Source: Cylicocyclus nassatus
Taxonomy: Eukaryota; Nematoda; Chromadorea; Rhabditida; Strongylidae
Assembly: GCA_958299035.1 (NCBI GenBank)
Contig: CATQJL010000316.1
Location: forward strand, 14,292,347-14,356,346
DNA length: 64,000 nt
Direction of reading: 5' to 3'
The notes under the pieces were generated by a model, which had not been told where the DNA came from, made no database searches, and saw only the letters and a program-made list of their open reading frames with translations. Position 1 is the first letter of the stretch. Each line of letters begins with the position of its first letter. The position numbers and the translations under genes were made by a program. Below are positions 1-64,000 of this stretch, piece by piece.

Positions 1-2018
1 CCTTTTTTGATCCAAAAAAACTTCTTTTGTTTGCAAATATCCACATAGTTAAGATTAGCTGAAAATATTAGGTTGAAACAATCTGCGTAAATGAAATAAG
101 ATTCAGTAACGTCTGGGGTCCTTTACCAAAGACCATAATTTTGACTGCTAATCGAAAAATTTGTGCTTTATTTGCTATGCTTTGTTCAGCTTTTAAATTC
201 AACCAAATGATCTGCCATTCGTGATGGAAAATGTGAGTGTTTTGCTTTTTTTTCGAGGACAAAAAATATGTGCTGACTCCATGTAAGGCGATAAACACTG
301 CATGACAACGTTTAACTTTGATGTTGTGATAACGATAACATTATATCCGTCAACCCTTATAAAAACTCTGTAGTTGAAGCATTAAAAAAGCACGTAGCTC
401 TTACTCGTCCACAGTCACGTTCGTGAAGCATAATGTAATTGTCACATAAAAAAATTTTTTGGTACAATTCGTCTAGTAACCTATTTTTGTGGCACGTATT
501 CTATTGAATACTTCGCTGCAACGCATGTCTATGATCAACATTTTAAAATTCATCAGATTTACTTTTTCAACCTCAAACAGTTACGGTACGAGGAGCATAC
601 TCAGATAAAAGTCGAAAACACCTTTTTCATACATTAGCAATGTTGTTACCGTCTTCTTCTAATCAGTCTGTACAGAAGAATTAAAGGCATCATGTGAAAC
701 ACTATACAAACACTGCAATAAAAATTTTCTCGTAAAGATAATACATTGAGGAGTCAGAAATCTAATTGTCATTCCTATCTTGTGAGTACAATATTTTGCT
801 GTGCCATACTGCTTATCAAAAGCTCATAAATGGTGATTACGTCAAAAAATTCATATAAAAAATTCATATAAAAAATGCAGAAAAAAGTTTGATAGACTCT
901 TTTGACAATGACTTTCACGGCACTGAGCTTGTGAAAATGCCTTTTGGAATGAGAGGGAAGTACGCAATTTTTGGCGTTTGGCTACAGCTCTGTCTACATG
1001 AAATTAAAGGATAATTCTTAGTTGACGATTTGAATTGGCAATTTTTCATGCGATTCTAAGCCTTGCTCGTGTGTTTATATCTAATATAAAGCCGTTTAGA
1101 GGTCATATTTGTGCATCAAGAAAGGATCATGTTGTAATTAATCAAAACTCTTCTCAGTTTTAATTTGTTTATAAGTACTGACCAATTCGCAACTAGAGCG
1201 TCTGGCAGGCTTTTGCATCTGCAAAATTTTGCAAAAAGTGCATCTAAGAAAAAGTGCAAGAAAGAGGACAGGGTAGAACTGTCTGATCAAAAAAGACGCA
1301 TCAGAGCAATAAAGTCCATTGCAGTCGATCGATAAGTTAGGAAGACGATATCACTGATCTTTTTCTATTACTGTAAATTCATTTTGAAGAAGGTTTCGGG
1401 CCAATGGGGGTCATATTTTGTCTTGGAAAGCCAAACAATCTAAAACCTCTCACACTAGGACAGTCAGAGTTGCTGACATATAAATTCGTAAATCTAATCT
1501 TCTCTTATGAATTATGCCAAATATACTGTAAGTGCAATGCCTTCAATGCCAGTAATTGTAATCAAATGATTAAGAAAGCTTAGAATTCTAAAAAGATGTG
1601 AGCGATATCAGCATGCGTTTGATCGCTGCTATACATTCCATTTAAGTCGCCTGTTTGACACAGTGCACTGATAGTTCCTCCATACTAATACAATAACAAA
1701 GAGCTCTACCCTAGTGAGAGTTTCTAGATTGCTTGACCTAGATTCCTTTCTAAGGCAAAATATGCCCCCTATAGTTGATAAGTTTGAAATTTTCTTCAAA
1801 ATAATCAGTAATTGTGAATCGCTTCAAAATATGGACATGAAGCCAGCTCCACAGCGTGGCATCACAAATTGAGCAAAAGCTTTTTGAGAAGAATGATTAA
1901 GACTTGATAGCGTGTACGAACTTTTGGAATACCCTGCATATTGTAGCATTTTCAAAAAATGCTACTAGCAACCTTGAATTCTAGCAACGTACTGTTTATA
2001 TATCGTAACAGTTAAGAG
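1..2018. other. AT-rich DNA without a recognisable gene
   Basis: I see no coding exon, RNA gene or bounded transposon here. The only long open frames are short and look like noise. A short tandem copy of 'attcatataaaa' lies near 850-872. The stretch may hold undetected 5' exons of the mucin gene downstream, because the first exon I can define there (3603) lacks a start codon. Confidence 0.5.
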
Positions 2019-3470
2019 CAGAGTCAAGCAAGGGGTGTGGCACACGATCGCTGGTTACGACCCCCCCCCCCCTGATTGCTGTCTTAATAAGACCCCCCCC
2101 CCCCTGAACTATACATCTAAGATAGCATTACCAGAGTTGAGAAAGAGGTCAGGCACAAGTATTTCGAACCCCCCCCTCCCAAGAAAGCCCTCAAACGACC
2201 CCTTCTTCCTCCTCTTAACCTCTGGACCTCAAAGTGTGACATTTTGGAGGACACCATCTTTTTCTAGAGTTTTCAGATTTCTGAGAGCTGTACGCCCGAT
2301 TTTCTGTGACTGCACTTTACAATCACACGTAATTTGACGGCTGATTTTGATCTAAATGGGCATATTGAAAGGGTCATAATTTTCTTATGGGTGGGGCGTT
2401 CGGCTCCAAATTCCCAATGTAGCAAGAAGAAGCTATGTGCTCAATACTCATACCAGCAATGGAGCGCTTTCTGGATTTTGAAGGCAAGTTAAGGAGGTGC
2501 GGTACACCCCCTTAAAAGCTGCGGCAGCCGCAGCTTTTAAGGGGGTGTGCCGCACCCCATTAACTATATCAAAAAAACATTTTTAGTTGACAGTATTTAT
2601 ATGAATCGATAGCCTAAACCTTGTAGATTCCATAGGACTGTTTGGAGCCTGATTTGTCTTCTTAGCTCTAAGTAATATTTGGTGAAAGCACAGCGATCAA
2701 AAGCGAAAATTGGGAAAAACGAGATTTTGGTTAGCTTCTAATTCCACAGTTTGCAGGTTTTCTGAAGCGGGATTCCTGAAGTGGACAAAGAAGGAGTAGT
2801 GCTTTGTCTTGAGTGCACAAACGGATAGTTAATTCACTTTTGAAACAAGGTTAACCATGTTGGAATTTGACCATTTCATTTAGGTAGCCTAGTAACTTGA
2901 ATCTTCAGAATTCGCTCACACTTTGTCTACAGGGGTTAATTGACATGCTAATTATGGATAGAGAATTTTGAAGATTCAGGATACTAGGCTACCTAAGTGA
3001 AATGGTCAAATTCCAACATGGTTAACTTTGTTTCACAGGTGAATTAGCTATCCGTTTTTGCACTCAAGACAAAGCACTACTCCTTCTTTGTCTACCTCAG
3101 GAATCCCGCTTCAGAAGACCTCCAAAGTGTGGAATTAAAAGCCAACCAAAACTCGTTTTTCCCATTTTTCGCTTTTGATCGCTGTGCTTTCACCAAATAT
3201 TACTCAGAGCTAAGAAGACGAATCAGGCTCCAAACAGTCTTATGAAATCTACAAGGTTTAGGTTATCGATTCATATAAATACTGTCCGCTAAAATTGTTC
3301 AAAATTCGCTCATACTTTGTCTACAGGGGTTATTTGACATGCTAATTATGGATAGGATACGAATATCATGTTATCACTATTATCAAATTACCCAGCTACC
3401 ACCCTCTCCCCTTTTGACTCCTCAATACGACCCCCCAGGTGTGGCGTGCCGCACCCCACGCTTGACCCTG
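2019..3470. mobile_element. Non-autonomous hAT-like foldback element with 8-bp target duplication
   Basis: The ends read CAGAGTCAAGC (left) and, inverted, CAGGGTCAAGC (right). They are flanked by a perfect 8-bp direct repeat GTTAAGAG at 2011-2018 and 3471-3478. An 8-bp duplication with CAG-type ends is characteristic of the hAT superfamily. Inside are a 73-bp palindrome (about 2493-2565) and a large inverted repeat of about 340 bp per arm (2580-2920 against 2965-3292). A 54-bp loop segment at 2908-2961 is repeated directly at 3302-3355. Poly-C runs lie near 2060-2110. No transposase is visible, so the copy is non-autonomous. It lies just upstream of the first detected exon of the mucin gene and may be intronic. 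Confidence 0.85.
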
Positions 3471-3602
3471 GTTAAGAGATATAACACAAAGTTGTAATCA
3501 ACATTTACAGCATCGTTTTTTAAACGTTTGTAAACTTCTTATGAATTTGTTGAAATTTGCTGAATTTATCATGCATTAAGCTTTCATTTATTGCACCCAC
3601 AG

Positions 3603-6600
3603 TACTCTAGGTGCTTTGCAAAAAATTGTTGAGAGGTTTACTCCAGCAGACAAAAGTAATCTGACAGTCTCATCAAAGTATTCTACAGGTAGACAGACCT
3701 TTTTTGAATCAGAAATTGAGTGTGTGGAATGAGAGACATTAACAAAATTTCACATTTTCTTTCCAGTTAAATTGCCATGGACTGGCCTGTTTCTATTTGT
3801 GGTTATATTTGGTTCGGCTCTGTCCGTAATCCTGACTGTGGCTCTCACATCAAAACAGCCAAAGAAAGGCAACGATGGTATCATTTGCACTTCTACATGT
3901 TTACATTTATTTTTTAGCTTCAACATATGTTCTTAACACTTGAACTGGTGACAGTAGTGTTCTATGCTCTACGCGTCTCTCCAATCCCTAAAAAAATCTG
4001 TTTGCTCATCTTTTTAAAAGCTGCCTATCTCAATCACCCATTTTGTAAAGCACACGTAAAAATCATTGGAGTTCCAGGCCTTGGCGCCCAAAAATATGGC
4101 GAAATCAAATTGCAGCGGTTCTTTATCTTCAGAAACTTTGTCTCATAATTTTAGGCTCTCCGAATCCAAATTCCTCATCGCAAATACCCTATGATTCAAC
4201 TGGCTTGGCAGCTGGAAGGCGGTGCTTTGTGACCTAATTACGGCTAGATATTGAGCACGCGTGCGAGGGAGACCAATCTGCGTAACGGGCGCTAGCGGTT
4301 CAAAATATCACAAAGCCCAGCCTTCCAGCCTCCAAGGCGGTCGAATCAAAGGTCATTTTGTTTTAGAAATCAGAGTGATGCATTTCTCTATGTACATGGG
4401 AGATATGGATGATGGAGAAGTGAAGGCACCACTATCACCACGCTTGCATTTGCTTTCAAGAGCTAATGGCGACGAAAAATGTAGCCTCAAAAAGGTGAGT
4501 TCAACCCAAGACAAACCTCCAGCGATTCCATGAAATCACTATAAAACCAAAGTCAAATTGCTATGATCAGAGGCTGGACAATTTAGCCTGACATTTCAGA
4601 GCACTTGATTTAGTTGGGATAGGTTTCAAAGGAAATGTAGGGAGAGACCGTGAACTTAGTTTGATGTCTTTTTGGAGTTAAAAATGACTAGTACAATGCT
4701 TTACAGAATAACGAGAACACGGAAAAAGCAATAAGCGAGATTGCCAAGAGCAAGCCAGCACAGCAATACAACTTTATACTCTATGGTGACAATGTGGAAG
4801 AAATTGGACCTTTGAAAGCTCTCGAAGCACGAAATACTGTGAAGTCCTTGAGGCCAAAGCCTCAAAATAAAGAAGGCTTCAACCAAGCTGGGTGAGTTTA
4901 GTGTCACAAAAATGACTATTACCAACTCACTCAGTAAAATCAAGCAATACTCCATAATGATCCGTTAGAACTAAAAACTCTTCTTTAAAATCAAATCGAG
5001 AGATTTTATTGCATATGAATGTGAACGATGAAAATCTCAGTCTACTGATAGTTCATAAAAGCTTATCTTCATTTCGAATTTCAGCGCCGTCACGAGATTC
5101 CTCAATAAGACTAAGGATAGAAAGAAGGACATATTGGTGCATTATGTTCCATGCAACTTCACGTACAAGTATGTTTCTTATAGTATCGGAATTGCAGCAC
5201 ATAACAGCATAGGCAGCGTCCGGTAAAATCAAGTACTTGTAAGAGCGAGTGGCCTCAACTTTGGCCTCCTAAACATTTCACACAACATTCTGAGTCTTGT
5301 TCGCAGAGAAAACTTTTGTTTCTCGACGTGCGGTCTTGATTTAAGTCCACTTACCTAAACTGAGCGGGTCTGCATACATTCCTCTGCAAAAACTGTAAGT
5401 GGCAGGTTTTTTAAACCGAAGCTGTTACACTTTCTATTTGAATTAGCGTCCGAGACTCGCTATGAAGAGCGAGCAAAAGCCTTGGCACCAGCTTTTCATT
5501 CCGATCAAAGCCAAGAATTGGGTCCTGCATGCATGAGAAGGTGCACATGCATGAAGGCCGAAAAGATATTTCTGGACGCTGCTTTCAAACATACAAGACA
5601 CTTTACTGTTGATGAGATGAGATCAATCGCAATGTCTAGATTTGTTTCAGCGCGGATGATCCCGAAATGGAAGTACTCGCTAAAATGATAACGAGCGAGA
5701 CAGGCCTGAGCAAGAAGTTTAGCCTTGTCTCAAATACTAAGAATTCAACGGATATAAGAGATGCCTTCGTAGATGCCTTCAAAGCCTTTAACATAAGTGG
5801 TGAAGAGGTGTTGAAAAAAATGGAAGATGTGTTTATTGGTTCTGACAAGGACATTGCTGAGGAAATCAAAGAAAAGGGTAAGCTGAGTTTAAAGGTATGC
5901 AGGAGGTCTACATCGACAAACAAGCAAATAGTGGAAGGTTAAAATATGCAAGAAGGAAACTTTGATTAATTTCATGAATTTCTGGTTTTGTTCATCCAAT
6001 TAGTAGTAATTACGGTTGTTTTTGAGCGTAAAGGAAAACAGCAACAGTTGAAATTTGCGCTATGAAGAAGTCCACAGGCAGCTCCAGGCAGGTCTACCAG
6101 TCGAGCTTTTACGAAGCTAATTTTCATCTAAGCTCGAGAATTCATTTCCAAAAGGTCCATTGTATCGCATCAGCGAGCGACATGCATCGCTTGCATGCAT
6201 TTGCGCGGGGCCTACGAGGTCGGTGCACTCCCGCGCAATAGTGTGCAAGCCGATGCAAGTCGTCCCTCCTGTAGCGGGAACAGGTTGGAGACGAATTTCG
6301 TGGCAGTGATGAATCATTTGTGCTAGCATCGCGTTGAACTATGGCTCCACGATTACCTTTTCACTCGAAAGCCTCTAAAAGCCAGCGTTGTCTGAGCGCT
6401 CTTTTCAGACATAGCCTTTACTTTCTTTTCACCAACGGCTAGAAGCTCGAATGGAACAAAGATTTCTTAAAGATCTTGGAAGCTTTCGATGCAGAATTTC
6501 ATCCTCTTTCTGAAGGTTATGAAACTGTTGCAACACACTCAATGAGCTTTGAGAAAATAACCAAAATTTGCGACCTATGCTTTTGAGATGGTCAAGTTTC

Positions 6601-9600
6601 ACAATTTTTCGAACTTTTATTTGAACCCTCCGTAAAAGTTCAAGGAACGTTTTTATAGGACAAACCCTACAGAATGCAAAACAATTTTTCTCTCCTTTTC
6701 ACGCTTGTCATACTTCTTTTAACAGTTTAGCTGATGCTGCCGATTTCCATACTTGAGCAGCTAAATCCTCGTAGAACACCAAAGGAAGAGCAGCTCGGGC
6801 ACTATTCGATGCACATCTTCTCCTCTTTCTATGGGTGTTTTTTGTTTCCGATTTTTTCAGTTTTGGGGGATTAAATCATCACAAGTATTTTTTTCAAAAA
6901 GTCCCAGGCTGTATCCGATCGGTTTGATATTTCGAATCCGTAAACTCTCATTTGCTTTGTGAATTTAGTGCTAACTCGTAACCATCTTGGTTGTCTCAAA
7001 TTCTGAATAATTAGGATGTTTGATGCTGTGGCTGATGTAGGCCTGCCAAAATCCAATGGTTTTGTTAAAAAATCTTCTAAAAATTACTGCGAGCTACGAA
7101 AAGGAGAAGAAAGATATACTGTATTCCAAGGTTTGCTCTATCGAATCGTAACTTGAGCTCCTTCTGAGGATTGATATAAAAGTTTCAAAAGATTTTAAAA
7201 CTTGACCGTTTCAAAAAACATGTGTCGCAGATTTTAGTAATTTTTCGAAAGCTCATTGAGAGCGCTGCAAAGATTTCATTATTGTTAGAAAGAAGATGCA
7301 ATGCTGTATCGAATGCTAGCAAAATCTCTCAGAAATCTTCCATCACATGTGGCGTCCGTTTGAAAAAGCGAAATTACTTTCGGAGTGACCTAACATAATA
7401 TTACATCGTCCCAAAAAAATGTCGCAACATGCCACCATTTCTAGATGAGCAAAAAAGTAATTTATCGATTTACCATTTGCTAGAGCAAAGCAAGCTCTAC
7501 AAGAAGAAATCTAAACATCTGTTGAAATTTTGTCGCAAGCAAACCTTGCAAAATTTGAAAAATTCCTGAATAATCGAAAAGTCGCACGTCGCGTTTTTTA
7601 GTTTGTGCCTAATTAGTTATCTCCCGAAAACTACCGATTTAGAAAGCTAAAAGTTCATAATTATACTTTTTACTTCCGGTATTCATACTACAACTTCACT
7701 TAACAGGGAAAAGAGTAGAAATGCTTAAATTTATGCCAGATGTCGTTCTTGATTTCTGGCCACGAAAAACCAAGGAACTACGTTAATGAGCGCCTGATGT
7801 AGAGATTGTAGCGTGTGCAAAAGATTTCCCTTAAGAAATCTTTTGTAAAGATACGATTTCTCCCTGTTTTCGGGAATTTAGAGTCTTCCAAAGACTTGCT
7901 TCAAATGTAAGTCTTCATTAATGCGAAATGATTCAAACTCATGTAAAGCTGTGCCTTACAATTTTCCTTTTTTCGTGTTTACCCTGCCACAATGTTGCGT
8001 GAAAACAGATAATGTGGCTTCCTGATTTTTTGCGAAACACCTCAAATGAATGTTTTATCTTTCTACTCAATGCTTATGCATCTAGCCAACACAATTTTCG
8101 AACTATTTCCGCTAAATGAATGATGAGGATACACGCTAAAAACTAAGCTTACCCTCTAAACAAATCATTATTCATTTAGCAGGAAAGCATAATAGCCAAG
8201 TTCCTGGCTTTGGGTAGAGAATTTCAGAGTTGATTAAAATTCGCATGATCTTCTTTGTGCTAAACTCATAGTTCACCCAAATTCCTGTAAGATTGAACAC
8301 ACCTCTTTCCCTTTTCCTACAATGCTTACGACGGACTCAACGTTTAGCACATGCTGTTAAAAGTTAATGACTAAACAAAAAATAAGTGCTTTACCTACTA
8401 CAAAAAGTACGAAAAGTCTCAATGTCTATATAGAATTCGGTAGGATTGCTAATTTTTCCAAGGCCTAGCAAACTTGAACGACAACAGGTTTTGTTTGGAG
8501 AGCTGCTGTCACCTTCCAAATGTTTCAGAGCAATTCAACCGCTTTAATGATATAACATGAGGGCATAGAACAAATTCTACTTAATGTAAGAGAAAAGAAT
8601 TTGTTGAAGGAAGCTCAGATGCCCTAAACATTGAAACACAATAATATCTGCTGCATGACGAAGGCGGTTGCCCAAATAGGTTGAAGGCTGTTGCGCACGC
8701 GGCGCGCGGGCAATTGTCAGCTACGGGGCGCGCGCACGCTCCGCTGACCGAGCGTGCGCGCGCCCGGTGGTTGACAATTGTCCGCGCGCCGCGTGCGCGA
8801 CAGCCTTCAACCTAGTTGGGCAACCGCCTTCGTCATGCAGCAGATATCAAAAAATATTACCAAGTTCTATCCAAGTTTTTGAACATTACAGGGGAAAAGG
8901 AAGATACTACTACGTCAGCACCAACCACCACACAAAGAACTAGAAAAACAGTCGCAACAACAATAGCCGATACAACCGTGTCGACGGAAAGCGCCGAAAC
9001 AGATGTCAGCACTGAGAAACCACCAGTAACTGGATCAACGCAGGGCGCCGAAACACACGTTAGCACTGGCGAACCAACAGTAACTGGATCAACGCAGGGC
9101 GCCGAAACACACGTTAGCACTGGCGAACCAACAGTAACTGGATCAACGCAGGGCGCCGAAACACACGTTAGCACTGGCGAACCAACAGTAACTGGATCAA
9201 CGCAGGGCGCCGAAACACACGTTAGCACTGGCGAACCAACAGTAACTGGATCAACGCAGGGCGCCGAAACACACGTTAGCACTGGCGAACCAACAGTAAC
9301 TGGATCAACGCAGGGCGCCGAAACACACGTTAGCACTGGCGAACCAACAGTAACTGGATCAACGCAGGGCGCCGAAACACACGTTAGCACTGGCGAACCA
9401 ACAGTAACTGGATCAACGCAGGGCGCCGAAACACACGTTAGCACTGGCGAACCAACAGTAACTGGATCAACGCAGGGCGCCGAAACACACGTTAGCACTG
9501 GCGAACCAACAGTAACTGGATCAACGCAGGGCGCCGAAACACACGTTAGCACTGGCGAACCAACAGTAACTGGATCAACGCAGGGCGCCGAAACACACGT

Positions 9601-12600
9601 TAGCACTGGCGAACCAACAGTAACTGGATCAACGCAGGGCGCCGAAACACACGTTAGCACTGGCGAACCAACAGTAACTGGATCAACGCAGGGCGCCGAA
9701 ACACACGTTAGCACTGGCGAACCAACAGTAACTGGATCAACGCAGGGCGCCGAAACACACGTTAGCACTGGCGAACCAACAGTAACTGGATCAACGCAGG
9801 GCGCCGAAACACACGTTAGCACTGGCGAACCAACAGTAACTGGATCAACGCAGGGCGCCGAAACACACGTTAGCACTGGCGAACCAACAGTAACTGGATC
9901 AACGCAGGGCGCCGAAACACACGTTAGCACTGGCGAACCAACAGTAACTGGATCAACACAGGGCGCCGAAACACACGTTAGCACTGGCGAACCAACTGTA
10001 ACTGGATCAACACAGGGCGCCGAAACACACGTTAGCACTGGCGAACCAACAGTAACTGGATCAACACAGGGCGCCGAAACACACGTTAGCACTGGCGAAC
10101 CAACTGTAACTGGATCAACACAGGGCGCCGAAACACACGTTAGCACTGGCGAACCAACTGTAACTGGATCAACACAGGGCGCCGAAACACACGTTAGCAC
10201 TGGCGAACCAACAGTAACTGGATCAACGCAGGGCGCCGAAACACACGTTAGCACTGGCGAACCAACAGTAACTGGATCAACGCAGGGCGCCGAAACACAC
10301 GTTAGCACTGGCGAACCAACCGTAACTGGATCAACGCAGGGCGCCGAAACACACGTTAGCACTGGCGAACCAACCGTAACTGGATCAACGCAGGGCGCCG
10401 AAACACACGTTAGCACTGGCGAACCAACAGTAACTGGATCAACGCAGGGCGCCGAAACACACGTTAGCACTGGCGAACCAACAGTAACTGGATCAACGCA
10501 GGGCGCCGAAACACACGTTAGCACTGGCGAACCAACAGTAACTGGATCAACGCAGGGCGCCGAAACACACGTTAGCACTGGCGAACCAACAGTAACTGGA
10601 TCAACGCAGGGCGCCGAAACACACGTTAGCACTGGCGAACCAACAGTAACTGGATCAACGCAGGGCGCCGAAACACACGTTAGCACTGGTGAACCAACAG
10701 TAACTGGATCAACGCAGGGCGCCGAAACACACGTTAGCACTGGCGAACCAACAGTAACTGGATCAACGCAGGGCGCCGAAACACACGTTAGCACTGGCGA
10801 ACCAACAGTAACTGGATCAACGCAGGGCGCCGAAACACACGTTAGCACTGGCGAACCAACAGTAACTGGATCAACGCAGGGCGCCGAAACACACGTTAGC
10901 ACTGGCGAACCAACAGTAACTGGATCAACGCAGGGCGCCGAAACACACGTTAGCACTGGCGAACCAACAGTAACTGGATCAACGCAGGGCGCCGAAACAC
11001 ACGTTAGCACTGGCGAACCAACAGTAACTGGATCAACGCAGGGCGCCGAAACACACGTTAGCACTGGCGAACCAACAGTAACTGGATCAACGCAGGGCGC
11101 CGAAACACACGTTAGCACTGGCGAACCAACAGTAACTGGATCAACGCAGGGCGCCGAAACACACGTTAGCACTGGCGAACCAACAGTAACTGGATCAACG
11201 CAGGGCGCCGAAACACACGTTAGCACTGGCGAACCAACAGTAACTGGATCAACGCAGGGCGCCGAAACACACGTTAGCACTGGCGAACCAACAGTAACTG
11301 GATCAACGCAGGGCGCCGAAACACACGTTAGCACTGGCGAACCAACAGTAACTGGATCAACGCAGGGCGCCGAAACACACGTTAGCACTGGCGAACCAAC
11401 AGTAACTGGATCAACGCAGGGCGCCGAAACACACGTTAGCACTGGCGAACCAACAGTAACTGGATCAACGCAGGGCGCCGAAACACACGTTAGCACTGGC
11501 GAACCAACAGTAACTGGATCAACGCAGGGCGCCGAAACACACGTTAGCACTGGCGAACCAACAGTAACTGGATCAACGCAGGGCGCCGAAACACACGTTA
11601 GCACTGGCGAACCAACAGTAACTGGATCAACGCAGGGCGCCGAAACACACGTTAGCACTGGCGAACCAACAGTAACTGGATCAACACAGGGCGCCGAAAC
11701 ACACGTTAGCACTGGCGAACCAACTGTAACTGGATCAACACAGGGCGCCGAAACACACGTTAGCACTGGCGAACCAACAGTAACTGGATCAACACAGGGC
11801 GCCGAAACACACGTTAGCACTGGCGAACCAACTGTAACTGGATCAACACAGGGCGCCGAAACACACGTTAGCACTGGCGAACCAACTGTAACTGGATCAA
11901 CACAGGGCGCCGAAACACACGTTAGCACTGGCGAACCAACAGTAACTGGATCAACGCAGGGCGCCGAAACACACGTTAGCACTGGCGAACCAACAGTAAC
12001 TGGATCAACGCAGGGCGCCGAAACACACGTTAGCACTGGCGAACCAACCGTAACTGGATCAACGCAGGGCGCCGAAACACACGTTAGCACTGGCGAACCA
12101 ACCGTAACTGGATCAACGCAGGGCGCCGAAACACACGTTAGCACTGGCGAACCAACAGTAACTGGATCAACGCAGGGCGCCGAAACACACGTTAGCACTG
12201 GCGAACCAACAGTAACTGGATCAACGCAGGGCGCCGAAACACACGTTAGCACTGGCGAACCAACAGTAACTGGATCAACGCAGGGCGCCGAAACACACGT
12301 TAGCACTGGCGAACCAACAGTAACTGGATCAACGCAGGGCGCCGAAACACACGTTAGCACTGGCGAACCAACAGTAACTGGATCAACGCAGGGCGCCGAA
12401 ACACACGTTAGCACTGGTGAACCAACAGTAACTGGATCAACGCAGGGCGCCGAAACACACGTTAGCACTGGCGAACCAACAGTAACTGGATCAACGCAGG
12501 GCGCCGAAACACACGTTAGCACTGGCGAACCAACAGTAACTGGATCAACGCAGGGCGCCGAAACACACGTTAGCACTGGCGAACCAACAGTAACTGGATC

Positions 12601-15600
12601 AACGCAGGGCGCCGAAACACACGTTAGCACTGGCGAACCAACAGTAACTGGATCAACGCAGGGCGCCGAAACACACGTTAGCACTGGCGAACCAACAGTA
12701 ACTGGATCAACGCAGGGCGCCGAAACACACGTTAGCACTGGCGAACCAACAGTAACTGGATCAACGCAGGGCGCCGAAACACACGTTAGCACTGGCGAAC
12801 CAACAGTAACTGGATCAACGCAGGGCGCCGAAACACACGTTAGCACTGGCGAACCAACAGTAACTGGATCAACGCAGGGCGCCGAAACACACGTTAGCAC
12901 TGGCGAACCAACAGTAACTGGATCAACGCAGGGCGCCGAAACACACGTTAGCACTGGCGAACCAACAGTAACTGGATCAACGCAGGGCGCCGAAACACAC
13001 GTTAGCACTGGCGAACCAACAGTAACTGGATCAACGCAGGGCGCCGAAACACACGTTAGCACTGGCGAACCAACAGTAACTGGATCAACGCAGGGCGCCG
13101 AAACACACGTTAGCACTGGCGAACCAACAGTAACTGGATCAACGCAGGGCGCCGAAACACACGTTAGCACTGGCGAACCAACAGTAACTGGATCAACGCA
13201 GGGCGCCGAAACACACGTTAGCACTGGCGAACCAACAGTAACTGGATCAACGCAGGGCGCCGAAACACACGTTAGCACTGGCGAACCAACAGTAACTGGA
13301 TCAACGCAGGGCGCCGAAACACACGTTAGCACTGGCGAACCAACAGTAACTGGATCAACGCAGGGCGCCGAAACACACGTTAGCACTGGCGAACCAACAG
13401 TAACTGGATCAACGCAGGGCGCCGAAACACACGTTAGCACTGGCGAACCAACAGTAACTGGATCAACGCAGGGCGCCGAAACACACGTTAGCACTGGCGA
13501 ACCAACAGTAACTGGATCAACACAGGGCGCCGAAACACACGTTAGCACTGGCGAACCAACAGTAACTGGATCAACACAGGGCGCCGAAACACACGTTAGC
13601 ACTGGCGAACCAACTGTAACTGGATCAACACAGGGCGCCGAAACACACGTTAGCACTGGCGAACCAACAGTAACTGGATCAACACAGGGCGCCGAAACAC
13701 ACGTTAGCACTGGCGAACCAACAGTAACTGGATCAACGCAGGGCGCCGAAACACACGTTAGCACTGGCGAACCAACAGTAACTGGATCAACGCAGGGCGC
13801 CGAAACACACGTTAGCACTGGCGAACCAACAGTAACTGGATCAACGCAGGGCGCCGAAACACACGTTAGCACTGGCGAACCAACAGTAACTGGATCAACG
13901 CAGGGCGCCGAAACACACGTTAGCACTGGCGAACCAACAGTAACTGGATCAACGCAGGGCGCCGAAACACACGTTAGCACTGGCGAACCAACCGTAACTG
14001 GATCAACGCAGGGCGCCGAAACACACGTTAGCACTGGCGAACCAACAGTAACTGGATCAACGCAGGGCGCCGAAACACACGTTAGCACTGGCGAACCAAC
14101 AGTAACTGGATCAACGCAGGGCGCCGAAACACACGTTAGCACTGGCGAACCAACAGTAACTGGATCAACGCAGGGCGCCGAAACACACGTTAGCACTGGC
14201 GAACCAACAGTAACTGGATCAACGCAGGGCGCCGAAACACACGTTAGCACTGGCGAACCAACAGTAACTGGATCAACGCAGGGCGCCGAAACACACGTTA
14301 GCACTGGCGAACCAACAGTAACTGGATCAACGCAGGGCGCCGAAACACACGTTAGCACTGGCGAACCAACAGTAACTGGATCAACGCAGGGCGCCGAAAC
14401 ACACGTTAGCACTGGCGAACCAACAGTAACTGGATCAACGCAGGGCGCCGAAACACACGTTAGCACTGGCGAACCAACAGTAACTGGATCAACGCAGGGC
14501 GCCGAAACACACGTTAGCACTGGCGAACCAACAGTAACTGGATCAACGCAGGGCGCCGAAACACACGTTAGCACTGGCGAACCAACAGTAACTGGATCAA
14601 CGCAGGGCGCCGAAACACACGTTAGCACTGGCGAACCAACAGTAACTGGATCAACGCAGGGCGCCGAAACACACGTTAGCACTGGCGAACCAACAGTAAC
14701 TGGATCAACGCAGGGCGCCGAAACACACGTTAGCACTGGCGAACCAACAGTAACTGGATCAACGCAGGGCGCCGAAACACACGTTAACACTGGCGAACCA
14801 ACTGTAACTGGATCAACGCAGGGCGCCGAAACACACGTTAGCACTGGCGAACCAACAGTAACTGGATCAACGCAGGGGGCCGAAACACACGTTAGCACTG
14901 GCGAACCAGCAGTAACTGGATCAACGCAGGGCGCCGAAACACACGTTAGCACTGGCGAACCAACAGTAACTGGATCAACGCAGGGCGCCGAAACACACGT
15001 TAGCACCCTCGAACCAGCAGTAACTGGATCAACGCAGGGCGCCGAAACACACGTTAGCACTGGCGAACCAACAGTAACTGGATCAACGCAGGGCGCCGAA
15101 ACACACGTTAGCACCCTCGAACCAACAGTAACTGGATCAACGCAGGGCGCCGAAACACACCTTAGCACTGGCGAACCAACAGTATCTGGATCAACGCCGG
15201 CCGCCGAAACACACGTTAGCACTGGCGAACCAACAGTAACTGGATCAACGCAGGGCGCCGAAACACACGTTAGCACTGGCGAAACAACAGTAACTGGATC
15301 AACGCAGGGCGCCGAAACACACGTTAGCACTGGCGAACCAACAGTAACTGGATCAACGCAGGGCGCCGAAACACACGTTAGCACTGGCGAACCAACAGTA
15401 ACTGGATCAACGCAGGGCGCCGAAACACACGTTAGCACTGGCGAACCAACAGTAACTGGATCAACGCAGGGCGCCGAAACACACATTAGCACTGGCGAAC
15501 CAACAGTAACTGGATCAACGCAGGGCGCCGAAACACACGTTAGCACTGGCGAACCAACAGTAACTGGATCAACGCAGGGCGCCGAAACACACGTTAGCAC

Positions 15601-15826
15601 TGGCGAACCAACAGTAACTGGATCAACGCAGGGGGCCGAAACACACGTTAGCACTGGCGAACCAACAGTAACTGGATCAACGCCGGCCGCCGAAACACAC
15701 GTTAGCACTGGCGAACCAACAGTAACTGGATCAACGCAGGGCGCCGAAACACACGTTAGCACTGGCGAACCAACAGTAACTACATCAACTGAATGCACCA
15801 CGACCACATCCGATGGAAAATGTTAG
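3603..15826 (+). CDS. Giant mucin-like membrane protein, multi-exon (5' end not found)
   Basis: I do not recognise an orthologue. Exons inferred from splice signals: 3603-3688, 3767-3877, 4367-4494, 4707-4891, 5085-5168, 5307-5344, 5447-5540, 5651-5877, 8892-15826. Every junction keeps the reading frame. Most introns have GT..TTTCAG or TTTTAG ends; the donor at 5345 (TTAA|GTCCAC) is weak. The second exon encodes one hydrophobic span (GLFLFVVIFGSALSVILTVAL) after a short polar N-terminus and before a lysine-rich stretch, which suggests a type II signal anchor with the rest outside the cell. About 320 further residues follow, including a Cys-rich piece (CNFTY..NFCFSTCG). Then comes a Thr/Ser-rich stem and 125 copies of the 18-residue unit GSTQGAETHVSTGEPTVT, ending TSDGKC and a stop. 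About 39% of the unit is Ser or Thr, typical of O-glycosylated mucins. The start codon and any upstream exon are missing. The function, perhaps surface coat or cuticle lining, is inference. Confidence 0.7.
4186..4353. mobile_element. Small MITE in a mucin-gene intron
   Basis: The left end (ACCCTATGATTCAACTGGCT then GCTGGAAGGCGGTGCTTTGTG) matches the reverse complement of the right end, so this is a terminal inverted repeat element of about 170 bp. A second copy lies at 41195-41339. It ends about 14 bp before the splice acceptor at 4366, leaving only the TTTTGTTTTAG tract between the MITE and the exon. Confidence 0.7.
5878..8891 (+). other. Long intron of the mucin gene
   Basis: This interval lies between the exon ending at 5877 (phase 1) and the giant exon starting at 8892, whose first two bases complete the split codon. 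It contains no convincing exon. Visible structures are an inverted repeat of 'cgctaaatgaatgatga' type near 8108-8182 and fragments near 7125 and 7485 resembling the arms of the mariner-type palindrome at 55128. A 204-bp GC-rich palindrome lies at its 3' end. An additional exon here cannot be excluded. Confidence 0.5.
8644..8847. repeat. 204-bp near-perfect GC-rich palindrome
   Basis: The left arm begins ATATCTGCTGCATGACGAAG and the right arm ends with its reverse complement. The arms are about 96 bp with a loop of roughly 10 bp around 8742-8751. The inner arms are dominated by GCGCGC and GTGCGCG steps, in sharp contrast to the AT-rich surroundings. No clear target duplication is seen. It ends 44 bp before the splice acceptor of the giant mucin exon. 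It is probably a MITE, and could form a cruciform or an RNA hairpin. Confidence 0.85.
9032..15781 (+). repeat. 125 tandem copies of a 54-bp coding minisatellite
   Basis: From the first GGA codon at 9032 to 15781 is 6750 bp, exactly 125 x 54. The unit encodes GSTQGAETHVSTGEPTVT and stays in frame throughout. The interior copies are nearly identical, differing mainly at silent sites (ACG/ACA, ACA/ACT/ACC before GTA, GGC/GGT). The last 1 kb is more diverged and includes amino-acid changes (a Leu-Glu-Pro variant at 15007 and 15115, Pro-Ala-Ala at 15195 and 15681). Homogeneous centre and diverged edges are what unequal exchange produces. A 32-unit (1728-bp) block is duplicated within the array. 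Confidence 0.97.
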
Positions 15827-16555
15827 CGCGCAGAACTTTTGAGTAACTACCTCGTTTCTTGTTCTTTAGTGAATTCCATGCAGCTGTGCTTATGCTACCC
15901 TAATTTCACGCGTACAAGGGATTTTTTCTAAGGGATTTTTTTCCATAGTCGACCAGCCAAAAAACGTCAAAAGACTTCGTCACTAAGCAACCCTATCTCT
16001 ATTGCTTAGAAAAATCATGCGGCGTGATTGCTTTTCAAAACACAATGATGCGGTTGTGCGGCTAGCTTAAAAAATCGGAAAAGTTTCCTCTTGTACCTTG
16101 AAATTAGTGTACTATATGATTTGTATTGAAAGTGCTTTGATTGCTTTGAATTCGTGCATATGGGAAGGTATAGCATTTCCATGGACACCCAACTTCTGTG
16201 AAAATGTTTTCGAATCTTCGCATCCATTTTCATTCAAATAATGATGTACTCATGCTTTCTCGATCAAGTTCTTGTTTTCTCTGATGTGTCATCCCCTTTT
16301 GACACGTACACTGAAGCATTGTCCAAAGAACTTCAAATAAATCTGATCGTTCACTTCTTTTATTGCAAATTTGGAAATTTCCGGTAATAAAAACTTGGTT
16401 CCATTTTTGAACTCGTGCATTAGTGCTAATGAAGGCAAAGTACAAAACAGGCTTGAGTTTCTGCCCAGCATCGAACGGCAAAAACCTCATAAACACACGC
16501 TACTAAATTTTACGTAGCTGTCGGTTTTCCAGCTGGGATTGGTTTGACGCTTTAA
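15827..16555. other. Downstream of mucin gene, no gene recognised
   Basis: This is AT-rich sequence after the mucin stop codon, presumably the 3' UTR and intergenic DNA. I found no clear AATAAA close to the stop and no splice-consistent exon. Confidence 0.5.
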
Positions 16556-16950
16556 AGGCAGTGGCTCGGGAAAATTGCAGCAGCCTTATGTGCCTCCTTG
16601 GCCTTCCGGATGCGTTTAGACCAGAGCTCTGTTTGAAATGTCAAAAAAGTGCCTTTTTAGGCGTTTTCCGGCCTTGGAGATTGCTGGGGAAGGTGGAGCG
16701 GAGATCCCTCCAAAAACAGTGACTGGCCGCAGGAGACTGTAAGACCACTCATTTTGGCAGCAATTGGCTGATTGGCCCAGGCAGCCGATCGCGACCCGGC
16801 GCGGAAATTTCCGTTCCAGCCTCCTCAGCAATCTCAAATGCGGGAAAATGCACTTTTTTGACTTTTCAAGCACAGTTCTGGTTTAAACGCAACCAGAAGA
16901 ACAAAGAGGAACAGAAAGCGCGCAGTTGCCAACTTCCCGAGCCACTGCCT
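16556..16950. mobile_element. MITE with AGGCAGTGGCTCGGGAA inverted ends
   Basis: Left end AGGCAGTGGCTCGGGAA at 16556 and right end TTCCCGAGCCACTGCCT at 16950 are perfect inverted repeats. Weaker inverted similarity continues inward. No ORF is visible. The flanking TTTAA/ATAAA could be a degenerate short target duplication, so I do not assign a superfamily. Confidence 0.75.
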
Positions 16951-16983
16951 ATAAAGCAGTTCTTTCCAAACGTGTGACCACCG

Positions 16984-17023
16984 GGTAATGTGTGCATTTT
17001 GATGGTAATGTGTGCATTTTGAT
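16984..17023 (+). repeat. 20-bp perfect tandem duplication
   Basis: Two adjacent identical copies of GGTAATGTGTGCATTTTGAT lie immediately upstream of the hAT MITE at 17040. Confidence 0.9.
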
Positions 17024-17039
17024 CAAATAAGGGCAGGAC

Positions 17040-17743
17040 CAGGGCCTGGCACGAGTCGGTTTCTAGGGTTTCTGAAAACGAAGTCTCCCCTGACTTTCGG
17101 AAATTTTACGAAGTCCCCTTTGACCTATTTGCTTACTAGTCTGAAAGAAAAAAACGTAAAATAAGACTGAAAATCCAGATTGGAGTGAATACCACGCATG
17201 CACAAGAGTTTGGCATTGGAGCGCGATATTTTACAAAGCGATTTATGAAGAAAAGAAGGCAAAAAACAAAGGAAAGGCAATGATATGAAAATGTCTTCAT
17301 GCTCAAGGATAGATTTTTGACCGGGGAATCTGTCCATGATAGAAAAATCCAGAACTTATGTGAAGTGACAGAAGTATATGCTGGTGGCCGTCTGGAGACG
17401 ATCTAATTCTGGAAAACGTATTACTTCACATAAGCTTTCAAACCTTTTTACATAGATCTTCTGCAAATAATTTTCTAAGCATACTGTTCAATTTTGGTGT
17501 CATATGCTTCTGTGTGCGCTGTGAACAAGCAATTTGTTTATTTTAGCCTTGCTTTCTAATCGCGCGCACTTTTACGCGATAGAGCATGTCAATCGTGTGA
17601 TAACCTGTCCGAAAAGCTTGTATTCGACTAAATGGTGCTTATTCTTGGTGCTGGGCCCCGACTCGTCAAAAACGACATCTCCTTTGCTTTTTGCTTCAAA
17701 AACGAAGTCCAGCCTGCTTCCAGACGACCTATGCTGGGCCCTG
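17040..17743. mobile_element. hAT-type MITE, CAGGGCC family, copy 1
   Basis: The ends are CAGGGCCTGGCA (left) and TGCTGGGCCCTG (right), flanked by a perfect 8-bp direct repeat GGCAGGAC at 17032-17039 and 17744-17751. Internal segments read 'gaaaacgaagtct' and 'aaaacgaagtcc' near the two ends. No transposase is present. The same family occurs at 61911-62601 and as a fragment at 31797. Confidence 0.88.
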
Positions 17744-17759
17744 GGCAGGACGTTCGATT

Positions 17760-18170
17760 GAGATGGCCTTCTTGGACGATATGCACAGCGTTTTGGAAAG
17801 CATAGAACGCTAATCCAAATCCGTTTATGGACGAGGAATTATGAGCGTTAATTGGAGCCATTCAATGCGCACCAAATAAAAAAGCTGTTGAATTTCCCAT
17901 CCCTTATGTTAAGCCGCCAAGTGTGAGTTTATTTTATCTGAGTGTACTTCGCATAAAGTGCTTCGATTATTACTGTTTTATTGAACAACTAAAAAGACTA
18001 TTACGTCAATTTTTATCTTACTTGCTCATTCATTTTTTACTCCATTAAACGCTCATAACTCCTCGTTTAGAATTGCTCTGCACATAAAGAGGACGAATTG
18101 GGATCGGCATTCTATGCCCTCCAAGATAGCATATATGTTGTTTTGAAGGGCCACTTCGACTTAAGCTTCC
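17760..18170. repeat. Imperfect inverted repeat, about 410 bp
   Basis: A left arm around 17762-17868, including 'gacgaggaattatgagcgtt', pairs imperfectly with a right arm around 18035-18170, including 'aacgctcataactcctcgt'. It is probably a degenerate MITE abutting the hAT copy. Confidence 0.6.
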
Positions 18171-18192
18171 TGTCCTTGTAAGACTGGCGCAG

Positions 18193-18288
18193 ATTTACTC
18201 GGTTAAGCGCTTAGCCGCTTCAAAATTGTTTAGTTCACTGATCTGATAAATCATGAAGCGGCTAAGCGGTTAATCGGATAAATCTGTA
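18193..18288. repeat. Palindrome of about 95 bp
   Basis: CAGATTTACTCGGTTAAGCG at the left pairs with the right end CGGTTAATCGGATAAATCTG. The inner stem is AGCCGCTTCA/TGAAGCGGCT. It could be a small MITE. Confidence 0.75.
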
Positions 18289-19150
18289 AACATCTGATTG
18301 CACCCATTACCCACTGCCGGATTAAAAGCAGGGTATTTCTTTATAAGGGCTTTACAGTGTTGCAGAACAAGCATCTGCGAAAAAATGAAAAATTTTCTCA
18401 TATGTTAGAAATCAGGATTTCATAGAAATTCTTGACTAGCGGCTGCAGTCGAACCCTATTTCGAAGATTTTTTCGAAGTTTTTAGGCATGGACGACACAT
18501 TTCAATCGAAAAAATCTCTTTCGTCCTTTCCCAAAAACAACACTTTCTGGACCACTACTACCCTGTCCTCTTTCTACTGAATGTAATTAATATTATTATG
18601 TGTTCCTACGTATCCGTCATCCTCTCGTGTGATAACATTCAAACGAACGGGTTGTCGATGTTGCTTGGAGGGCATGAACTAAGAGCTGATCCAGTCAGTG
18701 TCATTTGTGTTTTGTGCAAAGTGGTATAACAAATTTGCGTGCCACTGTTCGCTCATACAAGTGATTCAATGCCATTGCCTATCTTTGTAAAGCAATGAGT
18801 AACTGATTGCATTTATAGTACACCTACATAGAGTACAGCAAGAACAATTTTTTGTTTGGTTGATAAGATGAGAGCTAATCAATTGAAAACTTTGTGAAAT
18901 TTATGCAAATGCTAGTAGCTTTCATTGAGAGTTCACCAACTTGCACCAGCATCCTTGAAATCCCCTAAAGTTTTATTTCATCTTATTTTATTCACTGCAC
19001 TTAGGTGGAATGCACTTTGAAAATATTAGAGTCAATAAGTACAATAAATTTTGACACTGATTGTAAATGCAAAATTATACATTTGCTAAACTGCTGGAGT
19101 GGCATTACCATTGAATTGTATTTATCGTTGAGTCATTTGTTAATATGCGT

Positions 19151-20669
19151 TGTGCACACTATACATGCTAACTGACGAAAGAACTAGAACCTGCTCATTT
19201 CCAGTGATTGCTCCTTGTTTCCTTGTTTCTTTTCTTTTTGTTGGTTATATGTCAGTCAGTAGAACACATTTCTACACTTTGTTAGGCTAGAAAATGTTTT
19301 ACTGGAAAGTTACTAGTACGGGTGCCGTCGTTAGTGGGGCTTAGTGTGCAGTGTGTGTCTCACACACTCAGTCACAAATGACTCGAGGGTACTTTGTATG
19401 ACCGTTAATATCCTCTAGAGTTCTGCTAAAATGAGCAATGCAAGGGAAGGCGGGGGGGGGGGAGGGGGGGGGGGGGGGGGCACAGCGCTCCCTCTTTAGG
19501 TCAGAATTCGTCTTCAATTGTTACTCGTATCCAGTCGATCAGGAAACTGCTGTTATTCTCACGTGTTTGGAACCTGCACAAGATTACAGGATGTAAACCA
19601 CACTGCAACCATGCAATCGTTGTTGATTCATGTTGAATGCATGCCAGTATTTGTGCTTCGCTTGCCTCCTGAGCGATGCAGGAACCACATTGCTGAACAT
19701 TCACCATTACTTGCACTCACCAGGATGGATTCTGCGCAAAATCTCTAAGAGGCAGTCCTGTGATATACTACATCAGCCATCTTAGAAGCGATAAACTCTG
19801 GCATCGGACGACTGAATGCCAATGAGTTATGTGCACATGGTCCGGCACACAAAAATTTATGGAGTTTTTATAATTTCGCCGGTTACACTCTTCAAAGCGC
19901 GTACAGTCCTTTACATGAGTGAGTGTATTCATGTATCATAGTATGCATCACATTCTGCTCACTGCGAAGACGAAGAAGACAAACTGAGAGATTCAAATGG
20001 ATGTGCTTAGCTTCTGCGTAGAGAATGACAGTGATCATTCATATTTAAAGTTAAGATGAGAATGATTAAGAAGAAGTTTAGACTTTTCGTTCACTCAGCA
20101 ACGGGCCACAAACGCTCAACTCTTATGCGAATTATGCAAAACAGGACCAACGAAATTTCATGCGTCTAATATTGAGCACAGCTAGACTCATCTTTCCGGG
20201 ACTGCAGACAGAAAATTGAGTAACTTCATCGCTTGAAACTGAATGGCAGGGCAGTCACATTCAAACAGAGACTTAGACTGTCTGAAGAGAAAAATGCTGA
20301 CCAAAAAATGTGTCCTTATTTATGGAGTTTTTGCACGAGAGTGGTTCAAAAACAGTTTAGGCATTGCACAAGGGCGCTGTTCCATCACAGCTTGGATTTT
20401 TTTATATCAAAAATTACTCTAGAGCACTTTTATAACCTCGACCTTTGTAACTTAATATGTGAGATTGCACACTAAGCCCTATTAGCGACGACATTCATAC
20501 TAGTAAGTTCCCGGTAAAACATTTTCTAGCCTAACAAAGTGTAGAATTGTGTTCTACTGACCAACATATAATCGACTAAAACAAAAGAAACAAGGAAACG
20601 GGGAGAAATCACTGGGAATAAGCAGGCTTTAGTTTCACAGTTCGTCAGTTAGCGTGTACAGTGTGCACT
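19151..20669. repeat. Large inverted repeat with 200-bp arms
   Basis: The arm 19151-19350 is inverted relative to 20468-20669 (shared text such as TGTGCAC, CATTTTCTAGCCTAACAAAG and CGACGAC). The 1.1-kb interior contains a poly-G run at about 19451-19479 and no recognisable protein. It is probably a foldback transposon, but I could not define the ends or a target duplication. Confidence 0.7.
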
Positions 20670-20784
20670 ACTCTATTAAGTTAAATACTCTACGATATGT
20701 CTTCTTAAGCTTAACATCAAAAGTATGGTAATGTGTATGAAGAGCGAGGAAGTGTGATGGAAGAAGATGGAGGGAACCTTTTTT

Positions 20785-21124
20785 TGGTAAGACCAATTGG
20801 GTGGCACAACTATTTATTGGTGAATAGACGAACAGCGACTAGGCGATAACGGCGATAGTGACGACTCCAGAGCTTGGTATCCAGGCTCTTTTATACAGCC
20901 AAATTGGGCGTGTATAGCCTGGATGCCAACTTCTGGCAAGGAATGCTATCAATGCAGAAGAGTTTCGCCTACTTGAAAGTAGGCGCCGCCGAGTGCATTA
21001 TCAAGGGCCATGAGGGTGACCCGGCGGCTAAACAGGTGCATGGACAATCTACAACTTGTCCATGACAGAATGGATACATTTACATAAACGAAGAGAGTCG
21101 TTAATAATATTATAATTAACGACA
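20785..21124 (-). repeat. BEL-1 3' LTR
   Basis: On the coding strand it begins TGTCGTTAATT and ends GGTCTTACCA, with the TG..CA ends usual for LTRs. It has a TATAAAA box (20889-20895) and AATAAA (20813-20818). The first 28 bases on the coding strand form a near-perfect hairpin. It matches the 31094 copy base for base. Confidence 0.95.
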
Positions 21125-21407
21125 CTGGGGGCGGGGCGGAAGGAGTGCATGATGCACGTTATATAATTCTACTGTAGAATAGGAAGTGTATGAAATGTGT
21201 CAACAATGAAACTAGCGAACAAAATTTTATTAAGCTGACAAAATATGGAAATAAGGTATGAAATAGCACACGAAAAAAATTTTTTTTTCATTACGATAAT
21301 GGGTGATGGATGAGAACAAAAAAGGGTACCACAAAAAAAATTGTCTCAGAATGTTAATACATTAATGCAACAACCAAAAAATACAAGGTATGGAATGCAA
21401 AACCGAT

Positions 21408-22121
21408 CTACTGTGCAGGATTGGCATGAATGAAGTGGCATCTTTTGCAGATGCCCTTTTTCTTGTACACCTTGCGTACATGATCGGGTGGCATATGTTT
21501 CTTGGCACGGCATCGTGACGCAGGATGCCCCGCGACATAGCAAACATCACAATAGCGTGGGGTTTCCACGGGAGGACATCCATTGGGGGGTGCTGGTATC
21601 ATTGGAATTGGACGCTGCTTCTCCTCGACGATCTCGATTTTATTAGCCATTCCGTCCATCTGCTGGGTCAAAACGCGGAGCTTGTCCTCGATCCTGTTTA
21701 GGCGGTGCTCATTGCTCTTCTGATTGTCTTGTATGACATGGAACATGTCCATCACATCTTTGTTAGAGACGTAGCCCCGATGCTCTTGTGATAGCACTAA
21801 GGGACGCAGTGTCATCTTGGGTTTTGGGACGATCGCCGCACTTCTATCTGGAATGAGAACAGTTTCGAGCTTGGTAATTTTTACCTGGGGCTCTCCATTC
21901 TCTTCCTGGTTCATGGTAGGATTCGGGGATGTGGTTTTAGCTCTTCTCTTCTTCGGGGTGGATGCCAGACGTCTTGCGTTTTTGGACGGTCGTGGCTTCT
22001 TCACGATGATCGGCCTCGAGCTTGGGGAAGTCGTTTTGTGAGCAGCAAGCTGATCCATTTCCATGCCAATTGATAAGTCCAAAAGGTCCTCTTCATCAGA
22101 AACGTGGATTGGAGTAGCCAT
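21408..22121 (-). CDS. Extra BEL-1 ORF after env: coiled-coil, CCHC zinc-knuckle protein
   Basis: This is an intact ORF of about 237 residues from the ATG at 22121; an in-frame ATG at 22154 would add 11. I do not know a family for it. The N-terminus is acidic (SDEEDLLDLS). A Lys/Arg-rich stretch follows (VKKPRPSKNARR, PKKRRAK) that could be a nuclear localisation or nucleic-acid-binding segment. A middle segment of about 60 residues has heptad-like spacing (RLNRIEDKLRVLTQQMDGM). The C-terminus has a canonical CX2CX4HX4C zinc knuckle (CDVCYVAGHPASRC) and a second Cys pair (CKRC) just before the stop. It lies 262 bp after the end of env and 284 bp before the 3' LTR, on the element's coding strand. 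It could be a regulatory or RNA-binding accessory protein, or a duplicated gag-like nucleocapsid; both are inference. Confidence 0.7.
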   Translation of the reverse strand: MATPIHVSDEEDLLDLSIGMEMDQLAAHKTTSPSSRPIIVKKPRPSKNARRLASTPKKRRAKTTSPNPTMNQEENGEPQVKITKLETVLIPDRSAAIVPKPKMTLRPLVLSQEHRGYVSNKDVMDMFHVIQDNQKSNEHRLNRIEDKLRVLTQQMDGMANKIEIVEEKQRPIPMIPAPPNGCPPVETPRYCDVCYVAGHPASRCRAKKHMPPDHVRKVYKKKGICKRCHFIHANPAQ

Positions 22122-22382
22122 AGTTGTTGTGAGCAGTAGAAGTTGGGTGTGCATGGAAGTGATGCCTTTTTATACGAAGATGTGGTTCGACCTAGGCATC
22201 GTAAATTTGCCGGCGAGGTCTTTGGAGTGGTTCGACATTCTTTCTGGCAAAATGTCGCGGGACAGAATAATTGCTTTGTGCATCACCGCCTGTAATTAGG
22301 GGGACTGCCAAGCAGTGACGCCTGGGGGGGACTAGCGAGAGTGCAGATATGTACATGTGAGTGTGCTGCATAATGTTATGTC

Positions 22383-24649
22383 CTAGAAGGGCATACATTT
22401 GCGAAACAGAGCAGGTCCACAGATCAGTGTGGCAGCTATTGACAATGCTACTACAGCTGCTGCTGTAAGCGAAGTGGTCCACCAGTGAGACATAACCTGA
22501 GCTATGTTGCTAAGGTCAGGAATGTTGATTAAGTCCACGTAATTGGCTTTTTCGATGTTAGCATGTTCCAAATCGTCTTTCCATATGGAGTGGTAATAAA
22601 GCGATCCGATGATGTGCAAATCATGTTTTTGTGATCCGCACTGGGTGCTACATTGTGCAGCATAGTTGGCGGTATTGGAACTGATCAGTACGGTGGTATT
22701 AGTTGCTTTTGGTCCGCAATCTATCGTGTAGTGATGATCAGTGCATTCAACTTCCGCGATTGTCCTGATTTTGGAAGTGCATGTGAAGACCAGCTTTGCT
22801 CCTTGGAGACAGTTGTAGCAGCCTTTCGCTTCGGAGGCGTGGATCTCGCATTTGGTGGGTATGATAACCGTAGCAGTTTTCCATCTGGCTTCAGTTGATA
22901 AGGAAACTTCTGCGACAGAGGTGTGCTCACAACTGTTACTGAGTTCTCGTCGGCTTCCAGAGAAAACTCTGAGTTATGCATGGGTAGCCTAGTATCCAGG
23001 GAGTCCATCCTTTCTGTGATGTTGACATTGGCACAATAGCATACAGCGGCTGTGGATCTTGAGGTGCACTTGCACGTATCCACGACACGGCATTTTGTTA
23101 AATTTTGTGCGATCTCTGATGTGATACACTTGACTGCGAACGTGTCGTCGGACGGGGATATCATGGTCTCCGGGTTGGTACGGTTGTATACTTGGACGAA
23201 TTTCCTATCCAAGATGGATATTGTGGGAGCCGTAATGAAGTCGAGGGTGAAGTTCATCTTGTCCATGCTCACTGTTTCTTGCGGTAATATGTCCATGTTT
23301 GTCACCACTTCCTTGCCCGTAACGAAGGTTAATCGAGCTCGTATTCGTGTTATTGTATTTTTCATTCCACACAGGACAGGAAAAGACTTTGTAGATGAGG
23401 TCGTCCTTCGGTTTTGAGTAAGTGCGGGAAAAAAGACAACCTGGCATTGGTAAGAGGCACCCACAACCAATTCCTCCACACGATTCTTGGCATCGTGTCA
23501 CTCCAGGAAGGTGGTATGAGCCATTTAATTCCGGAACGAACGAGTTTTGTGCGATTGTGCGACATCTTTGTTGCGTACAACTGCCGGCTTGAGCGCATCG
23601 TTTGGAAGAAACCGTTGTCAGCTCAGCGTTCCTGGTGAAGAAGTGAGTGACAGGTATGCACTCAAATCTAATGCTGTCGAGTTGTATGTGTAATGTCGCG
23701 ATCAGTTCTCCTTTGTACATTATCTTCATGCAGACTTCGCGTTTGAAGCTGCTCATTGCGAAGGTATGCTCCTCAATACTCTTACATCTCGAATCTCCAA
23801 GAAAGTCAGTGCAGATCAGATCTTTGGTGTTGAGAACATGAGTATGCTGACAGCAGCTTGTTACTGCCAGTAGTGAAAGCGAGAAGATGAGCTTGGATCG
23901 CGTCGAATGACCTCCGGAAGTTTTCCTTTGACGTGCTTGCGTTTCGATATTCGGACGCAATTCGACATTTTCGGCTTGCTCTGTTGTCGTAGAATCCATC
24001 GTTCTATGCTTCGAGTCTTTGAGCAAACGGCATTTTTGTTTGAGCATGACTGCTACACGTGCCACCAGATATGTGGAGATGGTGGTGAGTAGTGTAATGA
24101 TGTAAATAACCGTAGCTATAACTGCGATGGTTGTTTTCGGAAAACAGCGTGGGTTGCCAAGTAGAAGGGGACAGAAGGTGCAATGTATGGAATTGCACAC
24201 TGATTGCTCTGGGCACATCACTTCCTCTTCGTATAGTGTGGTGTTCATGATAGCTCGCCATTTAACGGAATATGGGTTAGTTAGCTGATGTGGCGGTAAA
24301 TATCTTTGTATGGGCTGCTGATCCGTGTGTATGCTCCGGCAATGAATGCGATTGACGCATACTTCACTCCTGCTGTTTAGGTCCGGAATCGATGATAAGT
24401 TGAGTATGACTCCATATTTGTGCAGTTCAGTACTTCTCCCTGTGCAGAATGTACCAATGTGCATGCTGTTAGGGCTAATAAAATGCTGAGTGCATTCCAT
24501 GGACGACGTTTCGGCAATACCACATTTTCGTTGTAATTGATGGGTTTCTTAGCCTTCCTTTCCAGAGGTTTGCGTTGCGGTAGAGCTTGTATGCTGCTCT
24601 GAGGTTCCTCATTGTCGTGTAAAGTGCTTGTCGTTGTGTTCGGATCCAT
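22383..24649 (-). pseudogene. env: BEL-1 envelope-like glycoprotein gene, broken into four frame segments
   Basis: Glycoprotein of the phlebovirus Gn/Gc type found in Tas-like BEL elements. In infectious relatives such proteins mediate membrane fusion. It is split over overlapping frames: 24649-24377, 24500-23205, 23479-22721, and a last piece ending at 22383. The apparent single-base frame breaks lie near 24440, 23355-23370 and 22880, the last two at short A/T runs. Visible landmarks are a signal-like hydrophobic stretch near 24520-24580, an internal transmembrane segment followed by basic residues near 24030-24120, a second signal-like stretch near 23850-23890, and many paired cysteines including a CGGIGCGC cluster near 23470. 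A C-terminal membrane span lies near 22400-22470. As assembled it cannot give one protein. The breaks may be real decay, assembly indels or, less likely, introns. Confidence 0.8.
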
Positions 24650-24924
24650 TGTGGCACGAATTTCCAGTGGAATGAGGCGATTGATAGGACGCTGTACGAT
24701 CTTCCAGTTCCGGTTTTAAGTACGGCGCTTCGTACTTCTCTATCCTTGCTTTTGACTAAGTCCTCGATCACACCCATTGGCCAGTGGTCTCTGGATGTCT
24801 TCAGATCATCATCGATAAGCACGATGTCGCCAACGCACGGGTTATTTTTCGATGACTTGTAATTGCTTCCATAAAGTACGTGACGTTCGCGCAGTTCCAA
24901 GAGATACTCTGTTTTCCATTTGTC
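24475..24924 (-). pseudogene. pol: C-terminal part of BEL-1 pol after an in-frame stop
   Basis: The segment has the DUF5641-type tail found after BEL/Pao integrases (PCVGDIVLIDDD, LLELRERH). It is in the same frame as the main gag-pol ORF but separated by a TGA at 24927-24925, at a place where relatives usually have Trp in an F-W-x-x-W motif. A further frame change near 24715, at an AAAA run, moves the last 25 or so residues of the domain into the frame that runs without a stop into the env ATG at 24649. Confidence 0.8.
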
Positions 24925-27900
24925 TCAGAACTTGTTGGTAAGTTTCTCTGCATCAGAAATGGCCTTCTTTGCGTCCAGTTGTGTTGAAATTTCTGGCGTA
25001 GGTTGGTATGGAGGGTCTTCCTGATGTTGTTCCTCTTGTCGTATGACTTCTATGCCATGTCGAATGTTCTTGTACACAAAGTCGATTGGGCGAAGTACTT
25101 CATCGATGTCAGCAGCTTCTCCGATTGTCGTTAATGGTCGTGAATTTACTGCAGCTTCAATCTCGCAGAGGACTGTGGAAAAAATTTCTTCTGAGATCTT
25201 CCGTCTTCCTATCGTTTTGAGCAAGGCCCTTTTGACAGTCCCAACCATTCTTTCCCATGCTCCTCCCATCCATGAAGAAGCTGGTGGAATGAAGTTCCAC
25301 TGAATGTTGTGTTTAGCAAGAAAGAGTGATACTGGCGAGCATGAGGGCGGATCATCGCGCCGAAGGATGGTTTCCGTTAAGCGAAAGTTGGTGCCGTTGT
25401 CGCTTATTATCCTCAGCGGAACACCTCTTCTAGCTGTGAAGCGCTTGAAAACTAAGAGGAAATTTCTTGCTGACAAGTCTTTCGCTACTTCTAGGTGTAT
25501 CATTCGCGTCACCAAGCAGGTAAATAGGGCGACATATCGTTTTCCGTCCTCATCACTTGCGTCTTTGATGGTGATTGGTCCCATGAAATCCACTCCAGTG
25601 AAGCTGAAAGGCGGCGACCGTGTAACCCTTTCGGACGGTAGTGGTCCCATGTGTGGGTATTTGTAAGGGACCGCGTTATAGCGTTGACAGATGACGCAGT
25701 TCCGGACAATCTTTTTGCAGAGAGTCTTGTCTGCTGGGATCCAGAATTTCTTGCGGAGAGCGTTGACTAGCTGGTTGACGCCGCAGTGAAACAAGTCTTT
25801 ATGTAGCTGCGCCGCAATTCTAGCGTTCAGTAGTCCTTTGCGAGGAAGGTAAATTGGATTGATAGTGTCGTAGTTCAAATCCGAGTTTTGCAAGCGGCCA
25901 AATTTCCTAGTAATCCCATGCAGGTCTTCCTTGATGGTCTTGTTTTTGCAGCTGTTTATGAAGGATTGCAGATCGGACTGCTGTTGCTCCTCTCGAAGTA
26001 GGTGGCGTTCTGCGATTATCAACTCTTGGGCATTCGGAATGCCGCTGAACGTTTCGCAGTGCTCGTCAAGTTGATAGAGTTTGCCTTTGCTGATTTTGCG
26101 TACAAATCGTAAGGAATAAGCAACAATCCTTTTGAGCTTGTCATAGCCACTGACTGCTTCAGTAGGCCAGATTCTTGGTTGCCTTGTCAGGGTGAGAGGT
26201 GTTACCATAGTGGCCATTATTGCTAGAGAGTCTTCTTCTTCTGCTTGACTTGGCTGTTCTATTTGACGAACAGGCCAATGTTGCTCCTGCTCATTGAGCC
26301 ATCGAGGTCCTTTGAACCATACATGATTGCTAGCTTCTGCGTGTGAAATCCCGCGAGTTGCATGATCAGCAACATTCTCTTCTGTGGGGACATGGTAAAT
26401 TTGGACATGCCGGTATTGTTCAAGGCGTTCTCTAGTCAGCTGTATCTTCTGTGTCAAGTTGGCAACAAGAAAAGAAAGTCGTTTTTTGGAATGGATCCAG
26501 GCGAGCGCTATGGTAGAGTCGCTGAACAAATTGATTTTGTCAAATTTCAGTCCGCTCTTGGTTACAATGTATTCCAGCAAATTCATTCCGATAAATATGG
26601 CTAGCAGTTCGAGCTTTGGTATCGTTTGAGTTGTTCCAATGGGGGCCACTTTTGACTTTGCGCAATATAGTCTTGTATAGCGCTCTCCAGCTTGTGTGTC
26701 CGTTGTGATGTAAGCAACACAAGCATAGACTCTTTTTGAGCTATCGACGAACATTGAAAGCGTACGGGATGTGCATCCTTCTTGCTGTGTTACTCGTCGA
26801 GGTAGTTGGATGGAGAAGTGGACCATGTTTTTCTTGATTGCATCCCAGGTATCGCTGTCTTCCTTTGACAATGGATCGTCCCAAGCCAGTTTCTTCTTGT
26901 GTAAGTCTTGAAGAAACGTTTTTGCCGTGGTAAGCAAAGGTGTCAGCAGTCCTAAGGGATCGAAGCAGAGTCCATTGATTTGGCTGAGGACATATCGTTT
27001 GGTCGTTTTTGTAAACGATTTTGTAGTGCATATCAGACCTATTTGGTCGTCGTTGCTGTACCAGTGCAAACCCAAAACTTTTATGTCATTTGAAGTAGCA
27101 CGATCATGCGCTGGGATCTTGTAATTGACTTGTGCACTGTTGGAGAGGTAGTCTCGAAGGTTCATTCCGACTTTGTTGAACACTTCCTTAGATTCATGAT
27201 ACTTCTTGAGGAGTTCTTCATTGTTCTTTCCTTCAAGTATAACGTTGTCGACATACAGCATATCCGATATCTCTCGAAATGTGTTGTTGGTGAATGACTC
27301 AAGATGTTTGAGCAGCGCTTGATTCAGTATTGCCGGTCCAGCATTGATTCCGAACGGTACTCGGCAGAATCTGTAGTATCTGATATTACTACCAATGGGA
27401 GGCTTAGATGTGTCCTTTATCCACAAGAATCTTGTCGCGTCTCTGTGTTCAATAGGTAACTGAATCTGCAGGAACGCTTTCTGGATATCCGCAACCATTG
27501 TGTAATCGTAAGTTCGGAACTTCAGTAGGATGTCGAAGATGCAGGAAGTCAGCGAGTACCCTTGATGTATGACATCATTCAAGCTTAGTTCTCCTTTGGC
27601 ATGTGAGGACGCGTCGAAGACGACGCGGAGTTGCGTGGATTTCCCCGGCGTCCAAACATGACGGTGAGGCAAATAAAATGTGGTTACGCCAGCTGTACTC
27701 TGCTCGTGAACTTCTTCGATGATTCCTTGATGCCGGTAATCTTGTAGTGCTTCGTTGTACAGGTTCATTTTTTCCGAGTCGTTTTGAAGTATCCGAATTA
27801 GGGCTTGAAGGCGTTTGACTGCCACGTTAAAGTTGCTCTTCAACTGAGTGACGTTGTCCAGAAATGGGAATCCAGCTGTGATTCTGCCATTTACAGTTAA

Positions 27901-30096
27901 AATTGTGCTTCTGTAGTTGTTCATAAACTGCAGAACTGCTTCTTCGTCACTGTCCTTGTCCACTTTGATACCGAGGGATTCCAGTTCATACAAGTTCTTA
28001 ATGTCCTGCTTGTATTCCTCCTTTGCAGTGTTGACTATAGGAGTCGCAACGAGTATTGTATTCGTATTTGTCGGAGCTTTGCCCTGGATTGAACTCTTTC
28101 CTGAGATTGCATAACCGAATACTGTCGGTGTGAGTATCAAGCCTGATGGCAGAGTCACGCAACGACGATCTCTGAGTATAAAGTCGTCGATTAGATCTTG
28201 GCCTACGAGAATGTCGGGAGTGATGACCTTGTCTTCAAGTGTGGGCTGTGCTACTTCGATCTGTTCCTTTCGAATAAAACTTCTATCGTCGGCGCTCAGC
28301 TTCGCTGTACTTATAGCTGAAGTTAAAGGAGTCTTCGTGTGTATTGAAATGTCCTTTATTGCCCGTCCGTCTATGACATTTCTGAGCGTAATTGATACTT
28401 CGTCAGAGTTAAATGTCTCAGCTTTTCCTCCAAAGCCGCTTACGGTAAAGCTGGCTGTCTTAATCAGTGGAAGCTTAAGATTCAAGCTTTTTTCGGTAGT
28501 GATGAAGCTTTTTTGAGCGCCTCTGTCGAAGAAAATGGTAACAGATTCGTAATCCATCGTATCGAAGTTGAAGGCCAGAGCTGTAGCTGTCATGAGCACA
28601 TATTGTAATCCATCTGACTCATTTTTAACCTCCAAGTTGGGTGAAATGACTTCGGCATTTTGTGCTGTCTTCGTTCTCCCACCAGATGGTCGCTTAATGT
28701 TGCTAAACCTTGACTGTGTCATCGATGAGGTTGGATTCATGGTTAATCGATCAACATTACACAGAGCTGAGTGGTAATCCTTGCTGCATTTAGGACAAGG
28801 TCCCAATTTCGTACATTCGCTTGAGCGATGGCTTTGGTCGAAACACTTCCAGCACACTTTTCGCTTAGATGCTTCGCTTCGTCGTACCTCTGGAGTCCTT
28901 AGAGTCGGACATTGTGAGACAGTGTGAGTCGGACTTCCACATAGGCAACGAGCTTGTGTTCCATGTCTTCCATGTGTTCTACTCGATTGCTCAAATCGCT
29001 GAGGTCGAATCTGCATATCCTTAATGGGATTTGAACGGTTGCTTTGGCTGAAGGTCACCCGCTCATGGAATGTGTCCGTTGTTAGGGCGATTGTTTCCTT
29101 TAGAGCCACCGCGTTTTCCAAGATCTCTAGTATTTTCTCAGTGGAGAACGACTTGTCTTCATCTTGTTCCTTACTAAACACCTTTTCGCTCAGTGATGTC
29201 GGAAATTTCGAGAGTATCAAGCGTCTCCACATTCGTCCGTTGTCCAGAGTAACTCCTGCACACTCGATGTGAGTGAGTTTTTCCGTTATGTCGGTTAACA
29301 TTCTTCGGCAGCTACTCGCGTCTTCTCTTGCTTGCGGAAGTTTTTCGAGCTCTGTGATGAGAATATCGGCTATACATCCAGATTTGTTGTATCTTTTGTC
29401 GAGAAGTTTCACAGCTTTGTCGTAATTTTTCCCTATCACAGGGATATTGCCAAACATGGAAGCAGCTGATCCTTTCAGTGCTTGCCTCAGAAATAGGAAC
29501 TTATCCGTGTTGCTGAGCTGTGAGTTGCTATGGATGAGCGAGTCGAAAATTGTCCAAAATGTTGGATAGTCTTTGTAGTTTCCATTAAACGCTGGAACTT
29601 CAAGCACTGGTAATCGGACTTTGTTCTCATTGTGTTGTCTCGTTGATAGACAACTATCCGTGTCGGTGTCCTGCACTGATGTTCGCATCGAGGACGATGC
29701 TATTGCATGAATTAGGCTCGACTGTTTTTCCAATTCCCTCATCCGGTATTTTAGCCTATTTGACCAGTTAATAGCTTCCATCTGCACTGTGTTTGCTTCA
29801 GTAGAAAGAAATACATCAAGATCAGTCATAAGCCTTTCTCTTTCTGATTGGTCTTTTCTTGATCCGAGAAAGTTCATAGCATTCTGGATCTGTGCTTCCA
29901 GGTATTCCAAAAAGCCTTTGAGAGAAATTTCTGCCTCCTCAATTTCTGCCATTTTATCCACAATGAAGGCGTTGCATTCCGTTGCCGTTGTTGGGAAGTT
30001 GAAGGCTTGATCTATTTCCCTGATTTTGCTCTGGAGGCTGCCAACTGAAGAGCAAGCCACTGTGATGCGTGTTTTGAATCCAGCTAGCTCAGCCAT
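24925..30096 (-). CDS. gag-pol: BEL-1 gag-pol polyprotein
   Basis: One open frame of about 1723 residues from the ATG at 30096. I chose this start because BEL-2 begins with a similar peptide at its own ATG and because the upstream in-frame sequence to 30210 contains a leader hairpin. Residue positions below count from 30210. Gag: DUF1759-like region (about 205-275), then knuckles CLCGSPTHTVSQC, CWKCFDQSHRSSEC and CPKCSKDYHSALC (418-485). Aspartic protease with D-R-G-A at about 561, where D-S/T-G is expected. RT with YVDN at about 987, not YVDD. RNase H with FVDSS and FSDS (1155-1270). Integrase with an HHCC zinc finger (1475-1510) and a DDE set in GVDFMGP, SDNGTNF and GGAWERM (1543-1652). The frame ends at a TGA before the usual C-terminal domain. 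It provides particle, replication and integration functions; the arginine at the protease active site probably inactivates this copy. Confidence 0.93.
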   Translation of the reverse strand: MAELAGFKTRITVACSSVGSLQSKIREIDQAFNFPTTATECNAFIVDKMAEIEEAEISLKGFLEYLEAQIQNAMNFLGSRKDQSERERLMTDLDVFLSTEANTVQMEAINWSNRLKYRMRELEKQSSLIHAIASSSMRTSVQDTDTDSCLSTRQHNENKVRLPVLEVPAFNGNYKDYPTFWTIFDSLIHSNSQLSNTDKFLFLRQALKGSAASMFGNIPVIGKNYDKAVKLLDKRYNKSGCIADILITELEKLPQAREDASSCRRMLTDITEKLTHIECAGVTLDNGRMWRRLILSKFPTSLSEKVFSKEQDEDKSFSTEKILEILENAVALKETIALTTDTFHERVTFSQSNRSNPIKDMQIRPQRFEQSSRTHGRHGTQARCLCGSPTHTVSQCPTLRTPEVRRSEASKRKVCWKCFDQSHRSSECTKLGPCPKCSKDYHSALCNVDRLTMNPTSSMTQSRFSNIKRPSGGRTKTAQNAEVISPNLEVKNESDGLQYVLMTATALAFNFDTMDYESVTIFFDRGAQKSFITTEKSLNLKLPLIKTASFTVSGFGGKAETFNSDEVSITLRNVIDGRAIKDISIHTKTPLTSAISTAKLSADDRSFIRKEQIEVAQPTLEDKVITPDILVGQDLIDDFILRDRRCVTLPSGLILTPTVFGYAISGKSSIQGKAPTNTNTILVATPIVNTAKEEYKQDIKNLYELESLGIKVDKDSDEEAVLQFMNNYRSTILTVNGRITAGFPFLDNVTQLKSNFNVAVKRLQALIRILQNDSEKMNLYNEALQDYRHQGIIEEVHEQSTAGVTTFYLPHRHVWTPGKSTQLRVVFDASSHAKGELSLNDVIHQGYSLTSCIFDILLKFRTYDYTMVADIQKAFLQIQLPIEHRDATRFLWIKDTSKPPIGSNIRYYRFCRVPFGINAGPAILNQALLKHLESFTNNTFREISDMLYVDNVILEGKNNEELLKKYHESKEVFNKVGMNLRDYLSNSAQVNYKIPAHDRATSNDIKVLGLHWYSNDDQIGLICTTKSFTKTTKRYVLSQINGLCFDPLGLLTPLLTTAKTFLQDLHKKKLAWDDPLSKEDSDTWDAIKKNMVHFSIQLPRRVTQQEGCTSRTLSMFVDSSKRVYACVAYITTDTQAGERYTRLYCAKSKVAPIGTTQTIPKLELLAIFIGMNLLEYIVTKSGLKFDKINLFSDSTIALAWIHSKKRLSFLVANLTQKIQLTRERLEQYRHVQIYHVPTEENVADHATRGISHAEASNHVWFKGPRWLNEQEQHWPVRQIEQPSQAEEEDSLAIMATMVTPLTLTRQPRIWPTEAVSGYDKLKRIVAYSLRFVRKISKGKLYQLDEHCETFSGIPNAQELIIAERHLLREEQQQSDLQSFINSCKNKTIKEDLHGITRKFGRLQNSDLNYDTINPIYLPRKGLLNARIAAQLHKDLFHCGVNQLVNALRKKFWIPADKTLCKKIVRNCVICQRYNAVPYKYPHMGPLPSERVTRSPPFSFTGVDFMGPITIKDASDEDGKRYVALFTCLVTRMIHLEVAKDLSARNFLLVFKRFTARRGVPLRIISDNGTNFRLTETILRRDDPPSCSPVSLFLAKHNIQWNFIPPASSWMGGAWERMVGTVKRALLKTIGRRKISEEIFSTVLCEIEAAVNSRPLTTIGEAADIDEVLRPIDFVYKNIRHGIEVIRQEEQHQEDPPYQPTPEISTQLDAKKAISDAEKLTNKF

Positions 30097-30224
30097 TGTT
30101 TGTCTGGTGCGCATGGACTTGATGCGTACAGAAGGCTGATAGGAGTTTGTTTTTGCTAAGCTATAGATTGACCTGATAGCTAGCAGCAAGCTCTTGCTTT
30201 GATTGATCAACCGTCAAGGAGCTT

Positions 30225-31018
30225 AAGAGGGTCGTCTGCTAACTGTGGATTGACCGAGCAGCTAGTTAGACCTCTTTACTAAGCTGTGGATTGGACCTAA
30301 CAGCTTAGTAAGGTGACTCTTGTACGTGAAAGTGGATGAATCAGCAATCACAGAGTCTTTTTTGGCTATAGGAAGCCAAAAAAAATTCGAGGAGTTCTTT
30401 TACTAACTGTGGATGAACCAGTCAGCTAGTTAGAACCCTCTGCTAAGCTATGGATAGGACCTGATAGCTTAGCGAGTTGACTCTTTATGTGGAAGTGGAT
30501 GGACCAGCAATCACAGAGTCTTTTTTGGCTGTTGAAAGCCAAAAAAAGTTCGAGGAGTTCTTTTACTAACTGTGGATGAACCAGTCAGCTAGTTAGAACA
30601 CCTCTCTAAGCTATGGATAGGACCTGATAGCTTAGTGAGTTGACTCTTGTATGTGAAAGTGGATGGACCAGCAATCACAGAGTCTTTTTTGGCTGTTGGA
30701 AGCCAAAAAAAAGTTCGAGGAGTTCTTTTACTAACTGTGGATGAACCAGTCAGCTAGTTAGAAAACCTCTGCTAAGCTATGGGATAGCTTAGCAAGACTC
30801 GTATTAGTAAAAGTGGATAAACCAACAATTACTAGAGTCGAATATTGGCTAATTAGTAGCCTAGAGTGCGAGGAGTCTGTTGCTAACTGTGGATGAACCA
30901 GTCAGTTAGCTAGAAACCTCTACTAAGCTGTGGATAGGACCTGACAGCTTAGTAAGACTCTTGGTCGCGAAAGTGGATGAACCAGCAATCACGAGAGTCG
31001 AATAATCGGCTGTTAGTA
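30225..31018 (-). repeat. BEL-1 5' leader: about five tandem hairpin-bearing units
   Basis: Units of roughly 150-180 bp repeat about five times between the primer site and gag. On the coding strand each unit holds three small stem-loops whose inner part is alike: CTAACT..TGGTTCATCCA..AGTTAG, TAAGCTAT..GGTCCTATCC..ATAGCTTA, and GTGA..TGGTCCATCCA..TCAC. Three units also have a TTTTTTGGCT/AGCCAAAAAA stem. A further degenerate TAAGCTA stem lies at 30158-30182. No ORF is conserved. BEL-2 has about three equivalent units at 56285-56755. Confidence 0.88.
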
Positions 31019-31032
31019 GCCTGCCACGCGGG
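31019..31032 (-). promoter_or_regulatory. Second tRNA-Gly complement in the BEL-1 leader (anticodon arm)
   Basis: The plus strand reads GCCTGCCACGCGGG, identical to the anticodon arm of animal tRNA-Gly(GCC); the element RNA is therefore complementary to it over 14 nt. It lies 45 nt downstream of the primer site. The same 14-mer occurs in BEL-2 at 56264-56277. Confidence 0.75.
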
Positions 31033-31077
31033 ACTTTTATCGAATTTCGGTGAGCAGCACCGAAGAGACGATCCGTT

Positions 31078-31090
31078 GGCCGATGCACCA
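31078..31090 (-). promoter_or_regulatory. BEL-1 primer binding site, tRNA-Gly
   Basis: On the coding strand TGGTGCATCGGCC follows the 5' LTR after a 3-nt spacer (AAT). It is the exact complement of GGCCGATGCACCA, the 3' end of invertebrate tRNA-Gly(GCC) including CCA. It marks the point of minus-strand DNA priming. Confidence 0.9.
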
Positions 31091-31093
31091 ATT

Positions 31094-31433
31094 TGGTAAG
31101 ACCAATTGGGTGGCACAACTATTTATTGGTGAATAGACGAACAGCGACTAGGCGATAACGGCGATAGTGACGACTCCAGAGCTTGGTATCCAGGCTCTTT
31201 TATACAGCCAAATTGGGCGTGTATAGCCTGGATGCCAACTTCTGGCAAGGAATGCTATCAATGCAGAAGAGTTTCGCCTACTTGAAAGTAGGCGCCGCCG
31301 AGTGCATTATCAAGGGCCATGAGGGTGACCCGGCGGCTAAACAGGTGCATGGACAATCTACAACTTGTCCATGACAGAATGGATACATTTACATAAACGA
31401 AGAGAGTCGTTAATAATATTATAATTAACGACA
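31094..31433 (-). promoter_or_regulatory. BEL-1 5' LTR (promoter)
   Basis: It is identical to the 3' LTR. On the coding strand TATAAAA lies at 31204-31198 and AATAAA at 31127-31122. It drives transcription leftward on this map through gag-pol and env. Confidence 0.93.
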
Positions 31434-31938
31434 CTTTTGCTCACTATCTCTACATACCTACAGGCAGTTAGGAATAAAAAGGTTTTTTTGGGTTATGGGA
31501 GACCTAATGATTCCATTGAGTCTGATCTAATTTCTGAACCATTACTGGTGTAAAGGCTTCAGCTTCTCCGTATCTTCACAAAAAGCTAACTGGACTGTTA
31601 AGAGTGTATATTAATCAAATGGTGCATTGCATAAGCTTTTCAACGATTATCCCAAATCAGCTTTCAGCATTTAAACGTTTTTTCAAAATTGTGAAATTGA
31701 CTCCTATACAAATTTCTTTCACATTCATTGTTTTTGGTTCATTGCCTAGCCTTTTTGAAGTGCTCTCTTGTGATTTCTGACGAGATGTGGCAAGACCAGG
31801 GCCCGGCAGGAGTCCGTTTCTAGGATTTTTGGAAACGAGGTACAAGACTCCCGAAAATTTTGTGAAATTTCCTTTGGCCCTTGCTATACAAAGCAGTTAG
31901 CAACCACAACTAAGCGTTCCTGCACTATATATAAGCTA
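31434..31938. other. Spacer with a CAGGGCC hAT MITE fragment
   Basis: From 31797 the sequence CAGGGCCCGGCAGGAGTC matches the left end of the hAT MITE family at 17040 and 61911, and similarity fades by about 31885. No matching right end or 8-bp duplication was found, so this is a truncated copy. Nothing else is recognised. Confidence 0.6.
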
Positions 31939-33482
31939 CAGTACTGCACAAAATTATAGGTCCACTCTAAAAAATGCCATAACTCACTCTGTTGTCAATA
32001 AAATGTTCCAAAATTTGGTACAGCCGTGTGTTCACCAGCCTACTAACAGTCATCAAAACGACTCTCGTTTTCGTTCGGTTCTTCAAGAAAAAATCAAAAT
32101 TTTTGAAAAAAGCAGGTGAAGGCTGGTCAAAATTATAGGTCCACCTGGAATTTTTGCTGATCTAAGCACTTCCTAGCTTCCAAATTTTTTTAAGTAGGTA
32201 CACATTGAAAAGTGTTAAACAGCTGCCTTAGTCAAGCCGCGTTGTAACTCCAAAAGAACCGATTATCTGCTTTTTCGCCTTGAAAATGATTTCACATGTA
32301 TTTCGCTACAGAAACCTGCTTTGAGTTGAAAATTTTGCAGTTCTTAGCTTTTATTGGAAGCAACAGGGTTTCCTTTCAATTCTGGATGCTTTTGACGTGA
32401 GTTGAGGAAAAAATCTGACTTTTTGCTACTGAGGGAAATCCGACATCGACTTAATCGGGAGCCTAAGCCTTAGTTTCTGCCCTAAGACCCTTTATGCGTT
32501 ACCATTATAACCTCAAGATATAGTAGAAGCATTCTTTACACAAGAATAAATCTGTACGCCATACTTACAAGTGTTCATAAAACCGCCCTTTGCTTCTTTT
32601 TCGAAACATGAGTTGTGCAGGGTAATGATGCTGTTACTCACTTCCAAAATGGCTTGCCAAGTGCGCCACTTCTTTTAGATTTTTGACAGTATAACTAGAT
32701 AGTGGATGCAACTTGTATTATATATTAACACATGATTCTCCATTCTCCTGAAAATTTGGTCAGAGCCACAATTAGATACGATGCTTATCGCAATCATTTT
32801 CTGCAGCGTGATTTCCATAAATTTACTGCTAGGATGTCTAGAAAGTTGTAACCATGGAATACGGACTCCTCCTTGTATAAACAATGCCTTTACTTTACCT
32901 AATGCCTTTGAGGACATTGTAAAAGAAGTTTGAAGGCAGAAATTTGAGCTCAGGATTGCAGTATGTCAATGTCGGATTTGCTTCAGCAGCAAAGAGTCAG
33001 ACTTTTTCTTCAATGCTCATGTCAAAAAGCATCTAGAAGGTAGATGAAATTCGTCGCTCTCAGTCCAGCTGAGAAACTGCAGAATTTCTTACTCAACGCA
33101 GGTTCCTGGAACGAAATACATGTGAAAGCATTTTCAAGGCAAAAAAGGCAGATAATCGGTTCTTTTGGAGGTATGACATAGCTTGACTAAAGCACCTGTT
33201 TAACACTTTTGAATGTGTACCTACCTAAAAAAAATTTGGAAGCTAGGAAGATGCTCAATTAGTAAAAACTTCAGGTGGACCTATAATTTCGACCAGCCCT
33301 CAAGCCTGCTTTTTTCAAAGTTTTTGTTTTATTCTTGAATAACTAAACTAAAACGAGAGCCGTTTTGATGACTGTTAGTGGGCTGCTGAACACACTGCTG
33401 TACCAAATTTTGGAACATTTTATTTACAACAGAGTGAGTTATGGCATTTTTTAGAATGGACCTATAATTTTGTCCAGTACTG
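31939..33482. mobile_element. Tc1-like foldback element, 1.5-kb palindrome
   Basis: Perfect outer ends CAGTACTG..CAGTACTG (inverted), followed inward by ACAAAATTATAGGTCCA, are flanked by TA on both sides (31937-31938 and 33483-33484), the target used by Tc1/mariner elements. The two arms are inverted copies for at least 500 bp and weaker similarity continues nearly to the centre at about 32700. There is no transposase ORF. A transcript would fold into a long duplex. Confidence 0.88.
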
Positions 33483-33883
33483 TAAAGCAAATTACTTATC
33501 AATGTCAAGCGCGCTCTATGCTTTGAGAAGGCAGCCGGATCTGCCATCACTTAAGTAGTATGCGTCACATTTTTGATTGCTACAGCAGAAAATATGTTCT
33601 TTTTTGGAGTTACTACATGGAGTACCTGATCATGCTAATTCGATCAAATTTCTGTCTCAATATTCGACATAGCCGATACAGAGTACTCGTTTAATCGGAA
33701 TTTTTTTTTTGAATATATTCGATCAATCGAAAAATATTCGAAATTTTTTTCGAAAATATTCGGTACTCGATTACTCGACATTTTTCGTTTTGAAAAACAT
33801 TCGATAATCGGATTCGACATTTTTTGTTATTAAAATATTCGAAATTCGACAATTCTATATTTTCAATTTCTAAATATTTTCGA

Positions 33884-34363
33884 CTAGCTGGCTTACCCGG
33901 CTCGGCTCGGCCCTGTCAAAACACTGCAATAAAGGCCCCAACCCTATCCTGTACAACCTTTCCCTGTGCCCTCTTCTACACTTCATTTCCTGTTCCCTGT
34001 CTTGTTTTCGAAATCAGCATGCTCACTTACCCCCCTGTGCCAACTCCCAGCCCTGTAGTTCAAACTTTGCAAAAAATCGATGAAAGTATTCGATGATTCC
34101 AAAAACTAATATTGTATTCGGAGTTGCCATGCTCATTTACTCCCTATGCCAACTCCCAGCCCCGTAGGTGACTCTGCAAAAAAATCGATAAAAGTCGATA
34201 AAATCGATATCGATCGATGACGAAAAGTAGCCTTTGACATGCTGCCCGCTCCGAAGTATATGTGTGCCAAGTTTGGTCCAAATCGGTTCAGTAATAAAAA
34301 TTTGTATTCCGCACATACATACAGACATACATACAGACAAACACACATTCATCTTTACAAAGA
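33884..34363 (-). mobile_element. Helitron-like non-autonomous element
   Basis: Read on the minus strand it starts TCTTTGTAAAGATGAATG and ends GGGTAAGCCAGCTAG, preceded by A and followed by T, as Helitrons insert. A GC-rich stem region (CGAGCCGAGCCGGG) lies just before the CTAG end. It carries GTCTGTATGT-type microsatellite near the 5' end and the segment 'cgattttatcga'. It shares these with the copies at 62633 and 63263. It sits in a low-complexity ATTCGA-rich stretch (33680-33880 and 34364-34390). Confidence 0.65.
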
Positions 34364-34390
34364 TTATTCGATTATTCGGAAATTTTGATT

Positions 34391-35003
34391 ATACCAAGGT
34401 ATAGTAGAGAAATACAACACGTAAACCCATAAGACCATGTGTATATCAGCTTGAAACTTGTCTGAAATGTCTGTCTATACGCAGTTTTCTCTATTGAGTG
34501 ATTTCAAGGAGTCTGCTAGTTTTTCGAGATCGACTTCAATTCACTACAGCTCCTTTCAGAAATGGTCATTTGCGAATGTAATACATTGTGTCACAATTTA
34601 TAAATCCTTGGCAATACTACGAATACTACTACTCGAATCCATTTGATTCAAAGACTCAGTAGCTTTGAGGAACACCTCTTTTTGTCAGTGGTCAGCTGAA
34701 CATTAACAGTGACCTCGAATTACAAGGAGTTTTTCACAGAAAAGTCAAAGAAAAAGTTCGGAAGAGACCATTTACGTGGTAAGAAAATGCATTTCCTGAT
34801 TTATTTCATTCTTCTCGCTGCGAAACGTGATTTTTTTCGTTCTTTAACATAAAAGTGACCCGTTCTTGTTTATAGAGCGGATGTGGCCTAGTCGCATAGC
34901 GCTCATAATCTTTATGCGAATGATAAGTGCTACCGACGGGTCATGTTTATGACGAAAATTTCTAAGTTCAAAAGTTTTTGAGGATTATATTCTGTTAAGC
35001 ATT
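34391..35003. other. No gene recognised
   Basis: AT-rich intergenic sequence. I see no splice-consistent exon or bounded repeat. Confidence 0.4.
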
Positions 35004-35428
35004 GGCAGTGTCCCAACAGACTGGAGGTATCTGGCTCTCGTAATGATGTGATAGTAGACCACCTACCTAAGCGATGACTGAAGTTTGGAGCGAAAAAGGG
35101 GGTCTACCAAGCCTGAAATTTGCTCCGAAAGTGGGCCGAATCTTACGGTAGGTCCGGACGCCGCCCACACGGCAATATCGATTTGCAGGGCCAGAGTGCG
35201 TATAGCGCACACATCATGAGCGCAGGGACCCGCAACGACTCTGTGTCTCTACCTTGCATGCACTTCGCACTCGCCCGAGCCTACCGTAAGATTCGGCCCA
35301 CTTTCGGAGCAAATATCAGGCTTGGTAGACCCCCTTTTTCGCTCCAAACTTCAGTCATCGCTTAGGTAAGGGGTCTACTATTACATCATTAAGAGAGCCA
35401 GGTACCCCCAGTCTGGTGGGACGCTGCC
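35004..35428. mobile_element. MITE with 145-bp inverted arms
   Basis: Left end GGCAGTGTCCCAACAGACTGG and right end CCAGTCTGGTGGGACGCTGCC pair. The arms continue to about 35150 and 35282 with text such as TTACGGTAGG and AAAGGGGGTCTACC. The centre is unrelated and GC-rich. No clear target duplication is seen. Confidence 0.78.
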
Positions 35429-36184
35429 TTTAAGTAGCACCAGTTCCCCTGCAAACAATATACAGGGTCCCAAAAATGTGCATACTGTTGGTCGTTAGTA
35501 ATCCTATTGCACTAATGTTTTTGCCGATCTTTAGGTACCAATCAGTACAGGCTTTAACTTAGATTCACAGTGGGGGGCAAATTCCACTTCAGTCTTCTAC
35601 TGAAAGATTACGTTAGGCACTTTGATGAAGATTTTTGGCCACTAACAGCCAGATTTTGCCTCGAAAAGAACAGCAAACAAGCCAAAACCTTACATCAAGC
35701 TAATCAAAATCGCTGAATTTGAATGAAGTTTGTACCCCGCTGTGATAGCTCTTTCCTGAGTTATACCAGTTAAACTTTAGCAAATGCTTTTTGATGATCG
35801 CCAGAAATGTATTGGGTTGTTTCAGAAGTTCTATCCGTTTTCGAACTTTGACTTTGATTCACCGTAACTCAGAAATAATCTTTGCAATTGCTATAAACTG
35901 TATTACAATCTGCAAATCATTGGCTATTCTGCGCATTCTTTAAGATTATTGCAGTAACAATGGAGAAGATTTTATAGGCGAAAATTGAGGAACATCTCCT
36001 CTAGAAACCTTCACTTTGCAAAAGCATAACTTGATTTGGAATATAGCTGAATTGCACAAGCACTCCTCACAATGAAGCCCATCATCAAACTCTTTCATAA
36101 AAATTTTGTGCTGGAAAATCCGAAAGGACCCACTTATTTTCTCTTTCTGAGGCGGCAAGAAATGCAATCTATGATATATATATA

Positions 36185-36221
36185 CCAGTCCAAAGCGCCG
36201 CTTCGCGGCGCTTTGGACTGG
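36185..36221. repeat. Perfect 17-bp stem hairpin
   Basis: CCAGTCCAAAGCGCCGC, a TTC loop, then the exact reverse complement. A TATATATATA tract lies just before it. The function is unknown; it could be a hairpin RNA or the remnant of a short palindromic MITE. Confidence 0.85.
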
Positions 36222-39200
36222 CTGTGTGTATGAAGTGGGATGTATATAAAAGTCAGAACTTTTCATAGGCAAAAGTATAGCATCAATCTTCCAGGTATGC
36301 ATAGCTTTATGTAGACAACCCTGATTAATATTAAATTAGTTTTACGCATAACGTCCTAAAAAGAACTCAAACACTCTTTCAGTCAACAGCCTCATGCAGT
36401 GCCACCCTAATCAAAGCCCACAATGTTGCTGATGCGCGAAGTCTTTTTGGTAGATGTTCTAGTAGGAGCTCATCTGCTCTCTACGGGCTTCTTTTCTTCG
36501 TCCCATACTACCCTCCCCCTACTCTCCACAGACACCAAAAATTCGTCATATTCATGTGTGCGGCTTTTCCATCACACCTAAAGTTTTAAGCCAAACTTCT
36601 CCCTCCCCCACCTCTTAATCGCTTTCCTTTTGTACTGAAGAGTAGGAAATGAATGGGAGTAATTGTGAGTTTTCAATAAAATCTTCTGTCAAGCTTGTTT
36701 TCTACTCTGAAGCTTTCCCCAGACAACGTAAATATTTCTCCACACTTTTCGATCTAGCCCGTAGCTTTTGGGCTTGCCTCCCTCCCAAGTAGGCTTTATC
36801 GCAAAGCGTTATTTTGAAGTTTCTCGTTCAAAATATCTTCATCTCTTCACAAATTTTAGTGCTCTCCAAAATTTCACACACAGAGTTTCCTTCAATGTAC
36901 AGGTCCCTTCAGACGTTCAAAAGCCAACCGCACTCCTGTGAGTTCACCTGTGGTGATGTTCTTCACATTGAGGACTACATTAAACCTCCTCTTAGCCTCT
37001 ATTTTCAAAAAAGACAGACTGTTTTCGAAGTCATCTCCCAGGTTTGGCATCGTTCAGACCGCACCGTACGCGCCGGTATCCATCCGAACCCGCCTGAACC
37101 CGCCGGAATCGTCGAAACCTGCCAAATGATTGAGGGAAGGTGATATGAAGTTGAGTTATAGGGCATTTGCAAAATCGTGACAATGGCGCGAGTGCAACAC
37201 CTACGCACTTCAGACGAACGTATTTTTTTTTTGGTTTTGATCTTTATTTGAATTTTTTTCTACTTACGTATGATAACATCTAGATACTGGAAGTGACTGA
37301 GCTGAAAGTTGGACTGATACCTTTTTTGTATGAGTGTTTTATCTCTTGTGGGCGCAAAGACCGCAGTCAAGTCCGTCTCGGGATTCTAAAAATGACCTGT
37401 ACTTGTGAATGACATGTATCGTTTGTTCCTCAGCTAGATTCCCAAAGGTACCACGTCATCTCACTGCCTTTCGCTCTTTTGAACAAGTTAACCTCGGGTA
37501 GTTCCGTTGAAATTTCAAAACGTGTCAAAAAGAGCGAAAGGCAGCGTTGCACCACGTACGCACGCTGGTTCACATGGGAACTTTTCTGGGGCATACAGGA
37601 TACATTTCACAATGCGCAGAAAATTTCACGCGTGCTTTAAGATAGCCAATTTTCAGGCATATCTCTTCCCAAATTTGATTCCGGTGTTCAGTCAGAAAGT
37701 TAGCGGCGTGGCCTGTACTATGCCTTTACAGCAGACAATTCGGATTGTTTTCGCTATTGGAAGACCAATTCTCAAATCACTCTCTTTCTCTCCTAGAATT
37801 TTTTTTGGAAACGTCGATTTTTTTCGTTCAAGATGTATTTCTAGAACTCTCCACTTCCCCATTTCTTCCTAAGCTTCTCTAGCCTGACCTGCTCCCTTTA
37901 GTTTTGACCCGAAGTGGCCCAAAATCTCATTACACCATACGAAATAACTGATGGTCGAAAAACCGAAAACTTAATGAGAAAATGATATCTACAATTACTG
38001 TTGCAATTGTTACAACTTTGTTGAGCTGTATTTCTGTACACTGAACTGTAAATGGCCAACGGGATTTGATACTGCTCAATCGGCACACTTTCATAATGTT
38101 AATATGCAGCCAACTGTCGCTCGGTAACAGTAGAATTGACCAATGTTACTGCTATGAACTTGAGTTTAAAAGGCATTTCGATAAACTGCTAAAACGGCGC
38201 TAATAAATGAATTCAAGCTCATATAATGTGAACGAGATGGGATAATATGCGTCTATGATAGTTCAGTTGAGGTTTCTGTAAATCACAGAGAATAAATCTT
38301 TGTGAAAGCATACCTGCAGGAAACGATAGAGATTGATTGATTGATTAGAGCTAATAATCAAGCAGTTTGATACATACGACAGAGTTACTTTACACATGGT
38401 AGATGTAACAGCCGAGAAACATTTTGCAAATGGGAGTTTCAAAGCCAAATATAAAATTGATAGAAGGCAAAAAAGGAGACTCAAAAATTCATCTGAAGCG
38501 ATCGCAGAATTTTTTTTTGAAAACTGACTTTTTGGAATTTGGTTTGTGAAGCAAAGACCAAAACATTGACTATAGCAATAATAAACTTAGCCAAGCATGC
38601 ATCTACCAAAATGCGTGTTATATCGAAAGCGAAATCAAGACATGGAATGGTGCGCGTTGATGCCAGAGCAACTGGGAAAAAACTGTAGTAAACAGGCAGA
38701 CGATCCTAACAAATTTGAGATCACGTAGTCGATGGGGGAAGCCTAACTGGAGTAATGTAGAGAAAGAATGATCAGTCAACATGTATTCTAGACTGTATTG
38801 TACCCACAGCCATCATACCGCCTTGATCGGATCATTTTTCCATAAACATATACGCACGGGCGGTAGAGTCCATTTCTATCCCAAAGACGGGAGGATGCGG
38901 CAAGTCGTCTCAAAGCGCTTTTTGCGCATGTTTGAAGAAGTTTAGAAGCGTATCACATATTTTGTTAGCTAAACTAATTTGGAGTCTCGGGTGAGGCCGG
39001 GGCTGTCAGCTAGTTTTTTGATATTCTTAATCGTGTTCGCCGTTGACAAACCATGAAATCCTTTCGTTCTTCTAGTAGCAGTTGTTTTAGCTCTAATCTT
39101 ACTATATGGAGTAAAAGTTCCGCGATTGCAATATGTTTATGATTTTTATGCGAATTGAAGGGACCATAAAGACAAGGTTATGTTTGAGCTAAAACTTTGT

Positions 39201-39822
39201 AAGTTCAAAATTTTTCTGAAATCATATCCCGACGAGCGTTTCGTAGCACAAGTCTCCAGCAAACATTATGTATGTTTTGAGAGAAATTTTTTTTGGCTGT
39301 AGATTTCACGGCAATAGAGCAAAGGCGAACGTTTTCACATTTGTTTCGCTGTCTTTTCAAAGTACGCAACCACACAGCGAACAAAGTTCTATGTAAACGA
39401 AAATATGCCTGAAAAACTAGAAGAAAAGAGCTTTAAATGATATAAGCAATGTTCATGAAAAGTGGTTTCTTCCTCCAAAATCGGCATATTGAAAACGGGT
39501 AGAACTTTTGAAACAACCCAATACTTACACCATTCAAAAAAAGCCCAAAACTCGTAAAAAGTTGAGTGTGAAATCAGCATGTGCGAAAACCTGTTACACA
39601 ATCTTCCACATTTTTTGAAAAAGTTTTATCTTACCCCCTATCATAATGCTTCTGTATGGTGAAAGTTCTTACCGTATCCTACAGTTTCGAGCAGCGATGC
39701 AGTGAAAAAATAAAAGAGGTCACTAAGGAAAATTGTTTCGTTTGTGGCAAAAAAGTCACATACGCTGAAGAAACATCACACGATGCTCGTACACATTTAG
39801 TTGCCCACGTCGTTGTACAGTT

Positions 39823-39828
39823 TTTATT
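39823..39828 (-). terminator. Candidate poly(A) signal of pmt-1
   Basis: AATAAA on the minus strand, about 135 nt after the pmt-1 stop codon. The spacing is normal for a nematode 3' UTR. Confidence 0.5.
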
Positions 39829-39961
39829 GAAATTTCATGCCGTCACAAATTTTTATAAGTGAACAGAAGAAAATTTACAAATCATCAATGTTACAAGAAG
39901 CATTACAAGTCGTGAAAATCTCAAATTCATCAAATGGTTAGCCGTTTCATTATTAACCTGA

Positions 39962-42900
39962 TTAAAGTGAGGCTTTTATGAGCACGTAGTAGCAGTCAGA
40001 AGAGTCCAGTTGCTAAAAAAAGCTTTTATTGATTTTCAAGATTTTCAAGAAATATAAAATTAATCAGCGCGTGGTTTGCTAAGCAGTAAAAACTTACCAA
40101 ATTATGATCGCTGAAGAATGCCGATTCAGCAGCTCTGCACTCTTTTGTGACATCAGTGATAGAGATGTTTTTGAAGCCACATGTGGTCATTCGCTATAAT
40201 ATATAGCACTGATTTATTTTTGTGTTTGATTCTATCTAAGAAATTTTCCAGTAATTTACCTTATGGATAGCCTGCTCATCCACATTAACAACGGGTTCCA
40301 GCAGTACAAAAGCTGCCCCTCGTTCCATAATACTCTGTAACCAATACGCTTGAGGACATTCAGAAGGTGATAACCTGGTCCAAGGTTGGTTTAAATAGCA
40401 TAATTTGGGTTATTGGGGTTTTTTTATACGGGAGGGTTTGAGAGGTCTCAACCCAGATACTGTACAAGGATAGGATTAGCTCATAGGATTTATATGTAGC
40501 TTAAACATTCAACACTCTAAGCTTTCGCCCACTACCGTACGCATGGACGCTGACCTGCTGGGAGCACGGTACCGGGTAAAAGCTTAAAGCCGAGTTTCTC
40601 GAATGCAAAAGGAAATAAGCGCTAAGACAGACCGATATCCTCTTAATACTGTCATCGCCATTTGTTGCCAGTAGTTCTGTACCGATGAAACAGTCAAATG
40701 AAGCATCTCGCTGGCTCCAATATTCGATTGACGATGATAAGGTTTCGTTCCAACCGAACCTAGAATAACTGACTTCAAGCTGCTCTACCTAGATTTATTT
40801 TCTATTTGTCACATTCTATATAAGATTGACATTGTCAAAATCTATGTAAGCAGCGCTTCAACGATAAAGCAATGTTAAAAGTTGACTGAAAATGGAGAGA
40901 ATCTTTCCAACAAAAACAATGATTGGGAATGGCAGTACCGTAATCCTAACCTGTAAGAATACGGTAAAAACACAACTCAGTTTGATTTAAGTTCCACTAA
41001 CAAGATTAGAGAAGCATTGTTTAATATTGATATTTTGGTACGGATACTGTCAATACATGATTCCAAAAAAAGAAAAGCCCAAAGCTGATCCATATAACAT
41101 CTGCATATACATTTGGAAGTTATTTAGAGCTGCATACAAATGCGATATATTCCAAATCTAGAAATTTTTTAAATTTATATCTATCTCCATATACCCTTTG
41201 ATTGAAGGTGGGGCTTCGTGACCTAGTTAAGGCTTGAGAATAGTCAGAGAGAGAGACGCAGACTGTATCGCGGGCGCAGGAGGCCTTAATTAGGTCACAA
41301 AGCCCCGCCTTCCAGCCACCAAACCAGTTGAAACAAAGGTTAGACAATTTGATCATCTAGAGGCACTTTACCATAATCTTCATACTTTATTATGAACTAC
41401 TGAAGCAGTAATCTAAAGGTGCTAGAGCTGATAGATTTCGCTTTGGGACCCGCCACGGTTTCCCGCTGTTGGAAGATTTTTGAATTGAGCTAGCGATTCT
41501 TTATTAGACTACTGCTGCTATAACTTCAAACAGATCATGAAAACAGTGCGAGCTATAAGGGATCTGAAAAGTTCGGCTCGTACTGCCTATGGAGAGTGAA
41601 ACTCTGTTTGGACTCTACTACCCTTACTTTCTGATTTTACCTCCATTCTGGCGAAAAGAGCTAGGTTAATATTAATACCTTTGATCATTCTCTTACAATT
41701 TTATTTAACATCCAATAATTTGATTGCTTTTTTTTGCAAGCTCACCTTACTCGTTGATTCTTTGTATTGTTCGCCTTTGTGAGTGACGTCCTATAGAAGT
41801 TTTCATTCAATTCCACATTCCAAACATTGCAAGAAAACTTCTAAACATGGACGCTGAGGTTTAAAAAGTATTTAGACAAAGATGAAGCTTTGTGAACCTC
41901 AGCTAACAAATGGGAGTTGATATGTAGATAAGGCGATCTGCGTCTAGGAGTATACACATAAGCGGTCCCGTTCTGAGGTACCATTTCGTTATTGAGAACA
42001 TTTGAAAAAATCTGAAAAAAATATTGATTCAAAAGGGTGAAGAAGTCTCTAACATCTGTCATAGCGTGTATCAAATAAGATTGACATTTTTCGATATATA
42101 AAAAACTTATTTAATAACATTTTCTGAAGTATACGAAAATATCTAAGATTTTCATTCTTGATTTTTTTAATTATCTTCAGCTTTGATATGAGAAGAACAA
42201 ACTTTGTCGGTCCAAACGCATTTCTCATTGTCGAGCTTTCTATCCCATTCTACTTGTTCAGCATGCCATGTTTCACTGAAATGAAGTTTTCCTAGTTAAA
42301 CGACATGGAGTTTGAAGAAAAACTCATTTATCCTTTTATGGAAAACATAAAAGTTTATGAATTTATTGGGCAATATAAGATTACTGGAGGGTGGTCTGGA
42401 TCTGATACATATCTGATCTGATAAGATCTGTGTACCTGTTTTTGTATGCGGAGTTTAAAAAGCCCCGATGAGCTCACGTAATGAGATCATGACTCTCGCC
42501 CAGTACCGTAACTCTTCAAAGCGGACTATTTAGTGTGGCTAGCTCGTGTACGGTAGTGGGCGAGCGCTTACGGTTGGCGTTTTCAGGTAGGAAGAAATCT
42601 TATGAGCTGCTGTTTGGGCTACAAATTAGTCAGTCCTTCCCGAATCAATTTCACATTAAAAAACCAAGGCACACAGTTTTTTCACAACTGAAAAAACTTC
42701 AATATGAGGATAAGTGAAATCCTAACCTGAAAAGCTTGAGCAACTCGCTAGCCTGAGTCTCCTTATCGCCATCGGCTGGAATTTTCTTCGTCAACCAATG
42801 CACTTGCCGCCAGTTGTTTGACCGCTTAACAACCCTATTTTTCTTTTTTCTTTTTTTTTTCAACCTGAGCCTTCTTACCCTAATGTATGTGGGCACAGAG

Positions 42901-45900
42901 CAGCTCCACAGCACTTCAAATCGCCATAATTTACCGGAGTTGTCACGATATCTTATTGCACGAAGAAGCTTAATGAGAAAACGATGTCTGTAAACTGAGG
43001 ATATACCCTATTTGATGTCCATTTTCATGAAAAAGTTTATGAAAAGAATGAAGACTTACCTTGATGTATAGAGAAGAAAACCGGTAATGTGTTGGGTTAG
43101 ATTCCGCATTCGAATGCAGAGATGCGTGTTTTGCACGACCTTGAATGAATACGGTAGAGATAAACGGTATAAAACACAAAATGATGTTCAAAAAGTTACC
43201 AGTGCTTGGCTCTGAGCAGCTTTCCCTAAGATGTAGATAACCATCGGCTCGTAGCCATCTCATAGCATTGAATAAGAACTCGATCACCTCGCGGTCCGAT
43301 AGATACATCATCAACCAGTTGGTGAATACCAGATCCACGCTGTAAAAACACAAATTCGTTGAGGAACAAAAAGAGGGTCCTATACCTCTTCTCTTCCATT
43401 TGTAAATGAACAGCATCACCAATTTGGTAGCTGATATTTCCAAGATGGGCGTTTCTCTCTTGATTTTTAGCGATGAAAGATTCAATGAAGTCGGTGGAAT
43501 GTACCCATCGGGCTGTCTCAGCGAGCACTGTTGTGAAGCGCCTATAATTTTACTAATTAATTATAATATAGCAAAGAGACCCCTTTATTGTGCGTGTGGA
43601 GACTTCTATAAAGAATTCCAGATGTACTGAGTCATTAAAAGTTTAGCTTGGAGAAACATTTCCATTCCACAGTGAACGGAAAGGTGGAATTGGGAAGGGG
43701 AGGGGAAAGAGGGGGGGGGGGAGGAAGAACAAGAAATCATCATGCCAAGACCTCCAAAATTTCTGTGCGAAACAGCGCTTCGAAAAAAATGTGTGGCAGA
43801 TTTTAACTAGGATTTATTAAATCTAAGATATCATTTTAATTACTAACAGAAAAACATTCACTCCCCCCCCCCCGTGAAGCATATATGTAGATACATAAGA
43901 TTAAAATTCCGCATCTATACGGCACAGGATGTAACTATGCATGCATGTGGGAGGAGCTCAGAATAAAGGGGCGGAGTCTGCCATTTTCCAGATTTTAGCC
44001 TTAAGGGTCGGGCATATGTACTTCACGCGATTTCAGTCGCGACGCGATTTGGTAATTTGCCATAACCCTTCGGATCCAACACTAGCAAACTGCACATGCA
44101 TAGTATGTGTAACTCACGTAGATTGATGAAATGCCCTATCTTCTGTACATTTAAAATGTGCCTACAATGAGTTACGGACGGTTGAATTATTGCCAAATCG
44201 CCTCGCAACTGAAATCGCGTGAAGTATGCCCGGTTCTTCAGCACTGATTGGTTAAGTTACTTTCGATTGTCATATGATATTATGCCAGTGCCAGGTTTGT
44301 ACGGTGGAATGTTTTATTGGCCTTACGTTTCGACAAAATCGTCTTCGTCGGAGGCCTGAAAGTAGATTGCAGTGTTATCTGTGGGACCAGACCGCCAAAC
44401 GCATGGGACAACGTCTGGCCCCAATCCTTGCGATTTGTTTCATGAGCAAGATCGAGGCACCAGTTCTTGCACGCTTGCCGTTGATGTACCGCCGTTACAT
44501 CGACGACTGCTGCGTTATAACATCGACGCAGTCCGAAATGGACGAATGCTTCCGAATCCTAAACCAGCAGTCGCGGTACATAACGTTTACAAGAGAAACC
44601 CCGAAAAACGGATGGCTTCCCTTTCTAAATACCCAGATAAATCTATCTGGTGACACCATTCGCATAAAATGGTACCGAAAGGAAAGTTCAAAGAATATAC
44701 TGCTACATGCCAATTCAGCGCACCCAATCACAATGAAACGAGCCGTTGTGCGCAATATGTATCGAACTGCTATAAGTGTATGCACAGGTGAGCAAGAACG
44801 ACTCGAGTCCGTAAGACTGGCTACACAAATTGCGCGTAGCAATGGTTACTTGCCACAACGTTTAAGCTGCGCTTCCAAGTTTGCGAACAGTAGCCACGCT
44901 CAGGATAACAAGGTGCCCTTGTGTATGCCTTTCATTTCCGATAAGTTCAGTGCAGCAATAAAAAAATGTATAAGGCGAGCACAACTGCAAAATGATATTA
45001 TGCTTGTGAACATTCCGAACGAGAACATCAAGAAGCAGTTGGTAAGGAACAGGCTCTATGACGCAGAATGTCTATCAGAGCAATGTATTGTCTGCCCATA
45101 CGGAAAAGTAGGTGATTGCGCGAAAGCGGGAGTAGTGTATGAATTGGAGTGCTTGAACTGCAAGGCGACATATATCGGAGAAACGGGTAGATTGCTGAAT
45201 GTTAGACTTAAGGAGCATCTGGCGGCAAAAAGACGAGCAAATGCAATGTCGCCGTTGGGAAGACACAGAATTGAAACGCACAACGGCGGTGAATTTGACG
45301 TTAAGTGCACTATTTTGTCATATGAGGCAGAGATTACAGTGAGGAAAACCGTTGAGGCAGCGTGGATTTCCCTTCGAAATCCTAGCTTGAACAACAAAAA
45401 TGAATGTGTATCAATAACAGCCGAACTTTTGCCTATCTTAACGATCTGTGAGCGATAGTCTGCACATATATAAGTGACGATCATAGGACAGCACTTAGTG
45501 TCGTCTGTCTCTTCGGTGCGACTAAGTACTGACTCTACTGACTCTCACTAACACCACGGTGGATAAAGGTGCGTCTTCTGGTCGACATGCCCCTGTATGT
45601 TGAGTTCAGAGCGTGGTCTAGACTCGGCAGTGCGGGGAGGCGTTTGGCGGTCTGGTCCCACAGATAACACTGCAATCTACTTTCAGGCCTCCGACGAAGA
45701 CGATTTTGTCGAAACGTAAGGCCAATAAAACATTCCACCGTACAAACCTGGCACTGGCATAATATCATATGACAACTAATAACATCAGTCCAAATGCCCA
45801 GGTTCAGAGAAGAGAGAACGTTTAACTTACTTTCGATTGTTTATCTGTACTGCATTCGCATGAAGCACATATTAGTTACATGTATTAGTGTTATGATGGT

Positions 45901-46236
45901 GGGGGAGGGGGAGGGGGGATAGGTGCGTGAGGTTCTTTCTAGGGAATTTTAATGTTTTTGAATTTGCTATAAATGCAATGAACATTAGTTGAATTACCCA
46001 ATTCCGGCTCCTATGTCGACAACATCCTTGTTTTCCAACAGTGGTAAGCTTGAGAGAATATCAGCTCTGAAACCCAACTTTGACCTCCAAACATTTCCAA
46101 ACTTTTTCTGAACCAACCTGTCGCTTGCTTCGAGATCATGTGCAGTTTGATTGAGCATCATCGAACTGGTGTCGGGTTTATCCGAGTACTTGTCCCAAAA
46201 TGTCTTGAATGAATCTCGTCGGACTTCAGCAGCCAT
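39962..46236 (-). CDS. pmt-1: Phosphoethanolamine N-methyltransferase, PMT-1 type
   Basis: SAM-dependent methyltransferase of the nematode phosphobase pathway (phosphoethanolamine towards phosphocholine), cytosolic. Exons, high to low: 46236-46118, 46066-45998, 43541-43386, 43339-43200, 43139-43060, 42968-42879, 42824-42727, 42275-42203, 42011-41898, 41840-41746, 40759-40633, 40334-40260, 40193-40098, 40012-39962. They sum to 1383 nt, 460 residues and a TAA, with all phases consistent. SAM motif I ([12 protein letters not shown]) lies near residue 60; [21 protein letters not shown] and [11 protein letters not shown] follow. Its N-terminal position fits PMT-1, which acts on phosphoethanolamine, rather than PMT-2, whose active domain is C-terminal; this assignment rests on memory of the family. 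The C-terminal part ([17 protein letters not shown]) is conserved without motif I. TTTTAG|TAAAATG at the start suggests a trans-splice site. Intron 2 (2456 bp) contains a Penelope-like element. The gene appears intact. Confidence 0.93.
41195..41339. mobile_element. Small MITE in a pmt-1 intron
   Basis: Inverted ends include CTGGAAGGCGGGGCTTTGTG; the copy is of the same family as 4186-4353. It lies in the intron between pmt-1 exons at 41746 and 40759. Confidence 0.7.
44274..45458 (+). CDS. Penelope-like RT fragment plus GIY-YIG endonuclease
   Basis: An ORF of about 394 residues. The first 40 or so derive from the terminal repeat and are probably not native. From about residue 43 the RT C-terminal half is present: [14 protein letters not shown], then YRRYIDDC with the catalytic Asp pair, and a thumb-like segment. 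The upstream RT motifs are missing, so this copy cannot be active. Residues about 280-330 carry the GIY-YIG nuclease ([21 protein letters not shown]), preceded by a Cys-rich linker ([12 protein letters not shown]) typical of Penelope-like elements. There is no internal stop, suggesting recent insertion. Confidence 0.88.
   Translation: MILCQCQVCTVECFIGLTFRQNRLRRRPESRLQCYLWDQTAKRMGQRLAPILAICFMSKIEAPVLARLPLMYRRYIDDCCVITSTQSEMDECFRILNQQSRYITFTRETPKNGWLPFLNTQINLSGDTIRIKWYRKESSKNILLHANSAHPITMKRAVVRNMYRTAISVCTGEQERLESVRLATQIARSNGYLPQRLSCASKFANSSHAQDNKVPLCMPFISDKFSAAIKKCIRRAQLQNDIMLVNIPNENIKKQLVRNRLYDAECLSEQCIVCPYGKVGDCAKAGVVYELECLNCKATYIGETGRLLNVRLKEHLAAKRRANAMSPLGRHRIETHNGGEFDVKCTILSYEAEITVRKTVEAAWISLRNPSLNNKNECVSITAELLPILTICER
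45688..45725 (+). ncRNA. Hammerhead-ribozyme-like motif in the Penelope terminal repeat
   Basis: The sequence has outer arms AGGCC/GGCC, a CCGACGA block, a GAC..GTC stem and GAAACG. This mimics the hammerhead core CUGANGA..GAAA reported in Penelope-like terminal repeats, with one deviation (U4 is C). The inverted copy near 44320-44358 has the same text on the minus strand. A related piece lies at 50036-50080. Activity is doubtful. Confidence 0.4.
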
Positions 46237-48215
46237 TTTACTAAAATGAGATACCCTAAACAGATTTCGTACCATATTCATGCACAAAACGTGTACATAG
46301 AACAGACACAAGCGTTAAAAGCAAACGAAAGAGCCCAGAAAGAACTTGAAATGGGCATAAAGATCGACGATTCCACAAATAATGCATAATCTACACGAAC
46401 AAGCGAGTTGCTGGAAAGAAAGAGTGGCTCGAAAAGGAAGTATTGTGAGATGCGAACGAAAAAGATGATTATATGTGTAAACAACAACATTCGCCGAATT
46501 CACTACACGATGTTATGCTGTCCCAGTTTGATTTCGTTGCCATGTTTGAGAATCGTATGTTTGCTTGATATCGACATTGCTGGAAGTTTTTCCTTGGAAT
46601 TCTCAGTAGCTCTAGGCCATGCGGATATTGTACAGATAGTTCAAATATTTAGTTATTTTTATATAAAATTGGTGGATGTAAGACCCAAGAAGAAACTGAG
46701 GGTAGGATCTAAATAAAAGGGAAGGATACAGAATCAAAATATTATTTTGTACAGTAAACCCCTAATTAAACTGTTTTTGTTTTCCTTACAGACCTAGAGG
46801 ACCATTCGTCAGAACAACGTAATCCAAGTGAATTTTCGAGCCAAAAAATTAGAACTCTCTAACTATCCTAAAAATCGAGTCTCCTCCCAGCGAATTTCGG
46901 ATCTCCAACTTGGTCATCATACAGTAGACCGTAGCAGTACTTGAAAGTACATTTGTGGGTTCTTTCGAAGCCCAAATTTGATTTTAAAAATTGCCCGAAA
47001 ATGTCCCTTTTTACATTCTTTCACACTCATTTTTCACACATGATAAATTTGATTCTTGTCGATTATCAGAGCACATACAGAGATATGATTTCAAGAGCAT
47101 ATCTCATAAGGCTTACAGTATACAACCACATATGTGAGAGTAGCTGGGGCGGAGTCTGCTATTTTTGATTACCTTTTTCTCTTGATTTTCACGCACGAAA
47201 AATCTAGCACATGCATTTATGGATAATTCTAAGTGTACACTGTGTAGAGACCAGGTTGGAGGTTTGTTGGAATTTTCTAAAGAGAGAGATCCGGTTTTTG
47301 TGTGGCTCAAAAATTTGAATTTTGCCAATGAATTTAAAAAAAATATGAAATAAAATAAAGTATGAAATGTATGAAAAATAAAATATAATACAAAGAATAT
47401 AATATAAAATAATAGAAACCAAAAATATGACCTAATATAAAATGTGAAATATACGCAGGATTCTTAAGTCTCATTCCTTACTGAAGAGTTCCAGGGAGAG
47501 TTCTAAGCTCCTTTACTCCGTCTAAGGGAAGGAACCAAAGCGAGTGTCTGAAAACTTTCTCTCTTTAGGTGGATAACGACTCCGGCGAATCTTTGGTGGC
47601 CATTTTTAAAGCTTGCTTCACTCTATCGAATGTCACCCTATGTCTACTAGGAAATCAAAAACAGCCTAAATTTAGAAAAGGGTGTTCATTTTTGGGGCAA
47701 TCTAATACATTGCTGGATACATCATAAGTAAGATGATTACTGCCGCCGTTCTCGTAAATTTTCTAGAAAAATCCAAAAGAAAAATACAAGCAAAGCTTTT
47801 GAGTGAAAAGTTTCAGGAAGGTACCTGAACGATTTTACCATAGGAACGGTAGTCGGATCATTTCAGAGGGCAAGTTGACGGGGAGCAAAAAAATCGAAAA
47901 TTAAGATCATAAAACTATATACTATATTATTAAACTTACAAATCTGCGCAATGGCATTTTTTTCAAGCTTTTTTTTCACTTATTGAGAAGGTATCAAGTA
48001 TTGAGTGTACCTCAAAGGTTTAGAAAGTGTGAAATAAGGTGGTTTGATCTGTCTATATTTAATTCGCTCTCGATTTGATGGTTATGAGATAACAGAATTT
48101 GTACAATGCATAAGGACAACTTCCGAAAAAACAATGAAGACCTGTTTTGAAAAAAATTACTTATACTACCCATAGCATGACTTCCTCCTAGCAAACCACG
48201 TGTTTTTTGTGTCAG
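46237..48215. other. Upstream of pmt-1, no clear gene
   Basis: Probably contains the pmt-1 promoter. A splice-acceptor-like TTTTCCTTACAG at about 46781-46792 precedes a short open stretch that stops after 23 codons; I do not call it an exon. A fragment near 47590-47650 ('gtggccattttt..gcttgcttcactctatcgaatg') resembles the arm of the mariner-type palindrome at 55128. Confidence 0.4.
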
Positions 48216-49144
48216 ATGACCACAATGTGAGAAAAATGACGTGCAAGCATCACCCTGTGATCACCGATTACATCACGCAATGTCTGGGTTTGGGTACACC
48301 AAGGGACTCGGCGCGTACACTCGTGAGATCGCGTGTAACTACAGAATCTAAGATTCATAAGTTTTTTCTAGATACAATAGTTTGGTTTTCAGTTTATGGG
48401 TTTTAATTACTCATTTTTTACACTCGTATAAAAATTAACAGACATTTGTTCAGCAGATATAATCAATTAAAGACGGAAAGAATGAACACGGATTCAGAAA
48501 AGATCTATACAAGGAAAACCATTCATCATATTTGAATATTTTTCAGAATGGTATTTAGATCTAACGATTGTAGCTGGCTTAAATGCTGACCGAAAGTCCC
48601 TTGGCAAACCAAGCAAATCTTACGAGAATTACAACGAATTTTGATGGTAATTTTAAAGAAATGATTCTACCAACAGAATCGAAAGGCGTTGGTATTGCGA
48701 AAACATAGCCTTTATGAAGGCAAAACGAACATAAATAGCAATTACTTCAAAAGTTTTAGAATAAGTTGACCACAACTAGCTTGCCAGTGGAATTACATCC
48801 CAACGATCCACAATCGGATATTTATACTTTGTTGGCTGATGCAATGTTTGTACCAAATTACTTCAGAACACCTACTAGAGAACGAACTGTAATTTACTTG
48901 CCCTCAGCGATGTATCCCCAGGTTTACAAATTCAAATATTGCATGTTGATGGAACGTTTCCCAAAGTTCCGTAGTATTAGCGCTATGAAATGAATATAGT
49001 ACATTTTCCTTTACAAAAGACAATGTGAACAAAGTTAAAAAGCTAATTTTGGGAAATTTCGAACAAGCTAATTGTGACGATGCTGGTAAAAGGTTGCATG
49101 TCGCAAACATCACAAATGAATTGCAGACTATAAGATGGAATTGA
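48216..49144 (+). CDS. Unrecognised exon cluster, possible small gene or pseudogene
   Basis: Four open blocks with splice-like borders: 48216-48360 after TTGTGTCAG, 48547-48644 after TTTTTCAG, 48760-48970 after AGTTTTAG, and 49020-49144 ending in TGA. The last two join in frame across a 49-nt GT..AG intron. The third block contains LPVELHPNDPQSD and DAMFVPNYFRTPTRER; the last ends ELQTIRWN. The second block runs into a stop (48642-48644) before any donor, and its phase does not fit the first. The model is therefore incomplete or the gene is damaged. I recognise no domain. The codon-like composition is better than in the surrounding DNA. Confidence 0.35.
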
Positions 49145-50035
49145 ATTTTTTAAGCTTCAAAAAGTCAAGAAAAGAAATTCAGTAATAACAGGAGAGCAAT
49201 TTTATGGGTAATGCCAGATTTTTCCATTAAATAATTAATTCACCGAAGCACAATATAGACCAACAAGCGAATAGCAATGAGCAAACGCTTCCGACCTGGA
49301 TCAATAGCGGCGCACTCAAAAGCCTTTGCGGGTGAAGCAATATCCGTCTGTCAATGAAAAAATGCATCTAAGCGAAGAAAAACATTGAAGCGAATACCCG
49401 AAAAGTTCATTAGAGGACCATGTACTTTTATACTAGGTGACAGAGATCTGACGGAAAAGCGGTAAATTTTCTAGCTTCTAATTTTCTAGGAGAATGGTAG
49501 GAAAAGAACTAGGAGCAAACTTTGAGATCATAATACATATGAAACTTAGTCTGCCTGTGAAAGACCCCCTATGACTGATTGCGAGAAATGTATCCGATTT
49601 TTCGAACCTCGAAATTAGAGTTAGATAAGGGGATTTCACTTGATACTCATTTAACATCTAAGTTCTTTACCTACCTCTGCTAGTTCAGAGTTTTTTTTGT
49701 AGTTCACAAGTACTTAACAAAAGCTGTTTTTGAACTGTTGAACATGCGGAAAGATTCATTTAGGAGTATAATAGAAGGAAAAAGAATTAGAACAATGTGT
49801 CTTGAGCTTCAAAGATGATTGAAAATCTGAAAATTCTCGCGGGCGAGTTATCCGCGTGGAAAATCTCATAAATCTCCAGAATTCATGCTAGGAAAAAAGT
49901 GAGAAAGACTATAAAAGATAGAAACAATGAAAAAAGCCCATACTTGAAAGGAGCATATTTCGATTTCAGAAATCAATTTGAAATATGTTGTGAGTAGATT
50001 AGTAAGTCAATCGAGGTTACTATTTATTAGTAAGT
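49145..50035. other. No gene recognised
   Basis: AT-rich DNA with no bounded repeat or exon that I can support. Confidence 0.4.
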
Positions 50036-50080
50036 GGCGGCCTAACGTTTCGAGCTATTCGTCTTCTTCAAAGGCCTAAA
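50036..50080 (-). repeat. Solo Penelope terminal fragment with hammerhead-like core
   Basis: The minus strand reads AGGCCTTTGAAGAAGACGAA, then TAGCTCGAAACGTTAGGCC. It has the same plan as the terminal repeat at 45688, with AGGCC/GGCC outer pairing, a TTGAAGA block close to the hammerhead CUGANGA, and GAAAC. No ORF is attached. Confidence 0.5.
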
Positions 50081-53000
50081 GTGGTAAGAGATTTATGATT
50101 TTATGTCTATCCCACCAAAAACCTCCTCCATCCCCGGCTAGCCTCGACGTTGCCCCAGAATGCTACAAACAAAAATTCCAAACTACATTTGGAAACTACT
50201 AATTTAATATAATTTTTGCCTTAAAAAATACATTTTGCTAGAGTAGCCAAAAACGTCTGAAGTGATAATCCAAGACGTTGTAAATGTGCAAAAAATGTAA
50301 AAACTATAAAAGAAGAGATAATGAAGAAAATCCATGATTGCTTCTCAGATTTGATTTCAGTGGACTTTGATAGTAAAAAATGGGCTCTTTTCGAGCTCAT
50401 TAAAACATTTTGCTAGTGAAAAACGTCTCTTGAAGAATGATGTTCCAGAAGAGCTCAGCCTAGAGTTTACTGGAGGAGGGGGGAGCGGAGCTCCCGCCAG
50501 CAATGGCTTGCTTTCTGGCCATTGAAGCTCGACGTAAACATTAAGTGCATTAGGAAGTTTTGCTATGTTCGAATTGACTAGCTCAATAGCAAAATGAAGC
50601 GAATTGCCTACGGCTACAAATTTCCGAAAAATTTGGGGGGGGGGTGGAGAAGGCAAATTCTTTTTTAGAGAAAAAAGTGAATTTTCTTTAGTTCAAGCAC
50701 TCAGAATACGAGAAATGGCTGTAACTGCGCAAAAGCACAAGCTAACCAAGGACAAACAGCTGAACGACGAACACAGCTGGTGCACTCGCAGATGGAAACA
50801 TGTTTTTATTCTTTGTTTGAAGAAAAAGAAGTGGGAAGTGGATGGGACGGGTACGAAAAATTGGAATTGCTGGTATGTGGTCTTTGTAAATGGTATGAGT
50901 CAAAGCTTCGGTGATGAATATTCATTCGGACATGGTTTGTATTCCTGACGGCTACGACAGGAAAAGAATCCATATGGAGTAAGGACTTTCATGATGGAGA
51001 ATTTTCGATGGGAATTTGTCAAAGGAATTGGCAGGGGCCCAGTTTTAAATAGTTTTTTTCCCATTTTAGAAATGGCTCTAGTCCGCAATAAGCTTCTTCC
51101 CAAACAAAAACTCCTCACTCAAAACTGATAGAAGCCTTTCTAAAAACTAATTAATGTTCCCATATGATGTCTAGCTTCCCTATGTCAAAGAATTCAATAA
51201 GAAAATCCACATTTGTCGTCATCGCCAATGCAGCTGCGTAATCCCCGATTAGTAAACATTCACGCAGTCAACAGCGATAAACAACATTTTCATAGTGATC
51301 TTTGATCTCCGGCTTGTCCAAAGACAGAGAGGTTTGCTGACGCTTGTTTTTCCATAACTGGTCACTAATTAGACGACGACTGTCTCTAGGTGCTAAAAGG
51401 TGCCAGGCTAAAACAAACAAACAAAGGGTGATTCTAAGCGTCACCTGGATTTTTCTAGAGAAGTAGTAAATTGATTCATAATTATGTAGAAAACATGCGT
51501 AAATCTTTCGCATCGTTGTAAACCTCTTCTATTTTGTCAAAACTAAAACGAGTGACTTTTGATACTTTTTTGAGAGTTCCATATCTTATTCCTACGCCAT
51601 TCTGGATATTCCAATTCACTTTTGCACGCAATTTTTCATAAAGTTACTTTTGCAGCAAATGTGAAAAATTGTAACATTCGCAAAAACAGAAAATCCTGAA
51701 TTGCCCAGCACGATTTGAATTCACCGGAACTTCCGCAGGACAAGCAAAATTTGCAGCGGTTCCGCAGGATTTTGTTTACTATCACAAAAGTGGAAGCATT
51801 AAAAAATGAACATCCGCAGGGCTTTTGACAAAATGCTGCGGAATTTCCGAAAATTTCCAGCGGTTCCGCAACTTTTTGAATTTCCAGTACTTCCGCAGAA
51901 CTTTAAACGTGTTGGCTCTTACGAGAGTGCATTGTAGAACATGTCATCCGTACTGCAGAGGATAGTGAGTGATTCTCACAGTCAATAGATCAACGTTCCA
52001 ATCTCGATAAGATGTTCTCTTTTGCTGCTGTGGTTCGCATTCACTTCCGCAGCACGTTTACGGAACTTCCGCAGGTGATTTGGCGGAACTTTTCCAGAAC
52101 TACGGAAGTTCCGGTCAGTTGTCTGAATTATTGAAGCATAGCTACACTAATTGTGGCCGGGTTTTACAGTAGCTATGAGCAAATAGAGCTTGTTTAAAAA
52201 AGTTTTGAAAATATCTATTAGACGGATTAGCGTTTTCTGCATATGATAGTGAAAATTGACTAAACCGAACAGAGTACAGACAAATTTATTGAGTTTACAA
52301 AAAAATGCGCTCCCCCCATGACGCGTGAGACGACAAGCATCGAGCGCACATGCGATTGACTAAACAGCTGTGTAATGACTACACATCATCGCACATTGCG
52401 TCAGATTCGGCCGAAGAGCAAATAGTTGGCGCTTGAAAAAAAATTCCTGCACCGTCCAGTCGCACGAATATCAAAGATCCAGTCGTATGCCAAGGAAAAG
52501 AGAGGAGACGGGGGGGGGGGGGGGGAGGGAGTACGGTTTTACGTCGGAGACTTCGCACTCATTTATTGCACCTGATTTAAATCTAATTTGCACCTTCTAC
52601 CTTCCGCAGACCGAAATTTTTTCTACTGAGCTGTGCGATCGTTTATTTATTGAAAACAGCTAAATCTAAGTTATTTCCAACATATGTGTTGAGTATTACT
52701 CGGATTTCCCAAAAGTATTTTATTTTCGAACTGACGCAAAAGTCATACAGCACTTTTTTCTCGTGCTGAATATTATGCATCAGAATGGATATTGAAAAAT
52801 GAACTCACTGAGAAGAAAAAGTCCTCAATAGAGAAATTCATTTGTATTATCAGTCACAAAAGAAGTGACTGAAGCTTATAATGAGAAGGAACCGAAGTGC
52901 AAGTATTCTCTTGAAAACTGCCTAGCAACTGAAGCAAATGTTTGACTTTCACACAAAACTGTGTTATTTGATGCAGTAAAATGTACTTGACGAAAATAAA

Positions 53001-54133
53001 GCAAACCCTATTGATGTCAGAACCGAAAATATCAAATTTGAAAGGATGTATTAGCGGCTTCTGACGTATAAAGTCAATTTGCGAGGGTAAAGTAGAAATT
53101 TGTAGGGGTATAACTATGGGATAAAGTCTGAAAATGTAAAATCATGTGATTGGACGACGTCAGATATGGAGTTAATTAATGGAACAAAAAACAAGTAAAT
53201 ATTGAAACCAAACATAAAAAGGTATTTCTTTCATAACTATAAGCTGTGAAAATAGCTGATTTAGAAGATAAAGATTGAAAGTATTACGTATTTCACCTTT
53301 TTATCAATGTAGCATATTTCCTTATGATGTTAAATTAGTACAAAGGGAAAATTGATGTGGCTAAAATTATTATCATCAACTATATGATTTTGCTAATTTA
53401 CTGCTGATTTATTAGAGTTGCTTGACAACTCAACAAAAGATTGAAATGCTTTTCTCACGCCATTTTTATACAACCAGTTCCAGGAACGAAAAAGCGATAG
53501 CATGCTGCGCAAACGAAAATGATTGTGATAACATTGTGCGCTAATCGTTATATCGTAAAAGGAAGGTCATATAAAGGTGGCTGGCTGGAGATGGGCGGTA
53601 CGGAAGGCCTAGACCTGTCTACTAGATGACATTAAGTGAGATCGAGTCATTTTGGACTTTGCTAATACGCGGGAGAACGGAATTCGAGAAGTAAAAAAAA
53701 TTCCACATCGCGAGCAAAAATTGAAATTTGCAGGGAGAGGCTAAGACCTCGAAAAATTTTCTCAATTTTTGCAAAAATGGAATTTATTTCAAGGTGATTA
53801 GATTAGGCTGAATTTTTATCCAAATACATCGAAAAAATTTTTGTTTAGATTCGAAAGGCGTTGCTGAGATAGCGACTGCAATGGCGTGATGCGCCATTAC
53901 ACTTAATTTAATGGACAGATAACAGTCGCTGCATTTTCAACGAACACTCTTTTGGAACTTTGAACGGAGAGATAGCTGAACAAAGCAAGAATCCCACTAC
54001 ATGTGTCTGGCACGAAAAAGAAAGGATTGTAGGTAGCTATTATGATAATGAGGAATTCCGTAGGATGCCTAATGTTGACACTCATGTACTGCACAATTTT
54101 CTTCCTGTACATGTCATTTCCTCCCATGATGGG
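50081..54133. other. Gene-poor stretch with low-complexity DNA
   Basis: Contains G-runs near 50636 and 52511-52526 and a dispersed 'ttccgcag' motif repeated many times between 51720 and 52100. I support no gene here. Confidence 0.4.
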
Positions 54134-54282
54134 TCAGATCCCGAATAGTTTAGTGAAAGTCTCGAAAGTACGACCATGACTGAAAGAGTACTTAGCCATG
54201 ATAAGGTCAGGAGATCCAGTATTTTCAACATTTTTGAATGGGCTGATTGTGTTGATTACATCTAACAGTTCATCAGCTGATT
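54134..54282 (-). CDS. Possible terminal exon of an unrecognised gene
   Basis: After the acceptor TTTATTTCAG the minus strand is open for 49 codons to a TGA at 54134-54136 (includes ELLDVINTISPF and HGRTFETFTKLFGI). A preceding open block ending at a GT at 54349 joins it in frame over a 67-nt intron (includes LYKCLALFRSWKNIESL). I recognise no domain, and support is only splice signals and an open frame. Confidence 0.25.
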
Positions 54283-54897
54283 CTGAAATAAACTTAACTT
54301 TCTCTTCTGTTGGCCTTCTGCAAAAGTTCTTTCACTAAAAGCTTTCGACTTTTTCTCAAGCTTTCAATATTCTTCCAGCTTCTGAACAATGCAAGACATT
54401 TATACAGACCGTCCGCGCTGTGCTCAGAGGGCAACGCTACTGCGTCCCTTGAAAATAGTTCATGACTGGAAGAGGCGCAGAAAGAAAAAGCGGCGAGAGT
54501 GTACGAGGAAAGAGAAGTGAGCGCGGTATATAATTCGCGCACTGCGTGAATGGCCTACAAGAAAGCCGCCATTGCCGTAACACAATGTTTAAAACACAGT
54601 ACGTTAATCTGGGATACGGTTTGGAGTGTGAATTTGTACCATGCAGGATCCTCAAACAATAATGCTCTGTGATGAAGTTTGATTCAGCTTGAAAAATTAG
54701 CGTAGGCAAGTTGATTCGACGGAATAGTGTTCTTGGGGTGCACCGTCAAATTTCGCGAGTGAAGAAATTGCCAGGGAACTCCAAACTTGAATTACGGCCA
54801 TCTTGCGCGCTCATATTGTCAGCATTACGTGCAGCGCAATTTGTTCATGCGCAAAAGTTGTCGACAAATAGGCACACCGCAATGCAATAATATTCCA

Positions 54898-56183
54898 TGT
54901 CTGTTGATGATTTCTATATCATCAACCTAATCAATCTATTTTTCCACATCACCTATGGGATCCCCATAGGCTCATTTGTACGCTTCATTCTCGAGTATCT
55001 AATCACTCAAGAATGATTGGCACCTGTGCACCAGGAGTGTGGCCGAACGGCGGCAACTCCTTCTAAGCCATGTACCCCTTCTACGTTGTACTTTGCACCC
55101 GCGCAAGCTCCGCCTCGTATCCATGTATTAGGTTGTCCGGAAATTAATGCCCGTTTTGAATTTCAACGGCAATAAGTCACACACTTCTCATTTCTAAATA
55201 GGTTGCAAGGTACCATTCGATAGAGCAAAGCAAGCTCTACAAAATGGCCACATCGCTTTTGCAGCGGCTCTCATCCTTCTCGAGTTTCGAGCCAAAAACT
55301 AAAAAAACTAAGCAGCCTGAAAAATCGAAAAAAATCGTAACTTAATTCATAAAAATCCTACTAAAATTCTTACTTGCTCACGTAAACATTATCCACATAA
55401 GACATCTATATACGCCTTTGCCGTATTTTTCCCTCTTTAGAAATCAAGAAAACGGAAATTTTCATGCATTTGCCAAAATGATGCTGTGCCGTCCCCACAT
55501 AGGTAGTTGTATACCACAAACCTGTAGAAGTACAGACTTAAATTTTCAACTCTCTAAAAGCTCTGGTTCTCGAGAAATGCCAAATATAGCTTTCCCTAGT
55601 TAGGTGGTCCAAGCTAAAATTCAAATTTCTCGAGAATTAAAGCTTGTAGAGAGCTGAAAATTCAAGTCTGTACTTCTACAGGCTTGCGGTATACAACTAC
55701 CTTTGCGGGGACGGCACAGCAACACTTTGGCAAACGCATGAAAATTTTCGTTTTCTTAATTTTTAACAAAGGAAAAAACCGGCGAAGGCGTATATAGATG
55801 TATTATGTGGATAGTGTTTACGTGAGCAAGTAAGAATTTTTGTAGAATTTTTAGGAACTGGGATAAGATTTTTTTCGGTTTTTCGGGCTGCTGAGTCTTT
55901 CTAGTTTTCGGCTCGGAACTAGAGGTGGATGAGAGCTGCTGCAAAAGCGAGGTGGCCATTTTGTAGAGCTTGCTTTGCTCTATCGAATGGTACTTTGCAA
56001 CCCACTTAGAATTAAGAAATTTATGATTTACTGCGGATAAAATTCAAAACGGGCATTAATTTCCGGACAACCTAATATATAAGGAGCCCCCAACTGTATT
56101 ATGGACTCTTCTCGAATAATCTACGCCCGTGCGAATAAACTTATTCCACAACTCGTCTACCCCTAATCACTTGGTACCCTCCA
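54898..56183 (+). repeat. BEL-2 5' LTR, split by a 948-bp insertion
   Basis: It begins TGTCTGTTGATGAT and ends TACCCTCCA, three bases before the primer site. Without the insertion and duplicated TA it is 336 bp, close to the 340 bp of BEL-1. It contains TATATAA right after the insertion (56076-56082) and AATAAA at 56134-56139. The start has a perfect 9-bp stem (54903-54911 with 54918-54926), the counterpart of the hairpin at the BEL-1 LTR start. Confidence 0.82.
55128..56075. mobile_element. Mariner-type palindromic element inserted in the BEL-2 LTR
   Basis: Ends TTAGGTTGTCCGGAAATTAA (inverted at the right) are flanked by TA (55126-55127 and 56076-56077), as for mariner/Tc1. The entire 948 bp is an inverted repeat folding at about 55605. 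Both arms carry the start of the same short frame (MATSLLQ), on the plus strand at 55244 and on the minus strand at 55959. No mariner transposase is recognisable. Arm fragments recur near 7125, 7485 and 47600. Confidence 0.88.
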
Positions 56184-56186
56184 AAT

Positions 56187-56199
56187 TGGTGCATCGGCC
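56187..56199 (+). promoter_or_regulatory. BEL-2 primer binding site, tRNA-Gly
   Basis: TGGTGCATCGGCC follows the LTR end after the spacer AAT. It is identical to the BEL-1 site and complementary to the 3' end of tRNA-Gly(GCC). Confidence 0.9.
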
Positions 56200-56263
56200 A
56201 GTGATTCTCCTTGCAATTCCCCCGGCGATTCCTTCTAAGGACCCGGGAAATCAAGGCCTAAGA

Positions 56264-56277
56264 CCCGCGTGGCAGGC
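56264..56277 (+). promoter_or_regulatory. Second tRNA-Gly complement in the BEL-2 leader
   Basis: CCCGCGTGGCAGGC is the perfect complement of 14 nt of the tRNA-Gly(GCC) anticodon arm. It lies 64 nt after the primer site, in the same order and orientation as in BEL-1, although the sequence between differs. Confidence 0.75.
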
Positions 56278-56284
56278 TGTATAG

Positions 56285-56755
56285 CCAACTATTCGACTCT
56301 CGTGATTGCTGGTTCACCCACTTTCGCGACCAAGTCTTACTAAGCTGTCAGGTCCTATCCACAGCTTAGTAGAGGTTTCTAGCTGACTGACTGGTTCATC
56401 CACAGTTAGCGACAGACTCCTCGCACTCTCGGCTACTAATTAGCCAATATTTGACTCTAGTAATTGTTGGTTCATCCACCCTTACTTATACGAGTTTTGC
56501 TAAGCTATCAGGTCCTATCCGTAGCTTAGCAGAGGTTTTCTAACTAATTGACTGGTTCATCCACAGTTAGTAAAAGAACTTCTCGAAACTTTTTTAGCTT
56601 CCATTAGCCAAAAAAGACTCTGTGATTGCCGGTCCATCCACTTTCACAAACGAGTTTCACCTTGCAAAGCTATCAGGTCATATCCATAGCTTAAAGGAGA
56701 TTTTTAGCTGACTGACTGGTCCATCCACAGTTAGCAAAGAAATCTCAACTCTCCA
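56285..56755 (+). repeat. BEL-2 leader hairpin units
   Basis: About three units equivalent to the BEL-1 leader array, with stems TAAGCTG..CAGCTTA, TAAGCTA..TAGCTTA, CTAACT..AGTTAG and GTGATTGC..TTTCAC around GGTTCATCC or GGTCCTATCC. The stems differ from BEL-1 at several positions while pairing is kept. Confidence 0.82.
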
Positions 56756-57069
56756 AGCTCGTTCACAGTTGCTTAACCAATCTTGAGCTTTGGATCGTTA
56801 CATTCACGGGACAGTTCCAACACCTTACCGTCCAGTACAGCGCATAAGCCAACCAAGCGCGCTTGCTGACAGCTAGTAGAAGCTCGGCACTCAATTGCCA
56901 GCTCACTAGAAAGCTTTCCTGCAACCAGTAAGGACGGCTATCGTATCGAGGCCAGCCTTGCTGTCGCCCTCAAGCCAAAGCGATCAACAAAAGTAGTATA
57001 CACACTTCCAAATTGGAATGCTTGTAAACACCACACCAGCGCACGACTCTACCCCGTGCAGAAAAGAAA

Positions 57070-59985
57070 ATGGCATCGCTCCAGCTTTTCAAGATCAGGA
57101 TTGACAATGCCGGCAAACTCGTGAAATCCCAGGAGACATAAATCGAAAATATTGATGTCCCCTTCATTCCCCACACTGAAAGAAGAATGTGAGCAGTACA
57201 TAAAACAGAAAACGGGATTGATAACCAATCTTCTCAATTTTCTACACAACGCAGTGAAGCTTCAAGAAACGCAGACCAACTCCGCGATCGATTACATCAG
57301 CGCACGGAATGAAAAAGAAAAAGACAAACTGATGATGGAGCTCAGCAAGCACCTAGAGATGGAGTCACTTGACCTGGAAGTGATTGTAGTGCAGTGGCGG
57401 ACAAGGATAGAGTTCCGACAGCATGAACTGAAAGAACAAGACGCACTTCTGCACTGCGATGCTCCGAGCTTACCGAGTCAACCAAGTAATGATAACGGAC
57501 AAGCTCGGATTCCAGAACGTAATGAAAGGCGGATCAAATTTCGGAAACCTCTGTTGAAAATCCCTACGTTCTCAGGCAACTTCCGAGAATTTGATAGCTT
57601 CTGAACAGTCTTCGAATCTCTCATCCACACTGACGAGGAGTTATCGGATACAACAAATTCCTGTTTCTTAAACAAGCGTTGAAGGGAAAAGCAGCAACCA
57701 CTCTCAGCTGCATTCCCGTCGTTGGAGAAAGATATGAAACAGCGATAGATATGTACCCTGAAAAAACAATTCGATCGCTCTGCCAGCATGGCAGACATAC
57801 TCATAAATGAAATCGAAAAAGTCCCGAGGGCGCCAGATAACCCGAAAAGTTGCCGAGAAACCTTTGAAGCAATCAATTCGAGAATCATTCATCCTGAACA
57901 AACGGGAGTAAAGATGAACGCAGACAGACTTTGGCGTCGAGTAATCTTCTCCAAATTTCCCGAATCTATCTGTACAACCGCCATCCAAAAAGAAGCAATA
58001 CAAGATGATTCCTTTGAGGTTAGTGAAATCCTGAAAGCTATCGACAGCATAATTTCACTAAGTGAAACGACTTCGCTCACAACTGGAACTGTTTTCCCAA
58101 CCAACCATCGCCAGGACACTCATCAAAATGGAAGGAACAACAAAACAAGATGGGAAGAGGCAAGACAGTTCTGGAAACCGAGACGCGTGTGCTTATGTGG
58201 ACAACCACATTCCCCTTACACATGTCAGAAATATACTATACCGGAAGCTCGACACCTCGAAGCGAGAAATCAAAGGGTGTGCTGGAGGTGTTTTGCTAAG
58301 AATCACAGTTCAAAAGACTGCCCGAATATTGGAGTGTGCCGCAAATGCAAAGACTCGCTCCATGGATCTCTTTGCCTCTGCGAAGAAGAAGCGAAGAAGC
58401 AAGACAATGGATATATTGCAGCAACACGCCGACCTGCAAATGTGGCAAGGCAACCGCCACTACCAAGTCGATGTCGTTCACAAACAGTGTGTACTTCAAA
58501 TCGCAACAGCGATAATCTTCAATGAAGAACAATGGGACTACCATCCAATCATAATACTACTGGACTCAGGAGCGCAAAGAAGTCTCATCAAGTCAAACCT
58601 CAGCGAAACATTCAAGCTTCCAATCGTCCGAACAACGTCATTCACCACATCCGGAATGGGTGAACTGCAAGAAATCTTCGACTCCCACGAGGTGCTGATC
58701 ACTTTGAAAAGTTGCGAGGTTCTAACAAACTGAAGAAGTTGGCCGTACACACGAGGAAAAAACTTACCACCAGTTTGGAAACGGCACATCTCACTGACGC
58801 AGATCTTCAGTTCATTTCAATTAAAAAACTGGACATAGCACAGCAAACGCTCACAAGAACTAGCGTATCGCCTGATATTCACATTGGCCAGAACATTCTC
58901 AATACGGTCATAGATCACAGCTTGCCAGTACTGACACTTCCTTCGGGACTAATCCTCACCTCTACCATCTTCGGTTACACCATATCAGGAACAAGCTTGG
59001 TCACAGCAACAACAAGCACTGCTGAAGTCCATGGAGGCTCACTAGTGGTTGCATCTCCAGCAGTTTCACCAACAGAAGACTACAAACAGGACATCAAACA
59101 TCTCTGTGAGCTCGAATTTCTTGGTTTGAAGACTGAAAGCGATCCCGATAAAGCATTCATAATCAAGTTTATGGATACCTAAGGAGAACAACCATCAAAG
59201 CGGACATAATCATAGCAGGATTCCCTATCAAGGAAACTTTAGCAAGCTCGAAGACAGCTTCAACACTGCTTTTCGCCGGCTACAAGCACTCCTTCGAACG
59301 CTCCGAGGTGATGCAAAAAGCTTCAACTTTACAACACCACGATTGAAGGCTACACCAGGGAAGGAATCATTAAGGCATGTACCTCACAACCAACAGGAGT
59401 AACTTCCTTTACCTTCCACATAGACATGTCTGGACACCTGGAAAGACAACCGAACTTCGGATTGTCTTCGATGCTTCATCTCACGGAAGAAACAAGCTGA
59501 GAATGTCATATTTAAAGGACACGCCCTCACACCCTTAATCGTTGAGGTTCTACTGCTGTTCCGCACGTCAAACATGCAGTGGTGGCCGAAATCCAAAAAG
59601 CTTTTCTACAAGTACGTCTTCCCGAAAATCATCGAGATGCGACGAGATTTCTGAGGATCAAGGACCTGGATGCACTACCCGAAGACGACAACGTCAAGTA
59701 CTATCGCTTCTGCAGGGTACCTTTCGGAATAAATGCAAGCCCAGCCATATTGAATCAGTCAAGCATACTCAAGCACATCGAAGAGGAGGACACCCCAATT
59801 GGTAAGGAACTATCCAAATCTCTGTATGCCGACAATGTGCTACTAGAAGGCAACAATCCGCAAGAACTGATAGAGAAATACACTTCTTCAAAACAGGTAT
59901 TCTCTTCCATCGGCATGAATCTTCGCGACTACTTGTCAGATTCTGCTGAAGTGAACGCACAAATCAAGGACGTGGATAGAGCAAA
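57070..59985 (+). pseudogene. gag-pol: BEL-2 gag-pol remnant
   Basis: From the ATG at 57070 the frame is broken repeatedly: an early stop, a TGA at 57602-57604 where BEL-1 has Trp, frame changes near 57750, 58400 and 58720, and a stop near 59180. Recognisable pieces are the DUF1759-like gag region (57500-57750), knuckles CLCGQPHSPYTC and CWRCFAKNHSSKDC (58190-58320), and a protease active site with the normal D-S-G (LDSGAQRS at 58560). A segment GLILTSTIFGYTISG follows at 58950, then RT with YADN at 59825. It ends inside RT. It is not functional. Confidence 0.9.
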
Positions 59986-61910
59986 ATACTGCGAACCATA
60001 CGTGTGCAAAGGGGGAACATGGCCTCTCCAGGGTGAAGGAGGTCATAGGGGTTTCGCCTCTCCAGGGTGAAAGGGATATGAGGGCCTACGGGGGGGGAGG
60101 GGGTGCCAATGTTCGTCATCATTGCTTCTCATGTTCTCTTCATTCACATGCATCAAGTGAAATTGCAACCAAACCGAGTTAAAGTCGAACATTGTGTTTT
60201 ACCCGCTGAAATTTGAAGAAGAAAAACTGGAAGAAGTGAGACTAAGAAACCAACATTTTAAGCAAAATTATTAAACTATCGGCATTACCAAAATTAAATT
60301 TAGTGACATGTTAATTCTAAATATTCTTATTATGATTGTCAAAACTTATTTGCAGGTTCACTGAGAATTAGTCGGAAATTTGCCGCCTATTATTCACTTC
60401 TAGAGAACGACAAAAAAAGCCTTGAGAGAAATTTACGTGTGAAGCCTTCATGTATATATGTCAATGAAGTTACTCACGTATTTGCTGAAAGAATAAGTGA
60501 AATAATAAATGAACTTTGATGATCGGTGCGCAGTTGATTTGCATTCCTTTTGAAGGGGAATAAATTTCCTAAGCAAATGGCGGAATCGTGAAAAGTCATT
60601 GATTGATTTCTCAAGGAGTCATTGTCCTAACTTTTAATATTATTTCTAAACTCTGACAGAGATCGTAACTTTTGCGTAGAGAAGAAGTTGCAACTAAGGG
60701 CACGTATTACATCGAAGACAGTGTAATCAGGGTTAGCCTTGCTGTCAAAATGCTATAGCTACGAGGATCGTGGAGTTCTACAATCCACCTACGATGATAG
60801 GGATGAGGAAGGACAGGAGATGCATTTTTCCACGTTGGTCAAAATTCGATCAATCGGTTATCCTGAAGGGCTGGATTCGTCGGATGCAAAGGTCACGCAG
60901 GTGAGCAGGCTAAGTCTGTCAAAGTTCAAAAAAATTTGCGAAGTAGCGATGTTTGGTCTCTGAAGGTTGCTGCTATTTCATTGACTGTATGAGCCGCTGC
61001 CAATTCAGGATTTCCAGATCCTTTACAGGCCAATACCGTTGGGGGAGCCCTTGCCAGGTATTTTTTAGAGAAGATAATCGGCATTACCATGCAAAACCTT
61101 TGCTCCACTGACGCTTTCTTTTATTCCATCCTAAATCCACAAAAACCCTTTATCTGCGCGACATGTAATAGACTCGGGTATGCAATCCAAAGCACCTCAA
61201 CTTGACTTCTCATTTGAAAGGAGGAGGGGCTTATCTTGCTTTCAGCCTAGGTGCAGATAAAACTATTGTGATGCAGATAGGAAATGGCAGTCTTTTACCA
61301 ACGGATCCTTTGTGCGATGTGTGACGATAATAATACTACTACTACTTTTGGTTGTATATTCAAACACGTATCCATCTTGTGCACGATTACCTGTTACTTT
61401 GCTTTGTTCATTATTCAGCCAATCCTCGTTCTTAATCTCAATTTTTGTGACTTTCCACGGTTTCTACTTCTCGTACACGGGAACATATTACCTCACGCTG
61501 TGAATTAAGTGGAAAATCCTCAGATAGAAGTTCTGCTGAGAGATTACCTGTGGTGACGTTTCCAAAAGTGAAAAATTCATGAAATGAACAATATATTAAC
61601 GTCATCTCGGTGATCGCAACGGAGCTTCGTGCATCATATTGGTGTCAAAACCTGCAATAAATTGTAATAGTCTCTGTAACAAAGCCCCATCTGACTTCAT
61701 TACGGAATCTTCTCTTTTATATCAGTGTGGAAGGAGATGCCTTCCTCAATATTCTATCACTGGCTCGATGTGGGTGATTTTAGTATCTAAAATTTCTATT
61801 TATTCATGATAACACAACGTAGCAAATTCAATCACAAAGCTCATCAACTAACAAAAATGTAGCAGCAAGGCAATTCTGAGCATGTTGTTCCATTGCGATG
61901 GATGTTGAAG
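59986..61910. other. No gene recognised
   Basis: Begins with a short direct repeat (GCCTCTCCAGGGTGAA at about 60022 and 60057) and a G-run at 60090-60110. The remainder is AT-rich, without supported exons. Confidence 0.4.
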
Positions 61911-62601
61911 CAGGGCCCGGCACAGATGGTTTTGGGTCAAACTGGACTTCGTTTTTGAAGTTAGAAGCAAAGGGGATATCGTTTTTATAAGTCCTGGAGG
62001 AAGCGCCGAAAAAAACGACGAACATGTCAAGTTTTACAAGTTGAACGTGTTCTTTCGCAAGCGCGCGAATTTCAAACGCAAGACTCAAACCAAATGGCTT
62101 GTTTACAGCGCACAAACAATCACATGGCTCCGGATTTGGGCTATGTGTATACAATATTACTCTAAAGTATGTTATGTAAAAAAATGCAAAAACTTATGTG
62201 TCCTATTATCCGTTCCCGAATTTGTTGGTTTCTAAACCAACACCAAACCAGCTGGGTTGGTTGAGCCAAAAGTAGTGTAATTCTGCTCGTTGAAAGATAC
62301 CGCGCTCTAACACGTGCGGCGTCCTTCAAACTATGTGGAGCAAAATGCATCGCCGGGTTCTTGAGGCTACAGATTTGGTCGGCCTAGGAAGTTTTCGACA
62401 TTTCGAGTCGAAATGTTTTCTTTTTGCTTTTTTGTTATATTAGATACTTCAACCGCGATTTTTTCGCTTTTTTACTGTTGCATTGATTGAGTGAGGGTTT
62501 CCCTACTGATTTTTACGTCGAGAGGGACTTCGTAAATTTTCACGAAGTCATGGGGGACTTCGTTTCCAGAAAAGCTCCAAACCAACGCATGCCGGGCCCT
62601 G
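61911..62601. mobile_element. hAT-type MITE, CAGGGCC family, copy 2
   Basis: Ends CAGGGCCCGGCA (left) and TGCCGGGCCCTG (right, inverted) are flanked by a perfect 8-bp direct repeat TGTTGAAG at 61903-61910 and 62602-62609. Internal 'acttcgtttt' segments match copy 1. There is no transposase. Confidence 0.9.
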
Positions 62602-62632
62602 TGTTGAAGAGTTGCAGAGCCTTAACAGTTGA

Positions 62633-63260
62633 TCTTATATATAAAGCTGAATGTCTGTCTGTATGTTTGTCTGTCTGTCTGTATGTCTGTATGTCTGTCT
62701 GTACGTATGTTCCGAATACAAAATTCCATTTTTCAACCGATCAGGACCAGACTTGGCACACATACACTTGGGGGCCGGGCGGATGTCATAGGGTACTTTT
62801 GGTTATCAATCGATATCGATTTTATCGATTCTTTGCAAAGTTTGAGCTACGGGGCTGGGAGTTGGCACAGGGGGGTAATCGAGCATGCTGATTACGAATA
62901 CAATATTAGTTTTTGAAATTATGTATTACTTTAATCGATTTCATCGATTTTTTGCAAAGTTAGAGCTACGGGCTGGGAGTTAGCACAGGGGGATAATCGA
63001 GCATGATGATTACGAATACAATGATATTTTTTAGAAATATTCGTTACTTTTTTTCGATTTTATCGTTTTTTTCGTAATTTTTGATCTACGGGGCTGGGAA
63101 TTCGCTAGGGATAAGTGAGCATGCTGATAAACTAACAAGCGAGAATAGGGAGTTGGAATTGGTGTGTAGAAGTGGGCACAGGGAAAGGTTGTACAGGGAT
63201 ATGGATGGGAGCTTCATCATAGCGTTGACATGGCCAGGCGGAGCCGAGTAAGCCAGCTAG
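62633..63260 (+). mobile_element. Helitron-like element, copy A
   Basis: Starts TCTTATATATAAAGCTGAATG after an A and ends GCCAGCTAG before a T, with a GC-rich stem region just upstream of the end. A TCTG-type microsatellite follows the start. The centre has three tandem repeats of about 110 bp (from about 62815, 62935 and 63055) containing 'gggctggga' and 'gcatgctga' type text. Confidence 0.65.
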
Positions 63261-63262
63261 TA

Positions 63263-63550
63263 TCTTATATGTAAAGCTGAATGTCTGTTTGTATGTACGT
63301 ATGTATGTCTGTGTGTTTACATATGCTCGAAAAAAATTTTATTTCTGAACCGATCCGGACCAAACTTAACACATGCAACCTTCGGGGCGGAGCGTGTGTT
63401 GTAGGCTACTCTTCATCATCGATCGATATCGATTTTGTCAATTTTTTGTAAAATTTGAGCTGGCTGCGAGTTGGCAAAGAGGGATATGTGAGCATGCTGA
63501 TTACGAATATATTATAGACAAGGCCGGGCGTAGCCGGGTTTGCCAGCTAA
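63263..63550 (+). mobile_element. Helitron-like element, copy B
   Basis: Starts TCTTATATGTAAAGCTGAATG two bases after copy A and ends GCCGGGTTTGCCAGCTAA followed by T. It is a shorter copy with a single internal unit, head-to-tail with copy A. Confidence 0.65.
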
Positions 63551-64000
63551 TAGTTCTATATATATGGCAGCTGGAAGATGCTATTGCAAGTTCTTGTGCT
63601 AAATCCACGAGTTCTGCATATGCTTGTTGAAGACCCCGTCAGTGCTCGATACTCGTCAGTGTATGAAAAAGATGACAGGTTATAACAGCAAAGAAGAAAA
63701 GTAATAGGGGTTTGCGAAAGTCTTCCATCTGGCTATGACCCTTTGGAAGAGCGATGTTTATAATCAAGTTTTTCCGGCATAGTAAACATTTTAGAACGGA
63801 ACAATATTGTGAACATATTTATAGAATACTTCCACGTTAGCAGAACACAAACACTTGTCAATATATACATTTGTAATACTTAAAAAAACGCAGTGTCGAA
63901 AGACTTCGTACTTTATCGGCACGTAGCATGTGAAGATCAGAGTTACACACAATCTTATCGGTGTTATATTGTGGACAAAGTTGAGGAGGAAGCGGGTGTT
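63551..64000. other. No gene recognised
   Basis: AT-rich flank at the window edge, with no supported feature. Confidence 0.4.

Follow-up and report, generated by a model that had tools for sequence, protein, structure and literature searches.

The genomic RNA of two BEL retrotransposons of the nematode Cylicocyclus nassatus, BEL-1 and BEL-2, and of the lineage to which they belong probably holds its primer, tRNA-Gly(GCC), by two separate duplexes, as judged from sequence comparison. One duplex would form at the primer-binding site (PBS) and the other at a complement of the tRNA anticodon arm that lies deeper in the leader. The way in which an LTR element selects a single host tRNA is understood only in part, and extra contacts between template and primer are clearest in HIV-1 and yeast. 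Here, the anticodon-arm complement is the most shared segment after the PBS, in a further major group of elements (BEL/Pao). Parallel solutions in other families of the same genome provide a natural experiment with many replicates, and the suggested source of such contacts is copying of the primer tRNA itself, likely products of which are present in the genome. The window is the whole stretch of 64,000 nucleotides analysed; it belongs to contig C316 of a 514.7-Mb assembly, to which all genome-wide counts refer.

Both elements carry a 13-nt PBS and, further into the leader, a 14-nt perfect complement of the anticodon arm of tRNA-Gly(GCC) (Table 1). The two segments are separated by 45 nt in BEL-1 and by a different spacer of 64 nt in BEL-2, and this pairing, first described in a sequence-only reading of the window, agrees in both elements with the coordinates and with the host tRNA genes. 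The 14-mer is found exactly in BEL-1 and BEL-2 only within the 64-kb window, and one other place resembles it with 3 mismatches. When 20000 first-order Markov sequences were generated for each leader composition, a tRNA complement of at least 14 nt arose in 2 for the BEL-1 leader and in 1 for the BEL-2 leader. The same reading had treated the 14-mer as an island whose retention in two elements was very unlikely by chance. This reasoning is flawed for BEL-1 and BEL-2, because their leaders are 87.6% identical from the 14-mer on (30562-31036 and 56260-56738, both stretches starting at the 14-mer) and its presence in both is not improbable by itself; the argument is better made across families.

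Table 1. Features of BEL-1 and BEL-2 in the window (positions count from the first letter of the window).
Feature	Positions	Strand	Remarks
BEL-1 PBS, 13 nt, complementary to the tRNA-Gly(GCC) 3' end	31078-31090	-	TGGTGCATCGGCC
BEL-1 anticodon-arm complement, 14 nt	31019-31032	-	CCCGCGTGGCAGGC; 12-nt core 31021-31032, opposite tRNA positions 32-43
BEL-1 spacer hairpin, between the two tRNA complements	31039-31072	-	fold MFE -11.8, z -2.0
BEL-1 leader array, type I, tandem units of about 163 nt	30239-30999	-	starts shortly past the 14-mer
BEL-1 5' LTR, 342 bp	31092-31433	-	boundaries read by eye
BEL-1 3' LTR	20783-21124	-	identical to 5' LTR (100% over the matched 344 nt)
BEL-1 target duplication, 5 bp (CTTTT)	31434-31438 and 20778-20782
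BEL-1 gag-pol open frame, 1762 aa	24925-30213	-	domain search in pieces
BEL-1 envelope region, overlapping frames	22383-24548	-	Phlebovirus_G2, E 7.6e-56
BEL-2 LTR end, of the lineage's TTGGTNNNNACCAAAT type but with TCCAAAT	56171-56186	+
BEL-2 PBS	56187-56199	+	TGGTGCATCGGCC
BEL-2 spacer hairpin	56209-56256	+	MFE -15.5, z -0.24, not significant alone; family covariation
BEL-2 anticodon-arm complement, 14 nt	56264-56277	+	CCCGCGTGGCAGGC; core 56264-56275
BEL-2 leader array, type I, units of about 160 nt	56295-56738	+
BEL-2 reverse transcriptase fragment, short surrounding frames	59546-60070	+

Two trivial explanations were considered and rejected. A chance match is contradicted by the Markov leaders (2 and 1 per 20000), by reversed-pattern controls of 0 and by the family controls described below (sense 0/32, reversed 1/32). 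An inserted tRNA gene or pseudogene is contradicted by ARAGORN, which reports no tRNA gene in the window, and by the flanks of the block, which are not tRNA sequence; the 14-mer is thus not part of an inserted tRNA-derived repeat, the case that the earlier reading had named as one that would refute its proposal.

The 14-mer complements an actual host tRNA, because the tRNA-Gly(GCC) genes at three loci (L109, L114, and L115) match both segments perfectly. Across families the conserved core is the 12-mer CCCGCGTGGCAG, whereas positions 13-14 of the 14-mer vary. This core, referred to here as the block, is the complement of tRNA positions 32-43 (gene positions 31-42; conversion counted by hand), which comprise all seven bases of the anticodon loop and the five that form the 3' strand of its stem. 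Pairing with tRNA position 44 would require a G before the CCC of the core, and this base is T or A in 38 of 38 copies, a set that includes 12 copies fetched by exact pattern, which are no evidence of conservation. Since a G never occurs there, perfect pairing ends where the anticodon stem ends. A tandem array of tRNA-Gly(GCC) genes begins at G000:C223:44840459, with a 191-bp unit repeated at least 27 times and five units confirmed by ARAGORN (L109); many of the 540 14-mer sites in the genome may belong to this array.

The LTR of BEL-1 ends 1 nt ahead of the 13-nt PBS, and its gag-pol frame encodes domains in BEL order, namely DUF1759, DUF1758 (a putative peptidase), RVT_1, Peptidase_A17, and Integrase_H2C2. 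An rve match lies below the curated cut-off (27.8 versus 32.6 bits), and no separate RNase H match was listed in the domain search of gag-pol. Downstream of the envelope region and before the 3' LTR lies an open frame of 253 aa (21408-22169) with no Pfam match. A protein search with a piece of the BEL-1 reverse transcriptase (RT) region placed nematode Pao elements on top, with the best match in Cylicocyclus nassatus at 92% and further protein relatives in the strongyles Oesophagostomum, Ancylostoma, Haemonchus, and Trichostrongylus. No relatives were found in the viral collections and contigs or in the prokaryote genome contigs searched. Tas elements have an env-like gene of the phlebovirus type. 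On its protein matches, BEL-1 has the domain order, tRNA-Gly PBS and phlebovirus-type envelope of a Tas-like BEL/Pao element (Belpaoviridae). BEL-2 is broken, and an RT fragment is its sole recognised coding part.

Conservation was followed through the lineage from two starting points. The exact 13-nt PBS occurs at 662 sites genome-wide, and a sample of 100, all from contig C1 and all read, was clustered; 24 of these fall into one lineage with BEL-1 and BEL-2. The 12-mer is present within one mismatch at 24 of 24 of these sites and is exact at 21. Genome-wide, pairs of PBS and CCCGCGTGGCAG with gaps of 30-91 number 140 (53 + 87), against 0 for reversed patterns. The second starting point was the LTR end TTGGTNNNNACCAAATTGG, picked independently of the 12-mer, which gave 270 sites genome-wide (control 0). 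Among 100 of these sites, 50 lie on C1, of which 42 were counted, 22 with the exact 13-nt PBS and 20 without it; the remaining 8 consist of 7 unread sites and L127, which was excluded because it had been fetched by exact pattern.

Of the 42 LTR-end copies, 37 carry an exact 12-mer and 40 one with no more than a single mismatch, while the full 13-nt PBS is intact in 22 copies, the first 10 nt of it in 36 and the first 8 nt in 40. No 12-mer downstream of the PBS is more widely shared than CCCGCGTGGCAG in these copies, and the block outlasts the 3' part of the PBS. In many copies the PBS is mismatched at the 11th base (TGGTGCATCGACC, TGGTGCATCGTCC) or contains an extra base, and the 12-mer is still present. 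A single mismatch in the 12-mer was seen in L044, L140, and L151, and the block is absent in 2 of 42 copies (L134 and L137). A degenerate Gly-type PBS starting TGGTGCA is found at 19 of the 20 sites that lack the exact 13-nt PBS, and 18 of these 19 keep the block (16 exactly, L140 and L151 with one mismatch). Relatives that had switched primer were sought among the same 20 of the 270 sites, and no recognisable PBS for another tRNA was present; L134 has lost the block, and L137, with neither a Gly-type PBS nor the block, is not recognisable as an element. The 12-mer persists across eight spacer variants and across two leader types that do not align, and it is unchanged though the BEL-1 RT is only 58% identical, as protein, to that of one E2 and one E3 copy. 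Within the lineage, the anticodon-arm complement is therefore conserved beyond its surroundings, as spacers and downstream leaders differ.

All eight spacer variants (A, B, C, D, and E0-E3) are predicted to fold as a hairpin, with z from -2.69 to -0.24, of which E0 (z -0.24) and C (z -1.44) are not unusually stable alone. In short-word BLAST, the spacers of D and E0-E3 show partial matches among themselves, while those of A, B, and C have no match in any other variant. When PBS, spacer and block are taken as one segment, A aligns with B at 77%, and an alignment of C with D and E is feasible. A helix of 10 pairs in the six sequences C, D, and E0-E3 has 98.3% of its cells paired and contains 3 compensatory pairs, a covariation equalled by 7 of 500 shuffles, and slid helices score worse. 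In co-folds with the tRNA, predicted binding weakens by 7.1 to 15.4 kcal/mol when the 14-mer region is blocked, in each of the 11 leaders tried, and blocking the PBS likewise lowers predicted binding in these leaders. The minimum-energy dimer of L142, which has an imperfect PBS, does not use the 12-mer, and leader folds predicted prior to tRNA binding can bury part of the block.

The arrangement that these observations suggest is as follows. The PBS, with 8-13 perfect nucleotides and sometimes 18, would pair with the 3' acceptor strand of the tRNA, and the segment of 12-14 nt deeper in the leader would pair with the whole anticodon loop and the 3' stem strand (tRNA 32-43). The spacer hairpin would fold away the intervening RNA and thereby bring the two duplexes near each other, their 3'-to-5' order matching that on the tRNA. 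The second duplex would add both specificity for the GCC isoacceptor and stability to a PBS that is short and often imperfect. The sequence-only reading had proposed that tRNA-Gly is selected or positioned by two duplexes, and the comparisons made here (24/24 and 40/42 copies, the hairpin covariation, and the complements in other families) support this proposal. We infer that the two RNAs form this duplex inside particles and that selection acts on the choice of primer or on initiation. A second primer-tRNA contact of the HIV-1 or Ty3 kind is the reading that the data from this one species best suggest.

Second complements were also sought in other families primed by tRNA-Gly. Single linkage on 150 nt of the LTR end separated the 100 C1 sites into 34 families, and dropping tRNA copies and duplicates (L026, L027, L040, L043, L052, L071, L072, and L104) left 92 sites in 32 families. 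A complement to tRNA nt 1-58 was scored as near the PBS if it lay within 100 nt upstream or within 100 nt after the first 18. With the BEL-1/BEL-2 lineage included, a complement of at least 9 nt occurs near the PBS at 52 of 92 sites (sense control 1, reversed 2) and in 18 of 32 families (sense 0, reversed 1), and one of at least 11 nt in 12 of 32 families (controls 0 and 0); 14 of the 32 families have no complement of at least 9 nt near the PBS. The figure of 18 is an upper bound on independent gains, because families were formed by single linkage and may include some whose LTR ends are homologous. At 9 nt, the family hits are concentrated between -100 and 0 (16), with 2 between 0 and +100 and 0 to 3, about the level of the controls, in farther bins. 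A test confined to U5 in the first members of all 34 families, tRNA copies kept, gave hits in 14 of 34 (sense 0, reversed 1; 500 shuffled tRNAs, mean 0.33 and maximum 4), and the span from -200 to +318 gave hits in 21 of 34 (sense 3, reversed 3; 100 shuffled tRNAs, mean 1.56 and maximum 7). Of the 22 hits in this span, 11 lie on gene positions 3-19 (the D-arm region) and 7 on 29-43 (the anticodon arm).

Outside the lineage, the 12-mer occurs within 318 nt downstream, with up to two mismatches, at 5 of 76 sites, and each of the five is a tRNA copy. Upstream, its first 11 bases, CCCGCGTGGCA, are found exactly within 200 nt at 13 of these 76 sites and at 16 with up to one mismatch; the exact sites are 7 of 9 members of the L021 family (-41 to -87), 5 of 5 of the L031 family (-167 to -180), and L028 (-31), and L046, L076, and L101 have one mismatch. 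In the L031 family (L031, L035, L036, L095, and L097) the exact segment lies far upstream in the LTR. Genome-wide, CGCGTGGCA occurs 5-35 nt before the PBS at 14 sites, 1 of them a tRNA copy (control 0), and CACTGAACCACC occurs 2-30 nt before the first 10 nt of the PBS at 26 sites, 2 of them tRNA copies as judged by eye (control 0). In L098, which was excluded from the counts, an anticodon complement of 8 nt lies 39 nt into the leader (shuffle P 0.03). The sequence-only reading had counted absence of the 14-mer from other BEL elements with this primer site against its proposal. Downstream, the 14-mer is indeed absent at the 76 sites apart from tRNA copies, but 18 of 32 families, the BEL-1/BEL-2 lineage among them, do have a second complement near the PBS.

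In these other families, the contact would be made upstream of the PBS, with the anticodon arm or the D-arm region, and to the same end. Where a D-arm complement is located 5-8 nt upstream of the PBS, reverse transcriptase would have to displace the duplex shortly after initiation, and the duplex may act as a block to synthesis, an initiation checkpoint like one discussed for HIV-1. On balance, we lean towards the broader view that two-site primer recognition is a general rule for the tRNA-Gly-primed BEL-type elements of this nematode. According to this view, a second complement, either to the anticodon loop and 3' stem or to the D-arm, would have been gained repeatedly, probably by RT copying, and then kept, with the anticodon contact of the BEL-1/BEL-2 lineage outlasting the 3' part of the PBS and the D-arm block serving as a checkpoint. 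A BEL-type gag (DUF1759) scored above the cut-off in 11 of 20 frames scanned, with one weaker match and 8 without any (20 of 22 family frames, leaving out L080 and L098), and because it was found in only part of these frames, not every tRNA-Gly-primed family is proven to be BEL/Pao.

The leaders of the lineage are modular. Families A, E0, E1, and E3 have the type I array and B, C, D, and E2 the type II array, and BLAST gives no alignment between the two types over the array. The type I array is predicted to form a chain of hairpins, several with the apical motif GGTYCATCC or GGTCCTATCC, and tandem arrays of units of about 160 nt are also present in type II leaders (L074, L116, L122, and L124). 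RT protein identities, which cover A, E2, E3, and the broken BEL-2, are 58% for A with one E2 or E3 copy, 87% for E2 with E3, and 44% over 244 aa for A with BEL-2; the pol stretch from PBS+3200 to +4500 has no match to the BEL-1 RT in one copy each of B, C, D, and E1. E2 and E3 thus differ in array type, whereas A and E3 share one at 88% DNA identity. Because array types disagree with RT identities in this way, leaders have been exchanged between families, with a junction at or near the 12-mer, and sharing of the block between the BEL-1 and BEL-2 families could partly reflect co-transfer with the array. The base before CCC is T in families A and B, as well as in the E3 copy L094, but A in C, D, and the majority of E copies; the T common to A and B, a single base, hints weakly at a junction at or after the block. 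Type II leaders L074, L116, L119, and L122 also contain an 8-10 nt complement of the D-arm (e.g., TACCACTGAA) about +150 to +163 from the PBS. This complement occurs in families B, C, and D, where the order is PBS, anticodon complement, and D-arm complement, and it is possible that it provides a third tRNA contact.

The complements probably originated from the primer itself. In L026, L040, L052, and L104 an LTR end common to other members of the family is followed by most or all of the tRNA-Gly complement, and shorter pieces follow in L027 and L043; L072 is also among the LTR ends fused to a nearly complete or partial tRNA-Gly complement. The continuation of L026 past the tRNA complement resembles RT coding sequence by eye, and L040 has the order LTR, tRNA complement, about 60 nt of LTR again, and a PBS-like site. 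Moreover, the five bases after the 13-nt PBS are AGTGA or GGGAA within one and the same family (L011 versus L124, L020 versus L119, and L045 versus L060), and GGGAA is the result expected from copying 18 nt of tRNA, which suggests that the PBS may be renewed from the primer only sometimes. From the fusions and this switching together, we infer that the reverse transcriptase at times copies the primer tRNA through the anticodon arm, probably a ready source of such segments.

Such capture is the likely origin of the block, and it may be asked whether it is also the whole explanation, RT having copied past its usual stop and left functionless scraps in leader and LTR. The fused copies and the alternation between AGTGA and the tRNA-templated GGGAA indicate that the process is real in this genome. 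Without a function, however, a scrap should decay along with its surroundings, and the 12-mer is instead the most shared segment, outlasting the 3' part of the PBS and persisting at 58% RT identity; scraps should also cover the tRNA more evenly, whereas 18 of 22 hits fall on two sites. As a full account, neutral capture is argued against by this conservation, and we consider it improbable.

The block might alternatively serve Gag binding or packaging, dimerization, translation, DNA-level control or recombination between modules, its match to the tRNA being incidental. It does sit at the junction of two exchangeable leader modules, contains the palindrome CGCG and is followed by a hairpin array. 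This explanation would nevertheless leave to coincidence, at about 1e-4 by chance per leader, an exact correspondence with positions 32-43 of the element's own primer, and anticodon-arm complements are also present upstream of the PBS in other families; its probability appears low, below that of a neutral relic. It is very improbable that the block is a target of small RNAs derived from tRNA-Gly (halves or fragments) or a site of half-tRNA priming as in copia or Ty5. Priming by the anticodon loop is known in Copia elements (PMC10886601), but the LTR ends here lie 1 nt before an ordinary PBS rather than at the 12-mer, and an element would not be expected to conserve a target for its own silencing.

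Two duplexes with the primer tRNA, the reading that we prefer, have counterparts in other systems. In HIV-1, a second contact outside the PBS is likewise made with the anticodon arm of the primer tRNA, and effects on primer choice, on the step from initiation to elongation and on RNA integrity have been reported, although the contact was undetected in some NMR studies (PMC7793103 and PMC13191261). The HIV-1 contact differs in lying upstream of the PBS and in using a short A-rich loop, whereas the putative contact of the BEL lineage extends over 12-14 nt, lies downstream beyond a hairpin and involves tRNA-Gly(GCC). Ty1 and Ty3 resemble the lineage in that their PBS is bipartite and further arms of the primer tRNA are contacted as well. 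For Ty3, these are the T and D arms of tRNA-iMet, and the second PBS part is found some 4800 nt off, close to the 3' end; for Ty1, a small internal loop lies between the PBS parts (PMC5371799). In the BEL lineage, by contrast, the predicted contact is with the anticodon arm, 43-65 nt beyond the PBS. Helenus TRIMs and Copia elements also have tRNA-related sequences, but in the form of a tRNA-like promoter in the LTR or of an anticodon loop that is used for priming and defines the PBS itself (PMC10886601), whereas the BEL lineage has an extra antisense segment beside an ordinary 3'-end PBS.

Tas-type elements of the Belpaoviridae share with BEL-1 the tRNA-Gly primer, gag-pol and an env-like gene; their primers are described as tRNA-Gly or tRNA-Arg and their PBS as 18 nt long, and PMC8742986 mentions no second tRNA contact. 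A survey of BEL/Pao elements (PMC3118150) uses none of the terms tRNA, PBS, and primer binding in its main text. The sequence-only reading knew of no earlier report for BEL/Pao, and none was found in the open-access literature, to which the search was confined.

Several other features of the window may be mentioned. A tandem repeat of 54 bp (8991-15789) comprises 126 copies that are 98% alike. Both of its strands are open, with frames of 2336 and 2321 aa, and no Pfam match was obtained with 1061 aa of the plus-strand frame. A near-palindrome of 958 bp (55123-56080), 86% identical to its own reverse complement, ends about 107 nt before the BEL-2 PBS and is possibly a foldback element. Finally, an open frame at 44256-45458 has a GIY-YIG match together with a below-cut-off RVT_1 match, and we take it to be Penelope-like.
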